A stretch of 64,000 nt of DNA from an uncultured Shimia sp. (GCF_913054185.1 NZ_CAJXIV010000007.1:1-64000), one strand, 5' to 3'. Positions 1 through 64,000 are shown, numbered from the stretch's first letter. Numbers and translations: made by a program. Notes: a model not told the origin generated them from the sequence alone.

Positions 1-2
1 TA

Positions 3-227
3 CCGATCATCCTTGGCATGGTTTTGGGTGGCATTATGGAAGTCAAGCTGCGGTCGGCCATGCCGCGCCTGAAAACGCCACTGGATATGATCGACCGGCC
101 AATCGCAGCGATTATATTCGGGGTCATTGTGCTGGTTTTGGTGCTGCACGTGCGCACGCTGATCAAGGAATGGCAGGCCCACCAACCCGAAGCGGACCAC
201 GACATGCACGACAGTCAGATGAGGTAA
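3..227 (+). CDS. Tripartite tricarboxylate transporter TctA family permease, C-terminal fragment (5' end outside window)
   Basis: Frame open from position 3 reads PIILGMVLGGIMEVKLRSAM..., the typical TctA C-terminal motif (PIILGxVLG); stop at 225-227. Confidence 0.75.
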   Translation, partial: PIILGMVLGGIMEVKLRSAMPRLKTPLDMIDRPIAAIIFGVIVLVLVLHVRTLIKEWQAHQPEADHDMHDSQMR

Positions 228-234
228 CCGGACA

Positions 235-1719
235 TTGGACCAGACACAGATCGATACATGGCGCGCAGTGCCAGTTGCAGCCTCTCGCCACCTGATTGAC
301 GGCAAGGCTGTGCCGGCCTCCGATGGTGGCACCATGGACGTTGTCTCGCCGATAGACGGGCAAGTCCTGACAACGGTGGCGGCTGGCACCACGGAAGATA
401 TGAACGCCGCCATTGCCTCGGCGCGTGCGGCGTTTGAAGATGAGCGCTGGGCTGGGCAGGCGCCGGTGGCACGCAAAAAGGTGTTGCTCAAATGGGCAGA
501 TCTGATTGAAGCCAACGCGCTGGAGCTGGCCGTATTGGGCGTGCGCGACAATGGCACGGAAATTAGTATGGCGCTCAAAGCTGAGCCGGGATCAGCCGCT
601 GCAACCATCCGGTACTATGCCGAAGCGCTGGACAAGATTTACGGAGAGATCGCGCCGACATCAGGCGATGTGCTTGGCATGATCCATAAAGAACCAGTGG
701 GTGTGGTTGGGGCCATCATTCCCTGGAATTTTCCTTTGATGATCGGGGCATGGAAGCTTGGACCCGCGCTTGCGATGGGCAATTCGGTTGTGTTGAAGCC
801 ATCGGAAACCGCATCGCTGTCGTTGATGCGTATGGCAGAGCTGGCGTTGGAAGCTGGGTTGCCGCCTGGTGTGTTAAATGCGGTGACCGGAGAAGGTCGC
901 GTTGTTGGCGAAACTCTCGGCTTGTCGATGGACGTGGATGTGCTGGTCTTCACCGGGTCTGGCACGACGGGGCGACGGTTGATGGAATATGCTGCGCGTT
1001 CGAACATGAAGCGCGTCTATCTGGAGCTTGGTGGGAAGTCCCCCAACATTGTGTTTGCTGATGCACCCAATCTGGATGAAGCGGCAAAGGTTGCCGCCGC
1101 GGGCATCTTCCGCAACTCCGGCCAGGTCTGTGTGGCGGGCTCGCGCCTTTTGGTCGAGGCGCCAATCCATGATGAGTTTGTGGCAGAAGTCATAAAAGCG
1201 GCGGAGGCGATGCGTGTTGGTGATCCGCTGAAGGTGGAGACACAGATCGGCGCGGTGAACTCGGAAACCCAGCTGCAAGCGAACCTTGGATTTGTCGAAA
1301 CGGCCGTCGCCGAAGGCGGGCAGGTTGTTACTGGCGGGGCGCGGATTTTGCAGGACACGGGCGGGTTTTACATGGCGCCGACCATTGTCACCGGCGTCAC
1401 GCAAGACGCGACATTGGCGCAGAAAGAAGTGTTTGGGCCGGTTTTAGGTGTCACACCGTTTGAAACGGAAGAGGACGCCGTCTCGTTGGCCAATTCCACA
1501 GTTTACGGCCTCGCCGGTGCCGCGTGGACAGCAAATCTTGGCCGTGCGCATCGTATGGTGAAAACCGTGCGCACAGGCGTCATGCACATCAATACTTACG
1601 GTGGGGCGGATGGGACGGTGCCGTTGGGCGGTGTTGGGCAATCTGGCAACGGGTCTGACAAGTCGCTGCACGCCATCGACAAATACGTGAATCTGAAAAC
1701 CGCTTGGATCAAGCTTTAG
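235..1719 (+). CDS. NAD(P)-dependent aldehyde dehydrogenase (phenylacetaldehyde/gamma-glutamyl-gamma-aminobutyraldehyde dehydrogenase-like)
   Basis: 494 aa; IPWNFPL, LELGGKSPNIVF, GQVCVAGSR catalytic Cys motif; start codon would be TTG, start uncertain. Confidence 0.85.
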   Translation: MDQTQIDTWRAVPVAASRHLIDGKAVPASDGGTMDVVSPIDGQVLTTVAAGTTEDMNAAIASARAAFEDERWAGQAPVARKKVLLKWADLIEANALELAVLGVRDNGTEISMALKAEPGSAAATIRYYAEALDKIYGEIAPTSGDVLGMIHKEPVGVVGAIIPWNFPLMIGAWKLGPALAMGNSVVLKPSETASLSLMRMAELALEAGLPPGVLNAVTGEGRVVGETLGLSMDVDVLVFTGSGTTGRRLMEYAARSNMKRVYLELGGKSPNIVFADAPNLDEAAKVAAAGIFRNSGQVCVAGSRLLVEAPIHDEFVAEVIKAAEAMRVGDPLKVETQIGAVNSETQLQANLGFVETAVAEGGQVVTGGARILQDTGGFYMAPTIVTGVTQDATLAQKEVFGPVLGVTPFETEEDAVSLANSTVYGLAGAAWTANLGRAHRMVKTVRTGVMHINTYGGADGTVPLGGVGQSGNGSDKSLHAIDKYVNLKTAWIKL

Positions 1720-1728
1720 GGGCCTCTA

Positions 1729-2961
1729 ATGACCATCAAGACAATTCTGGTGATCGGCACTTTTGACACCAAAGACGACGAATTGAGTTTTCTTTCTGGC
1801 GTAATCCAACAACAGGGTGGCCACGTGGTCACAATGGATGTTTCCGTCTTGGGGAACCCGTCCAAGCCCACCAATTACTCAAAGCACGATGTCGCCGAAG
1901 AGGGCGGCAGCTCCATTCAGAAAGCCATCGACAGCGGGGATGAGAACCACGCCATGCAGATCATGGCGAAGGGCGCGAGCCTTTTGACAGCGCGTTTGTT
2001 TGCGCAAGGTGAGTTTGACGGCATGATTGTGCTAGGCGGCACAATGGGAACGGACCTTGCTCTTGATGTGGCTTCGGCGCTGCCGTTGGGCGTGCCAAAG
2101 TATATTGTATCTACGGTGGCGTTTTCACCACTCATTCCTTCAGAACGATTGGCTGCTGACGCACAAATGATCCTTTGGGCGGGTGGCCTCTATGGATTGA
2201 ACTCAATCTGTAAAGCATCCCTGTCTCAGGCGGCTGGGGCTGTTTTGGGGGCCGCGCGCGCAGTGCAGCGGCCGGATCCGGATAAGCCTTTGATTGGGAT
2301 GACGTCTCTGGGGACATCGGCGCTGAAATACGTCATTCCTCTGATACCAGCACTGGAAGCGCGGGGCTTTGAGGTGGCCGTTTTCCATGCAACCGGCATG
2401 GGGGGGCGTGCTTTTGAATGTCTTGCCGCGCAGGGGGCGTTTGCCTGCGTGTTTGATTTCTGCACGCAGGAGTTGGGCAACCATGTGAATGGCTCCAGCT
2501 TGTCCGCTGGGGCGGATCGATTGACCGGCGCTGGCCGAAACGGCACCCCTCAAATCGTGGCGCCGGGCTGTTATGATCTGGTGGATGTGGTGGGGTGGCA
2601 GCCATTGGCGGAAAAGTGGGATAGTCACATGGTCCACGAACACAATCGCCTGTTGACCTCAATTGTCCTGCAGGCGGAGGAAATCAAAGCAGTCGCGCGT
2701 GCGCATTCGGAACAGTTGAAAACAGCCAAAGGGCCAGTCACACTGCTTTTGCCGGAACATGGGTTGGGAGAATGGGACAGGGAAGGTGCGGACTTGCACA
2801 ATCCCGACGGGCTTGCAGCATTCCTGAATGAGCTTGAAACTACGTTGCCACCAAACGTTCAAACACATCGCTTTGCATGCCACATCAATGACGGCGCTTT
2901 TGCAGACAAGGCGCTTGAGGTGATTGATGGCTGGTGCGCCGACGGAACGATCAGGACTTAG
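1729..2961 (+). CDS. UPF0261 / Tm-1-like ATP-binding domain protein
   Basis: 410 aa; N-term KTILVIGTFDTKDDELSFL and GTMGTDLALDVASALPLGVPKYIVSTVAFSP typical of UPF0261. Confidence 0.85.
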   Translation: MTIKTILVIGTFDTKDDELSFLSGVIQQQGGHVVTMDVSVLGNPSKPTNYSKHDVAEEGGSSIQKAIDSGDENHAMQIMAKGASLLTARLFAQGEFDGMIVLGGTMGTDLALDVASALPLGVPKYIVSTVAFSPLIPSERLAADAQMILWAGGLYGLNSICKASLSQAAGAVLGAARAVQRPDPDKPLIGMTSLGTSALKYVIPLIPALEARGFEVAVFHATGMGGRAFECLAAQGAFACVFDFCTQELGNHVNGSSLSAGADRLTGAGRNGTPQIVAPGCYDLVDVVGWQPLAEKWDSHMVHEHNRLLTSIVLQAEEIKAVARAHSEQLKTAKGPVTLLLPEHGLGEWDREGADLHNPDGLAAFLNELETTLPPNVQTHRFACHINDGAFADKALEVIDGWCADGTIRT

Positions 2962-3391
2962 GTTTGGCACCGGGATCAAGCATGGCGAGGAGGTCCAGCA
3001 GGGTCTCGTAGTTTTCCTCGCCAAGCGTGTCTTTGAAGCCCGCAACAATCTGGGTGGATTGAGACGCGTGATTGTCAATGATTTGCTGGCCAGCAGGTGT
3101 GATCTCAAGGAACTGACGGCGGCGGTCTTCTTCGTCGCGGATTTGGGTGACCAACTCTTTCTCTCTTAACGTGGCCGCGATGCGAGTCAGGCTGGAAAAC
3201 AGAAGGCTGGATCGGTCTGCAACCGTTTTGCTGTCGGTGCGGCCATACTCCGAAAGAACGCGCAAGATGCGCCACTGTTGTTCGGTGATCCCGGTTTCTG
3301 AAAGCATCTCCCGTATCGGGAGCATGACACCTTCGCGGGCACGAATAAGAGCGATGGGCAGAGAGCGCGCGGTTGATGGGAGCGGTTTCAT
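2951..3391 (-). CDS. hpaR: Homoprotocatechuate degradation regulator HpaR (MarR family)
   Basis: MarR wHTH (ITEQQWRILRVLSEYGRTDSKTVADRSSLLFSSLTRIAATLREKELV); adjacent to hpa genes; start chosen at MKPLPSTARSLPIALIRARE. Confidence 0.85.
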   Translation of the reverse strand: MKPLPSTARSLPIALIRAREGVMLPIREMLSETGITEQQWRILRVLSEYGRTDSKTVADRSSLLFSSLTRIAATLREKELVTQIRDEEDRRRQFLEITPAGQQIIDNHASQSTQIVAGFKDTLGEENYETLLDLLAMLDPGAKPKS

Positions 3392-3478
3392 GGTCTGGGC
3401 CTCAAAAGTGTCGATGTCTGTGACTTGCACAACAATATGCCGGTTGACAACCGAACTCAAAATTAATTATCAAGACAA

Positions 3479-3496
3479 TAATTGTCATGACAATTA
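3479..3496. promoter_or_regulatory. 18-bp perfect palindrome TAATTGTCATGACAATTA, candidate HpaR operator
   Basis: Perfect dyad read directly, located between divergent hpaR and hpaF. Confidence 0.6.
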
Positions 3497-3516
3497 AATG
3501 TGTAAGAGGAGAGCTG

Positions 3517-3906
3517 ATGCCACATTTTCAGATCGACTATTCTGCCAACCTCGAAGAGGTTGTGGATATGGCGGCCTTATGTGAGGTGATCCGCGCAACG
3601 GCGGCACAGATCGAGACCTTCCCGATAGCAGGTATTCGTGTCCGCGCGACGCGTGTAGATTACTGTGCAATGGCGGACGGAAACCCCAAACACGGGTTCC
3701 TGGACTTGAGTATTCGGCTTCGGGCTGGTCGGCCTGAGAACGTAAAGAAAGCCGCGGCTGAGCGCATTTTTGCGGCTCTCAGAGAGTTTGTCGCGCCGGC
3801 CATGGCAACCCATTCCATCGCCCTTTCAGCCGAAATGCGCGACATCGATGCCGATCTTTCACCAAAATTCGGAAATGTCCGTGACCATCTGGAGACCTCA
3901 GCATGA
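3517..3906 (+). CDS. hpaF: 5-carboxymethyl-2-hydroxymuconate isomerase
   Basis: MPHFQIDYSANLEE... N-terminal Pro tautomerase fold signature; AAGAGGAG RBS; in hpa cluster. Confidence 0.85.
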   Translation: MPHFQIDYSANLEEVVDMAALCEVIRATAAQIETFPIAGIRVRATRVDYCAMADGNPKHGFLDLSIRLRAGRPENVKKAAAERIFAALREFVAPAMATHSIALSAEMRDIDADLSPKFGNVRDHLETSA

Positions 3907-5414
3907 GCATACTTGATGACAATATTGCAAAGCTGGACGGGTTTCTGTCACGCTTTCGCGCCGAAGGTATCCAGAACCGGATTGCAGGTCTGGATGTGGA
4001 GGGCAGTGCAGGGACGTTTCAGAACATGTCACCCGTTGACAAAACTCTGATCTGTGACGTTGCGCATGGGACAGCAGGTGACATTGATGCCGCAGCAGAT
4101 GCGGCTCACGCTGCTTTTGCCGCATGGCGCGATATGCCAGCTTTGGTGCGCAAGAAAATACTGATCCGCATCGCAGAAGGCATCGAGGCGCGTGCAGAGG
4201 AAATTGCGCTCTGTGAATGTTGGGACACTGGGCAAGCGTATAAGTTCATGTCCAAAGCCGCGCTGCGTGGGGCTGAAAACTTCCGGTATTTTGCTGATCA
4301 GGTTGTGCAGGCGCGTGATGGCCAGCACCTAAAATCACCAACCTTGATGAACATCACCACGCGTGTGCCAATTGGCCCGGTGGGGGTGATTACACCGTGG
4401 AACACACCTTTCATGCTCTCGACATGGAAAATCGCACCAGCATTGGCCGCGGGCTGCACTGTGGTTCACAAACCTGCAGAGGCTTCGCCGCTGACTGCGC
4501 GCTTGCTTGTGGAAATCGCCGAAGAGGCAGGTTTGCCACCAGGTGTATTAAATACAGTGAACGGGTTTGGCGAAGAGGTGGGCAAGGCTCTGTGCGAAAA
4601 TCCTAAGATCAAGGCGATCGCTTTTGTGGGTGAAAGCCGCACGGGCAGCTTGATTACCAAGCAGGGAGCGGACACGCTTAAGCGTAATCACCTTGAACTT
4701 GGCGGCAAAAATCCTGTGATCGTATTTGACGATGCCGATTTGGATCGGGCCTTGGATGCAGCGATCTTCATGATTTATTCGATCAACGGTGAGCGTTGCA
4801 CGTCTTCCTCGCGCTTGCTGGTGCAGGACACCATTCGCGATGCGTTTGAGGCCAAGCTGATAGAGCGGGTCAACAACATCAAGGTGGGGCACCCGCTTGA
4901 TCCCGCTACAGAAATCGGTCCGTTGGTGACCGAAGAGCATTTCAACAAAGTCACGAGCTATTTTGACATCGCCAAAGAAGATGGTGCAACGGTTGCAGCC
5001 GGTGGTGTCACCGTGGGGGACGAGGGCTACTTTGTGCGCCCGACGCTTTTCACGCAGGCCAACAACCAAATGCGCATTGCGCAGGAGGAAATCTTTGGTC
5101 CGGTACTGACGTCGATCCCGTTCTCGACGGAAGAAGAGGCGTTGGAGATCGCCAACGACATTCCGTATGGCTTGACTGGATACGTTTGGACCAAAGATCT
5201 GACGCGCGCGCTTAGGTTCACTGACAAGCTTGAGGCGGGCATGATCTGGGTGAATTCAGAAAACGTGCGCCACTTGCCGACGCCCTTTGGAGGCGTCAAG
5301 GCCAGCGGCATTGGCCGTGACGGCGGCGACTGGTCGTTTGACTTCTACATGGAGCAAAAGCACATCGGTTTTGCCACCGGGCAGCACAAAATCACCAAGC
5401 TGGGAGCGTTGTGA
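3903..5414 (+). CDS. hpaE: 5-carboxymethyl-2-hydroxymuconate semialdehyde dehydrogenase
   Basis: 503 aa ALDH; NHLELGGKNPVIVFDDAD, NGERCTSSSRLLV; overlaps hpaF stop (ATGA). Confidence 0.9.
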   Translation: MSILDDNIAKLDGFLSRFRAEGIQNRIAGLDVEGSAGTFQNMSPVDKTLICDVAHGTAGDIDAAADAAHAAFAAWRDMPALVRKKILIRIAEGIEARAEEIALCECWDTGQAYKFMSKAALRGAENFRYFADQVVQARDGQHLKSPTLMNITTRVPIGPVGVITPWNTPFMLSTWKIAPALAAGCTVVHKPAEASPLTARLLVEIAEEAGLPPGVLNTVNGFGEEVGKALCENPKIKAIAFVGESRTGSLITKQGADTLKRNHLELGGKNPVIVFDDADLDRALDAAIFMIYSINGERCTSSSRLLVQDTIRDAFEAKLIERVNNIKVGHPLDPATEIGPLVTEEHFNKVTSYFDIAKEDGATVAAGGVTVGDEGYFVRPTLFTQANNQMRIAQEEIFGPVLTSIPFSTEEEALEIANDIPYGLTGYVWTKDLTRALRFTDKLEAGMIWVNSENVRHLPTPFGGVKASGIGRDGGDWSFDFYMEQKHIGFATGQHKITKLGAL

Positions 5415-6268
5415 TGGGCGAGATCGTACTGGCAGCAAAGTGCACACATGTGCCGACCATGCTGATGAGCGAACAGGACGGGCCGGTCAAAGGCGCTCGC
5501 CAGCCTGCTATCGATGGACATTTTGAAATCGCCCGTCGCGCAAAAGAGCTTGGGGCCGACACAATTGTCATTTGTGACACTCATTGGGTGATCAACGCAG
5601 GCTTTCATATCAATGCCAACAGCCGGTTTGGGGGCTTGTTCACGTCAAATGAATTTCCGCAGTTCATTCAGGATATGCCTTATGACTATGCAGGCAATCC
5701 GGAACTGGGAGATGCAATTGCCAAAGAGGCGTCTGATCGTGGCGCTCATACTTTGGCGCACCATCTCGACTCGCTTGAATTGGAATATGGCACGCTGGTC
5801 CCAATGCGGTTTATGTCTCGTGCCCATGATATGAAGGTTGTGTCGGTGGCCGCCTGGTGCACGGTACATGGCCACGATGAAAGCCGCATTGTTGGTGAAG
5901 CCATCCGCGCGGCGGTTGAGGCATCTGACAGCAAGGTTCTCTTGGTCGCATCTGGCTCACTGTCGCACAAAATCTGGCCAAACAAAGACTATGCCGCCAA
6001 CAACGGTACTTTTACGATCAGCTCCGAGTTCAACCGGCAAATGGACTTGCACGTGCTGGATATGTGGCAGCGTGGGGATCACGCAGCTTTCCTCAAGATG
6101 CTGCCCGAATACGCCGAGTACTGCTGTGGCGAAGGCTCGATGCACGACACGGCGATGCTCTATGGTGCGCTAGGCTGGGATCGATACGACGCGAAATGCG
6201 AAGTCGTAACCGAGTATTTTCCCAGCTCGGGCACTGGCCAGACCAATGTCATCTTTCCAGTCCAATAG
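5414..6268 (+). CDS. hpaD: 3,4-dihydroxyphenylacetate 2,3-dioxygenase, class III (LigB-like) extradiol type
   Basis: E. coli HpaD-like: AAKCTHVPTM, DTHWVINAGFHIN, LEYGTLVPMRFM, CGEGSMHDTAML, FPSSGTGQ. Confidence 0.9.
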   Translation: MGEIVLAAKCTHVPTMLMSEQDGPVKGARQPAIDGHFEIARRAKELGADTIVICDTHWVINAGFHINANSRFGGLFTSNEFPQFIQDMPYDYAGNPELGDAIAKEASDRGAHTLAHHLDSLELEYGTLVPMRFMSRAHDMKVVSVAAWCTVHGHDESRIVGEAIRAAVEASDSKVLLVASGSLSHKIWPNKDYAANNGTFTISSEFNRQMDLHVLDMWQRGDHAAFLKMLPEYAEYCCGEGSMHDTAMLYGALGWDRYDAKCEVVTEYFPSSGTGQTNVIFPVQ

Positions 6269-6277
6269 GAGGCTTTG

Positions 6278-7261
6278 ATGCCCGTTCCAGCCCCAAACCT
6301 TTATCCGGACTTCAACACAATCCGCCTGAGCCATGTCTGTTTGAACGTCAACGACTTGATGGCGTCGAAAAAGTTCTACACCGAAATCCTTGGACTGCAG
6401 GTGTCGGATGAGAGCGAAAGCCACATCTACCTGCGCGCTATGGAAGAACGCGGTCACCATTGTGTGATCCTTCAAAAATCGGATCAGCCCGGTACGGTTG
6501 AGGTGATGGGGTTTAAAACGTTTGACGAAGACGACCTGGACCGCGCAGAGGTCTTCTTCAAAGCCAAAGGGCGGCCGACATCCTGGGTCGAAAGACCGTA
6601 TCAAGGCAGGACGTTGTTGACGTCGGACAACATTGGCATTCCGTTGGAATTTTATCACAAGATGGACCGGCTTGAGCCGATCCATCAGAAGTATGCGCTC
6701 TACCGTGGTGTCAAACCTTTGCGTATCGATCACTTTAACTGCTTCAGTCATGACGTGGATGCCTCTGCCGCATTCTATTCCGACTTCGGGTTCCGGGTGA
6801 CGGAATACACCGAAGATGAAGACAGCAAACGGCTTTGGGCGGCTTGGTTGCATCGCAAAGGCGGGGTGCATGACATGGCCTTCACCAACGGAACCGGGCC
6901 TCGCATGCATCATGTGGCGTTTTGGGTGCCAACACCGCTCAACATCATTGATCTGCTCGATCTGATGTCGACCACCGGCTATGTTGATAATATTGAACGT
7001 GGTCCCGGACGTCACGGGATTTCGAATGCGTTTTTTCTGTATATTCTGGATCCCGACGGCCACCGGATTGAGATCTATTGTTCCGATTATCAGACCGTTG
7101 ACCCAGATCTTGAACCGATCAAATGGGACTTGAAAGACCCGCAGCGCCAAACCTTATGGGGGGCGGCCGCACCTGAAAGTTGGTTTAAGCATGGCACAAC
7201 CTTTGTGGGAGTCGACACCAAGGAGTCCGACATGAAGGCCAGCCCGATAATTGCGCCATGA
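6278..7261 (+). CDS. Homoprotocatechuate 2,3-dioxygenase, class I (vicinal oxygen chelate) extradiol type
   Basis: Two VOC domains; IRLSHVCLNVNDL; metal-ligand motifs RIDHFNCF (His), RMHHVAFWV (His), HRIEIYCSDY (Glu) as in Brevibacterium HPCD/MndD type enzymes. Confidence 0.88.
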   Translation: MPVPAPNLYPDFNTIRLSHVCLNVNDLMASKKFYTEILGLQVSDESESHIYLRAMEERGHHCVILQKSDQPGTVEVMGFKTFDEDDLDRAEVFFKAKGRPTSWVERPYQGRTLLTSDNIGIPLEFYHKMDRLEPIHQKYALYRGVKPLRIDHFNCFSHDVDASAAFYSDFGFRVTEYTEDEDSKRLWAAWLHRKGGVHDMAFTNGTGPRMHHVAFWVPTPLNIIDLLDLMSTTGYVDNIERGPGRHGISNAFFLYILDPDGHRIEIYCSDYQTVDPDLEPIKWDLKDPQRQTLWGAAAPESWFKHGTTFVGVDTKESDMKASPIIAP

Positions 7262-7349
7262 CCGGCGCAGCGCCACATCGCGATAGGGTGCCAAAGGTTA
7301 CCAAGCGAACAGGCATACAGAGATCGACATTAACGTCTGGGAGTGGCGC

Positions 7350-8747
7350 ATGAACTGGGACGACTTTGCCAATTGGAGCAAACACATCGCCGATTGGGGT
7401 GCACAGTATCATAAGACGTTGCGCGACAGACCGGTGCGGGCGCAAACTCAACCGGGTGAAATCTCTGCACAGCTCGCCCCAGTGCCGCCCACCAAAGGCG
7501 AAGACATGTCGGTCATCCTCAAGGATTTCGAAGACATTGTGATGCCGGGCATGACCCACTGGCAGCATCCACGTTTTTTTGCATATTTCCCTGCCAACGC
7601 CGCACCGCCGTCCATTCTGGCTGAGCAGCTGGTCAACACAATGGCCGCACAATGTATGTTGTGGCAGACCTCGCCCGCCGCCACGGAGGTCGAAGGTGTC
7701 ATGATTGATTGGTTGCGTCAGGCCTTGGGTTTGCCGCAACCTTACACGGGTGTCATTCAGGACAGCGCATCATCTGCAACGCTGTCTGCGGTCCTGACCA
7801 TGCGAGAACGTGCCACTGGGTTTACCGGCAATCGAGACGGTTTGAATGGCAAAGGCAATTTGCGAATCTATTGCTCTGATCAGGTGCACTCCTCGATTGA
7901 TCGCGCTTGTTGGGTGTCGGGGATCGGGCAGGAAAACCTCGTCAAAATCCCCGGCGTCGGCGCCCGATATGGCATGGACAGCCGCGCGCTTGAGGCGGCA
8001 ATCAAAGACGACATTGCCGCCGGTCACACACCCGCGGGGGTGGTCGCAATCACTGGCGGAACCGGCGTCGGGGCGTGTGATACTTTGGGCCCGGTTCTGG
8101 AACTGGCACGGCAATACGATCTTTATACCCATCTCGACGCCGCGTGGGCAGGGTCCGCCATGATCTGTCCAGAAATTCGCGACGATTTCTGGGAAGATGT
8201 AGATGGCTTTGACAGTATTGTTTTCAATCCCCACAAATGGTTGGGGGCTCAGTTTGATTGCTCGGTTCAATTCCTTCGGGATGCGGGACCGCAACTTGAT
8301 ACGCTCAAGATTGAACCGGAGTATTTGAAAACCACCGGGGAAGCCCTGACCAACTATTCCGAATGGACCATCCCGCTTGGTCGACGCTTTCGGGCATTGA
8401 AACTCTGGTTCTTGATCCGGTCTTATGGATTGGAAGGTTTGCAAGAGCGTATTCGGAACCATGTTGCCTGGGCCGAAGAACTGTGTGGCAAAATCAGTGC
8501 CATGGATGGGTTTGAGATTGCTACTGACCCGATCCTCAGCCTGTTTTCCTTTCGCTGCCCGGGTGATGATGCAGCCCAGCAACGTTTGGTTGATGCGCTG
8601 AACGCCGATGGCCGCATCTATCTGACACAAGGGGCTTTTGGAGGCCGCAAGATCATTCGAGTTCAGGTAGGCCAGTTCGACACAACACGAGACGATGTGA
8701 TGGCTGTTTGCGCGGTCATCCAAGATGTTTGGGGGCAAATCAAATGA
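7350..8747 (+). CDS. PLP-dependent aromatic-L-amino-acid decarboxylase family protein
   Basis: 465 aa; FNPHKW PLP lysine, SDQVHSSIDRAC, PLGRRFRALKLWFLIRSYG; retains catalytic-loop Tyr (EPEYLK). Confidence 0.88.
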   Translation: MNWDDFANWSKHIADWGAQYHKTLRDRPVRAQTQPGEISAQLAPVPPTKGEDMSVILKDFEDIVMPGMTHWQHPRFFAYFPANAAPPSILAEQLVNTMAAQCMLWQTSPAATEVEGVMIDWLRQALGLPQPYTGVIQDSASSATLSAVLTMRERATGFTGNRDGLNGKGNLRIYCSDQVHSSIDRACWVSGIGQENLVKIPGVGARYGMDSRALEAAIKDDIAAGHTPAGVVAITGGTGVGACDTLGPVLELARQYDLYTHLDAAWAGSAMICPEIRDDFWEDVDGFDSIVFNPHKWLGAQFDCSVQFLRDAGPQLDTLKIEPEYLKTTGEALTNYSEWTIPLGRRFRALKLWFLIRSYGLEGLQERIRNHVAWAEELCGKISAMDGFEIATDPILSLFSFRCPGDDAAQQRLVDALNADGRIYLTQGAFGGRKIIRVQVGQFDTTRDDVMAVCAVIQDVWGQIK

Positions 8748-9598
8748 AGTTTGCAACGTATCGTGCCGATGGAAGCGTCTTTTATGGAGCCGTGACTGAT
8801 GCAGGCATGATTGCCCTGAGCAGTGACTTCCCGCAATGGCTGACGCTTTTGGATGCGGTTCAGAATGATGGCCTTGCTGCGCTTGAAGCCGCTGCCGCGG
8901 GCAAGGCAGTGACACATACGGACTTTGTGTATGAGATGGTGCTGCCCAACGCGCGTCGCATCCTTTGTGTTGGGGTCAACTTTCCGGATCGCAACGCCGA
9001 ATACAAAGACGGCTCGGAACAACCCAAATACATGTCTTTGTTCCCGCGGTTTGCTTCGGGATTTACCGGCCACAATCAGCCTTTGATCCGACCGCCGGAA
9101 AGCCCGCAATTGGATTATGAAGGTGAAGTTGCGATTGTGATCGGCAAAAAGGGCCGCCGGATTACGCAAGCCGATGCCTATGATCATATCGCCGCCTTGA
9201 CGCTGTGCAACGAAGGTACCATTCGCGATTGGGTGCGGCATGCGAAATTCAACGTCACGCAAGGCAAGAACTGGGACCGATCAGGTGCCATTGGCCCCTG
9301 GCTTGTGCCCTTTACCGATGCCGCTCAGTTGGATGACGCCCGTATCATCACGCGTGTGAATGGGGAGGTGCGTCAGGATGATGTCTTGGCACGTATGATG
9401 CACCCGATCCGGCGGGAGATCGAATATATATCGACCTTCATGACGCTTGAGCCTGGCGATATCATTGTCACGGGAACGCCAACGGGATCCGGCGCGCGGC
9501 TTGATCCGCCGCAGTTCCTGAAGCCTGGGGATGTGGTGGAGATTGAAGTGAACGGGATCGGCACCTTGCGAAACACCATTGAGGATGAAGCCCAATGA
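8744..9598 (+). CDS. hpaG: Fumarylacetoacetate hydrolase family protein (HpaG-like decarboxylase/isomerase), single domain
   Basis: FAH signature LDYEGEVAIVIGKKGR, GDIIVTGTPTGSGA; ATGA overlap with upstream decarboxylase. Confidence 0.8.
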   Translation: MKFATYRADGSVFYGAVTDAGMIALSSDFPQWLTLLDAVQNDGLAALEAAAAGKAVTHTDFVYEMVLPNARRILCVGVNFPDRNAEYKDGSEQPKYMSLFPRFASGFTGHNQPLIRPPESPQLDYEGEVAIVIGKKGRRITQADAYDHIAALTLCNEGTIRDWVRHAKFNVTQGKNWDRSGAIGPWLVPFTDAAQLDDARIITRVNGEVRQDDVLARMMHPIRREIEYISTFMTLEPGDIIVTGTPTGSGARLDPPQFLKPGDVVEIEVNGIGTLRNTIEDEAQ

Positions 9599-10395
9599 CG
9601 CCGGAATGTCACAAGGCCGCTGCTGCTGACTTGTTGCGGGCAGAGAAGGCAGGGCACCAAATTGATCTGCTAAGCAAACGCCATCCTGATATGGATATGG
9701 ATGACGCCTATGCGATCCAAAATGCGATTTCCCAAGCGAAACTGGCCGCTGGGCAGAAGGCGGTAGGTTGGAAGATCGGCTTGACGTCCAAAGCCATGCA
9801 ATATGCGCTCAACATCGACATTCCGGATAGCGGCATCCTGTTTGATGATATGGTGTTTGCTCACGGCGCGACAGTGCCAAAGGGCAGGTTCATTCAACCG
9901 CGTATTGAAGCTGAAATCGCCTTTGTGATGAAAACAGGCATCGGTGGCGCGGATGTCACACGCGAAGAAGTGCTTGCTGCGACCGATTATGTGGCACCCT
10001 CTATTGAGATCCTCGACACGCGCATCTTGCGGGTTGACCCTGAAACGGGCCAAACGCGCTCAGTACTTGATACAATCAGCGACAACGCTGCCAATGCCGG
10101 TGTTGTGTTGGGGCCTCAGCAGTATGCGGTTGAGGCTTTCGATCTACGTTGGGTTGGGGCGATCACCTCCCGCAATGGTGAGGTTGAGGAAACAGGCCTT
10201 GGCGCAGGTGTGCTGAACGACCCAGTGGAGAGCGTTGTTTGGCTTGCGCGTCGGATGGCGCAATATGGCCAGATCATCAAGCCTGGCCAAATCATCCTCT
10301 CCGGCAGCTTTATTCGACCGGTCGAATGCCCCTCGGGCACGGAAATCCACGCTGACTTCGGCGCTTTCGGCGCGGTCGACATCGCCTTTGACTAA
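9595..10395 (+). CDS. hpaH: 2-oxo-hept-4-ene-1,7-dioate hydratase
   Basis: [24 protein letters not shown] hydratase/decarboxylase motifs; in hpa operon, 4-bp overlap. Confidence 0.88.
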
Positions 10396-10405
10396 AGGAA
10401 ATCCC

Positions 10406-11188
10406 ATGCCTGCACCGCACAACCCATTCAAATCCGCGATTGCTAAAGGCGAGTTGCAACTGGGCTGCTGGCTTGGGCTTGCCGATCCTTACATTGCGGA
10501 AATCAGCGCCGGAGCGGGTTTTGACTGGCTGTTGATTGACGGCGAGCATGCGCCAAATGACCTGCGCTCAATCACAGCGCAGCTTCAGGTTATCGCCGGA
10601 CGAGACAGTCATGCTGTTGTGCGCCCCCCGATTGGTGAAACTTGGATCATCAAGCAGCTTTTGGACGCAGGCGCTCAAACCTTACTGATCCCCATGGTAG
10701 AAAGCGGTGCGCAAGCGCAGGAACTGGTGGAAGCAGTTACCTATCCGCCCCATGGCGTGCGCGGCGTTGGCTCGGCCTTGGCACGGGCATCTGACTTTGC
10801 GGCGATCGGTGACTACTTAACGACGGCTCGCGAGGAGATTTGTTTGTTGGCGCAGGTGGAGAACCGCAAAGGCATGGCTGCGTTGGACGAAATCCTCGTT
10901 GTTGACGGCATCGACGGTGTGTTTGTAGGACCATCGGATCTCGCCGCGGACATGGGGTTTATCGGGAAACCTGGGCACGCAGAGGTCAAAGATGCGGTGT
11001 TGGACGCGACCCGTCGCATTGTCGCTGCGGGGAAGGCCGCTGGGATTTTGACGTTGGACGCATCGCTGCAAACTGAGTGTCGAAATCTGGGAGCGACTTT
11101 TATCGCGACGGAAATCGACGTTACTCTTTTCGCGCGTCACATGAGGAAGTCCAGTAAGTCTTCTCGGCAGAGATTGTGCGAGGGTTGA
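10406..11188 (+). CDS. hpaI: 4-hydroxy-2-oxoheptanedioate aldolase
   Basis: HpcH/HpaI family: QLGCWLGLADPYIAEISAGAGFDWLLIDGEHAPND; VDGVFVGPSDLAADMG. Confidence 0.9.
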   Translation: MPAPHNPFKSAIAKGELQLGCWLGLADPYIAEISAGAGFDWLLIDGEHAPNDLRSITAQLQVIAGRDSHAVVRPPIGETWIIKQLLDAGAQTLLIPMVESGAQAQELVEAVTYPPHGVRGVGSALARASDFAAIGDYLTTAREEICLLAQVENRKGMAALDEILVVDGIDGVFVGPSDLAADMGFIGKPGHAEVKDAVLDATRRIVAAGKAAGILTLDASLQTECRNLGATFIATEIDVTLFARHMRKSSKSSRQRLCEG

Positions 11189-11355
11189 TCTACCTCGCGC
11201 GCGCCGAGCGGTACGCTGGGATACGCCGAAACTCCGCAGAAAACGACGTCTCCAAAGCTCGTGGCGGGATTGCCCCGAAGGGTGGCCACATCGCCCCTGA
11301 CATCACCTCTTTGTTTCCGGCACTCTGGCCTCGGAAATCAACTGAGGAACTCAAC

Positions 11356-11745
11356 ATGCCGCAATTACTGCGCTTCGGCTTTCTGGTCTGCATCGCCTAC
11401 TTCATCGCCATGTCTATCGCCCATTTCTTTGGCATTAAGGTTCCGCTTCTTTTTGTGTATTTTGACACGCCTTTTTATGCGTATCAGGACAAGATTATTT
11501 CTTTCGCCGTGCTCAGCTATGTCGGCCTGTTCTACGCCGCGTCCCGGGACATCAAAACAGTGCCAGTGGCGCTTGCCGTGCTGGCAGTTACCGTGCTGGG
11601 GCTTGCCTCCGTAAACCTGTCTGAAGGCTTGGCGTCGGTGATGCAGGACGGGCAATCGACATGGCCATATTGGGCTCAGACCGCCCTGTTTGCAGGCATT
11701 TGGGCGGTGTTGATGGTGTTGTATCTGCGCAGACCAAAGGTTTGA
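11356..11745 (+). CDS. Small hypothetical membrane protein (4 predicted TM segments)
   Basis: 129 aa from MPQLLRFGFLVCIAYF; hydrophobic segments; downstream of hpaI. Confidence 0.55.
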   Translation: MPQLLRFGFLVCIAYFIAMSIAHFFGIKVPLLFVYFDTPFYAYQDKIISFAVLSYVGLFYAASRDIKTVPVALAVLAVTVLGLASVNLSEGLASVMQDGQSTWPYWAQTALFAGIWAVLMVLYLRRPKV

Positions 11746-11748
11746 GGC

Positions 11749-12660
11749 CTAAGTGCTGGGCCCAAACCGGCGCCGATATGCTGACGGACTCAACCCGACG
11801 ATCCGCCGGAACACCCGCCGGAAAGCCGTCGCGTCCGCATACCCAACATCCCAGCTGATCCGTTCGAAGCTGTCTCGTGTCAGCTCCAGCCGCGACCGGG
11901 CTAACTCGACCCGTAAACTCTGAATGTAGGTCACCGGCGTTAAACCTGTGGCCTGTTTGAACCGTCGCAGAAAGCTGCGTTCGGACATGCCCGCGCTTTG
12001 CGCCAGTGACGCAATCGAATGTGTTCCGCCAGAGGTGTTTTGAAGCAAGGCCTGCACCCCGGCGATCTGCGTGTCGGAGTGTTTCGTATCGGGGATAAAC
12101 GATGCGTAGTAGCTTTGCGCACGGTCAGGTGGGTCCAGAACAAACATCCGCGCAACGTCCATCATCAGCATGCGACTGCCGAACCGTTGAACCATATGCA
12201 GCGCAAGATCTGTCCAAGCCATGACGCCACCTGCGGTTACAATATCGCCTATGTCGACCAGCAACGGGTCTGTGTCGATCACCGACTTGGGGTATTTTTG
12301 CCGAAACGTGTTGGCATGACGCCAATGGGTTGTGACCCGGCGGTCATCAAGCAGACCAGCTTCTGCCAACAAAAAAGCGCCGGAACAGACAGATGCCATG
12401 ACTGATCCTGCTTTGTGCTGAGAGATCAACTGGGCCCGCCACGCGGAGGGCAGTTCCGGTGGGTCAAGAGACAGCGCAGGCGGTAGGACCACAACGCTGG
12501 GGTAAGCTTGAGGTGTTTGGCAGATGTCGGCCTGAAACAAGAGGCGATCTGAGGATTGAGCAAGACTGTTGGCACACTCCAGCAGATCTTTGAAACCCCA
12601 TAAGGCGGACTTCTGCGAGCCTGGGTAGTCGAGCAACTGGAACGTGACGGTTTCTCTCAT
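11749..12660 (-). CDS. GlxA family transcriptional regulator (DJ-1/PfpI plus AraC HTH)
   Basis: ASVCSGAFLLAEAGLLDDRRVTTHW and C-terminal AraC HTH (FRRVFRRIVGLSPSAYRRRF); start uncertain (ORF open to 12747). Confidence 0.85.
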   Translation of the reverse strand: MRETVTFQLLDYPGSQKSALWGFKDLLECANSLAQSSDRLLFQADICQTPQAYPSVVVLPPALSLDPPELPSAWRAQLISQHKAGSVMASVCSGAFLLAEAGLLDDRRVTTHWRHANTFRQKYPKSVIDTDPLLVDIGDIVTAGGVMAWTDLALHMVQRFGSRMLMMDVARMFVLDPPDRAQSYYASFIPDTKHSDTQIAGVQALLQNTSGGTHSIASLAQSAGMSERSFLRRFKQATGLTPVTYIQSLRVELARSRLELTRDSFERISWDVGYADATAFRRVFRRIVGLSPSAYRRRFGPST

Positions 12661-12806
12661 GGCCGGTGCGTAGCAGTTAATAACCGGCTGCGGCAGAGGG
12701 AAATGTTTGGTGCCGTGCTTGCGGAAACCCTCCGCGCGTTGGCACATTGTTTGGAGGGCAACATCAAAAGCCGTTCACCTAGTCAAATGATGTAATTGCC
12801 ATGACA

Positions 12807-13793
12807 TCACCTGTTTCCGAACCGGCGCCGATATTCGGCGGGAGTGATGCTGGTATTTTTCTTAAACAACCGCCTGAAAAAGCTGATGTTCTCGTATCCG
12901 GATTTGATCGAGATTTCCTCAAACGGGTGAGACGTGTTGATCAGATCGGCTTTGGCGGCCTCTATTCTGACAAGTTGAAGATACCCGATGAACGTCTCTC
13001 CTGTGGCGGCTTTGAAACGCCGATTGAATTGGCGCACACTCAAGCCTGAATGGTCGGCGATAGCTTCCACATCCACGTCGTTCTGAAAGTGCCTGTCGAT
13101 GTGCTCCTGCGCGTCAAGGATCAGCTTGTCACTATGGTTTTTCTCTGGTGTAAAAACCGCGAAGGGCGACTGGGTGATGCAGTCCAGATCCACCAAGGTG
13201 CAGCGCGCACTTTGCAAAGCAACCTCGCGACCAACGTATTTCTCGATCAGATACAGCGAGAGGTTGAGCTCCGCTGAAATGCCCCCGCCGCAAAACAAGT
13301 GTTCCTCATCGGTCACCAACAAATCCGTACGCAGATCAACTTCAGGAAATTGTTTCTTGAATTGGTTTGCCATGCTCCAGTGGGTTGTTGCTGTTTTTCC
13401 GTTGAGCAGCCCGGTGGACGCGAGGGTAAAGGCCCCGGCGCAGACACTGGCAAGATCCGCGCCGTTTTTATGCGTGTCTATCAGCCAGTCCACGCGGTCC
13501 TGATGATCGCGTGCGTTGGGATCAAAGAAAAAACCCTGCGAAGGCACAATGACCAAATCGGGCACATCAACGTCATGCATGGCGCGGCTTGGGACAACAG
13601 GAAACTGATTGATTGCGGTTACGGGTTTTCCGTCAGCGGTGACAATCTCAACTTCAAACAGGGGAGTTGGGCGCTCCCCCATTGCGACGTTCCACAACAC
13701 ACCGGCCTGCAGGAACATGTCCATCGGCGAGGCGATGGATGACAGCACACAATTCTCCGCAGCGAGTATGACAACTCTTTTTGCATTTGACAT
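12807..13793 (-). CDS. GlxA family transcriptional regulator (DJ-1/PfpI plus AraC HTH)
   Basis: MSNAKRVVILAAENCVLSSIASPMDMF...; ASVCAGAFTLASTGLLNGKTATTHW; FFRRLFKKNTSITPAEYRRRFG. Confidence 0.87.
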   Translation of the reverse strand: MSNAKRVVILAAENCVLSSIASPMDMFLQAGVLWNVAMGERPTPLFEVEIVTADGKPVTAINQFPVVPSRAMHDVDVPDLVIVPSQGFFFDPNARDHQDRVDWLIDTHKNGADLASVCAGAFTLASTGLLNGKTATTHWSMANQFKKQFPEVDLRTDLLVTDEEHLFCGGGISAELNLSLYLIEKYVGREVALQSARCTLVDLDCITQSPFAVFTPEKNHSDKLILDAQEHIDRHFQNDVDVEAIADHSGLSVRQFNRRFKAATGETFIGYLQLVRIEAAKADLINTSHPFEEISIKSGYENISFFRRLFKKNTSITPAEYRRRFGNR

Positions 13794-14101
13794 GTCTGAA
13801 TCGGACCCTTTTCGCCCAAAATGGCGCTTATGTAGGGGGCTGTCACCCCCTAACTTGGAGTGCAAGACTTCGAGATCAGCACGGTTCCCAAGGCAAAGGT
13901 TAGAGGACATAGATGAAAATCACCCATCTCAGCATGGACAACCGATTGCGCAATTTCTGTCATTTGTTTGCTTGCAATCCGACCCGCGCCGCGCGTGTGC
14001 CCGACCCTCTACATGCGGAGACCTGCCTGTCAGAGGCAGCTCGGTAAAACCGCACATTCGCTTCCCCCCAATAATGGCCCCATTTGAAAAGGATCTCAAA
14101 A

Positions 14102-14755
14102 ATGAAAGTTCACGGTCTGATCATGTCACCCAACGTGCGCAAGGTGATTGTTGCGTTAAATGCCAAAGGCATCGCGTTTACAAACGTACCGGTGGCACCC
14201 GGCACGGATACCCCGGAGTTTTTGGAGATCAGCCCACGCGGCCTGATCCCCGCGTTTGAGGACGGCGACTTCGCCGTCTCGGACTCCGCCGTTATCATGG
14301 AATACCTTGAGGAGAAATTTCCAAAGTCCAAATTGATGCCTGCCAACCCACGAGACCGGGCGCGGAGTCGGTGGTTCACAGAATACGGCGGCTCCGTCGT
14401 GTTTCCACCTTGCGGAACAATTTTTATGCAATTGATGGCCAACCCGTACTATTACAAACGTCCAACCGATCATGCGGCCGTTGATGAGGCCATTTCGAAG
14501 ACAATGCCCCCCATTCTGGACTACCTTGAACGTCAGGTTCCTGAGGCTGGCTTCTTGTTTGGCGAGTTGGGCATTGCAGATATCAGCCTTCTGTCCCCAT
14601 TCATCAACGCAGAATATGGCGGCTATGAAATCGACGCAGCCAAATGGCCAAAACTGGCGGCGTATTACCGTCGGGGGAAGGCGCACCCAGCGTTTGCTGC
14701 GCCTTTGGTGGAAGAAGATAAGATGCGGCAAGCTGTCTTGGCCCAAGCTGTCTAA
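14102..14755 (+). CDS. Glutathione S-transferase family protein
   Basis: Thioredoxin-fold N-term MSPNVRKVIVALNAKGI..., ISPRGLIPAFEDGDFAVSDSAVIMEYLEEKFP. Confidence 0.88.
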   Translation: MKVHGLIMSPNVRKVIVALNAKGIAFTNVPVAPGTDTPEFLEISPRGLIPAFEDGDFAVSDSAVIMEYLEEKFPKSKLMPANPRDRARSRWFTEYGGSVVFPPCGTIFMQLMANPYYYKRPTDHAAVDEAISKTMPPILDYLERQVPEAGFLFGELGIADISLLSPFINAEYGGYEIDAAKWPKLAAYYRRGKAHPAFAAPLVEEDKMRQAVLAQAV

Positions 14756-14901
14756 AGTTGGATTCGCGCCGAATCTGCGCCGTCCCTCAAGGTATGCTGT
14801 CACAATCCATTTGGGTTGTGGCCAGCGCACCGGCCCAAGAGTAACCCTCTTTGCAGAATGAGCCGCTTCAAAAAATCAGAAACTCGGACGCATCCATCGC
14901 T

Positions 14902-15492
14902 TCAATGCAGCGTGAACAAGGTCTCTTGACCCGCCACAACGTCGTATACAGCCCCCTGGGGGCGATCCAAAGCCTCTATGTCTTTTTGTAGAAGGCCACG
15001 AATAAGACCGCGGATCATGCAAAGGGTCACGGAATGAGACACAAGGATGGTTGGGCGCTCCAATCCACTTAGAAATGTCTCACATCGGTCGCGCAGGATG
15101 TCATAGCCTTCACCGCCTGGTGCCGTCAGGAAGAGCCGCATCAACTCGCTGTCTTCAAAGGCGTCGTCGGACCCCACGATTTCCCGGTAGGTTTTGCCTT
15201 CCCAATCCCCCGCATTGATCTCTGCCACCAAAGGGTCAAGCCGGGGCAGTTTGCCAACCGAGCCAAGCGCAATCCGCGCGGTTTCTTGGGCGCGGCCAAG
15301 CGGGCTGCACACCGCATCAAAGCGCTCAATGCCGTTGATTTGTTTCAGGATCGTTCCCTGTTGGCGGGCCTGCGCCCGCCCCAGGTCCGTGAGGGGTGAG
15401 TTTTTGCGCCCCTGAAGCCGGCCCTGCCGGTTCCATTCCGTTTCGCCGTGACGCAACAGAAGCAGGCGGGGGCCGGTGTAGCTAAAGCTCAT
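14902..15492 (-). CDS. Histidine phosphatase (phosphoglycerate mutase-like) family protein
   Basis: LLLRHGETEWNRQGRLQGRKNSPLTDLGRAQA; 4-bp ATGA overlap with the upstream ABC ATPase gene. Confidence 0.88.
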   Translation of the reverse strand: MSFSYTGPRLLLLRHGETEWNRQGRLQGRKNSPLTDLGRAQARQQGTILKQINGIERFDAVCSPLGRAQETARIALGSVGKLPRLDPLVAEINAGDWEGKTYREIVGSDDAFEDSELMRLFLTAPGGEGYDILRDRCETFLSGLERPTILVSHSVTLCMIRGLIRGLLQKDIEALDRPQGAVYDVVAGQETLFTLH

Positions 15493-16550
15493 GAGGCAAC
15501 AATCACCGCTTCATTGGTGTTGACCTTCAGATGTACGTCGCTGCCAGTGTCGCGCCAGTCATGCCCAACATGGTGGAACTGATCGACAATCATCTCTGTA
15601 CCTGACGTACGCACAATGTAGCGAACCTGGCTGCCCATGAACTCTCGGTGCAAAATGGTGCCGGGCAGGGTGTCTGCCCCCGCCTGATCCACGATCTGCA
15701 TGTTCTGTGGGCGCAGAACAATGGAACCTGCACCCTCGTGACCGTCACTGAGAGGCAGCACATCGCCGGCGCTGGTGCGGAAACGTTTGGCACCTCCATT
15801 ACTTTCCACTTGTCCACCGAGGATATTGGCGGTGCCCAGAAACTCAGCCACAAACAGGTTTTCCGGCGTGTCATACAGCACCTGAGGTGTGCCGATCTGT
15901 TGGATCACCCCTTTGTCCAAAACCGCCATGCGATCTGCAGTGGTGTTCGCCTCTTCCTGATCGTGGGTCACAAAGATGGTGGTCAGGCCCAGCTTGCGCT
16001 GCAAAGCCAGCAATTCGCGGCGCATTTGCACCCGCAGGCTGGCGTCCAGGTTGGACAGTGGTTCGTCCAACAGCAGCACCTCAGGTTCCACAACCACAGT
16101 GCGGGCCAAAGCGATCCGCTGCTGTTGCCCACCAGACAGCTGGTTGGGCATGCGGTCCGCCAGATGGCTCAATCCCACAAGTTCCAGCGCGGCGTCTACC
16201 CGTGGCGCAATCTCCGATGCAGGCATTTTGCGTTCTCTGAGACCAAAGCCGACGTTGTCCCGCACCGACATATGTGGCCACAGCGCGTAAGACTGGAACA
16301 CCATACCCACATTGCGTTTCCACGGCGGCAGGCTGACCACATCTCGCCCACCAATGTGGATGCTGCCTTGCGGTGTTGGCCCAAACCCCGCGATGGAGCG
16401 CAAGAGCGTCGATTTACCTGAGCCAGAGGGCCCGAGGAAGGCGAAGAACTCGCCCGGTTGAATGTCGAGGTTCACCCCGGTCAACACCTCGGTTTCGCCA
16501 AAGGAGAGGTGCAGATCGTTGATTTCAATTCCGACCATTTGATTTGTCAT
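15489..16550 (-). CDS. ABC transporter ATP-binding protein (PotA/FbpC/AfuC-like, with TOBE-type C-terminus)
   Basis: Walker A GPSGSGKSTLLRSIAG, signature LSGGQQQRIALAR, Walker B LLLDEPLSNLD. Confidence 0.92.
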   Translation of the reverse strand: MTNQMVGIEINDLHLSFGETEVLTGVNLDIQPGEFFAFLGPSGSGKSTLLRSIAGFGPTPQGSIHIGGRDVVSLPPWKRNVGMVFQSYALWPHMSVRDNVGFGLRERKMPASEIAPRVDAALELVGLSHLADRMPNQLSGGQQQRIALARTVVVEPEVLLLDEPLSNLDASLRVQMRRELLALQRKLGLTTIFVTHDQEEANTTADRMAVLDKGVIQQIGTPQVLYDTPENLFVAEFLGTANILGGQVESNGGAKRFRTSAGDVLPLSDGHEGAGSIVLRPQNMQIVDQAGADTLPGTILHREFMGSQVRYIVRTSGTEMIVDQFHHVGHDWRDTGSDVHLKVNTNEAVIVAS

Positions 16551-16570
16551 AGTTCTATACTCCCGCACGC

Positions 16571-18322
16571 TTAGTGCGACTGATCCGTGGATTTGAATTT
16601 TTTGTCGCGCTCAATCATCAGCTGCGACAGGAAGGTGCCGAGGCCGACGATGATGACAGCAACCACACCAAGGGCTGCGCCAGCACCACGTCCAGACGGC
16701 GTTTGCATGAAGAGGTAGATGCCATAGGCCAGCGGCGCGTCACTTTCTGAGCTCACCAGCATGATGGTGGCTGAGAGTTCCACAGCCGCAGTGGCAAAGG
16801 AGGTCACAAACCCCGCCAGAATGCCGCCTGACATCAGCGGGATCACAATTCGGCGAATGGTGGACCCTTTGGTTGCGCCAAGGCTTTCCGCAGCTTCTTC
16901 CAGCGCCTGTGACACCTGTTGCAAGGCGGCGGTACAGGCCCGCAGTGCGTAAGGCAGGCGGCGGATCATCAAGGCCAGTGCAATGATCACCCACCAGCTG
17001 GCCATCGGTTTGTCGGTGAACGGGATGTCGATGGAGTGGAACACGCGCAGGTAACCAATACCCAGAACCACACCCGGCACAGCCAAAGCGGCGGTCGCGA
17101 GGTAGTCCAGAGACTTACGGCCCCAGATGCCGGTCCGGATCACGATATAAGCAATGGCTGTGCCAATGATCACGTCGAGGACGGCCGCGATGCCGGCATA
17201 GATCACCGTGTTGGTGATGAACTGCTTCGAGTTCTCCCACATCACGACGTAGTTCTGCAGCGTGAATCCGTCTGGCAGCGGTGCAAAACTCCAGATGGTG
17301 GCAAAGCTGAGCAGGGTCAGACCGATGTGTGGGCTGAGCACCAAAATGAGGATAAACGCCACAACCGCATAGGCGGCAATCTTCTCCCCGGTGCGCAGGT
17401 CACGTCGAGACAGACCGCCGCCACCTTTTTGCACCGTGGAATAGTCTTTGCCGCGCATCACAAGGAAGGACGCCCAGAGCGAGAAGATCGAGAAGGCCAC
17501 AAGGATAAAGCTGATCACATAGCCCATAGGGTCGCTGATCCCAATCGAGCTGATCCGCAGGAAAGCCTGTGGCGCAAGCATGTTGTTCACGTTGAGCAGC
17601 AGCGGTGTTCCGAGATCGTCAAACACTTTGATGAACACCAGCGCGGCACCCGCCACATAACCCGGCATGGCCAGCGGGAACACAATCCGGCGGAACAGGC
17701 GCATGCCTTGGGAGCCAAGGTTTTGTGCGGCTTCTTCCATAGAGCGGTCGATGTTGCGCAGGCTGGTCGACAGGTTGATCAGGATAAACGGGAAGTAGTG
17801 GATCGACTGAACAAGGATCACCCCGTTGAGCCCTTCCATGAAGGGGATGTTGACGCCAAACTTCTCTTCTATGAGCAGGTTGAGCGTACCGTTGCGGCCA
17901 AAAATCAACTGCATCGCCACGGCGCCCACAAAGGGCGGCATGATCAATGGGATGAAACCCAAACTTTGGATCACCACGGATCCGGCAAAGTTGAAGCGGG
18001 TGGTGATATAGGCCAGCGGCAGCGCAATGACAGTGGCAAACACCACAGACATGGCGGAGACGTAAAACGAGTTCCAGAAGCTTTCGCGGAACAGCGAGGT
18101 GCGGAAGAAATCCACAAAGTTTTGCAGCGTCAGTGCGCCGGTGTTGGGATCGAGAAAGGCGACGTAGATCACCTGAAAGACGGGGATGATCAGCAGACCG
18201 ATCAAAAGGATGGCAATGATCAGCGCGGCGGCATGAAGGCCGGTGACGCGCGGAAAGATCGACGCCGGGAGACGGTCAAGCAGAGACGGACCGCCGGTGT
18301 TGTGCGGCGAGGCATTCGACAT
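16571..18322 (-). CDS. ABC transporter permease, two fused permease domains (FbpB/AfuB-like)
   Basis: 583 aa; two EAA-like loops (MEEAAQNLGSQGMRLFRRIVFPLAMPG and LEEAAESLGATKGSTIRRIVIPLMSGG). Confidence 0.9.
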   Translation of the reverse strand: MSNASPHNTGGPSLLDRLPASIFPRVTGLHAAALIIAILLIGLLIIPVFQVIYVAFLDPNTGALTLQNFVDFFRTSLFRESFWNSFYVSAMSVVFATVIALPLAYITTRFNFAGSVVIQSLGFIPLIMPPFVGAVAMQLIFGRNGTLNLLIEEKFGVNIPFMEGLNGVILVQSIHYFPFILINLSTSLRNIDRSMEEAAQNLGSQGMRLFRRIVFPLAMPGYVAGAALVFIKVFDDLGTPLLLNVNNMLAPQAFLRISSIGISDPMGYVISFILVAFSIFSLWASFLVMRGKDYSTVQKGGGGLSRRDLRTGEKIAAYAVVAFILILVLSPHIGLTLLSFATIWSFAPLPDGFTLQNYVVMWENSKQFITNTVIYAGIAAVLDVIIGTAIAYIVIRTGIWGRKSLDYLATAALAVPGVVLGIGYLRVFHSIDIPFTDKPMASWWVIIALALMIRRLPYALRACTAALQQVSQALEEAAESLGATKGSTIRRIVIPLMSGGILAGFVTSFATAAVELSATIMLVSSESDAPLAYGIYLFMQTPSGRGAGAALGVVAVIIVGLGTFLSQLMIERDKKFKSTDQSH

Positions 18323-18426
18323 GGGAAAGTACCCGAGAATTTAGAGGAAGGGTGGCTTTGGTGCCGGGGAGTGACCTGCACCAAAGCGGGGGGGCGAGGC
18401 GGCACAAGCCGCCTCGGGAGGTGCCG

Positions 18427-19752
18427 TTACAGAGCGGCGGCTTGGTCAGCCAGCTCTTTGGCTTTGCGGTAATTTTCAACCACCATAGCGTCCCAACGCT
18501 GTTCAACTTCGGCCTGACGCTCGCCAACCGTATCGGAGGCTTTCTTGCGCTTCTTGGTGAAGATGCCAGCGAACTCTGCGTCCATTGATTTGGCTTCGTC
18601 AATTGGGTTGGCGTCGATCAGGGCACGGGCCTCTGCGATCAGCGCCTTGGCTTCAGCGTTGTCCCCACCGGCATGTTTGGCTTCTGCCGCTTGTACAGCG
18701 CCCACGGCGGCGCGCAGATCATCCAAGCGGTAGGTGATCATCACGTCAAACATCGAATTCACGAGGTTGTAACGCGCACCGGATTTGGCCACGTCGAACT
18801 TTACTGCTGCGCCAATAGAGCCATCTTCAAACGGGTTTGGGAAGCCTTCTGGCGCATTTGTGTAAGTCGCTGGGTTGATGGGCAACCGCATGATCGCTGG
18901 GTCCAGAAGCACTTCCTGACCAGCTGGCGTCAGCAGGTATTCCACAAAAGTTTTGGCAGCCGCTTCATTTGGGGCATTTTTCACCACAGCGATGTTGGCT
19001 GGTACCAAGGCAGTGACCTCAGGATACGCGAAGTCGACAGGGAAACCGGAGGCTTTGGAGCTAAAACCAAAGAAGTCGATCACAATACCAAGGCCAAAGT
19101 TGCCGGTGTTCACGCCGTCTGGCACGCCAAAGGAGCGCTCGGTCACGGTGGAGAAGTTGCCGCCGATCCATTTCCATTCCGCCCAGCCTTTGTCCCAGCC
19201 TTCACCCTGCAAAACCGTTTCAACGGTCAGGTGCGTGGTGCCGGAGCGCGACGGCGCAGACATGCCAACGTGGCCATGGTATACGGCGTCTTTCAATTCC
19301 GCCCAGTTTTTGGCCGGCTCAAGCTTCTTTGCTTTCAAATAGCGCTCGTTCCACATGATGCCGTAACCCGCAGCGGCAAAACCAAAGTATTTGCCATCCG
19401 GGTCGTTCATCGGGTAAGCGCCGATTTTTTCAGGAATGCCGTCTGAGCTGATCTCAACCGAGGCCAATAGGTCGTCGCCCTTGAGCACCTCAAATGCATC
19501 TGGAGCCGAAGCCCAGAAGATGTCCGCCGTGTTGGCGTCCGAAATCTCTTGAATGTATTTTACACCAGCGGACGTTTTTTTGTTCAGGATCTCCAGGTCG
19601 ATGCCGGGATTGGCCGCTTCAAAAGCTGCCTCAATCGGGCCGGTCATCGAGTTGGGGAATGAGGTGACCACAACCACTGTGTCGGCCGCCAAAGCTGCGG
19701 ATGCAGAGCTCAGGGCCAGAGCGGCCACAGATGCGCGAAAAGTTTGTTTCAT
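18427..19752 (-). CDS. ABC transporter extracellular substrate-binding protein (AfuA/FbpA-like)
   Basis: Signal peptide MKQTFRASVAALALSSASAALA; type 2 periplasmic binding protein; strong RBS GGAGGAAA. Confidence 0.88.
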   Translation of the reverse strand: MKQTFRASVAALALSSASAALAADTVVVVTSFPNSMTGPIEAAFEAANPGIDLEILNKKTSAGVKYIQEISDANTADIFWASAPDAFEVLKGDDLLASVEISSDGIPEKIGAYPMNDPDGKYFGFAAAGYGIMWNERYLKAKKLEPAKNWAELKDAVYHGHVGMSAPSRSGTTHLTVETVLQGEGWDKGWAEWKWIGGNFSTVTERSFGVPDGVNTGNFGLGIVIDFFGFSSKASGFPVDFAYPEVTALVPANIAVVKNAPNEAAAKTFVEYLLTPAGQEVLLDPAIMRLPINPATYTNAPEGFPNPFEDGSIGAAVKFDVAKSGARYNLVNSMFDVMITYRLDDLRAAVGAVQAAEAKHAGGDNAEAKALIAEARALIDANPIDEAKSMDAEFAGIFTKKRKKASDTVGERQAEVEQRWDAMVVENYRKAKELADQAAAL

Positions 19753-19760
19753 ATTTTCCT

Positions 19761-19797
19761 CCCATTGATGGGCAACACAAGTATAGCCCATCGATGG
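19761..19797. promoter_or_regulatory. Predicted sigma70-like promoter of the ABC operon flanked by two CCCATYGATGG elements
   Basis: Minus-strand -10 TATACT (plus 19780-19785) with candidate -35 at 19803-19808 (17-bp spacer); CCCATTGATGG 19761-19771 and CCCATCGATGG 19787-19797. Confidence 0.4.
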
Positions 19798-19866
19798 CCA
19801 AACCCTAACGATCCAATAATAACAGGCTCAATCGGTGATTTTGAAACGGGTTTGATTGAGAATTTG

Positions 19867-19904
19867 GGTCAGTTTTGACACGCTCATTTGTGTCACATTT
19901 GACC
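19867..19904. promoter_or_regulatory. 38-bp interrupted dyad GGTCA..TGACAC-8bp-GTGTCA..TGACC, candidate regulator site
   Basis: Concentric inverted arms sharing one centre, upstream of the substrate-binding protein gene and just past the response-regulator stop. Confidence 0.5.
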
Positions 19905-19906
19905 GA

Positions 19907-21154
19907 TCACTCTTCGATGCCGCAGTGCTTCAGGCGCAGATACAATCGCTTGCGGGGGATGCCGAGCAGATCGGCCGCTGCCGCCTTGCGCCCACCACTC
20001 TGAATCAACGCGCTGCTCAGCAGTTCCCGTTCGTGGCGCAGCATTGCATCGTCATAGGTCTCGGTGATTTGCGCTGTCACCCGTTCGTCCAATCGTATGG
20101 TCAGTCCAACCACCAGTTTCTCCGCCACATTGCGCAGTTCCCGCACATTGCCCGGCCAGGTGTATTTTCCCAGCGCGTCCAGATCCGGGACCGGCAACGC
20201 TTTCTGCGATTTGCCATGGCGGGCGGCAGCACGCTGGATAAAATGATCCAACAGGACAAACACATCACGCCCCCGTTCTTTAAGCGGCGGCAACTCAATC
20301 TGTGCCACATTGATCCGATACAGCAGGTCGCTGCGCAGCATGCCCTCAGCTAGCAGCTCTTCTGGCTTTTGACTGACCGAGGCCACCACACGTGGCGCAT
20401 CAACACTGTCAAAAATGCGCAAAATCTGCGCCTGCAATTGATCGGAGAGGGCTTCAATGTCTTGCAGATGCAATGTGCCCCCGAATGCGCGGGCCACTGC
20501 GCCGCCTTCGTCAAACAGCGTGCGTTCGATTGTGTCCGGTGATACGGCGGAGCAGTTGAAAACAACAAATTTTCCAGCCGCGTTTGGGGACAGGTCATGA
20601 ATCGCCCGCGCGGCGGCGGTTTTACCGGTGCCGTCTTGCCCCCAAATCAAGACGTCTACCTGTAATGGGGCCACGGCCTGAATGTCGCGCCGCACAAACC
20701 GCATGGCGCTAGACCGGCCAACCAGCCGTTCTTCCAAAGGCAGCGTGGCCCGGGCTTTGTGTTGGAGATTGGTCAATTCGACCTGCAGGCTGCGCATTTT
20801 AAGCGCCCGCAGAACCACCTGATGCAAATGATCCGGATGGACCGGTTTCTCCAGAAACTCAAAGGCGCCATTGCGCATGGCTTGAACCGCGACCGGGACA
20901 TCTCCGTGCCCCGTGAATAAAATCACTGGCACGTCTGGGGCCAGTCGCTTGACCTCTTGCTGAAAGGCCAGGCCATCCATACCAGGCATGCGAATATCAC
21001 TGAGGACAACGCCTCGCCATTCCGGATCAAGCGCTTCAAGCGCGTCGGCCGCACGCGCAAACCCACGAGCCGATATCTTGTGTTTGTGAAATGTGTCTAA
21101 CACAGCTTCGCGCAGGTCATCGTCGTCATCCACAAGGAATATCTGCGCCTGCAT
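19907..21154 (-). CDS. NtrC/DctD/PgtA-type response regulator lacking the GAFTGA loop
   Basis: Receiver VLSDIRMPGMDG, AAA+ GQDGTGKT, WPGNVRELRN, Fis-type HTH; region between TLFDEGG and GGTLHL is shortened. Confidence 0.88.
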   Translation of the reverse strand: MQAQIFLVDDDDDLREAVLDTFHKHKISARGFARAADALEALDPEWRGVVLSDIRMPGMDGLAFQQEVKRLAPDVPVILFTGHGDVPVAVQAMRNGAFEFLEKPVHPDHLHQVVLRALKMRSLQVELTNLQHKARATLPLEERLVGRSSAMRFVRRDIQAVAPLQVDVLIWGQDGTGKTAAARAIHDLSPNAAGKFVVFNCSAVSPDTIERTLFDEGGAVARAFGGTLHLQDIEALSDQLQAQILRIFDSVDAPRVVASVSQKPEELLAEGMLRSDLLYRINVAQIELPPLKERGRDVFVLLDHFIQRAAARHGKSQKALPVPDLDALGKYTWPGNVRELRNVAEKLVVGLTIRLDERVTAQITETYDDAMLRHERELLSSALIQSGGRKAAAADLLGIPRKRLYLRLKHCGIEE

Positions 21155-21158
21155 TTTG

Positions 21159-23159
21159 TTAATCCCCTCCGCGTAAAACAAGCGTTGCTGTGGCCCCGGG
21201 AGCATCCTCATTTGGGGTCAGCCGCAGATCGCCGTTTAAGTCTTTCATGATGTTGTAGGAGATCGAAAGGCCAAGTCCCAGACCCTTTCCTACCTCTTTG
21301 GATGTCACAAAAGGGTCCAACGCGTCTGAAGCTGGAATGAGGTCAAAACCAGCGCCGTTGTCGCGCACGAAGAGTTGGACGGAGCCACCCACTCGTTTGG
21401 CCGAGATGTTGATCTGTCCCGGACGGTCGGCCTGCTGGATGGCGTCCAGCGCATTGGACAGGATGTTGACCAGCACTTGCTCGATCAGAATCTTGTCTCC
21501 AATCACGCTCGTGTCGGCCAATGTGCTTTGAATGTGCACTTGGACATCCTCTTGCGCCACCCGCGCTTTTAAAAGCGCTAGCGAGTCCGCCACCACTTCG
21601 TCCAGAGGCAAGCGGTCTTCACTGAATTCGGAGCGCCGCGCAAAGTTGCGCAGATATGAAATTGTCCGAGTCATACGGTCTATCAACCCATCCAGACGCG
21701 ACATTTGACGTTTGACCATCTCGCCATCACCCTCAGCCACATAGTCTTCCAGCAGGCTTAACCGATGTTGCATTGCCGCCAACGGTTGGTTCAACTCATG
21801 CGCAATACCTGCCGACATTTGCCCGAGCGCGGCCATTTTGCCGGCTTGGATCAATTCCATTTGTGTTTGCTTAAGTGTCTCCACCGCGCGGCGGCGTTCC
21901 TGAACTTCGCTCTCAAGGGACGCCAGCGCAGCGTCGCGTGTTTCAATGGAGCGTTCAAATTCGGATATGGCCACCGAGAGTTGCACAATCTCGTCGTCTT
22001 CTTTGTTTGGTGGCAATTTTAAATTCTGACCCTGCGCAATGTCGCTGAGTTTTTTGGTCATTTGCCGCAGCGGGCGCACAATGCCGCTGCGCACATAGCC
22101 AAACAAAACGCCCACCCCAACAAAAGCGGCCAATATGGTCAAACCAACCAGCCAACGGATCGCCACCGCAGACGCCCGGCGCGCACGATCTGTGTCATCC
22201 AGAATGCGCGCCCGCTGTTCTGCGCCTGCGGCAGACAGGGTTGATTGCAGTTTGCTAAGGTCGGCTTGCAACGAGGTCAGGCTGGTCAGGACTTGTGCCT
22301 GCCCCTCAAGCCAGCCACGGCGCAGGCTGAAAATGCCTGCCTTGCTGGTGGCCACCGGAACCAACGCGTCCACCGATTGGCGCAAAGTGGCGAGTTCCGG
22401 TTTGTGGGGTAATTGTTGTTGCAACAGCGACATGCGCACCAGCGCATCATCTGTCAAACCACGCAGTTGCTGCAGCCGTGGCAGGCTTTCGGCAACCGCG
22501 GCCTGAAACACCAGTGTCGCGGCATTGGCTGTGCCATCCCCCAGTCGCCGGACTGTGTCCCTCTGGCGGGCCTCTTCTTCGATCAAAGTCGCCTGACGTG
22601 CTCGGAAACTGGCATCCGCGCTGTTGACGATGCTGCTCATCGCCAGCGAGATGTTGAAGGAAAAGTCACTCAGAAGTGGATCCACTTCGTCCTGAACATC
22701 GGCATTGAGCCACCGCAGCGCGTTCAACTGCGTACCCATTTGGTGCTCTGCCCGCGAAATCGCCGTTTGCAGCGCCTGAATATGGCTCAACTCGTCTGTG
22801 ACATGGGTGACAACCTCGGCAGCGTCATTGGTTTCGCTGGTTTTGGTGATGGCATCGAGGCTGCTTATCAGCGCACTTTTGATGTCCAGGAATTCGTCAC
22901 TGGTGCTCGCATCTGTGCTTTGCCCCACAATCTGCGTGGCCATGGTGGACAGTTGAGCGGAGTGTTCGGCCAAAGCGCTCACTGCCGCCAATGCGGGGAT
23001 TTGTTCCGACGCGATGGCGGCATAGTCGCGCTGGGCTTTCAGGAAGAACACAATTGAGACTGCCAGCACCAGCCACACGATCAGGATGATTCCTGAAATG
23101 CTGAGCAACAATCGGTTCCAGACTGACGCGCGGGGGCGTTTGGGGAAAACAGCCCGCAT
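21159..23159 (-). CDS. Membrane sensor histidine kinase (DctB/PgtB-like)
   Basis: TM segments, HAMP-like region, H-box MAALGQMSAGIAHELNQPLAAM, DNGAGFD, GKGLGLGLSIS. Confidence 0.9.
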   Translation of the reverse strand: MRAVFPKRPRASVWNRLLLSISGIILIVWLVLAVSIVFFLKAQRDYAAIASEQIPALAAVSALAEHSAQLSTMATQIVGQSTDASTSDEFLDIKSALISSLDAITKTSETNDAAEVVTHVTDELSHIQALQTAISRAEHQMGTQLNALRWLNADVQDEVDPLLSDFSFNISLAMSSIVNSADASFRARQATLIEEEARQRDTVRRLGDGTANAATLVFQAAVAESLPRLQQLRGLTDDALVRMSLLQQQLPHKPELATLRQSVDALVPVATSKAGIFSLRRGWLEGQAQVLTSLTSLQADLSKLQSTLSAAGAEQRARILDDTDRARRASAVAIRWLVGLTILAAFVGVGVLFGYVRSGIVRPLRQMTKKLSDIAQGQNLKLPPNKEDDEIVQLSVAISEFERSIETRDAALASLESEVQERRRAVETLKQTQMELIQAGKMAALGQMSAGIAHELNQPLAAMQHRLSLLEDYVAEGDGEMVKRQMSRLDGLIDRMTRTISYLRNFARRSEFSEDRLPLDEVVADSLALLKARVAQEDVQVHIQSTLADTSVIGDKILIEQVLVNILSNALDAIQQADRPGQINISAKRVGGSVQLFVRDNGAGFDLIPASDALDPFVTSKEVGKGLGLGLSISYNIMKDLNGDLRLTPNEDAPGATATLVLRGGD

Positions 23160-24439
23160 CAGTCGCGCACCACGTCTCGTGCCGCACGCCGCTCCAATAC
23201 CCGTAACAACACGTCTGCCTCATGCAAAATGTCGCGTGACGCCCCGCGCCAAACTTGCAAGCTGGCTTCTTGGCGGTCTGACAAAGTGGCAAAAGCATTG
23301 CCATTGGTGGCCCGCCCTTCGTTGCCAACATCGTCCTCGCCAATCGGCAGGGAAGTCAAAAGACGTTGAATGTCATTCATCTCCACAGTCGGGGCATCGT
23401 GTTGCGCTTCCAAAACACGCAGCCTGCGCCAAGCCTCACGGCGCGTCTCAAACACTTCAAACACAAAGGCATCAAACAGCGCGTTCACGGCCCAGTACCT
23501 TTCACTGGCCAAAGCCGCATCATATTCCAACCAATTCAACGTCAACGCATCTTCCAGGACTTGGTGATACGGGGCGGTGGCTTCCGCCCGGATACTGGCG
23601 GAATGTGGCGTGCGCGCAATGTCTGGTGTCATCAACAACCTTTGGCCCGCATCAGAAACCACAAAATCAACAAACTGGCGGGCAGCTGCCGGTGCGTTCC
23701 CACCCGTCAGAATACCTATCCGCGCTGAGGTGACCATAACCGGTGTGCCATAAACAAATGTCAGATCTTCCTCCGCCCGTGCATGGGCCAGAAAATCGAT
23801 CGTTAAACCAATCTCAAATCGCCCATTGGCCACCCCATCCAACACGGTGAAGCTGCGCGCAGTGATGGTGCTCAGGTTGCCCGCCAGCTCCAGCAGGTAG
23901 GCCCAGCCCTCCTGCCAGCCGCGCACCTGCAACGTGCGTTCCAACATCATATGGGTCGAGCCGGAGCGTGATGGACGCGCCATGGCAATGGTCCCGGTTT
24001 TGTCCGCCGCCAAAAGAGCTTCCCAGTCTGCGGTTTTCGAAACAGGGCTTGCACGTTTTTGGGTCCAGCCCAAAGCGGAGTAAGCAAAGGAATTCACCGC
24101 CGGTGCACCGGAAGTTTCTGACACCGCCAGATGTCCATTTTGGTGCAACAGCTCAAACGCTTCCGGAGAGGAGGACCAAAATACATCAAACTGCCGCTCA
24201 TTGCCGCGCAGCAACTCATCCACGGAGGCATTGGTGTTTTTGTTGAGCATGGCAACTTCGATATCCGGAAAAAGTTCGCCAAACGCTGTCACAAACGGTT
24301 GATAAAAACTGGGGGGCATAGACGTCAGCACACGCAGTTGGTCCGCCTGTAGCGGCGCACCAATCACCCCAATGCAAAGCGCGGCAAGTGTCAGTGATTT
24401 TGTCAGCCATTTTCCTGCTGTCCACATTGGATATGTCAC
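23159..24439 (-). CDS. Extracellular solute-binding protein, probable signal sensor (PgtC-like), paralogous to 18427-19752
   Basis: RPSRSGSTHMMLERTLQ..GW..GW....GN.STITARSF aligns with SGTTHLTVETVLQGEGWDKGW..GNFSTVTERSF of the transporter binding protein; overlaps kinase start; start uncertain. Confidence 0.8.
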   Translation of the reverse strand: MTYPMWTAGKWLTKSLTLAALCIGVIGAPLQADQLRVLTSMPPSFYQPFVTAFGELFPDIEVAMLNKNTNASVDELLRGNERQFDVFWSSSPEAFELLHQNGHLAVSETSGAPAVNSFAYSALGWTQKRASPVSKTADWEALLAADKTGTIAMARPSRSGSTHMMLERTLQVRGWQEGWAYLLELAGNLSTITARSFTVLDGVANGRFEIGLTIDFLAHARAEEDLTFVYGTPVMVTSARIGILTGGNAPAAARQFVDFVVSDAGQRLLMTPDIARTPHSASIRAEATAPYHQVLEDALTLNWLEYDAALASERYWAVNALFDAFVFEVFETRREAWRRLRVLEAQHDAPTVEMNDIQRLLTSLPIGEDDVGNEGRATNGNAFATLSDRQEASLQVWRGASRDILHEADVLLRVLERRAARDVVRD

Positions 24440-24654
24440 TGCGCGCCTCCCCAAGCCCACGCGGTCCTTCCTCTTGGCAGTGGGGCAGGTCGCGTGATTT
24501 GGCAGCATAGCGTGCACTTGCAGGCTGGCAACCGATGACGTGAGATATGCAATTTGCGGGAAAACGCGCAAAATTCACCAAGTTTGCATGTGTCCTTTCT
24601 CGGATGTACGTTGGGAAAACGCGGGCAAATTGCTGATATGAATTGGGGTAAGGT

Positions 24655-25161
24655 ATGGAAAAACGACGGATTGTATCATCACGGCACTTGGCGGAAGGCG
24701 AAGGCTGGGAGGCCTCTGAAGTCGAATACGGCATGATCATTGCCTACAACGCGTTCTCGCGTTGGATGACACGCTGCATGGCGGCGGCAGGCAACGCTGA
24801 TATGACGCCTTTGGAAATTTTGGTGTTGCACAATCTCAATCACAGAGATCGGGATAAGCGGCTGACAGACATCGGTTTTTTGCTCAACATAGAAGACAGT
24901 CACACGGTGAATTACGCCCTCAAAAAACTGTTGAAAATGGGCCTGATCGAGTCTGAAAAGCGTGGGAAAGAAGTGTTCTATCGTCCCTCGGAAGCCGGCA
25001 TCGCGCTTTGCGAAGACTATCGCACTGTACGGGATCGTTGCTTTGTTGAAGGGCTCTCGCGCCTGGATATGACTGGAGACGACATGCGTGACATCGCCTC
25101 CAGTCTGCGTTTGCTATCTGGCCAATATGATCAGGCCAGCCGGGCCGCCGCCTCGCTTTAG
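24655..25161 (+). CDS. MarR/winged-helix transcriptional regulator
   Basis: MTPLEILVLHNLNHRDRDKRLTDIGFLLNIEDSHTVNYALKKLLKMGLIESEKRGKEVFYRPSEAG wHTH. Confidence 0.8.
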   Translation: MEKRRIVSSRHLAEGEGWEASEVEYGMIIAYNAFSRWMTRCMAAAGNADMTPLEILVLHNLNHRDRDKRLTDIGFLLNIEDSHTVNYALKKLLKMGLIESEKRGKEVFYRPSEAGIALCEDYRTVRDRCFVEGLSRLDMTGDDMRDIASSLRLLSGQYDQASRAAASL

Positions 25162-26459
25162 CGGCTCATCAGTTCGGGCAAGTAGGTCACGATCTGCGGG
25201 AACACCGCGATCAGAGCCACACCCAGAAGCAGCAACAGGAAGAAAGGGAAGGCCGCTTTGGCCACCTCTAAAATGTTGATGCCGGTCATGCCTTGGATGA
25301 CAAACAGGTTGAATCCTACCGGTGGGGTGATCTGGCTCATTTCAACCACAACCACGAGGTAGATGCCAAACCACAGCGGATCGATACCCACGGCGGCGAT
25401 CATTGGCATGATGATCGACGTGGTCAGCACAACCACCGAAATGCCGTCTAGGAAGCAGCCCAGAATGATAAAGAAGATGGTGAGCGCAAACAGCAGCATC
25501 GGTGCCGACAGGTTCATGTCCGCAATCCATGTCGCGAGGTTGCGCGGCAGGCCGGTGAAGCCCATCGCGACCGACAGGTAGGCCGCGCCCAATAGGATGA
25601 AGGCAATCATGCAGGATGTGCGGGTGGCGGACAGCAAGGCGTCCATAAAGAGCTTCCAGCTGAATCCGCCCGACAGCCAGGCCAGCAAAGTTGCCAGCAC
25701 CACGCCAAGTGCGGCTGCGTCCGTGGGTGAGGCCAATCCGGTGTAGATCGAGCCAATCACGCCAATGATCAGCAGGGCCACTGGGATCAGGTTGCGTGAG
25801 GCTTTGATACGCTCCACAAAGCTGAATTGGCGCGCTTCTTCTGGGATTAGCTCCGGGTTCATCCAAGCGCGTACAGCCACGTAGCCCGCAAACAGAGTAA
25901 TTAGCATGACCCCGGGCAAGACGCCTGCGATGAACAGGCGGGCGATGGATTGTTCGGTGGCCACGCCATAGACAATCAAGATGATCGACGGCGGGATCAA
26001 CAGGCCCAGCGTGGCAGAGCCTGCCAGTGTGCCAAGGATCAGGCTTTGCGGGTAGCCGCGTTCCGTCAGCTCCGGCACTGACATCCGGCCAATTGTGGCG
26101 GCGGTGGCGGCCGAAGAGCCCGAGACGGCGGCAAAGATCGCGCAGCCAAAAACATTCACATGCAAAAGCCGTCCCGGCGCGCGGCCCAGCCATGGTGCAA
26201 GGCCAGAGAACATGTCGTTGCTCAATCGTGAGCGTAAGAGGATTTCCCCCATCAGGATAAACAGGGGCAGGGCGGTCAGCGCCCAGCTGTGGGAATGCCC
26301 CCAGAGCGTGGTGGCCAGCACCAGTCCAGCTGGCGCGTTGGAGAACGCCAACAGCGCCACAAGCGCCACAACACCCAGTGAAATGGCGACCCAAAGGCCA
26401 GCCGCCAGGCAGAGGAGAAGCAGTCCAAGCAGGACCAATGCAATGAGCGGATCAGCCAT
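25158..26459 (-). CDS. TRAP transporter large permease (DctM)
   Basis: 433 aa multi-TM; PPSIILIVYGVATEQSIARLFIAGVLPG and TPPVGFNLFVIQGMTG motifs. Confidence 0.92.
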   Translation of the reverse strand: MADPLIALVLLGLLLLCLAAGLWVAISLGVVALVALLAFSNAPAGLVLATTLWGHSHSWALTALPLFILMGEILLRSRLSNDMFSGLAPWLGRAPGRLLHVNVFGCAIFAAVSGSSAATAATIGRMSVPELTERGYPQSLILGTLAGSATLGLLIPPSIILIVYGVATEQSIARLFIAGVLPGVMLITLFAGYVAVRAWMNPELIPEEARQFSFVERIKASRNLIPVALLIIGVIGSIYTGLASPTDAAALGVVLATLLAWLSGGFSWKLFMDALLSATRTSCMIAFILLGAAYLSVAMGFTGLPRNLATWIADMNLSAPMLLFALTIFFIILGCFLDGISVVVLTTSIIMPMIAAVGIDPLWFGIYLVVVVEMSQITPPVGFNLFVIQGMTGINILEVAKAAFPFFLLLLLGVALIAVFPQIVTYLPELMSR

Positions 26460-26462
26460 GTT

Positions 26463-26987
26463 TTAGACCTCGTCTGGTGTGTTGAGCACGGAAGATCCCG
26501 TGGTGATCAGGTCAAAAAGTGTGTGCAGAAGTGCGACAAGCAGCAGTCCCATGCCAAAGGTCATGGCCAACTGTGGTATCCAAAGCGGCACAGGAATGAT
26601 GCCGTTGGACACATCGCCGTAGTGCAAGCTTTCCCATACCAGCGCACCGCAGAAATAGAGGGCAAATGCAACAAAAGCGCTCGCAATCAGCAAGGTGACA
26701 CCTTCGGCCAAAATAACCAAGCGTGGGGACAGATGTTGCATCACCAAATTGACGCGGATGTGCCCACCAGACCGTAACGTGTAGGCCATGGCGAGGAACG
26801 TCGCACCTGCCAACATGAAGCCCGCAAAATCAGCGTAAGATGGGATCGTCGAGGGCAACATGCCGGGCATCAAACGGCCCATGCCGTTGAGCACAATTTG
26901 CGTGCTGATTAGCAGGCAGATCGCCAAGATCAGAAAAGCACTGAACATCCCCGCGGCCTTATAGGTTGCGTTTAGAAAACGGCGCAT
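26463..26987 (-). CDS. TRAP transporter small permease (DctQ)
   Basis: 4 TM segments, adjacent to dctM; start MRRFLNATYK. Confidence 0.85.
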   Translation of the reverse strand: MRRFLNATYKAAGMFSAFLILAICLLISTQIVLNGMGRLMPGMLPSTIPSYADFAGFMLAGATFLAMAYTLRSGGHIRVNLVMQHLSPRLVILAEGVTLLIASAFVAFALYFCGALVWESLHYGDVSNGIIPVPLWIPQLAMTFGMGLLLVALLHTLFDLITTGSSVLNTPDEV

Positions 26988-27018
26988 GACAAACCTCTCC
27001 CCATCGGTTTGGTGGTAC

Positions 27019-27054
27019 AAAAAAGACCGGCGGCACGGGGTGTCGCCGGTCTTT
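27019..27054 (-). terminator. Rho-independent terminator/attenuator between dctP and dctQM
   Basis: 11-bp perfect stem AAAGACCGGCG/CGCCGGTCTTT (extendable) followed on minus strand by T6. Confidence 0.85.
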
Positions 27055-27066
27055 CATACGTGGTGC

Positions 27067-28026
27067 TTATTGCTGGTAAGTTGTCAGGATAGACAGAGCT
27101 GCGTCAGACGCATTGCCTTTCCAGTTGTCCAGCATTTTGGTGCCGATGCCCTGCAGGCCTTCGACCAGAGCTGCGCTTGGCGCGTAAACAGTGATGCCGT
27201 TGGCTGCCAGCTCTGCGGTTTTTGCCTCAGCTTCCGCTGCAGACATCTCCCAACCGCGGGTTTCAGCAGTGGCTGCTGCTTCCAGAACGGCCGCTTTGGT
27301 GTCATCGCTCAGCTTGTCAAACACACGCTGGTTCACAACAACGATGTTCTTTGGCACCCAGGCATTGATAGGGCTGTAGTGGGTGACAAAGTCCCACGCA
27401 GTGGAGTTTACACCGGTGGATGGCGAGGTGATCATCGCCTGTACCTGACCAGTGGAGAACGCTTGCGGGATGTTGGAGGCTTCCACCTGTACCGGCGCAG
27501 CACCTGCCAGCGTGGCAAACTCTTCCAATGCGGCGTTATACGCACGGAAGCGCAGGCCGTTCAGGTCGTCCACAGTGGCAATTTCGCCATTGGTGTAGAG
27601 ACCTTGAGCAGGCCATGGCACGGAGAACAACGGCACCAGACCCTGTTCCGCCAAAAGCTCAGTCACAACCGGCTTTTGCGCGTCCCACAGCTTTTTGGCT
27701 TCGTCATAAGAGGTCGCAACCAGCGGCTGGCTGTCGATGCCATAGGCCAGATCTTCGTTGGACAGGCGGGACAGGAAGAATTCACCAGCTGGCACCTGAC
27801 GTGAGCGCACAGCGTTTTTGATCTCCGCGTGTGGGATCAGCGAACCTGCGGTGTGCAGAGTGATGTCGAGATCGCCATTGGTGGCCTCACGTACATCATC
27901 GGCAAACTGCGCGATGTTCTGAGTGTGGAAAGTGCTGTCGCCATACGGCGTTGGCATGTCCCATGCGTCTGCATAGGCTGGGGCGGCGCAGGCCAGCGCC
28001 GCCGAAAAGGCGATTACATGTTTCAT
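27067..28026 (-). CDS. TRAP transporter substrate-binding protein (DctP)
   Basis: Signal peptide MKHVIAFSAALACAAPAYA; LNGLRFRAYNAALEEF conserved Arg motif. Confidence 0.9.
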   Translation of the reverse strand: MKHVIAFSAALACAAPAYADAWDMPTPYGDSTFHTQNIAQFADDVREATNGDLDITLHTAGSLIPHAEIKNAVRSRQVPAGEFFLSRLSNEDLAYGIDSQPLVATSYDEAKKLWDAQKPVVTELLAEQGLVPLFSVPWPAQGLYTNGEIATVDDLNGLRFRAYNAALEEFATLAGAAPVQVEASNIPQAFSTGQVQAMITSPSTGVNSTAWDFVTHYSPINAWVPKNIVVVNQRVFDKLSDDTKAAVLEAAATAETRGWEMSAAEAEAKTAELAANGITVYAPSAALVEGLQGIGTKMLDNWKGNASDAALSILTTYQQ

Positions 28027-28068
28027 AGGTTGCTCCCTGTTCGTTTTTACGATTCTTACAATTACATT

Positions 28069-28089
28069 ACGTTGACAAATTGTCAGCGT
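28069..28089. promoter_or_regulatory. 21-bp palindrome ACGTTGACAAATTGTCAGCGT (one mismatched pair), candidate MarR-type operator
   Basis: Core TGACAA-A-TTGTCA in the divergent dctP / 5-oxoprolinase intergenic region. Confidence 0.6.
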
Positions 28090-28132
28090 TATAAACATAA
28101 AGCAACTATAAAGTTGATTCGAGGAGAACGGC

Positions 28133-31100
28133 ATGTCGACGCAACCAGCAGAGAAGTGGCAGTTTTGGGTCGATCGTGGCGGCACGTTCACAGACATTGT
28201 GGCCAAGGCTCCGGACGGTGCACTGCATAGCCATAAGCTCTTGTCCGAAAACCCAGAAATCTATCGGGACGCGGCAGTGCAGGGCATACGCACCCTGTTA
28301 AATCTGGATGCTGACACGGCGATTCCAGAGGGCAAAATTGCGGCCGTAAAAATGGGCACTACAGTGGCCACCAACGCGCTTTTGGAACGCAAAGGCGAGC
28401 CGGTGCTGCTGCTGATCACCAAAGGTCTGCGCGATTTGCTGCGGATTGGGTATCAGAATCGCCCGAAACTTTTTGACCTCGACATCCAACTGCCGGAACT
28501 CCTCTATGATGAGGTCATCGAAATTGACGAGCGTCTGGATGCAGATGGCAATATCATCACCGAACTGGACGAGGATGCCGCCCGCGCTGCGCTGAGTGAG
28601 GCTCACGCAAAAGGCTTCCGCTCCGTCGCCATCGCCCTCATGCACGCCTATCGCTTCCCGGATCACGAACAGCGCCTGGGCAAACTGGCCGAGGACATCG
28701 GTTTCTCGCAAATTTCTCTCAGCCATGAGGCCAGCCCGCTGATCAAATTGGTAGGCCGAGGCGACACCGCTGTGGTCGACGCGTATCTCTCCCCAATCTT
28801 GCGCCGCTATGTGGATCAGGTAGCTGATGCTCTGGGCGCGGACCAAGGCGGCTGTGACCGGCTGATGTTCATGCAGTCCAACGGTGGTCTCACTGACGCA
28901 AGCCTGTTCCAGGGCCGCGATGCTATCTTGTCTGGCCCGGCAGGTGGCGTGGTCGGCATGGTGCGCTCTGCAGCGGAGCTGGGTTTTGAAAAACTCATCG
29001 GCTTTGACATGGGCGGCACCTCCACCGACGTCTGCCACTACGCAGGCGAATATGAGCGCTCTTTTGAAACCGAGGTTGCAGGTGTGCGCATGCGCGCGCC
29101 CATGATGTCGATCCACACTGTGGCCGCGGGCGGCGGCTCGATCCTGTCCTATCGTGACGGCCGTATGCAGGTGGGCCCTGAAAGCGCCGGTGCCAATCCC
29201 GGCCCCTGCGCCTACCGTCGCGGTGGCCCGCTCACCGTCACCGATTGCAACGTCCTACTGGGCAAGCTGCATCCGGACCACTTCCCTCATGTCTTTGGCC
29301 CAAATGGCGATCTGCCGCTGGATGCCGACGCCGTACGCACCAAATTCGAAGCGCTGAAAACCGAGATTGGCACCGATAAAACGGTGGAAGATCTGGCCGA
29401 AGGTTTCCTGCGCATTGCCGTGGAGAACATGGCCAATGCGATCAAGAAGATCTCGGTACAGCGTGGCTATGATGTGACCCGCTACACCATGAACTGCTTT
29501 GGCGGCGCGGGTGGGCAGCACGCCTGTCTGGTTGCCGACGCGCTGGGCATGGAAAGCATCTTTATCCACCCGTTTGCCGGTGTGCTCTCTGCCTTTGGCA
29601 TGGGGTTGGCCGATATTCGCGCCATGCGTGAAGCCCAACTTGGCTGCGCATTGGAAGACATTGGCGCTGCAAAGCAACTGGCCGAGATCGCCGCCGCCGC
29701 CCGTGCGGAAGTTGCCAGCCAAGGTGTGGCCGAGGCGGACATCATCGTGGAGCAACGCGCCCATATTCGTCCAAAAGGCGCCCAACAAAGCCTGCCGGTC
29801 GATTTTGGCAACGCCGACAAAATGCGCGCGGACTTTGTCACTGCCCACAAACAACGCTTTGGCTTTGCCCCTGACACCGACGATCTGATTATCGATGTGT
29901 TGGAAGCGGAGGCCGTGGGTCAAACTGGCGAACCGGTCACGATGCCCAACCCCACTGGTGGCACGCGCACCGACGCAACTGTGCCGTTCCACCTCAACGG
30001 TGGTTGGCAGGACATTCCTCTGGTTGATCGTACTGCCCTGGCCATTGGTGACAGTGTCACCGGTCCAGCAATCCTGACCGAACCCACTGGCACCAACATG
30101 ATCGAAGACGGGTGGCAGGCCACCTGCGCGGCGGGCGGCAACCTCGTCCTCAAACGCATTGTGCCGCTGGCCCGCAAAGAGGCGATTGGCACTTCGGTGG
30201 ATCCGGTCATGTTGGAGGTGTTCAACAACCTCTTTATGTCGATTGCCGAACAGATGGGCGCAACGCTGGCCAACACCGCCTATTCGGTGAACATCAAAGA
30301 GCGGTATGATTTCTCCTGCGCGATGTTTGACCAAAGTGGCGATCTGGTGGCCAACGCGCCGCACGTGCCGGTGCACCTCGGATCCATGTCTGAAAGCGTG
30401 CGCACTGTGCTGCGCACCAACGCCGGAAAAATCCGCCCCGGCGACGTCTTCATGATGAACAACCCGTTTAATGGCGGCACCCACCTGCCGGACGTGACGG
30501 TGATCACACCGGTGTTTGACGCTGCGGGCGAGAACATCCTCTACACAGTGGCGTCTCGTGGTCACCACGCCGATATTGGCGGCAAAACCCCGGGCTCGGC
30601 CCCACCGGACAGCCGCACTATCGACGAAGAAGGCATCGTGATCGACAACTTCCTGTTGGTGGATCGCGGCACCCTGCGTGAAGAGGCTGCGCGCGCGTTG
30701 CTGGCGTCTGGTCCTTTCCCGTGTCGCAACGTGGATCAGAACATGGCAGATCTCGCGGCACAGGTCGCGGCCAATGAAACTGGCGCAACCGAGCTGCGAA
30801 AAATCACCTCGCAATTTGGCCATGGCACCGTGCAGGCCTATATGGGCCACGTGCAGGACAACGCAGAAGAAAGCGTGCGTCGCGTGCTCGACGTGCTGCA
30901 TGATTGCAGTTTCTCTTATCCACTGGATGACGGCGCAAAAATCGAGGTGGCAATTTCTGTCGACAAAGCATCCCGCAGCGCCACCATCGATTTTACTGGC
31001 ACGTCAGACCAAAGCCCGCTGAACTACAACGCCCCGATGGCAATCTGCCGCGCGGTGGTGCTCTATGTTTTCCGCACCATGGTCGGCAGCGACATTCCGA

Positions 31101-31726
31101 TGAACGAAGGCTGTCTGAAGCCTCTGAGCCTGATTGTGCCCGAAGGTAGCATGATCAACCCGCGTTACCCTGCGGCGGTGATCTCTGGCAACACTGAAGT
31201 CAGTCAGGCAATCTGTGACACGCTTTACGGTGCGCTGGGCGTGATTGCGGGTAGCCAGGGCACAATGAACAACTTTGTTTATGGCAACGATACGCATCAG
31301 AACTACGAAACCATCTGCGGCGGCACAGGGGCAGGGGACGGCTTTGACGGCACCAGCGCGGTGCACAGCCATATGACCAACACCCGCATGACCGACCCTG
31401 AAGTTCTGGAAACCCGCTTCCCGGTGCGCGTGGACGAGTTCTCGATCCGCGATGGCTCAGGCGGGCAGGGACAGACCTCTGGCGGTGATGGCATTGTGCG
31501 CCGACTGCGATTTAACGAACCAATGACGGTGACGGTGCTGTCCTCGCACCGCATTGTACCTCCCCATGGCGCGCAAGGTGGTGGTTCTGGTGCGGTGGGT
31601 GAAAACAGCGTTGTGCGCGCTGACGGTGCGGTTGCCGAGCTTCAAGGGAACGATCAGGCGTCGCTTGAAGTTGGTGACGTTTTTGTGATGAAAACACCTG
31701 GTGGAGGCGGATTTGGCGCGCTTTGA
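28133..31726 (+). CDS. 5-oxoprolinase / hydantoinase B-A fused (ATP-hydrolysing 5-oxoprolinase family)
   Basis: 1197 aa; WVDRGGTFTDIVAKAPDG, GFDMGGTSTDVCHYAGEYER, then HyuB half (FNGGTHLPDVTVI). Confidence 0.92.
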   Translation: MSTQPAEKWQFWVDRGGTFTDIVAKAPDGALHSHKLLSENPEIYRDAAVQGIRTLLNLDADTAIPEGKIAAVKMGTTVATNALLERKGEPVLLLITKGLRDLLRIGYQNRPKLFDLDIQLPELLYDEVIEIDERLDADGNIITELDEDAARAALSEAHAKGFRSVAIALMHAYRFPDHEQRLGKLAEDIGFSQISLSHEASPLIKLVGRGDTAVVDAYLSPILRRYVDQVADALGADQGGCDRLMFMQSNGGLTDASLFQGRDAILSGPAGGVVGMVRSAAELGFEKLIGFDMGGTSTDVCHYAGEYERSFETEVAGVRMRAPMMSIHTVAAGGGSILSYRDGRMQVGPESAGANPGPCAYRRGGPLTVTDCNVLLGKLHPDHFPHVFGPNGDLPLDADAVRTKFEALKTEIGTDKTVEDLAEGFLRIAVENMANAIKKISVQRGYDVTRYTMNCFGGAGGQHACLVADALGMESIFIHPFAGVLSAFGMGLADIRAMREAQLGCALEDIGAAKQLAEIAAAARAEVASQGVAEADIIVEQRAHIRPKGAQQSLPVDFGNADKMRADFVTAHKQRFGFAPDTDDLIIDVLEAEAVGQTGEPVTMPNPTGGTRTDATVPFHLNGGWQDIPLVDRTALAIGDSVTGPAILTEPTGTNMIEDGWQATCAAGGNLVLKRIVPLARKEAIGTSVDPVMLEVFNNLFMSIAEQMGATLANTAYSVNIKERYDFSCAMFDQSGDLVANAPHVPVHLGSMSESVRTVLRTNAGKIRPGDVFMMNNPFNGGTHLPDVTVITPVFDAAGENILYTVASRGHHADIGGKTPGSAPPDSRTIDEEGIVIDNFLLVDRGTLREEAARALLASGPFPCRNVDQNMADLAAQVAANETGATELRKITSQFGHGTVQAYMGHVQDNAEESVRRVLDVLHDCSFSYPLDDGAKIEVAISVDKASRSATIDFTGTSDQSPLNYNAPMAICRAVVLYVFRTMVGSDIPMNEGCLKPLSLIVPEGSMINPRYPAAVISGNTEVSQAICDTLYGALGVIAGSQGTMNNFVYGNDTHQNYETICGGTGAGDGFDGTSAVHSHMTNTRMTDPEVLETRFPVRVDEFSIRDGSGGQGQTSGGDGIVRRLRFNEPMTVTVLSSHRIVPPHGAQGGGSGAVGENSVVRADGAVAELQGNDQASLEVGDVFVMKTPGGGGFGAL

Positions 31727-31748
31727 GCGCCAAAATATGCACCTCCGT

Positions 31749-31781
31749 GATACAGTCGCGATACAGACGTAATACCGACGT
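31749..31781. repeat. Three degenerate 11-bp direct repeats (GATACAGTCGC, GATACAGACGT, AATACCGACGT)
   Basis: Read directly upstream of the pcp gene. Confidence 0.65.
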
Positions 31782-31806
31782 CCCAAATCGATCGTTTTGG
31801 GACGTC
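31777..31806. repeat. 30-bp palindrome GACGTCCCAAATCGATCGTTTTGGGACGTC (14 of 15 pairs)
   Basis: Direct reading; 11-bp arms, CGATCG centre, one T/T mismatch pair. Confidence 0.85.
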
Positions 31807-31820
31807 CAGTGAGGGTTCGA

Positions 31821-32456
31821 ATGACACAAAAACCAACCATACTGGTGTCCGGTTACGGCTCTTGGGCTAAAGCCAGAAATAACCCTTCCGCTCAGGTTGC
31901 CAAACGCCTTGGGCTGGAAAATTTTGACTGCTGCACATTGATTGCGGTTGAGCTGGATGTTGACACTTTCGCCCTTCAGGATCGCATCAACGACTTACTG
32001 GACAGGCATCAGCCCGATGGCTGGATCGGGCTTGGTGTGTCAAGTTCCGCGGTGGTTGAACCGGAGATGATCGGTGTGAACTGGCGTCATTTTGGGGTGC
32101 CGGACGTGACGGGTGCAAAGCTCACCACAACGCCGATCATTGACGGTGGGCCAGCGGCCTACAACGCCACATTGCCGTGTGCGGATATGGTGGCAGCAAT
32201 GAGGTCTCAAGGCATTCCAGCAGCCCTTTCCTTTTCGGCTGGAACACATCTGTGCAACCAGTTGATTTATACCTTGGCGCACACAGCAAGATGCCGTGAC
32301 ATTGATCTCAAAAGTGGATTTGTGCACATCCCGCAAACACCTGAAAATATTGTCGAAAAGGGCGAAGTGTCGCCATCGATGGATCTCCCGGTTTCAACCA
32401 GTGCCATTCGTGCCTGTGTCAATGTTTTGGCCGCCAATCTTGTGACCAAATCCTAG
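31821..32456 (+). CDS. pcp: Pyroglutamyl-peptidase I (pyrrolidone-carboxylate peptidase)
   Basis: Catalytic Glu (EPEMIGVN), Cys (SAGTHLCN) and His (GFVHIP) motifs present. Confidence 0.85.
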   Translation: MTQKPTILVSGYGSWAKARNNPSAQVAKRLGLENFDCCTLIAVELDVDTFALQDRINDLLDRHQPDGWIGLGVSSSAVVEPEMIGVNWRHFGVPDVTGAKLTTTPIIDGGPAAYNATLPCADMVAAMRSQGIPAALSFSAGTHLCNQLIYTLAHTARCRDIDLKSGFVHIPQTPENIVEKGEVSPSMDLPVSTSAIRACVNVLAANLVTKS

Positions 32457-32472
32457 GCAATGTGACGTAGTT

Positions 32473-34050
32473 TCAGTCTGCAAAAAGATAATCTGTCCGC
32501 GCAATTTCGCGGGCCTTTTCTTCGGGTACATGTAGAAAATCAACCAGCGCATTCACATGCTCGTCCTCCGTCCCAGACTGCACCATTCGGCTTACATTCT
32601 CAAACTCCGCGTCGCGAATACGGTCACTTTCGCTCAAGATGTCCCGCCGAATGGTGGGCAACAAGCGCTCCAGGGTTTCCGGTGACGTTTGTTCGCCCGC
32701 CAACCCGATGCGGATAGAGTGCCCGGTCAGATATTCATCCGTAAAATCACACTGAATTTCCAACATCCGCGTGATGGAACGATCCCCAAAGAAGTCCTGC
32801 ATGAGGTCCATCGCACTTGGGTCCAAACAGACCACCAATTGGTTGGTGTCATAGTAATCAAACAACATCCGCATCAACGCACGCCGGTGCCGCGTCCGTT
32901 TGCCCAAGGTCGATTGGATGCCACCCAAATCTGGCAACGGTGTGCTCTCTTCATTGAAGAGGTAAGCGATGGTTGGATGCACAGTCGCTTGGTCAATTTT
33001 TTCGAGTAGCCGCTTGGCAACATGCCATTTTTTGCAAACAATTAACATTAGTTCTCGGTCGCGACCGAGTGTACTTTCAGTCTCCCAAAAACGGCTGGCA
33101 AACCGTTTTCCCTGCCGTCCTCTTCCGGTCAAAAACTTAAACAGGCTTGGGCCTTCCGCAGAGATTTGGAAATCTACGCCTTTTTCTGCATAGAGTTGGC
33201 CAAGTCGTTCTTTGAGGGTTAGGGCGTCAGGGCTAATCTTTCGTGCGAACAGATAGTCTTGGCTGATCAACAGATCGTAATGGTCGTTATAGAAAGTCAG
33301 CGGCATCCCGTAGTCGGTAAACATCAGGAAAGTCAGAGTGCGTGTCCGAATTTCATTTGTCGGGACCAAATGCCGCACGATTGTTTGAAAGAACGTCTCA
33401 TCCGGGATCCAGGTGGTTTTGAAAAATCGCATCACATCGCGGCGGGATTCAGTGAAATGTAAGACCGCTTCAATGGTTTGGCGTCGCAAGCACCACCATT
33501 GGCTGCCAATCATAACTTGAATATCGGCAGGGATTTCGCGGGTTAACCCCAGCTTTTTCTGCACGTTGAATGTCGCGTAGAAGCGGCGTTTCTGTGTGCG
33601 TTCATTGAACCAGTGGCGATAGATCAGCCGCTCTGACTTCATGCCGGTTTTGATCCAGTCGCTCTCAAAGAAGTCAAAACTTTCAATGAAATCAACGTCA
33701 TTATCGTCAAGAAACTCATGGATGTATTCCGATGATTTGATGACCATACAGTCGCCGGACAGCATGTAAAAATGCGAGGCGCGCGGGAAGTTTTTAACCG
33801 CCGTTTGCACAGCATAGAGTGTCGCTTCCACAAGGCTCCATTCGCCCCAGCCGCATTTGATCCGCTTTTCAGAAAACGCAACGTTTGGGTTGGGGCCGAG
33901 CACCTCCTGCAGCATTAAAAAATGCTCAGGTTTTGCGCGCGCGTCAAAATGGATGGAGATGTAGTCCCCTGTGGCTGTAAGCCGCTCTGCCTGCTTGATG
34001 ATCGCTTCAGGATCTTTGTGGCACAGAAGAATGTAAGCAATTCTCGCCAT
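32473..34050 (-). CDS. GT14 (core-2/I-branching, xylosyltransferase-like) glycosyltransferase, DUF5928-type C-terminus
   Basis: YILLCHKDPEAI..., FYMLSGDC, GSQWWCLRR, PDETFFQTI motifs. Confidence 0.8.
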   Translation of the reverse strand: MARIAYILLCHKDPEAIIKQAERLTATGDYISIHFDARAKPEHFLMLQEVLGPNPNVAFSEKRIKCGWGEWSLVEATLYAVQTAVKNFPRASHFYMLSGDCMVIKSSEYIHEFLDDNDVDFIESFDFFESDWIKTGMKSERLIYRHWFNERTQKRRFYATFNVQKKLGLTREIPADIQVMIGSQWWCLRRQTIEAVLHFTESRRDVMRFFKTTWIPDETFFQTIVRHLVPTNEIRTRTLTFLMFTDYGMPLTFYNDHYDLLISQDYLFARKISPDALTLKERLGQLYAEKGVDFQISAEGPSLFKFLTGRGRQGKRFASRFWETESTLGRDRELMLIVCKKWHVAKRLLEKIDQATVHPTIAYLFNEESTPLPDLGGIQSTLGKRTRHRRALMRMLFDYYDTNQLVVCLDPSAMDLMQDFFGDRSITRMLEIQCDFTDEYLTGHSIRIGLAGEQTSPETLERLLPTIRRDILSESDRIRDAEFENVSRMVQSGTEDEHVNALVDFLHVPEEKAREIARTDYLFAD

Positions 34051-34197
34051 CTAGCGCTTCGATCCCCACTTTGACGTCTTGTGTTTATCCATTTAAAGAT
34101 GAAAGCGCGTTGAATAAACAGGCTTTGTTTGGAAATTTTTGACAGGCGCAAAGATCGTGGCCAAAACGGTAACCGCGGCGGTAATGGAGGCAGGAAC

Positions 34198-35016
34198 ATG
34201 GGATTCCCCGGCACTTGGATGACCGAAAGTGAAAGTGTGGTGTATCGAGTCGTGCCAAAATGCGCATGCTCCACCATCGGACAAATCATGTTTTATTCGG
34301 ATCATGGCGAATTTTTCGATGGGGATATCCACGATGCCAAAGGTGGCATGCACAAGTGGGCCTTAGAAGAAAGCCATCAGCCAATTACAAACAATGTGCG
34401 CGAGCACAGTTCTTATGCGTTCACCTGTGTACGCAATCCCTACACCCGCATTCTATCGTCATTCTTTGACAAGATTTGTGGCATTCAGCGCAATGGAAAG
34501 CGGTACCGTGGCAACTTGGTGCCGATGTTGATCCAGAAGTATGGCATCGAAGTGGGTGGCGAAGACGGCAAGCAAGAGTTCGACCAAATTCAAAGCTTTC
34601 GCAGGTTTCTGCTGTTTGCTCGTGACACCATCCGTTGGCGCCGCCCTATGGATCCTGACATTCACTGGTCCGCGATGTCCGGGCATGTTTCTACGTTTAT
34701 CGTGAACGGCGGCACCTACGATAAAATTGTGTGGACCGAACAATTTAATGACGGCATGCAAGGCGTCCTAGATAGCATTGAAACGCCGCACGCTGTTGAT
34801 TTAACTCATATCCCGCGCTTCAACGAGTCTGAGGGGCATGGTCCAAAACGTGCGCATCCTGTGGAGGACTATTTCGACGACCTCTCGATGCATCTCGTCT
34901 ACGAAATCTTCAAGCGTGACTTCCAGTTGTTCAAATACGATTTTGAGAATCCCGGCAACAAAATGCCAATTGGTGAAATCGATCTGGACGAAGTACACGC
35001 TAAACTTGGCGATTGA
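34198..35016 (+). CDS. Sulfotransferase family 2 protein
   Basis: Predicted PAPS 5'-PSB VPKCACSTI and 3'-PB CVRNPYTRILSSF motifs; RBS GGAGGCAGGA. Confidence 0.82.
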   Translation: MGFPGTWMTESESVVYRVVPKCACSTIGQIMFYSDHGEFFDGDIHDAKGGMHKWALEESHQPITNNVREHSSYAFTCVRNPYTRILSSFFDKICGIQRNGKRYRGNLVPMLIQKYGIEVGGEDGKQEFDQIQSFRRFLLFARDTIRWRRPMDPDIHWSAMSGHVSTFIVNGGTYDKIVWTEQFNDGMQGVLDSIETPHAVDLTHIPRFNESEGHGPKRAHPVEDYFDDLSMHLVYEIFKRDFQLFKYDFENPGNKMPIGEIDLDEVHAKLGD

Positions 35017-35180
35017 GCTGCTGGCTTAGCGGTGAAATGAAGGCCATGGGAGTTTGTGCAAACGCGCGCCGGCAATGCGATATTTGTGTGACGTTTTGCA
35101 TGGTAGTGGCACCGCTCCTTGCCCATCGGCAACCCTTTCGCTAAAGCCACAGGCGTAGTGAATTCACAAGGACCATAGCT

Positions 35181-36671
35181 ATGGCCAAGCAGAAGAAAGC
35201 CCCCCGCCCCAAGGCCGTCGCGCCTAAGGGGTTTCGCGACTATTTTGGTGTAGAGGTGACCGAACGCGCCGAAATGCTGCATCAGATCGCCGGGGTGTAT
35301 CATCGCTATGGTTTTGAGGCCCTTGAAAGCAGCGCAGTGGAAACCGTTGAAGCGTTAGGTAAGTTCTTGCCTGACGTGGATCGCCCGAATGAGGGCGTGT
35401 TTGCATGGCAGGAATACGACGAAAAAGACAACGGCGATTGGATGGCTCTGCGCTATGATCTGACAGCGCCTTTGGCGCGGGTCTATGCTCAGCACCGAAA
35501 CGATCTGCCAAACCCTTACCGTCGTTATGCGATGGGGCCGGTTTGGCGCAATGAGAAGCCTGGGCCGGGTCGGTACCGCCAGTTTTATCAATGTGATGCG
35601 GATACCGTAGGCACAGCGAGCATGGCGGCCGATGCCGAAATCTGTGCGATGCTGTCTGATACACTCGAAACTGTTGGGATTCCGCGCGGAGACTACCTTG
35701 TGCGGGTGAACAACCGCAAAGTCATGAACGGCGTGTTGGAAGTCATGGGGCTTGGCGAAGATCAGGCGGCCAAGGACAACGTGCTGCGCACCATCGACAA
35801 ATTTGACAAAGTTGGCGAGAGCGGTGTGCGCGCACTTCTGGGCAAGGGGCGTTTGGATGCATCTGGTGCCTATATAGATGGTGTTGGTCTAAGCGACGAT
35901 CAAGTTGAACCAGTGATCGCATTTTTGACCTCCAAGGCGGATGATGTTGCCAAGACCTTTGAGAATCTGCGGGATGCCGTTGGCGCGTCAGCCATCGGCG
36001 CCGAAGGTATTGCTGAGTTGGAGCAAATCGGCGATTTGCTGGCTGCTGGTGGATATGGCAATGATCGGATCGAAATAGATCCGTCAATTGTGCGTGGCCT
36101 TGGTTACTACACAGGGCCGGTATTTGAAGCCGAATTAACCTTTGAAATCTTCGATGACAAAGGACGCAAACGGCAGTTTGGATCTGTGTCAGGTGGTGGA
36201 CGCTATGACGATCTGGTGAAGCGTTTCACCGGGCAAGCGGTCCCTGCAACGGGGCTGTCTATTGGTGTGGATCGCCTGCTGGCGGCTCTGCGTGAGAAAG
36301 GCCGCATGGGTGCCACGTCCCTAGGCCCAGTTGTAGTGACCGTGATGGATCGCGACCGGATGGCAGATTATCAGGCCATGGTATCGGAGTTGCGCAATGC
36401 CGGCATTCGCGCCGAGATGTATCTTGGGAACCCAAAGAACTTTGGCAACCAGCTGAAGTATGCTGACAAACGCAACTCGCCGATTGCCGTGATCGAAGGT
36501 GGCGACGAAAAGGCCAGCGGCGTGGTGCAAATCAAAGATCTGATCCTCGGCGCTAAAATTGCGGAAAACGCCACACTTGAAGAGTGGAAAGAACGTCCGA
36601 GCCAGTTTGAAGTGCCGCGTGGTGACATGGTTTCGAAAGTGCGTGAAATCCTTGATGGGCAGGCTGGGTGA
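35181..36671 (+). CDS. hisS: Histidine--tRNA ligase
   Basis: 496 aa; [27 protein letters not shown] motifs. Confidence 0.95.
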
Positions 36672-37756
36672 TGGCCGGAAAAGAAAAAATCCGGGCGCGG
36701 GCGGCGGCGCTTACTTCTCAGTTTGAGGCTGCCGGAGCTGTTTCAGTGGAAACGTCCATGTTGCTGCCCGCTGAGGCACTTCTTGATCTCTATGGTGAGG
36801 ATATTCGCGGGCGGGCGTATGTGACCTCTGATGCCCTGCGCGGCGAACAGATGCTGCGCCCTGATTTTACCGTGCCAGTTGTGCAAATGCACATGTCTGA
36901 TGGGGCTGAACCGGCACGCTATACTTATGCGGGTGAAGTTTTTCGACGTCAGGAAGAAGATCAGTCGCGGCCCAATGAGTATTTTCAGGTTGGTTACGAG
37001 GTTTTTGACCGAAACAACCCGGCGGCCAGCGACGCAGAAGTCTTTGCCGTGATGCAAGATGCGCTGAAAGGTGTGGAGCTGCGGGCGGCAACAGGGGACA
37101 TTGGTATTTTGGCTGCTGCTGTGGCTGGCCTTGAGACCACTGAGCGGCGCAAGCAGGCTTTGGCACGTCACATCTGGCGGCCACGGAAATTCAAGGCATT
37201 GCTGGATCGTTACTCCGGGAAATCTGAGGTCCCGCCGAGTCGTGCTGCGCTTTTGGCCGCGGATGACCCGATGTTACATGATTTTCCTGACATTGGCTTG
37301 CGCTCTCAAGCCGAGGTGGCCGCGCGAATCGAAGGCCTACGAGCCGAAGCCGTGGCTGAACCGATTTCGGCATTGCAGGTTGAACTAATCGAAGCGCTGC
37401 TTGTAGTGCGTGAGACCCTGCCGAATGCGCTGGAGCACATTCGTGATTTGGCTGTTGATATGCCGGCAATCACAGAGGCGACTTTCCGGTTGCGCGATCG
37501 CATGCATGCGCTTGAGGCGCGCGGCGTTGATGTCGAAAGTCTCGAATTTGAGGCAAGCTACGGGCGCACGTCGATGGAATACTATGACGGATTTGTCTTT
37601 GGTTTTTATGTGCCGGGCCGGGCGGACTTGCCACCAGTGGCCACCGGGGGGCGCTACGACGCGCTGACGCGTGTACTTGGTCAAGGTCGTGAAATTCCAG
37701 CAGTGGGTGGCGTTATTCGCCCGGGAATTCTGGTGGAACTGGAGGATGCGGCATGA
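36671..37756 (+). CDS. hisZ: ATP phosphoribosyltransferase regulatory subunit
   Basis: HisRS-like paralogue lacking anticodon domain, between hisS and hisG; ATG overlaps hisS stop. Confidence 0.92.
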   Translation: MAGKEKIRARAAALTSQFEAAGAVSVETSMLLPAEALLDLYGEDIRGRAYVTSDALRGEQMLRPDFTVPVVQMHMSDGAEPARYTYAGEVFRRQEEDQSRPNEYFQVGYEVFDRNNPAASDAEVFAVMQDALKGVELRAATGDIGILAAAVAGLETTERRKQALARHIWRPRKFKALLDRYSGKSEVPPSRAALLAADDPMLHDFPDIGLRSQAEVAARIEGLRAEAVAEPISALQVELIEALLVVRETLPNALEHIRDLAVDMPAITEATFRLRDRMHALEARGVDVESLEFEASYGRTSMEYYDGFVFGFYVPGRADLPPVATGGRYDALTRVLGQGREIPAVGGVIRPGILVELEDAA

Positions 37757-38451
37757 CCATCAAGTTGGGTGTGCCTTCCAAAGGGCGTCTGATGGAAAAA
37801 ACTTTTGATTGGTTTGGTGCGCGTGGCGTGGGCTTGAGCCGAACTGGGTCGGATCGGGAGTATGCCGGTGCTGTTAAGGGTGTCGACGGGGTTGAACTGG
37901 TGCTTCTTTCTGCGGGTGAGATACCGCGTGAGCTGGCCGCAGGGCGGATTCACCTTGGCGTGACCGGCACCGATCTGGTGCGCGAGAAGCTGGGCCAGTG
38001 GGAACAACAAGTTCAGGAAAAAGCTGAATTGGGCTTTGGACATGCTGACTTGATCATTGCAGTGCCTGGTTGCTGGGTGGATGTAGATACTCTTGAAGAT
38101 CTGGATGCCGCATCGGCGGCATTCCGGCGCGAGCATGGCTTCCGGCTTCGAATTGCTACGAAGTATCACCGTCTGGTTCGGGAGTTTCTTCAAGACAACG
38201 GGGTCGCGGATTATCAACTCGTGGACAGCCAGGGCGCAACCGAAGGCACCATCAAAAACCTGACGGCAGAGGGTGTGGCGGATATTACCTCTACCGGTGA
38301 CACATTGCGGGCGAACCATCTTAAAATACTGTCTGATGCATTGGTGTTGAAGTCGCAGGCGACGTTGTTCAAAAGCCGGAAGGCCGAAATGGACGATGAA
38401 GAGCGGGCTACAATGAAGAGGCTCCTTTCAATCTTGGGCTTGGGCGATTGA
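37753..38451 (+). CDS. hisG: ATP phosphoribosyltransferase, short form
   Basis: KLGVPSKGRLMEKTFDWF; 232 aa; overlaps hisZ. Confidence 0.93.
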   Translation: MTIKLGVPSKGRLMEKTFDWFGARGVGLSRTGSDREYAGAVKGVDGVELVLLSAGEIPRELAAGRIHLGVTGTDLVREKLGQWEQQVQEKAELGFGHADLIIAVPGCWVDVDTLEDLDAASAAFRREHGFRLRIATKYHRLVREFLQDNGVADYQLVDSQGATEGTIKNLTAEGVADITSTGDTLRANHLKILSDALVLKSQATLFKSRKAEMDDEERATMKRLLSILGLGD

Positions 38452-38521
38452 CGTCTGCGTAGGCAGGTTTTTGCAGGTTTTAACAATCCGTGCTTGGCCC
38501 CGCTGACGGCGATGCTAAGAA

Positions 38522-38548
38522 GGGTCTCCCTAAGCTTTGAGGAGACCC
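38522..38548 (+). promoter_or_regulatory. mRNA hairpin sequestering the tex Shine-Dalgarno (GGGTCTCC-11 nt-GGAGACCC)
   Basis: 8-bp perfect inverted repeat whose 3' arm is part of GAGGAG upstream of the GTG start. Confidence 0.5.
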
Positions 38549-38553
38549 GACCC

Positions 38554-40905
38554 GTGGATATCAGCACCCGCATTTTCCGAACAATTGCTGGCGAGATTGC
38601 CGCGAAACCTGAACAGGTCGGTGCAGCTGTAAAGCTGTTGGATGGAGGTGCGACGGTGCCGTTTGTGGCACGGTATCGTAAAGAGGTTACCGGCGGTCTG
38701 GATGACACGCAGTTGCGGACTTTGGCGGATCGATTGGCCTATTTGCGCGAGCTTGAAGCACGACGTGAGACTGTATCGGCATCGATCAGCGAACAGGGGA
38801 AAATGACCGACTCTTTGGCCAAGGCCATCGTCGGTGCGGAAACCAAAGCGACCCTAGAAGATATTTATCTGCCTTATAAGCCGAAACGACGTACCAAAGC
38901 GATGATTGCGCGCGAAAATGGGCTGGCGCCTTTGGCCGCGGCAATTATGGCGGATCGGGCTGCTGATCCCGAAACGCTGGCTGCTGGATTCATCACTGAG
39001 GCTGTCGTTGATGTGAAGGCCGCGCTTGACGGCGCGCGTGATATTGTGGCTGAGGGATTGACTGAGAATGCAGGGCTGCTTGGCGAACTGCGCTCTTTCC
39101 TTCAAAAAGAGGCGATTGTAGCGGCGAAAGTAATTTCCGGACAAGAACAGACGGGTGCCAAATTTTCCGACTACTTCGAACATTCTGAGTTGTGGTCAAA
39201 AGTGCCCAGCCACAGAGCTTTGGCGATGATGCGGGCTTCCAAAGAGGGGGTGATAGCGCTGGATATTGGCCCAGATCCTGAAGCCGGTAAGGCGCGGGCA
39301 GAAAAGATGGTTGCCAGTGTTCTCGACACGCGTACGGATGCGCCTGGAGACAGATGGCTGCGCAAGGTCGCTGGCTGGACTTGGCGCGTGAAGCTGAGCC
39401 TGACGATGACTGTAGATTTGATGGGCGAACTGCGGGGGCGGGCGCAGGAAGAGGCCATTCAGGTGTTTGCGCGAAACTTGAAAGACTTGCTGTTGGCGGC
39501 ACCAGCCGGTGCAAAGGCCACTCTTGGGCTGGATCCAGGTATACGAACCGGTGTGAAAGCTGCGGTGGTGGACAGCACAGGCAAGCTTGTGGACACAGCG
39601 ACGATTTATCCGTTTCAGCCAAAGAATGATGTGCGTGGGGCCGAAGCTGCAATTATGGCGTTGATTGCCAAGCACAATGTGGAACTGGTCGCGATTGGCA
39701 ATGGTACGGCGAGTCGGGAGACTGAGAAGCTGGTGGGCGAGACTCTGAAGCTTCTGCCTAAGGGTGTTAAAGCACCAACAAGGGTGATCGTGAGCGAGGC
39801 TGGCGCGTCGGTTTATTCCGCAAGCGAGCTGGCCGCACGTGAGTTTCCAAATTTGGATGTGTCTCTGCGAGGTGCAGTGTCAATTGCGCGGCGCCTGCAA
39901 GACCCTTTGGCGGAGCTTGTGAAAATCGAGCCAAAATCGATTGGCGTGGGTCAGTATCAGCACGATGTGGATCAACACCGCTTGGGCAAATCTCTGGAGG
40001 CGGTCGTTGAAGATGCTGTGAACGCGGTCGGCGTGGACTTGAATATGGCCTCCGCGCCACTGTTGGCACATGTGTCTGGTCTTGGGCCGTCCTTGGCCGA
40101 AGCAATTGTGTCGCATCGCGATGCCAATGGAGCATTTGGGTCGCGCAAAGCGTTGCTGGATGTGGCGCGGCTAGGGCCGGCAGCGTTTGAGCAATGCGCG
40201 GGTTTCTTGCGGATCATGGATGGCGGTGAACCTCTGGACGCAAGTGCGGTGCACCCTGAAGCATATGATGTTGCTCGTAAAATTGTTTCGGCCTGCGGGC
40301 GCGATGTACGCACATTGATGGGCGATGGTTCCGCATTGAAGTCGCTGCGTGCAGAAGAATTTGTGTCCGAAAAGTTTGGTTTGCCAACCGTGCGGGACAT
40401 TCTAGGCGAGTTGGAAAAGCCGGGCAGGGATCCGCGACCGACATTCAAGACAGCGACGTTTACAGACGGTGTGGAACAGATTTCTGATCTTAAGGCGGGA
40501 ATGACCTTGGAAGGCACAGTGACCAATGTGGCGGCCTTTGGCGCCTTTGTCGACGTTGGGGTGCATCAAGATGGCCTTGTTCATGTGAGCCAGTTGGCGG
40601 ATCGGTTTGTCAAAGACCCGCATGAAGTGGTGAAGGCTGGTGATGTGGTCAATGTCACGGTTACCGAAGTTGATGTGCCGCGCAAACGGATTGGCCTGTC
40701 GATGCGCAAGGACGGTGGGACGTCGGCTAAAGAGGATCGCGACGCGCGATCAGGGCTTGGCGGCAAGGGGCGCGGTGGTGCCGGTGTCGGGCAACGTGGC
40801 AAAGGTCAGCGAAGCAGCGGCAGTAATAACTACGCTGCCAAACCTAAGCAGGACAGCGGCGGCGCATTGGGGGCGGCGCTGATGGATGCGATGCGGAAGA
40901 AGTAG
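38554..40905 (+). CDS. tex: Tex family transcription accessory protein, S1 RNA-binding domain
   Basis: [37 protein letters not shown]; YqgF-like domain [18 protein letters not shown]1 domain; GTG start with GAGGAG RBS. Confidence 0.92.
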
Positions 40906-40973
40906 GCGCAATATTTGGGCGCGCCTGGCTTTGATCCGGTGCGTCCAACTTGAGACGATCACAACAATGGTTG

Positions 40974-41411
40974 TCAGGTTAGCAGGGTAGCCATTTGACG
41001 CATGGCCAGCGCGTATCCATTCACGCCAAATCCAGCGATCACGCCTTCGGCGCGGGCGGAAACGTAGCTGTGGTGGCGAAACGTCTCACGTTTGTGGATG
41101 TTGGAGATGTGCACTTCCAGAACAGGCCCTTCGAACATGTTTAGCGCGTCCAGAATTGCGACGGAAGTATGCGAATAGGCTGCCGGGTTGATGATAACTC
41201 CGGCAGCCTTTTCACGGGCTTCATGAATCCATTCGACGAGCTGGCCCTCGGAGTTGGATTGCAACTGTTTCACAGTGAGACCACAATCAGCACCAACCTG
41301 CGCACACGCAGCTTCGACATCCGCTAGCGTGTCAGTCCCGTAAATTTCTGGCTCACGTTTGCCGAGAAGGTTCAGGTTCGGGCCGTTCAGAATGTAGATT
41401 GTTTTGCTCAT
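40974..41411 (-). CDS. aroQ: Type II 3-dehydroquinate dehydratase
   Basis: [34 protein letters not shown]. Confidence 0.95.
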
Positions 41412-41472
41412 TGTGCCACGTGCCTTTTACTGTTGCGTTGAGGTAGCCGGAAAACCGGTGTGGGAGCAAGGT

Positions 41473-41913
41473 TTAGGACTTTAGATCACGCAGTATCACG
41501 TTTGTCTGTGCCGAACTTACCGCAGGGAGCGTAAAGAGAAAGTCTTCCAAGAACCTATTGTAAGCTTCGATGTCCGTGCATCGCACTCGCATGTGATAAT
41601 CCGCGGTGCCAGTCGTTGCGAAACACATACGGATTTCTTCTCGCGCATTGACGGCTTCGATAAAGCGCTTGAGATTGGCCGGGTCGTGGCGGGTGAGTTG
41701 CACGTGTACGATCGCGTGAAAAGTCAGTCCCAGTTTTTCGGACTGCAATCGCGCTCCGTACCCGACAATCAAACCAGCCTCCTCAAACGCGCGGACGCGA
41801 CGCCAGCAAGCTGACGTTGACATGCCAACCTTCTCCGCCAGCTCTGCGTTGGACAGTCGACAGTCTTTCTCCAGAAGGGCAAGTAACTGACGGTCTTTTG
41901 CATCCAGATTCAT
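41473..41913 (-). CDS. Lrp/AsnC family transcriptional regulator
   Basis: LDAKDRQLLALLEKDCRLSNAELAEKVGMSTSACWRRVRAFEEAGLI. Confidence 0.92.
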   Translation of the reverse strand: MNLDAKDRQLLALLEKDCRLSNAELAEKVGMSTSACWRRVRAFEEAGLIVGYGARLQSEKLGLTFHAIVHVQLTRHDPANLKRFIEAVNAREEIRMCFATTGTADYHMRVRCTDIEAYNRFLEDFLFTLPAVSSAQTNVILRDLKS

Positions 41914-42042
41914 GGCATGTCCTTCCAAGTTTTGGCACTTAGGCGAAGCAGAAATTCGCCGTGGGTGAGGATACTGCAATAGTCTGGAACAGGAAACCGG
42001 ATTGCATGTGAGATCATTCCTCAATTAAAGAGGAGCGCGCCA

Positions 42043-45000
42043 ATGACCGAAGCTAGCCACGAATTTGACAGCTATTCCCTGTCTGACCGTTATGACCGGA
42101 CGACGGGACGGGTGTTCTTGACCGGAACGCAGGCTCTGGTTCGTATTATGTTTGATCAGGCGCGACGCGATAGAGACGCAGGCCTGAACACTGGTGGCTT
42201 TGTTTCTGGATATCGCGGCTCCCCATTGGGCGGTGTCGACTTGGAGTTTTGGCGAGAGCGCAAACGCACCAAAGACCAAAACATCACTTTTATGCCTGCC
42301 GTGAACGAAGACCTCGGTGCAACAGCCGTTTTGGGAGCCCAGCAAGCAACGCTGGATCCTGAGTGCGACGTCGAGGGGCTGTTCTCCATGTGGTACGGCA
42401 AAGGCCCGGGTGTGGACCGCTCTGGCGACGCGCTCAAACACGGCAACGCCTATGGTTCCTCCTCCAAAGGCGGTGTTCTGGTTGTTGCGGGAGACGACCA
42501 TGGATGCGTCAGCTCCTCGATGCCGCATCAATCTGATGTGGCCTTCATGTCGTGGTTCATGCCAACCCTAAACCCGGCAAGTGTTGATGAGTATCAGGCA
42601 TTTGGCGAATACGGGATAGCGCTGAGCCGGTTCTCGGGAGCCTGGGTTGGGTTCAAGGCAATTTCAGAGACGGTGGAATCCGGCCGATCTGTGGAGTTAC
42701 AGGCGGATCGTCAGTTTGTTGATCCTGAATTTGAGATGCCAGCCGGCGGTTTGCATGTGCGCCCCAGTGACTTGCCTAGCCCAGAGATTGAAACGCGTAT
42801 CGGGCATAAGCTCCGCGCTGTTGAAGCCTTTGTCGAAGCGAATCCAATTGATCAACGTATCTATGATGTAGGTGAGGCGACCTTTGGGTTTGTGACTACA
42901 GGCAAGGGACACTTGGATCTCATGGAAGCACTTCGGCTTCTTGGATTGGATGAGGCCGCTTGCCGGCGTTTGGGGATCGACATTTATAAGGTCGGCATGG
43001 TCTGGCCGTTGGCGCGACGTGACGCGTTGGCTTTTGTACGCGGCAAAACGGAGGTGCTCGTCATCGAAGAGAAGCGCGGCATCATCGAAAGCCAGTTTAA
43101 AGAGTATTTCTATGATTGGCCTGGGGACAAGCCGGAGAAAATGGTTGGCAAGCATCGCGCGGCGGGTGACCCGCTTTTGCCATGGACCGGTGAGTTGTCG
43201 CCCAAAATGCTGGTGCCGGTTGTTGCTGAGCGCCTGGCGCGATTGTTCCCAGAAGAAGGCCTGCTTGAGAAGGCGGCGGCGCTGATCGAAGCAAAACCAC
43301 CAGTGTTGAATGTTGAGGGGGCAAATCGGACACCGTATTTCTGTTCAGGTTGCCCGCACAATACGTCGACCAAACTGCCTGACGGCTCCAAAGCCATGAG
43401 TGGCATTGGCTGCCATGTCATGGCGAGCTGGATGAACCGTGAAACCGGCGGCTACGCGCAGATGGGGGGCGAAGGCGTGCCAGTCGCTGTGGCGCAGAAG
43501 TACAATGGTAATAAACACATTTTTCAAAACCTAGGGGAAGGCACTTGGTATCATTCTGGGTCACTCGCGATCCGGCAAGCTGTCGCCGCAAATGCCAATA
43601 TCACTTATAAAGTGTTGTTCAACGACGCTGTGGCTATGACTGGTGGGCAGCCGGTGGACGGCCCGGTTTCGGTGCACGGAATTGCCTGGAATGCCCGTGC
43701 CGAAGGCGTGACGCGGATTGCATTGGTGAGCGATGATATCGGCAAATTTGAGAAATCTGATTTCCCGCCAGAAACCTCCTTTCATGATCGTGTGGACATG
43801 GACCCGGTCCAGCGAGAATTGCGCGAAATCGAGGGTGTTACTCTCCTTATTTACGAACAAACATGCGCCACCGAGAAGCGACGCCGTCGCAAGCGTGGCA
43901 CGATGGAAGACCCGGATACGTTTGCCTTTATCAATGAGCTGGTTTGTGAAGGTTGTGGTGATTGCTCCAAGGCATCCAACTGTTTGAGTGTGGAGCCGGT
44001 GGAGACTGAATTTGGTCGTAAGCGTAAGATCAATTTATCGACCTGCAACAAAGACTTTTCCTGTGTCGATGGCTTTTGCCCCAGCTTTGTAACTGTGGAA
44101 GGGGCAAAGCGGCGCAAAAAGGATGGCGCTGACGTGGATGTAGCCACACTGCTGGCAAACGTGCCAGCGCCCAAGGTGACTTCTTTGGATAAACCGTTTG
44201 ATTTGTTGGTGACAGGCGTTGGTGGCACTGGCGTTGTGACTGTAGGTGCGCTGATTACAATGGCGGCACACTTGGAGGGGTTGGGCAGCTCAGTGCTCGA
44301 TTTCACCGGGTTCGCGCAAAAGTTTGGCACTGTGTTGAGCTATATCCGTCTGGGAGCGAGCCCCGCAGCGGTCAATCAAGTGCGTATCGAAAGCGGTGCG
44401 GCGGATGCGGTAATTGGCTGCGACGTGGTGGTGAGTTCCGCGCCAAAAGCCAGTTTGCATTACCGCAAAGGTGCGCAGGTGGTCCTAAATACCGCAGAAA
44501 TGCCCACTGGTGATCTTGTACTCAATCGGGATGCGGACCTGAAAGCCGGCGTGCGGGAAGATGTCATCCGTAAAGCTGTTGGCACTGAAAATGTGCGGGC
44601 GCTTAATGCCAACAATATGGCCGAGAAGATGATGGGTGACTCTGTATTCGCCAATGTGATGTTGTTGGGGTTTGCTTATCAGAGGGGATTGGTTCCGGTG
44701 AGTGAAGTGGCTCTCAAACAAGCGGTTTTGCTCAATGGTGTGGCTGTTGAGAAAAACGCCAAGGCTTTTGATATTGGGCGCGTGCTGGCACATGATCCAG
44801 ATGCTTTCTCATGGGAGAAGCAGCGCGAAGAGGAAACCGCCAAAGCCGTTATTGCCAAACGTGTGGCCTTTCTAACGGACTACCAGGATGCCACTTATGC
44901 GGGACGGTTTGAGAAACGCATGTCAAACCTAGCGAAGGTGTTGCCGGATGATTTGCTGATTGAGGCGGCCAAGTCACTGTTTAAGCTGATGGCATACAAA

Positions 45001-45456
45001 GATGAGTACGAAGTGGCCCGGTTGCAGCAGGACCGTCAGTTTGAAGTGAAGCTTAGCGAAGAGTTTGAGGGGAACTATCGCGTGAATTACCATATGTCTC
45101 CTCCTATTCTTCCACTGGGGCGCGACGCACAAGGTCGCCCAAAGAAAATGAAGCTGGGGCCATGGATGCGACCTGTCCTGGGCACGCTTGCAAAGGCAAA
45201 AGTGTTGCGAGGGTCAATGTTGGATGTGTTCCGGTTCAGCGCCGACAGAAAGCTCGATCGAGCGCTGTTGGTGTGGTTTGAGGACGTGCTTGATCTGGTG
45301 GAGATTGGGTATGACGCAAGTAATCGGGATACTTGCTGGGCCCTTTTGACTGCCCCCAGGGAAATCCGTGGTTATGGCGTCGTGCGCGAAGCCTCTGCGG
45401 AGAAGGCGCGCAAAAGCGTGGCCGTGTTGGAGACAATGTTGTCGACCAAATTATAG
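42043..45456 (+). CDS. Indolepyruvate ferredoxin oxidoreductase, fused alpha/beta (IorA-IorB) type
   Basis: 1137 aa; GNKHIFQNLGEGTWYHSG, CEGCGDCSKASNCLSVEP, GVGGTGVVTVGALI. Confidence 0.92.
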   Translation: MTEASHEFDSYSLSDRYDRTTGRVFLTGTQALVRIMFDQARRDRDAGLNTGGFVSGYRGSPLGGVDLEFWRERKRTKDQNITFMPAVNEDLGATAVLGAQQATLDPECDVEGLFSMWYGKGPGVDRSGDALKHGNAYGSSSKGGVLVVAGDDHGCVSSSMPHQSDVAFMSWFMPTLNPASVDEYQAFGEYGIALSRFSGAWVGFKAISETVESGRSVELQADRQFVDPEFEMPAGGLHVRPSDLPSPEIETRIGHKLRAVEAFVEANPIDQRIYDVGEATFGFVTTGKGHLDLMEALRLLGLDEAACRRLGIDIYKVGMVWPLARRDALAFVRGKTEVLVIEEKRGIIESQFKEYFYDWPGDKPEKMVGKHRAAGDPLLPWTGELSPKMLVPVVAERLARLFPEEGLLEKAAALIEAKPPVLNVEGANRTPYFCSGCPHNTSTKLPDGSKAMSGIGCHVMASWMNRETGGYAQMGGEGVPVAVAQKYNGNKHIFQNLGEGTWYHSGSLAIRQAVAANANITYKVLFNDAVAMTGGQPVDGPVSVHGIAWNARAEGVTRIALVSDDIGKFEKSDFPPETSFHDRVDMDPVQRELREIEGVTLLIYEQTCATEKRRRRKRGTMEDPDTFAFINELVCEGCGDCSKASNCLSVEPVETEFGRKRKINLSTCNKDFSCVDGFCPSFVTVEGAKRRKKDGADVDVATLLANVPAPKVTSLDKPFDLLVTGVGGTGVVTVGALITMAAHLEGLGSSVLDFTGFAQKFGTVLSYIRLGASPAAVNQVRIESGAADAVIGCDVVVSSAPKASLHYRKGAQVVLNTAEMPTGDLVLNRDADLKAGVREDVIRKAVGTENVRALNANNMAEKMMGDSVFANVMLLGFAYQRGLVPVSEVALKQAVLLNGVAVEKNAKAFDIGRVLAHDPDAFSWEKQREEETAKAVIAKRVAFLTDYQDATYAGRFEKRMSNLAKVLPDDLLIEAAKSLFKLMAYKDEYEVARLQQDRQFEVKLSEEFEGNYRVNYHMSPPILPLGRDAQGRPKKMKLGPWMRPVLGTLAKAKVLRGSMLDVFRFSADRKLDRALLVWFEDVLDLVEIGYDASNRDTCWALLTAPREIRGYGVVREASAEKARKSVAVLETMLSTKL

Positions 45457-45529
45457 CAGCCCAAGGCACGGCACAATGTCGATGCCTAGGTCGTATATGG
45501 TGCCAAGCGAGGTGACGAGATTGGGCGGG

Positions 45530-45554
45530 AGGCGGGGAATGTCCCGCCTTTTTT
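45530..45554 (+). terminator. Rho-independent terminator downstream of the indolepyruvate ferredoxin oxidoreductase gene
   Basis: AGGCGGG-GAATGT-CCCGCCT followed by T6. Confidence 0.8.
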
Positions 45555-45620
45555 ATGCCTCGATCCTAAGTGGGAAAGCGACAAATATTTCAGACACTGG
45601 GAGTTGGGCGATCCTACCAA

Positions 45621-45657
45621 AAAAGACGAACCCCGGATGGCGATCCATCCGGGGTTC
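45621..45657 (-). terminator. Rho-independent terminator of the tRNA-Met gene
   Basis: 13-bp perfect stem GAACCCCGGATGG/CCATCCGGGGTTC, loop CGAT; minus-strand T-run shortly after. Confidence 0.8.
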
Positions 45658-45666
45658 TGGAATTCT

Positions 45667-45743
45667 TGGTGGCGGTACAGGGACTTGAACCCCGGACACG
45701 CGGATTATGATTCCGCTGCTCTAACCAACTGAGCTATACCGCC
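45667..45743 (-). tRNA. tRNA-Met (CAT anticodon, CCA encoded)
   Basis: Minus strand GGCGGTATAGCTCAGTTGGTTAGAGCAGCGGAATCATAATCCGCGTGTCCGGGGTTCAAGTCCCTGTACCGCCACCA folds as cloverleaf; elongator Met more likely than Ile2. Confidence 0.92.
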
Positions 45744-46374
45744 GTAAGTGGAGTGCGATTTAGGCTCTTCCTGAGGCAGGGTCAAGAGAGAAATTGCCTC
45801 CTGTAGACGGCTTTTTCTGAAACTACGTATTTTGTTTGGCAAGAGCCTAAGAACCCTGGAAAAATCGGGGTGGTTACTCCGCGCTTTGCGAAGAGACCGG
45901 CCAATATCGGCGCGACGAGAGTGAGAATAGGGTCTACTTTCAGGGCATAATCGTCACGAAACCTTCCCCAAACTGATGGCTCTTTTGGGGGAGCCTCTGT
46001 GTTCTTCGTGATGGAAGCATGTAGGCCGATCCGAACAGAAGGTTGAAATACTGACCAAACTCTTTGCGACCAATTTTGCGGCAGTTGCGGCGGATATTCT
46101 CCAAGCAAACCTCGCAATGATTGGCATCATCGGTCGTTCCGACAGTAGGTAAGGCGAGCTAGTTTCGAAGAGCCAACCTCCTTTCGCCCGCAAGCTTCAG
46201 AAGAGGGGGCTGTTCTCAGTCACTTAGATTAAATACCAGCGGCAGGTTTGCCCGAGCAGATCAAGATTAGGCCCAATGCAGGTTTTGGTCAGAGTTGGTT
46301 TTGATCCTTAAGCTACGTTATGAGGCGATGGGGAAGTCTGCGCCTGCTCAAGAGTTAGCAAAATGAAACGGAAC

Positions 46375-46548
46375 CTAATATGTATCCGGCGGCACGTTCA
46401 CATCATTGTCTCGCCGCGCATTGATACGTTTTTGCACGGGGTGTTTGCGCTTTTTGGAAGGCGCTCGCAACGAGAGCCAGAGCACGCCGCCGACGAGAAC
46501 TGTGCCAAAGACAATCGAAGCAAGGGTCACAAAGGTCTCTTCGCTCAT
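46375..46548 (-). CDS. 57-aa small single-TM protein (below ORF-track cutoff)
   Basis: MSEETFVTLASIVFGTVLVGGVLWLSLRAPSKKRKHPVQKRINARRDNDVNVPPDTY*; one TM helix with basic tail. Confidence 0.6.
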   Translation of the reverse strand: MSEETFVTLASIVFGTVLVGGVLWLSLRAPSKKRKHPVQKRINARRDNDVNVPPDTY

Positions 46549-46820
46549 GTTGGTACTACCGTCATTTTATTGCTTCCGCAGGAAAGGAAGCGTCAGGTCT
46601 GACTATACCGTTGCTAATCTGGATGAACAGACCAACCGCGTGAAGCGTGATCTGGCACTCAGAGCTCTAGAATGACCTTGCCTTCAGGGCACCACAAAAG
46701 GGGCGCATGCATTACGTCGACCAAGGAAGCCAATGTTGTTCTCATGAACACCAAAAGACCCACGTCAGATTGCTGGAAAGTGTCGTTGAGCGTCTTCGTG
46801 AAACGTACTCTTGCGGTGCG

Positions 46821-47504
46821 TCAGCCGGTCAAGGTTTGACGGTGAAACTCATGAAACATCCCATTTGTGTCCTCGCCGACCAAAGTAAGGCTGTCGATCT
46901 CCAAAGGGCGCTCAAGCAGTGGTGCGAAATGCGGGGTGAGCGCAGCAAGAGTGGCTTCGACGTCGGCTCCAAGGCGCCCGGTAAGTGTTAAATGAAAGCG
47001 GAACTCATTCAGAACGTAGGGATACCCCCATCGCGCTAGAAGTGCCTTTTGCGAAGCCGACAGATTGGCTTTGCGCCGACGCGCCACTTCAGCCTCGGAT
47101 GGTGGTGCACGAAAGGAGTCCAGTTCGCAAACAACAGTGGTAGCCAAATTGGCCAGCCGTTTTTGGTCCCCGTCGATTTTCAAGGCAATGAAGCTGGCGA
47201 GGCGGGCCAAAACAAGACCGTTCAATTTGATGGGTGCCAATTTGGAACACAGACTCTCAAAATTGGATGAGAGATCGTCTGCACCCATCCCGTCGGCCAA
47301 ATAAAACGGCGGTTTGACTGTGCCATGTAAGCCGTATCTGCGCGGAGATGCCGTGATCTCGGAGATATCGCGTGGCAGCCCATCAATGGCCGGATGCGCC
47401 ATCGATTTCCCTGCAACCGGGTCCCACCCTAGCCAAGCTGCTCCAAAATCTGCCAATGCGCCGGGACGTGGAGTATAGTAAACGCCGTATCTTCGAAATT
47501 GCAT
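46821..47504 (-). CDS. DUF1045 domain protein (putative phosphonate metabolism protein)
   Basis: MQFRRYGVYYTPRPGALADFGAAWLGWDPVAG; RRYGLHGTVKPPF. Confidence 0.85.
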   Translation of the reverse strand: MQFRRYGVYYTPRPGALADFGAAWLGWDPVAGKSMAHPAIDGLPRDISEITASPRRYGLHGTVKPPFYLADGMGADDLSSNFESLCSKLAPIKLNGLVLARLASFIALKIDGDQKRLANLATTVVCELDSFRAPPSEAEVARRRKANLSASQKALLARWGYPYVLNEFRFHLTLTGRLGADVEATLAALTPHFAPLLERPLEIDSLTLVGEDTNGMFHEFHRQTLTG

Positions 47505-47556
47505 GGTGCCTCTTTCAACACTAATAAAGCGAATGCCAACAATGCGTGACACTCAC

Positions 47557-48702
47557 ATGACACAAGAGCTGATCCTTGCAAACGCCACCCTTGTAATGCC
47601 CAAGGAAACCGTGACCGGCTCTATTGTGGTACGCAAAGGGCGAATTGTGGACGTGGCAACAGGGCGCGCTGTGCCCGCGGGCGCCGAGAATTGTGATGGC
47701 GACTATGTGGCGCCGGGTTTGATAGAACTGCACACAGACAATTTGGAACGACATATGCGGCCGCGTCCCAAAGTGGACTGGCCTCATCAGGCGGCAATTG
47801 TGGCGCATGACGCTGAGTTGGCAAGTGTTGGCATTACCACCGTTTTTGATGCTCTTCGGGTCGGATCCATCCCGTCAGATCGGCGACGCAACTACGGCAA
47901 ATACGCACGCTCAGTTGCAAATGAAATTCTAGAGATGCGCGCCAGTGGCGCTTTGCGGATTAGTCATCAAATCCACCTTCGGGCCGAGACATGCTCAGAA
48001 ACTCTGGTGGAAGAATTAGCTGAATTTGGCACAGAGGATCGCGTTGGTATTGTCAGTTTGATGGATCACACACCCGGCCAGCGTCAATTCATGGATGTCG
48101 CGAAGTTTGAAGCGTATGTTCGTGGAAAGGATTCGATGGACGCGGACGGATTTGGTGAATACGTCGACTTTCTTTACGGCTTGCATGATAAATTTGGCAA
48201 GCGGCATGAAGAAGCAACAGTGGCGGCAGCCAAACGGTTCGGAGCGGTTCTTGCCAGCCATGACGACACCACCGTTTCTCAAGTTGCGACGTCGGCTGGT
48301 TACGGCATTCACCTTGCAGAATTTCCAACAACAGTCGAGGCTGCTCAGGCCAACCACACTCATGGTATTGCCAACATCATGGGGGGACCAAATCTGGTGC
48401 GTGGGGGGAGCCACTCTGGCAATGTTGCGGCTATGGATCTGGCGAAGCAAGGCTTGCTCGACATCATTTCGTCGGACTACGTTCCCTCCTCCCTTTTGCT
48501 TGGAGCTGTGATGTTGGGCAACAAGTGGGGGAATATGGCCAAGGGCCTGCACACCGTGACCGCGGCACCAGCAAAATATACCAATCTGGAAGATCGAGGG
48601 CGCCTCGAAGTTGGCCTGCAGGCTGACTTGATCCGCTTTCGTGTGACCGAGGGCGTACCGGCGTTACGCGCGGCATGGCACAAGGGCCTGCGCAGTGCCT
48701 GA
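47557..48702 (+). CDS. phnM: Alpha-D-ribose 1-methylphosphonate 5-triphosphate diphosphatase
   Basis: DYVAPGLIELHTDNLERHMRPRPKVDWP; SDYVPSSLLLGAVML; start could also be 47542. Confidence 0.9.
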   Translation: MTQELILANATLVMPKETVTGSIVVRKGRIVDVATGRAVPAGAENCDGDYVAPGLIELHTDNLERHMRPRPKVDWPHQAAIVAHDAELASVGITTVFDALRVGSIPSDRRRNYGKYARSVANEILEMRASGALRISHQIHLRAETCSETLVEELAEFGTEDRVGIVSLMDHTPGQRQFMDVAKFEAYVRGKDSMDADGFGEYVDFLYGLHDKFGKRHEEATVAAAKRFGAVLASHDDTTVSQVATSAGYGIHLAEFPTTVEAAQANHTHGIANIMGGPNLVRGGSHSGNVAAMDLAKQGLLDIISSDYVPSSLLLGAVMLGNKWGNMAKGLHTVTAAPAKYTNLEDRGRLEVGLQADLIRFRVTEGVPALRAAWHKGLRSA

Positions 48703-48759
48703 CAAAAAGAAAGGCCCCAGAATTACCTGAGCCCTTCTCAATTTTTGAAGCTGATCAGC

Positions 48760-50358
48760 CTAACCGATTGCGGCGGCTTTCACGTCTGCGTCGATGTATG
48801 GCAGGTACTGTTCGAAGTTGTCGGCGAACATGGCCACGAGCTTGGCCGCCTGCGCATCATAAGCGTCTTTGTCTGCCCAGGTGCCACGTGGATCAAGGAG
48901 GGCGTCGTCAACACCTGGCACAGATACGGGAACTTCAAAGCCAAAGTTGGCGTCCTTGCGGAACTCAACGTGGTTCAGAGATCCGTCCAGCGCTGCCGTC
49001 AGCAGGGCACGTGTGGCCTTGATAGGCATCCGCGATCCGGTGCCGTAAGCTCCACCAGTCCAGCCGGTATTCACCAGCCAGCAGGTGGTGCCAAACTCAG
49101 CAATCTTTTGGCGCAGCAAAGCGCCGTAAACTTCTGGGCGGCGCGGCATAAATGGCGCACCAAAACAGGTGGAGAAAGCTGGTGTTGGTTCGGTCAGGCC
49201 GCGTTCAGTGCCGGCCATCTTGGCAGTGAAGCCAGATAGGAAGTGGTACTCTGCTTGAGCCGGCGTCAGGCGTGCGACCGGAGGCAAAACACCAAACGCA
49301 TCACAGGTCAGCATAATTACGTTTTTTGGGTGCCCACCCAGGCCATTGTCAGACGCATTGGGGATCGAATCCAGTGGGTACGCGCAACGCATGTTTTCCG
49401 TGAGGCTCTTGTCCTCAAAGTCGAGCTCTTTGGTCTCTTCATCATAGACCATGTTCTCGATGACGGTGCCAAACATCTTGGTGGTGGCGTAGATTTCCGG
49501 CTCGGCTTCCGGGTTCAGGCCGATGGTCTTGGCGTAGCAACCACCTTCGAAGTTGAAGGTACCCCGATCGGACCAGCCGTGTTCATCGTCACCAATCAGG
49601 GTGCGGTTTGGATCTGCAGACAAGGTCGTTTTGCCGGTGCCGGACAGGCCAAAGAACACGGCGCTGTCAACCGGGTTGTCTTTGGCATGGTTGGCCGAGC
49701 AATGCATCGGCATGATGCCTTTTTCTGGCAGCAGGTAGTTCAGCAGGCCAAAGACGGACTTTTTGTTTTCACCGGCATATTCTGTATTGCCGATCAGGAT
49801 CATCTTCTTTTCGATGTTCACGGCAATCACGGTTTCGGTGCGGCATCCGTGCTTGGCAGGATCGGCCTTAAAGCTCGGGCAGTTGATAATGGTGTAGTCC
49901 GCCACAAAGGCATCCAACGCGTCGCTGTCTGGACGGCGGAGGAGGTGACGGATGAACAAGTTGTGCCAGGCCAGTTCGTTCACAACTCGCACGTTGATCG
50001 CGTGAGAAGGGTCTGCGCCTGCGGTCAGGTCCTGAACAAAGTAGTCACGACCCTTCATGTGTTCCAGCATGTCGGCATGCAGGCGATCAAAGGCGTCCGA
50101 CTCCATCGGGGCATTGTTTTCCCACCAGATGGTGTCTTCGGTCATTGGAGTCCGGACGGTGAACTTGTCCTTTGGGGAGCGGCCGGTGAATTCACCGGTG
50201 CTGACCAGAAAGGTGCCGCCGTTGCCCAAGGTCCCCTCGTCGCGCTTCAGCGCAGACTCAATGAGGGCGGGCTCCATAAAGTTGTAATAGACATTTCCCA
50301 GACCTTCGATCCCTTGATCTTGCAGGCGGAATTGCGGGTTTACCCGTCCAAATGTCAT
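48760..50358 (-). CDS. pckA: Phosphoenolpyruvate carboxykinase (ATP)
   Basis: 532 aa; [49 protein letters not shown]. Confidence 0.96.
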
Positions 50359-50504
50359 TATCTTACTCCTGTAGCCGCGTGTCCTGTTGCGGCGGTCCTT
50401 GAAAGTCCTCGGAGTGAAATATTCTTGCGCGTCAGAACACCCCGAAGTGCGACAAGCGGGTCATAACATGTCGAATATTAAGAAGAACAGGACGCTTTGG
50501 CGCA

Positions 50505-50553
50505 GTTAGCGCAATCAAATGCAGGTTAGCGCAATCAAGCGTTCCGATCGGAA
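50505..50553. promoter_or_regulatory. Tandem GTTAGCGCAATCAA repeats (20-bp period) followed by TTCCGATCGGAA palindrome
   Basis: 14-bp repeats at 50505-50518 and 50525-50538; perfect 12-bp palindrome at 50542-50553, between divergent pckA and chvI. Confidence 0.6.
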
Positions 50554-50731
50554 AGCTTGAGCTTGGAATGTCGCAAAAGTGAGGCAATTTAGCCATTGCT
50601 CAAGGAATTTCTGGCCAAATAGGTCCGGTTTGTTATCCGAATCGCACTTTAACGTTGATTGCCCAAGTCTGAATTGCGCATAATGCTGCAAAAAATAGAC
50701 ATAATAAGAGCAGTAAATAAGGACCGATCCC

Positions 50732-51433
50732 ATGTCGAAAATTGCCCTTGTGGATGACGACAGGAATATCCTGACGTCGGTTTCTATCACCCTTGAGGCC
50801 GAGGGGTTCGAAGTCGAGACCTATCATGACGGCCAGCAAGCGCTTGACGCGTTTAACAAAAAACTCCCGGACATGGCCGTTCTGGATATTAAGATGCCTC
50901 GTATGGATGGCATGGATCTTTTGCAGCGCTTGCGCCAAAAAACCAGTATGCCAGTGATTTTCCTGACCTCCAAAGATGATGAAATCGACGAGGTCCTTGG
51001 TCTGCGTATGGGGGCCGATGATTATGTGAAGAAGCCTTTCAGTCAGCGGCTGCTGGTGGAGCGCATTCGTGCGTTGTTGCGCCGCCAAGAAGCGGTAGAT
51101 GGCGAAATTGTAGGCGATACCGAAGACACAAAGATTATGGAACGTGGCGATTTGACGATGGATCCGTTGCGCCATTCGGTGAGCTGGAGGGGGCAAGACG
51201 TGACGTTGACGGTCACGGAGTTCCTGCTGCTTCAGGCGTTGGCGCAACGCCCCGGGTTTGTTAAAAGCCGGGATCAGCTGATGGATGTTGCTTACGACGA
51301 CCAAGTTTATGTAGATGACCGCACAATCGACAGCCATATCAAACGTCTTCGCAAAAAAATGCGGACGGTAGATCGGGACTTCTCTGCAATTGAGACGCTG
51401 TACGGCATCGGTTATAGGTACAACGAAGAGTAA
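50732..51433 (+). CDS. chvI: ChvI-type response regulator (OmpR family)
   Basis: [32 protein letters not shown]; wHTH C-term; synteny with pckA and chvG. Confidence 0.92.
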
Positions 51434-51457
51434 CGACACAAGGCCGGAAGGACCAAC

Positions 51458-53152
51458 GTGCAAGACATGGCCCAAGGGCGAGATGGGGACGTGGTTTTGG
51501 GCGATGATTGGGTCGCTCCGGAAGCCAACGTTGAAAAAGAGTTGCAAGGCCGGCGCGAACGTCGCCGGCTTTTGCCTCTGGGGAAGTCTCCGCTAACTCG
51601 TAAAATTATTACCTTTAATATGATCGCTCTTTTGGTGCTGGTCGCGGGTATCCTATTTCTAAACAGTGCACGCGACAGCTTCGCTGTGCAACGCGCCACG
51701 GGGCTTGTCACAGAGGCGCGGTTGATAGCCGGCGCTTTCGAGGCGCAGTTACCGACTGGTGCGCCGGCAAATCTGGCGACCAACGACGGCGTGAATGTTG
51801 CAGCGACGCTAGAGAAGCTGCCTTTGCAAGTTGGCACGACGGTGCACGTTTTTGATGCGGCTGGACAGGCTGCGGGAAAAAAGGAAGGCAAAGCCTCAGC
51901 TGAAGCTGCCGAGGTGCTGGCAGAGCGTCCCGACGGCGCGCCTTTGACTTCTGCACTCAACAAAATCTGGGGTTCCATCTCAGGCAAAGGCGACGTTCAA
52001 GACGCAGGCGTGGGGCAACTGAACAGCCAGCTGGAGATCATGGCGCAATCCGCTGTGAGTGGGGCTGAGACTCTGGAAACACTTGTAGCTGCAGATGGTG
52101 GTCACGTTTTTGCCATGGCAGTTCCGATCCGGCAAAATGGCCGCGTTGTTGGGGCTGTTGTGTTGTCCAGCGCGTCGGGTGAGTTGGATCGTATGGTGAG
52201 TTCAGAGCGTGAGCGTGTTTTACAAATGTTCTTGATCGCGACTGTAGTATCTGTTGGCCTGTCTATGGTGTTGGCCTCCACTATTTCCAATCCACTTTCA
52301 GACTTGGCTGCCGCAGCTGAACTTGGCCGAGACAGTGACAGTCGGAAAGTGAACCCAGGTCGTGTGCGTATCCCGGACCTGACCGCAAGACCAGATGAAA
52401 TTGGACGTTTGTCAGGCGCTCTACGTGGCATGGTTTCGGCTCTATATGAGCGGATCGACAGCAACGAACAGTTTGCTGCCGATGTCGCGCATGAGATTAA
52501 GAATCCTCTTGCATCGTTGCGTTCAGCCGTGGGCTCGCTGCGTATGGTGAAAAAAGAGGAACACCGCGAGAAATTGCTCAACGTTATTGAACATGACGTG
52601 CGTCGGTTGGATCGTCTTGTAAGTGACATTTCTAACGCCTCTCGCCTAGACAGCGAACTGGTTAAGGAAGAAGAAGAAACCTTCAACTTGCTCGGTATGG
52701 TCGGCAACTTGACCCAGTACCTAGGCGAAGATGCAAAAGGAAATGGGATTGATTTTATCACAGATCTGCCTGACGCCCCTATCAACATCACCGGGTTGGA
52801 AGCGCGCCTGGCACAGGTTTTTGTGAATCTTATTACCAACGCCATTAGTTTTTGCGAAGATGGAGACGCCATTCGAGTTTGGGCGCGTAAGCGCGAGAAC
52901 CGTGTGTTGGTTGTGGTTGAAGATACCGGGCCGGGAATACCAGAGCAGGCGCTCAATAAAATTTTCAATCGCTTCTACTCTCATCGTCCCGAAGCTCAAT
53001 TTGGCAACAACTCCGGTCTAGGGTTGGCAATTTCGAAGCAGATTGTCGAAGCACATGGCGGTGTGATTTGGGCCGAAAATATCCGGCCAACCGACGCTGA
53101 CGTGACGTCCGAGCCTCTTGGTGCGAGGTTCGTCGTGGGACTGCCGGTGTAG
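51458..53152 (+). CDS. chvG: ChvG-type sensor histidine kinase
   Basis: 564 aa; H-box EQFAADVAHEIKNPLASLRSAV; NNSGLGLAISKQIVEAHGG. Confidence 0.92.
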   Translation: MQDMAQGRDGDVVLGDDWVAPEANVEKELQGRRERRRLLPLGKSPLTRKIITFNMIALLVLVAGILFLNSARDSFAVQRATGLVTEARLIAGAFEAQLPTGAPANLATNDGVNVAATLEKLPLQVGTTVHVFDAAGQAAGKKEGKASAEAAEVLAERPDGAPLTSALNKIWGSISGKGDVQDAGVGQLNSQLEIMAQSAVSGAETLETLVAADGGHVFAMAVPIRQNGRVVGAVVLSSASGELDRMVSSERERVLQMFLIATVVSVGLSMVLASTISNPLSDLAAAAELGRDSDSRKVNPGRVRIPDLTARPDEIGRLSGALRGMVSALYERIDSNEQFAADVAHEIKNPLASLRSAVGSLRMVKKEEHREKLLNVIEHDVRRLDRLVSDISNASRLDSELVKEEEETFNLLGMVGNLTQYLGEDAKGNGIDFITDLPDAPINITGLEARLAQVFVNLITNAISFCEDGDAIRVWARKRENRVLVVVEDTGPGIPEQALNKIFNRFYSHRPEAQFGNNSGLGLAISKQIVEAHGGVIWAENIRPTDADVTSEPLGARFVVGLPV

Positions 53153-53155
53153 GCT

Positions 53156-53620
53156 ATGACGCGCGCGGATGATTTGTTTTCTGTGTCGCCGGCATCTGCT
53201 GACGAGGAAAGCATTCTGCATGCGTCCTGCGTGTCCGACGGTGGTCGTGCAGTGCTAATTTGTGGGGCTTCTGGTCGTGGAAAGTCCGGGCTTGCACTTC
53301 AGTTGATGGCATATGGGGCCCAACTGGTTGCTGATGATCAAACCATTGTGCGCCAAAACGGTGAGCAACTGTTGGCGTCTGCACCTGACACAACAAGTGG
53401 GTTGATCGAGGCACGTGGGGTTGGGATCTTACGCGCGTTTCCTGTAAAAGGCGTGCCCCTACATTTGGTTGTGGACTTGGATCAAGTTGAAGGCCAAAGG
53501 CTACCTCATCCAAGGGATGTTCGCATTATGGGGCGGGCGTTACCGGTGATTTATGGCGTGGACGCTCCGTATTTTGCTGCTGCTGTATTGCAGTTTTTGC
53601 GCCACGGAAGGAACGCATAA
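53156..53620 (+). CDS. hprK: HPr kinase/phosphorylase, short alphaproteobacterial form
   Basis: Walker A CGASGRGKSGLALQLMAYGAQLVADDQT; 154 aa, no N-terminal domain. Confidence 0.88.
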   Translation: MTRADDLFSVSPASADEESILHASCVSDGGRAVLICGASGRGKSGLALQLMAYGAQLVADDQTIVRQNGEQLLASAPDTTSGLIEARGVGILRAFPVKGVPLHLVVDLDQVEGQRLPHPRDVRIMGRALPVIYGVDAPYFAAAVLQFLRHGRNA

Positions 53621-54541
53621 ATGACCGATGGAGATGCTCTGCTAGAAAAAGTCCCGCTGGTATTGCTGACGGGCCCCTCAGGTGCTGGTCGATCCACAGC
53701 GATTAAGGCGTTGGAAGATGCGGGGTTTGAAACTATTGACAATTTGCCGCTTGGCTTGCTGCCGCGTCTTTTGACAGGGCAGCCCCCGAAACGGCCTATG
53801 GCTCTCAGTTTGGATGTCCGCAATCGGGATTTTTCGCCAACTGCAATAATCGATGCGTTGGAACTGGTCGATGATCTGCCTAGAGTAGCACCTGAGTTAC
53901 TGTACCTGGATTGCCGTGCCGAAGTGTTACGGCGACGGTACAATGAAACCAGACGCAATCACCCGCTTGATCGCACGGAAGACCCAAACGATGGCATCGA
54001 AAGAGAGCTCACGCTTTTGGAAGATGTGCGCGCTCGTGCAACGGTTTTAATGGAAACGTCGGAATTGACGCCTCATGAGTTGCGTCATGCGGTGCAAAGC
54101 CGGTTTGCCCCGCAGAAGGATCAGGCGATTGGCATCACGGTTCAATCATTCAGCTACAAGCGCGGATTACCGCAAGGTGCGGATCTCGTGCTGGATTGCC
54201 GATTCTTGCACAATCCGCACTGGAAGAAAGAGCTGCGTGACATGGATGGCAGCGATGCGCCGGTAGGGACGTACATCGCCACGGATTCTGGGTATGATCC
54301 ATTTGTGAAGTCAATGCAGATGGTGTTAGAGCATACTCTGCCTGGCTATGTGCGAGAAGGCCGTAGTCACCTCCAGATCGCATTTGGTTGTACGGGAGGA
54401 AAACACCGCTCTGTTTTCATGGCCGAGACCATTGCCGAATCCCTTGCAAATAGGGGCTGGCGGGTGTCTATAAGACATCGCGAACTCAATCGGTACGCTG
54501 TGCTTGGCGCGCGTCCAAAGATCGCAGAAGATGGGGAATAG
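53621..54541 (+). CDS. rapZ: RNase adapter protein RapZ
   Basis: LLTGPSGAGRSTAIKALEDAGFETIDNLPLGLLP; FGCTGGKHRSVFMAE. Confidence 0.94.
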   Translation: MTDGDALLEKVPLVLLTGPSGAGRSTAIKALEDAGFETIDNLPLGLLPRLLTGQPPKRPMALSLDVRNRDFSPTAIIDALELVDDLPRVAPELLYLDCRAEVLRRRYNETRRNHPLDRTEDPNDGIERELTLLEDVRARATVLMETSELTPHELRHAVQSRFAPQKDQAIGITVQSFSYKRGLPQGADLVLDCRFLHNPHWKKELRDMDGSDAPVGTYIATDSGYDPFVKSMQMVLEHTLPGYVREGRSHLQIAFGCTGGKHRSVFMAETIAESLANRGWRVSIRHRELNRYAVLGARPKIAEDGE

Positions 54542-54546
54542 ATAGC

Positions 54547-54939
54547 TTGATTGGTATCGTGATCGTGGCACATGGTGGGCTGGCCAATGAGTATTTGGCA
54601 GCTATGGAACATGTCGTTGGCGCGCAAAATGGCGTCAGCGCTATTACCATTGAAGCCAACCATGATCGCGGGCAAAAGCAACGCGAAATCTGTGCGGCTG
54701 CGGACGCAGTTGACCACGGAGACGGGGTTGTTGTTGTTACTGATATGTTTGGCGGTTCGCCTTCAAATCTGAGCCTGCGCGCTTGTGCGCCCGCCAATCG
54801 GCGCATCCTTTATGGTGCAAATTTGCCAATGTTGATTAAGTTGGCCAAAAGCCGCCACCTCGATGTGGCCGATGCTGTTAGAGCGGCCCTGGAAGCCGGT
54901 CGCAAATATATTGATAGCCAAAATATTCAGACAGGGTAA
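54547..54939 (+). CDS. PTS fructose/mannose-type EIIA protein
   Basis: IGIVIVAHGGLANEYLAAMEHVVG; VVVTDMFGGSPSNL; start codon TTG. Confidence 0.9.
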   Translation: MIGIVIVAHGGLANEYLAAMEHVVGAQNGVSAITIEANHDRGQKQREICAAADAVDHGDGVVVVTDMFGGSPSNLSLRACAPANRRILYGANLPMLIKLAKSRHLDVADAVRAALEAGRKYIDSQNIQTG

Positions 54940-54943
54940 GCAG

Positions 54944-55222
54944 ATGAGTGATGTCATCCAACGCACGATGCAAATCGTGAATGAAAAAGGTCTGCATGCG
55001 CGGGCATCTGCAAAGCTGGTGGAAGTTGTAGAGGGCTTTGACGCTTCGGCAGAAGTGGCAAAGGATGGCTTGAGTGCTGGTGGAGACAGTATTATGGGAT
55101 TGCTGATGCTGGCGGCCTCTATAGGCACCAGTGTTGACGTGGAAACCAGCGGGCCAGATGCAAGGGCCTTGGCCGATGCCATTGAGGCGCTTGTCGCTGA
55201 CAAGTTTGGTGAAGGATTTTGA
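54944..55222 (+). CDS. HPr family phosphocarrier protein
   Basis: NEKGLHARASAKLVE (phospho-His) and GGDSIMGLLML (regulatory Ser). Confidence 0.93.
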   Translation: MSDVIQRTMQIVNEKGLHARASAKLVEVVEGFDASAEVAKDGLSAGGDSIMGLLMLAASIGTSVDVETSGPDARALADAIEALVADKFGEGF

Positions 55223-55249
55223 GTGTAGCTGCGGCATAGGAAGACAAAT

Positions 55250-56137
55250 TTGGTAGATACGGTGCCAGAAACGCAGGTTGGAAAACCGGCCAAAGAGGCG
55301 GAAGGTCAAATCTATGACCGCCGCACGTTGACCTATGCCAATTCCTTTGATGATCGATGGACGTCTTTTGCCATTCGCTCCATTGAGTGGGTGACGGGCA
55401 AACTAAAAATCCTGCGCATGGTCAACAAATTTGAGCGTGATAACGAGAAATACCGCGGCCAGAAATTCTGGCGAGGCGCGTTAAACGTTATGGGCATTGA
55501 GCTTACAACCCCAGTTGAGCAGTTGCAGAACATACCGTCTGATGGACCAGTTGTGTTTGTGGCCAACCACCCACACGGCATGGTTGATGGCATGATTTTC
55601 GCCGACCTCATTGGCCGTGTACGCCAAGACTATCGTATTCTGACACGATCAGTTCTGACTGGTCTGGATGAGGCGGCCTCTAGCTTTATGATCCCGGTGC
55701 CGTTCCCACATGATCCAGAAGCGCAGCGCAAAATGGTCGAAATGCGTGGAAAGGCGATGGCACACCTAAAAGAAGGCGGCGTTGTCGCGCTGTTCCCGTC
55801 CGGTGTTGTGATGAGCTCAGATACCTGGTTCGGCCCCGCGATTGAACAAGAGTGGAATGTGTTTACGGCTCAAATGATCCGGCGCTCCGGTGCCCGCGTC
55901 GTGCCCATTTTTTATCCAGGGCAGAACAGCCGTGCCTATCAAATTGCCAATAAGCTTTCACCGATACTTCGCCAAGGATTATTGCTGCATGAAATTGTGC
56001 GGTCCTGCAACAAGCCACAAGCACCGATTGTTGGAGCTCCACTGACAGATGATGAAATGGCGCGGCTACAAACAGATCCGCGTGGTTTCATGGCATGGTT
56101 GCGTCAACACACTTTGGAACTTGGCAAAAGCAGCTGA
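55250..56137 (+). CDS. Lysophospholipid / 1-acyl-glycerol-3-phosphate acyltransferase family protein
   Basis: NHPHGMVDG (HX4D) and FPSGVVMSS motifs; start TTG. Confidence 0.82.
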   Translation: MVDTVPETQVGKPAKEAEGQIYDRRTLTYANSFDDRWTSFAIRSIEWVTGKLKILRMVNKFERDNEKYRGQKFWRGALNVMGIELTTPVEQLQNIPSDGPVVFVANHPHGMVDGMIFADLIGRVRQDYRILTRSVLTGLDEAASSFMIPVPFPHDPEAQRKMVEMRGKAMAHLKEGGVVALFPSGVVMSSDTWFGPAIEQEWNVFTAQMIRRSGARVVPIFYPGQNSRAYQIANKLSPILRQGLLLHEIVRSCNKPQAPIVGAPLTDDEMARLQTDPRGFMAWLRQHTLELGKSS

Positions 56138-56154
56138 TCACGATCTCAGAAAGC

Positions 56155-56182
56155 AAAAGCGAGGCATCTGCCTCGCTTTTTT
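56155..56182. terminator. Bidirectional terminator between acyltransferase and hbd
   Basis: AAAAGCGAGGC-ATCT-GCCTCGCTTTTTT between convergent genes. Confidence 0.85.
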
Positions 56183-56190
56183 CGCTTGTG

Positions 56191-57066
56191 CTATCGCGTA
56201 GGGAGCGGTGTCTCTCCGCGGTAGTCATAAAAGCCCCGCTTCGTTTTACGCCCGAGCCATCCGGCTTCAACATATTTGGTTAGCAGCGGACAGGGGCGGT
56301 ATTTGGTGTCAGCCAGACCGTCATGTAGCACGTTCATGATGGCCAAGCATGTGTCCAGGCCGATAAAATCTGCCAGCTCAAGTGGTCCCATAGGGTGGTT
56401 CGCGCCAAGCTTCAGTGCGTTGTCAATAGAGGCAACATTACCGACACCTTCGTACAGCGTATAACACGCTTCGTTGATCATAGGGATCAGGATGCGGTTC
56501 ACGATAAAGGCTGGGAAATCTTCGGAGCTTGCGGCTGTCTTACCAAGGCGTTCCACAATGCCAAGGCATGATTGATATGTGTCCTCGTCTGTGGCGATAC
56601 CGCGGATCAACTCGACCAGCTTCATCATCGGAACCGGGTTCATGAAGTGGAACCCCATGAATCGCTCCGGACGGTCTGTACGAGAAGCCAGGCGCGTAAT
56701 GGATATGGACGACGTGTTGGAAGTCAGAAGCGTGTCCGGGCCGAGGTGCGGCTTCAAAGTATCAAAAATTTGATGTTTGATTTCTTCACGTTCGGTCGCG
56801 GCTTCGATGATAAGATCTGTCCCGCCAAGGGCAGGGAGCTCCAAGGTGGTTTGAATCCGACCCATTGCGGTGGCTTTTTCGTCAGCCGAAATCTTCTCGC
56901 GTTCAACTTGTCGTTCAAGATTTTTGTCGACCCGAGCGACAGCTGCTTCCAAGGCGTTCTGATTGATATCATTCAATAGAACATCGTACCCAGCAAGCGC
57001 CATGACATGCGCGATACCGTTGCCCATTTGGCCAGCTCCAACGACGCCAATCGACTTGATGTCCAT
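56191..57066 (-). CDS. hbd: 3-hydroxybutyryl-CoA dehydrogenase
   Basis: GVVGAGQMGNGIAHVMALAGYDVLLNDI; FMGFHFMNPVPMMKLVELIRG. Confidence 0.93.
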   Translation of the reverse strand: MDIKSIGVVGAGQMGNGIAHVMALAGYDVLLNDINQNALEAAVARVDKNLERQVEREKISADEKATAMGRIQTTLELPALGGTDLIIEAATEREEIKHQIFDTLKPHLGPDTLLTSNTSSISITRLASRTDRPERFMGFHFMNPVPMMKLVELIRGIATDEDTYQSCLGIVERLGKTAASSEDFPAFIVNRILIPMINEACYTLYEGVGNVASIDNALKLGANHPMGPLELADFIGLDTCLAIMNVLHDGLADTKYRPCPLLTKYVEAGWLGRKTKRGFYDYRGETPLPTR

Positions 57067-57228
57067 AGTTGATATCCTCTCAAAATGTCTGGCCGACCAT
57101 ATGCCTGCGGGTGCGGAAGCTGCAAGAGGGCTGGGCCTCTAAAATTTGCCTCAAAGTAGCCCATTAGCTTTTTCGCAAGGGCTTTCGGCGATTCTCTCTC
57201 TTGGGTGAGAAAAGTAGTGGTGAGAAAA

Positions 57229-58055
57229 TGTCTTACGAAAAGATGTCGGGCACCGAGCTCAATTACGAGCCGTGCCAATATGGGGAATCGCGTCTATTGT
57301 TTCGCGGACCTAAAAAGGAGCTTGATGCTCCATTTGTTGCCTTTCTTGGGGGGACGGAAACCTATGGCAAATTTGTTCCACAGCCGTTTGTGAACCTGCT
57401 GGACGAGGCTCTGCCAATCAACTGTTTGAATTTTGGGTACGTAAATGCGGGCATTGACGCGTTCTTGGCGGAACCGTCTGTGCTGCACAATGCGCAGCAA
57501 TCTGACGTGACCGTGGTTCAAGTCATGGGTGCGCAGAACATGTCCAACAGGTACTACAAAGTACATCCACGCCGGAACGATCGTTTCATCGGCGCATCAA
57601 ACATGATGCAAATGGTGTTCAACGAAATTGACTTCAGCGAATTTCATTTTACACGGCACATGCTTGGCACGTTGTGTGCCCGTGCGCCGGATCGGTATGC
57701 GATGGTACGGGATGAACTCCGCATGGCGTGGAGCGCTCGCATGAAGCTGTTGCTGAACACAATTGGTGGCAAAATAGCATTGCTGTGGGTTGCGGATCAC
57801 GCGCCGGAAACAGCCATGGGCACCAGTGGTTTGGGTCCTGACCCATTGTTCGTTGACCGTCTCATGATCGAGGAACTGCGGCCTATGGTTGATGACGTTG
57901 TCGAAGTTGTGGTGAGTAAACAGGCGCAGGCTAAAGGGATGGAGGGCATGCAATGTACCGATATGGAACGGGTTGCAGCTCAGCGGATGTTGAATGTTGC
58001 GGCTCACCAGGAAACAGCTGACGCCCTCGAAAAGAGCCTGTCCAACTTGATTTGA
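57229..58055 (+). CDS. DUF6473-type conserved hypothetical protein
   Basis: 275 aa; AFLGGTETYGKFVPQPFVNLLDE; family assignment from memory only. Confidence 0.6.
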
Positions 58056-58077
58056 TGTGACGCAATTTACCAAAGAG

Positions 58078-58106
58078 AAAGGCCCGTCAAAGAGACGGGC
58101 CTTTTT
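58078..58106 (+). terminator. Rho-independent terminator
   Basis: 11-bp stem AAAGGCCCGTC-AAAGA-GACGGGCCTTT plus T-run between convergent genes. Confidence 0.88.
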
Positions 58107-58128
58107 GTGTTTGTCTGAAATGCGCGAC

Positions 58129-59058
58129 TTAGCCGAGTTTTTCAGTCAATGCGGGCACAGCCTCAAACAGATCTGCAACCAGCCCGAAGTCGGCCACCTG
58201 GAAGATAGGGGCTTCTTCGTCTTTGTTGATCGCGACGATGATCTTAGAGTCTTTCATACCTGCAAGGTGCTGAATGGCGCCGGAGATGCCTACGGCGATG
58301 TACAGCTCAGGTGCAACCACCTTGCCGGTCTGGCCAACCTGCCAGTCGTTTGGCGCGTAGCCGGAATCAACTGCCGCACGCGACGCACCAACAGCGGCGC
58401 CTAACTTGTCAGCGAGAGCTTCGATGATTTTGAAGTCATCCTCGGAGCCGACACCACGGCCTCCGGAAACAACCACACCAGCGGAGGTCAGTTCCGGGCG
58501 ATCGCTCGCAGCTACCTTGTCCTCAACCCACTCGGACAGGCCTGGGTTGTCGGCTGCGCCAGTGGTTTCCACGGACGCGGAACCACCTTCACCAGCGGCA
58601 TCGAACGTCGACGTACGGAAGGTGATGACTTTGGTTGCGTCGGAAGATTTCACAGTCTGGATCGCGTTGCCCGCGTAGATCGGACGCTCGAATGTGTCTG
58701 CGTCAACGACTGCAGTCACGTCAGACAGCACCATCACGTCCAAAAGCGCGGCCACGCGTGGCATCACATTTTTGGCGTCTGTGGTCGCAGGTGCCACGAT
58801 GTGGCTGTAGTTACCTGCTAGGGACACTATCAGGGCCGCTGTTGGCTCTGCCAAGCGGTGGCCCAAAGAGGGATCCTCAGCAACCAGAACTTTGGCCACA
58901 CCGTCGATTTTGGCAGCGGCTTCGCCTGCCGCGGCGGCGGATGCGCCAGCGGCCAGTACAGTCACGTCACCCAGTGCTTTGGAGGCCGACACAGCTTTGG
59001 CAGTGGCGTCCAGCGCCAAAACGCCATTGGTAACTTCTGCGAGAAGAAGAACAGCCAT
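58129..59058 (-). CDS. etfA: Electron transfer flavoprotein subunit alpha
   Basis: [69 protein letters not shown]. Confidence 0.96.
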
Positions 59059-59816
59059 TACACAGCCCCCGCTTCTTTGAGTTTCTCGACCAGCTCGTCT
59101 ACGGAACCAACAATGATGCCTGCGGCACGCTCAGACGGCTCGGAAGTTTTTACAACTTCCAGTCGCGGGGTGACATCCACGCCGTAATCGGCAGCGGTCT
59201 TCTCATCCAGCGGCTTTTTCTTGGCCTTCATGATGTTTGGCAGGGATGCATAGCGCGGCTCGTTGAGGCGCAGATCCACAGTGATGATGGTTGGGGTGTT
59301 GACCTTGATGGTCTGCAGGCCACCATCCACTTCGCGGGTCACAACTGCTTTGTCACCGTCGATATCGACCTCAGATGCGAAAGTCGCTTGCGACCAACCC
59401 AACAGGGCGGACAACATCTGGCCGGTGGCGTTCATGTCGTTGTCGATTGCCTGTTTGCCACAAAGAACGAGGCCTGGCTGTTCTTCCTCGACAATTTTGG
59501 CGAGGATTTTGGCAACGGCCAAAGGCTCAATATCTTGATCAACGCTGTCAGCTGCCACAACTAGGATCGCGCGGTCGGCGCCCATGGCGAGGGCGGTGCG
59601 CAGTGTTTCCTGAGCTTGCTTCACGCCGATGGAAACTGCGACGATTTCGTCCGCTTTGCCAGCTTCCTTCAGACGGATGGCCTCTTCAACGGCAATCTCA
59701 TCAAACGGGTTCATGGACATTTTTACATTGGCGAGATCGACACCTGTGCCGTCCGCTTTCACGCGGACCTTCACGTTGTAGTCAATCACGCGCTTGACAG
59801 GTACTAGTACCTTCAT
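59058..59816 (-). CDS. etfB: Electron transfer flavoprotein subunit beta
   Basis: [51 protein letters not shown]. Confidence 0.96.
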
Positions 59817-60062
59817 GGGCGTAGGACTCCTCAAAGTTTGTCAAAGCCGCCAAAGGCAGCTCATCGGAATGCTCTCACCGCGTTGATATAGTCTCATGCA
59901 CGGCTGAAACAGAGCAAAATCGTCACGTTTTGGGGCAACGACGTCGCGTATCAGCCTTTTCACGCCACGTTTTTTGCAAGAATGTTTCCGCGGCGCAGAA
60001 AAGTTACGTAAGGGAGATTTACGTCAAGCGTTGTGTTGGCGCTAACGACGGCATTCAACCAA

Positions 60063-60635
60063 TCAGCGATTCGCGCCGGGTATCCAAAGAACATCAGACC
60101 GGCCGTCATCGTTGGCGACGCGAGCCGCCACAAAGAACCAATCGCTGAGGCGGTTGAGGTAGGTGATTGCGTTTGCGTTGATGTCTTCAGCCTGGGAAAG
60201 TTCGACTGACAGACGTTCGGCGCGGCGCGCTACTGTCCGGCAAAAATGTAGGTTTGCGGACAACGCGGAACCTCCTGGCAGGATGAAACTGCGTAGCGGA
60301 TCAAGTAGTGCGTTCATGGCATCAATTTCAGCTTCAAGCCGTTGAACTTGCGAGGCAACAATGCGCAGTGGTGGAAACTCAGCTTCGGCGTCTTTTGCCA
60401 TGTCCGGGCGACAAAGGTCTGCCCCCAGATCGAAAAGGTCATTTTGGACGCGGGCAAGGGCGGCATCCATTTCACCTTCAGAGTGGAGACGGGTCACTCC
60501 CAAAACGGAGTTCAACTCATCAGTGGTTCCATAAGCCGCTACTCGGGCATCATGTTTGGCAACACGGTTTCCATTACCCAACGCGGTAGTGCCTTTGTCG
60601 CCAGTGCGTGTGTAGATTTTGTTGAGAACAACCAT
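60063..60635 (-). CDS. Cob(I)yrinic acid a,c-diamide adenosyltransferase (PduO type)
   Basis: LNKIYTRTGDKGTTALGNGNRVAKHDARVAAYGTTDELNS; FILPGGSALSANLHFCRTVARRAER. Confidence 0.92.
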   Translation of the reverse strand: MVVLNKIYTRTGDKGTTALGNGNRVAKHDARVAAYGTTDELNSVLGVTRLHSEGEMDAALARVQNDLFDLGADLCRPDMAKDAEAEFPPLRIVASQVQRLEAEIDAMNALLDPLRSFILPGGSALSANLHFCRTVARRAERLSVELSQAEDINANAITYLNRLSDWFFVAARVANDDGRSDVLWIPGANR

Positions 60636-60639
60636 TTGC

Positions 60640-60843
60640 TTAGCCTCCGCTGCGTAGCCAGACAAAACCTACGATCAAAATGACCGCCACAAACTGCGCA
60701 ATCAAACGCAAGCGCATGATTTTGTTGGCGTGTTTTTTGTTAAACTCGCCACCTTTGGCAAACCCGCCAATGCCGACAAGCAAAATGAACAGGACAACAA
60801 GGCATGCTGCAGCAGCAAGCCAGAAAAGGGGATCATTGGCCAT
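60640..60843 (-). CDS. Twin transmembrane HIG1-domain protein
   Basis: 67 aa, two TM, GGEFNKKHANKIMRLRLIAQFVAV (HIG1-like). Confidence 0.75.
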   Translation of the reverse strand: MANDPLFWLAAAACLVVLFILLVGIGGFAKGGEFNKKHANKIMRLRLIAQFVAVILIVGFVWLRSGG

Positions 60844-60922
60844 AAGGGACTCCGTTTTCAGCGATATTTCGGGTGTAACTTGTCATGGCTCAGAACTGAA
60901 CCACCTTTGACATGACGTCGCA

Positions 60923-61756
60923 TCAGCCTTTGGCTACCACCCAATCGAGCAACGTTGTCGGAAGTATGCGCCGCAGGCCGTTCATTAAATGGGCCGGGGC
61001 GGTGACGCGATAGCGGGCACGAGGACGTGGGGCTTCCAAGGCGTGGACCAGTTTTTTACAAACCGCCTCAGCCGGAAGCTCAAAGGGGTCCAGACCCTCA
61101 TTCTTTTCAGAGAATCGCTTAACCAATCCTTGTCGGTAATCCTCAGAGTAGGCGGAATTTTCCCAGTCGATCCACTCAAAAAACTGTTGGGCGTTGTTCT
61201 TACGCATGTCTGATGTGATTGGACCTGGCTGAATCAAACTCACATGGAGCGGGGTCTCTCGAAGCTCAATGCGGAGGCTGTCAGTTAGCCCTTCAAGCGC
61301 GTGCTTGCTCGCGACATAGGCACCGCGATAGCGCATGGCCACATAGCCCAGTACAGATGAATTTTGAACAATACGCCCGTGGCCCTGTGCGCGCATCACC
61401 GGGATCACTTGTCGGGTGAGGTCGTGCCACCCAACAACATTGCTTTCCATTAGGTCGCGAAGCGCATCGGTCGGCAGATCCTCCACGGCGCCGGGCATGC
61501 CACGTGCACCGTTATTGAACAAGGCGTCCAGAGTGCCACCGGTTGCCTTCAGTACCTCTTGGAGGCCGGAACGGATGCTATCGCTGTCGCGCAGTTCAAT
61601 CTGAGGGCTGTCAAAACCGTCCTCAATCAGGCGCGCACAATCGTCGGGGCTTCTGCAAGATGCGAACACATGCCATCCTCGAGAGCGTAGGCTATGAGCT
61701 GCTGCCAATCCGATGCCAGAGGAGCAGCCGGTAATCAAAACAGATCTTTGTGTCAT
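60923..61756 (-). CDS. SDR family oxidoreductase
   Basis: VLITGCSSGIGLAAAHSLRSRGW; YVASKHALEGL. Confidence 0.9.
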   Translation of the reverse strand: MTQRSVLITGCSSGIGLAAAHSLRSRGWHVFASCRSPDDCARLIEDGFDSPQIELRDSDSIRSGLQEVLKATGGTLDALFNNGARGMPGAVEDLPTDALRDLMESNVVGWHDLTRQVIPVMRAQGHGRIVQNSSVLGYVAMRYRGAYVASKHALEGLTDSLRIELRETPLHVSLIQPGPITSDMRKNNAQQFFEWIDWENSAYSEDYRQGLVKRFSEKNEGLDPFELPAEAVCKKLVHALEAPRPRARYRVTAPAHLMNGLRRILPTTLLDWVVAKG

Positions 61757-61784
61757 TTCGTTCCCGTCTGTCCGGCTCTCTTAG

Positions 61785-62273
61785 TCAGTCGTCAGCTTCG
61801 TCTGCGCTGTCGGCGTTCAATTGGCCGTAGTTTTGTGCGCCAATTGCATCGTGTAGTTCAAGCTGCGTTTCAAGGAAGTCGATATGCCCCTGCTCGTCAT
61901 TGATCAACTCTTCAAAGAGCCCCATTGAGGCAAAATCCCCGGCGTCGGCGCAGTATTTTCGGGCTTCTGTATAGAGCGCTACGGCCTCCATCTCGGCTTC
62001 CAGGTCACAGGCCAGGGTTTCACGCACGTTTTCGCCAATGCGCAGTGGATCAAGTGTTTGCAAGTTGGGGTGACCTTCGAGGAAAATGATGCGGTCGATC
62101 AGCTTGTCCGCATGCTCCATTTCTTCGATACTCTCTTCGCGCATCTTTTTGGCAAGCTTGCCGTACCCCCAGTCCTTTTGGAGGCGGTAGTGCAGCCAAA
62201 ACTGGCTTACGGCGGTCAGTTCAACTCGCAGCGCTTTGTTGAGATACTCGATTACCTTTGGATCGCCCTTCAT
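61785..62273 (-). CDS. bfr: Bacterioferritin
   Basis: [59 protein letters not shown]. Confidence 0.95.
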
Positions 62274-62517
62274 GACCAATACTCCTTCTGGCTTGCTCAC
62301 TTCGTAATCCACGAAGTTCCGCTGGTACCTCCAGATTAGTATTGGCGCGCATCTTGACAACAAAAAGCTTCATGCAGCCGCCGCATTCCGGCGATTTGCC
62401 GAGGGCATGGTAGATTTTTCCAGGAGTGATTATGGCTGCTTCGTCAGCACAACGCATCCAATCAATGGCGGCGTTGATGTCGTGGTCGCTGATCAACTGG
62501 CAATGGCACACAATCAT
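62221..62517 (-). CDS. bfd: Bacterioferritin-associated ferredoxin-like [2Fe-2S] protein, 3' end overlaps bfr
   Basis: [14 protein letters not shown]...[11 protein letters not shown] four-Cys BFD motif. Confidence 0.8.
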
Positions 62518-62557
62518 AGGCTCGTCCTTGTGGATGAGCTGTTAATTGATCAAATTA

Positions 62558-62577
62558 GTCGGAAAGTCAATTCCGAC
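62558..62577. promoter_or_regulatory. Inverted repeat GTCGGAA-6-TTCCGAC upstream of bfd, candidate operator
   Basis: Perfect 7-bp arms; about 40 bp upstream of bfd start; TTGATCAA palindrome at 62546-62553 adjacent. Confidence 0.45.
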
Positions 62578-62586
62578 AAAAATACT

Positions 62587-63216
62587 TTAGTTGCTTGCGG
62601 TGACATTGGAAGGGGAGAGCATTTTTGCGGCCATCCAACCTATGCGCCCGCTACCCGTGTCACGCAGCTTCACCCAGCCAGAGCCATTTTCACGCAGGAT
62701 TTCGACCTCGCTGTCACGAGCTAACACCATCAGCACGCTGTAAGATGTGCCAGGCCCACCCCGCATGTTCACGCGGGAGCCGCGCACACGTCGAAAATCT
62801 TTTATCTGCTGATTTTCCAGCGCAAGGGTAACCGAGTCTTCAATGGATACGTCTGTTGCAACCGAGTTTATGAGTACTGACGCCCCCGGCGTCGCGAAAG
62901 AGTCCAGCCCGGTGGCCAAAGATGCAATGACAACTGGCGCCTCGTTTGGCTGAGCCTCGTTTCCAGCAAACGCAGCGGTTGTTGTCGGTAGAAGCTCAGA
63001 CGTTGCTGTGGCTTGAGTGACAGCTGGCGTTGTCCTGACTTTGATAATTGGCACAGACAAAGCGGCGCGCGCCACAACCGACGCGTCTTCAATTTGCTGA
63101 GGTATATCGTCTTCAGTCACTTGGGCGCGCGATTTGGGTTCAAAATCAGACCCGCCGCTTAGCTCCCAAAAAAACCAACCTAAAAATGCAAGACTTAGAA
63201 ATACAAACTTGTTCAC
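62587..63216 (-). CDS. Membrane-anchored SH3-domain protein
   Basis: N-terminal [60 protein letters not shown] bacterial SH3. Confidence 0.85.
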
Positions 63217-63376
63217 TATTCAACCCCCAGGAGAATCACCTGTTCACACACCAGTGTCGGCTAACAGGTTCTACGAAAGGTTTACACTGCGGACATCTTA
63301 TCATGTCGGGGAAAAAATCGCGAGTGTTCCCTCGCATCTGCTTTACCGGCGCACTGTCAAAAGCTATCAGCAGAGT

Positions 63377-64000
63377 ATGACTGATCTGATCGACGATGAC
63401 CTCCCTTCCCTAAATGTGACCGAGCCGCTGCGGCGTGCAATTGGTGACCGGTACCTGACCTATGCGCTTAGCACGATTATGCACCGTGCTTTGCCAGACG
63501 CGCGGGACGGGCTGAAGCCGGTACACCGACGCATTCTCTACGCCATGCGTGAACTAAAGCTGAGCGCAACGGGCGGGTTCCGGAAGTCGGCGAAGATTTC
63601 TGGCGACGTGATGGGCAACTACCACCCGCATGGCGACGCGGCAATTTACGACGCAATGGCGCGTTTGGCGCAAGACTTTAATGTGCGTTATCCGCTTGTC
63701 GACGGACAAGGCAACTTCGGCAACATCGACGGCGATAACCCTGCGGCGAGTCGGTATACGGAAGCGCGTATGACTTCTGTTGCGGAGGCTCTTCTGGAAG
63801 GCCTCAATGAGGATGCTGTTGATTACAGAGAGAATTACGACGGTACCTTGCGGGAGCCAGTGGTTCTGCCTGCAACTTTTCCGAACCTTTTGGCCAATGG
63901 GTCGAGCGGCATTGCAGTGGGCATGGCCACCAATATTCCACCCCACAACATCAGCGAGCTGTGTGACGCCTGTTTGCATATGATCAAAACGCCGGAGGTG
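63377..64000 (+). CDS. parC: DNA topoisomerase IV subunit A, 5' portion (truncated by window end)
   Basis: [57 protein letters not shown]...[22 protein letters not shown]; not in ORF track because no stop is reached. Confidence 0.93.

Follow-up and report, generated by a model that had tools for sequence, protein, structure and literature searches.

Phosphoglycerate (PGA) elicits a response of the pgt system in Salmonella, whose transporter takes up both PGA and phosphoenolpyruvate (PEP) (PMC11077982, PMC10715179). In the binding protein AfuA, His205 and Glu229 are required for sugar binding (PMC4546632). Within the enhancer-binding protein family, HupR, TyrR and DhaR have lost both the GAFTGA loop and sigma-54 dependence (PMC3162934). 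The locus considered here lies in a window of 64,000 nucleotides, the whole stretch of DNA that was analyzed, from a Shimia genome whose nearest named record is S. sagamensis, to which the importer binding protein described below (SBP2) is 98% identical.

Layout, homologies and distribution of the unit

Seven genes lie on the minus strand in two blocks separated by a gap of about 150 bases. The first block encodes SBP1, a periplasmic binding protein resembling the Pgt sensor component PgtC (23159-24571; PF13531, 1e-16), HK, a PgtB-like membrane histidine kinase (21159-23159; HATPase_c and HisKA), and RR, a PgtA-like response regulator (19907-21211; Response_reg, Sigma54_activat and HTH_8). The second encodes SBP2, the importer binding protein with a PgtC-type C-terminal extension (18427-19791; SBP_bac_6, 1e-20), a fused permease (16571-18322; two BPD_transp_1 domains), an ABC ATPase (15489-16568; TOBE domain) and a cytoplasmic histidine phosphatase (14902-15492; PF00300, 5e-36) with RHGE and SPLGRA motifs, which is placed in branch 1 of the histidine phosphatase superfamily by a Pfam His_Phos_1 score of 124.6 bits (cut-off 21.7). 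Translation likely begins at ATG 24427 for SBP1, which a sequence-only reading of this DNA had begun at GTG 24439, at 21154 for RR, and at ATG 19752 for SBP2, preceded by GGGAGG at 19763-19758. That reading had otherwise described the minus-strand set, its position and its domains as they are found here, and the two gene overlaps that it had claimed are real: the HK start and SBP1 stop share one base (TGATG), and the phosphatase start overlaps the ATPase stop by four (ATGA). It had also called the two binding proteins paralogues of each other, which is borne out along the full mature length, both by direct alignment (33% over 353 aa, E 3e-55) and by a profile-profile comparison spanning 388 columns, C-terminal extension included (probability 100%, E 6.5e-77). 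An Rfam scan of the region found nothing. Elsewhere in the window are a large ORF in which the domains POR (pyruvate-ferredoxin oxidoreductase) and DUF6537 were recognized (42043-45456) and two similar-looking tandem minus-strand genes (11749-13910), of which the first scanned codes for a regulator of the AraC type with a DJ-1/PfpI domain.

As a yardstick for the sensor, the E. coli pgtP-pgtC-pgtB-pgtA cluster (NZ_CP082773) was reached by a distant DNA search. Its pgtC-pgtB-pgtA order is that of SBP1-HK-RR, and the three products align in turn with SBP1 (30%, E 1e-32), HK (26%, E 7e-39) and RR (31%, E 2e-59), so that the Pgt-like three-part sensor proposed beforehand is supported. The top NCBIfam models are NF047794 (PgtB) for HK, at 207 bits under a cut-off of 1000, and NF047793 (PgtA) for RR, at 272 bits under a cut-off of 650; because these equivalog cut-offs are missed by a wide margin, the window proteins are Pgt-like and not Pgt proper. 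A PgtB above the family cut-off was found in none of 299 sampled genomes of the phylum and in none of 198 of the Vibrio-side order.

Relatives of the unit were collected as 80 named loci from a scan of 84,980 genomes, with further loci added from genome samples and annotated plasmids. Among the 113 loci tabulated, a sample biased to close relatives, in which near-duplicates are counted (e.g., L114/L115 and L166/L171) and gene starts are set by motif, SBP2-permease-ATPase is the conserved unit; the importer is immediately preceded by the Pgt-like sensor in 55, and 58 have no adjacent sensor. In Shimia the unit is patchy, as a near-identical SBP2 is present in five of 23 other sampled genomes, with a contig-end fragment in one more. 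The gene order recurs in dozens of alpha-, beta- and gammaproteobacterial genomes amid differing flanking genes, which speaks for a functional unit over a neighborhood shared by ancestry; the seven-gene arrangement is not due to chance. Identity of at least 61% links window SBP2 to each of 31 relatives, which come from several groups of proteobacteria, and more than 120 positions are invariant; one substrate class is therefore likely to be common to these 32 proteins. Copies of the proteobacterial-type unit were also seen in records labeled as Enemella evansiae (Actinomycetota; L118) and as a Euryarchaeota bin (L143), where contamination or mis-binning is probable.

Operator dyads, regulator loop and promoter

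The interval from the RR stop codon to SBP2 contains a 16-bp dyad, GGGTCA-N4-TGACCC (variant GTGTCA-N4-TGACAC), usually in two copies 23-24 bp apart. In the window, dyad 1 (CGGTCAAATGTGACAC; 19890-19905, minus strand) stands immediately past the RR stop and is kept in relatives, and dyad 2 (GTGTCAAAACTGACCC; 19866-19881, minus strand) follows 24 bp from it. A genome-wide search found the exact dyad once in the source genome, as dyad 2 (19881-19866); allowing one mismatch gave about twice the control count, mostly noise, and the exact site alone is informative. At a fixed score the dyad was present in 42 of the 55 loci with an adjacent sensor vs. two of the 58 without (37/41 vs. 2/39 among the first 80 loci), an association for which the Fisher p of about 1e-16 is overstated, as related loci are counted separately. 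One of the two dyad-bearing loci without an adjacent sensor (L162) has a regulator about 3 kb upstream. A diverged dyad, GTTACC-N4-TGACCC, was recognized by eye at the same position in Hyphomicrobiales and Azospirillum loci. The shared operator thus supports the proposal that the sensor is wired to the importer, and the link between regulator and importer holds as far as sequence can tell, the importer promoter bearing a putative RR site. Many Rhodobacterales loci (in the set L106-L120) carry the dyad upstream of SBP1 as well, about 4.7 kb upstream of SBP2, suggesting that the sensor operon may be autoregulated; the Shimia window was found to have none at that place. A second exact copy of the dyad (GTGTCAAAGCTGACCC) occurs in two Shimia genomes (G010:C2:590672 and G017:C33:47154). 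A MarR-like gene and a DctP-type TRAP transporter adjoin the unit (24655-28206) and are retained there in other Shimia loci; with no dyad near them, they are probably separate from it.

The description of RR as an NtrC-type regulator applies to its NtrC-like domains but not to its contact with sigma-54, as the alignment shows the P-loop kept and the GAFTGA loop deleted, and RpoN (TIGR02395) is absent from six Shimia genomes, among them the source genome, which is 94% complete. From the missing loop and the missing RpoN, the Shimia regulator is predicted not to be sigma-54-dependent. GAFTGA is also missing in E. coli PgtA and in Rhodobacterales, Alcaligenaceae and Halomonas relatives, and is borne by those from Maritalea, Azospirillum, Ensifer, Chelatococcus, SAR324 and others. 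RpoN was likewise absent from the tested Zongyanglinia, Parasedimentitalea, Roseovarius, Aliiroseovarius, Tritonibacter and Gemmobacter genomes, except for traces in three. The tested loop-bearing genomes contain it, as do those of loopless Alcaligenaceae, Halomonas and Pseudotabrizicola, so that its absence does not explain every case. A separate observation concerns E. coli PgtA (pgtA, L181:5841-7088), in which residue 173 is the central glycine of the P-loop GAPGTGRM. The loss-of-function change Gly173Asp of S. Typhi PgtA has been placed in the sigma-54 interaction domain (PMC11077982); provided that the numbering agrees, it would hit the nucleotide-binding loop and not that domain.

The promoter of the importer differs with the loop. 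A -24/-12 box precedes SBP2 in 21 of 21 loop-bearing loci vs. two of 34 loopless ones, both imperfect, and the near-identical Shimia loci had none scored ahead of SBP2; the dyad is present in all 34 loopless loci. Three of the 58 loci without an adjacent sensor also carry the box: L162 and L185 have a loop-bearing regulator a few kilobases upstream, and L187 is on an Aminobacter plasmid that carries another homologous binding-protein locus elsewhere. In loopless loci, the distance from dyad 2 on to a TTGA- or TTGC-type -35 element is 33-35 bp for many Rhodobacterales and 23-25 bp for the Alcaligenaceae group, two spacings that differ by one helical turn. The window offers a candidate sigma-70-type promoter, TTGAGC-N18-TAGGGT (19802-19831, minus strand; -35 at 19831-19826, 18-bp spacer, -10 at 19807-19802), whose -35 lies 34 bp past dyad 2, within the distance of other Rhodobacterales; the sigma-70 sites of loopless loci are weak matches, and some loci have other best sites. 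As the tree requires about two loop changes and an independent-pair test of loop vs. promoter is without power, the match between loop and promoter reflects few events; its strength is that the box is kept in every deeply diverged loop-bearing lineage.

Binding proteins, phosphatases and the favored ligand

SBP2 aligns with E. coli PgtC over 411 aa (28%, E 2e-45) and scores 128 bits with PgtC vs. 39 with AfuA, and a C-terminal extension common to SBP2, SBP1 and PgtC is absent from AfuA; by such comparison SBP2 is nearer PgtC than AfuA or the pyridoxal 5'-phosphate (PLP) binder P5PA. The structural matches of the AlphaFold models (pLDDT 88.9 for SBP2 and 84.6 for SBP1) are led in both cases by AfuA, VcA0625 and P5PA, binders of glucose 6-phosphate (G6P) or PLP, ahead of most or all iron binders: SBP2 is closest in fold to AfuA with G6P, with P5PA seventh, and SBP1 to P5PA, the top match, and AfuA. 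The Ser-Gly-Thr phosphate loop of AfuA (148-150) is found in SBP2 as S183 G184 T185, invariant in 32 SBP2 sequences. R219, S183 and D239 are identical in 74 of 74 sequences (32 importer, 39 sensor and three PgtC), in which R182, T185 and H187 are near-universal; the position of R182 is Ser in AfuA. A pair of arginines with a histidine next to the phosphate loop would be in keeping with a ligand that bears both phosphate and carboxylate. The fold and pocket thus support a phosphate ester as the class of ligand. A segment around Y143/N148 is lost in the sensor SBP1 of the loopless clade and retained in the importer SBP2, and the specificities of sensor and importer could therefore differ.

The importer is quite unlikely to be a genuine hexose/heptose phosphate transporter of the AfuABC type, as might be supposed from AfuA with G6P as the top fold match of SBP2 and from the conserved SGT loop. 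Of the AfuA triad His205, Asp206 and Glu229 (residue roles, PMC4546632), SBP2 keeps Asp206 alone, as D239, and has Ile and Val in place of His205 and Glu229, in addition to the extension that AfuA lacks. The importer had been called Afu-like beforehand, a description that survives for the fold and the phosphate loop but not for the binding protein, which is PgtC-like. Transport of Fe(III) is more doubtful still and may be considered very improbable. The permease is auto-annotated as an "iron ABC transporter permease" in plasmid records, and iron-binding proteins occur among the fold matches of SBP2; however, they rank below the phosphate-ester binders that come first for both binding proteins, and the tyrosine pair of FbpA/HitA aligns with F240 F241 in SBP2 and with Phe-Leu in SBP1. 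Iron-coordinating tyrosines, named beforehand as evidence that would speak against organophosphate uptake, are therefore absent from both. The best NCBIfam names of the importer parts, PhnS2 for SBP2 (101 bits, cut-off 393), PhnU2 for the permease (171, cut-off 593) and PhnT2 for the ATPase (354, cut-off 458), would suggest 2-aminoethylphosphonate as the substrate. However, all three scores are well under the equivalog cut-offs, and in the loci examined no phosphonate-degradation gene was recognized beside the importer, where phosphatases are found that leave C-P bonds uncleaved, so that this substrate seems highly unlikely.

Of the readable sensor loci, 33 of 53 have a histidine or HAD phosphatase in the slot past the ATPase, vs. 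four of 42 others; Azospirillum and Chelatococcus have both types, and the HAD proteins of L172 and G352 exceed the cut-off for phosphoglycolate phosphatase, with those of Maritalea close to it. That this slot is filled repeatedly by phosphatases of two unrelated families is indicative of a phosphate monoester, and dephosphorylation after uptake, as had been predicted, is supported by these non-homologous enzymes, with their activity inferred. Other genes found past the importer encode pyruvate kinase (Pseudochrobactrum, L107, L108 and L118), a PdxH-like protein of the pyridoxal 5'-phosphate synthase family (Paracoccus denitrificans, L128 and L125) and a member of the L-fuculose-phosphate aldolase family (L134). 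The PdxH-like genes, together with the rank of P5PA, first among the structural matches of SBP1 and seventh among those of SBP2, bring in the main rival, in which a vitamin B6 phosphate, either pyridoxal or pyridoxine 5'-phosphate, serves as the ligand, the phosphatase yields the free vitamer and PdxH-like partners interconvert its forms. This is unlikely, as PdxH appears in just three sampled loci, phosphoglycolate-phosphatase-like and pyruvate kinase genes do not encode B6 enzymes, and a dedicated two-component system would be unusual for a vitamin; further, P5PA is 54% identical to AfuA (PMC8427247), and SBP2 is nearer PgtC than either.

A small C2-C3 phosphocarboxylate (3- or 2-phosphoglycerate, PEP or phosphoglycolate) fits best and is favored over B6 phosphate, hexose phosphate, 2-aminoethylphosphonate and iron, and the evidence on the C3-C7 phosphorylated compound of the sequence-only reading leans to this class. 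One point stands against PGA and PEP as carbon sources, namely that their use needs no phosphatase, and the phosphatases would therefore better fit phosphorus scavenging or phosphoglycolate.

Proposed mechanism and comparison with known systems

The gene order, homologies, conserved operator, loop loss, RpoN absence and phosphatase recurrence observed here suggest a model by which the unit may operate. In this model, a small phosphate ester would be bound in the periplasm by SBP1, which would then activate the membrane kinase HK, and HK would phosphorylate RR. RR could then bind the two dyads just behind its own gene and activate the promoter ahead of SBP2, which would be of the sigma-70 and not the sigma-54 type. 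Import of the intact ester would fall to SBP2 together with the fused permease and the ATPase, and the cytoplasmic histidine phosphatase would then release its phosphate. We consider the scheme as a whole, with a C2-C3 phosphocarboxylate as the likeliest ligand, to be reasonably probable. A broader proposal is put forward more tentatively, and may well prove too wide: that the unit represents a widespread, undescribed class of phosphocarboxylate ABC importer with a Pgt-type sensor and a dedicated phosphatase, in one branch of which the sigma-54 loop was lost and the importer moved to a sigma-70 promoter with the operator kept, the Pgt system of E. coli and Salmonella being a relative with an MFS antiporter. 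No description of ABC uptake of phosphoglycolate, phosphoglycerate or PEP was found in the literature searched. The Pgt-type sensor is of a known kind; what is new is its wiring to a PgtC-type ABC importer and a phosphatase, and the apparent change of sigma factor in the Shimia branch. The proposal would provide marine and soil bacteria with dedicated, induced uptake of small organophosphates through an ABC importer that goes under the label "iron" or "phosphonate" in databases. It would also show the PgtC-type binding-protein sensor in a natural setting, next to an importer whose own binding protein is homologous to it, and offer a single locus at which the regulator's loss of sigma-54 can be followed together with operator and promoter.

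The Shimia unit shares with PgtCBA-PgtP of Salmonella and E. coli the order of the sensor components, the homology of all three and a regulator without GAFTGA, and E. coli carries the same dyad (GTGTCACAATTGACAC) between pgtP and pgtC. However, Pgt drives an MFS antiporter, whereas the Shimia sensor would drive an ABC importer with a PgtC-like binding protein, plus a phosphatase. UhpABC-UhpT is alike in that an external organophosphate induces a transporter via a two-component system (general knowledge; PMC10715179), but its sensor belongs to another family and its transporter is of the MFS type. With AfuABC and P5PA the unit has in common the binding-protein fold and the SGT phosphate loop; it differs in lacking the sugar-binding His205 and Glu229, in its extra C-terminal helical extension and in its dedicated Pgt-like sensor. 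Like HupR, TyrR and DhaR, the Shimia regulator is without GAFTGA, but here relatives that keep the loop and a sigma-54 promoter regulate the same importer, and the switch of sigma factor is thus traceable at one locus.
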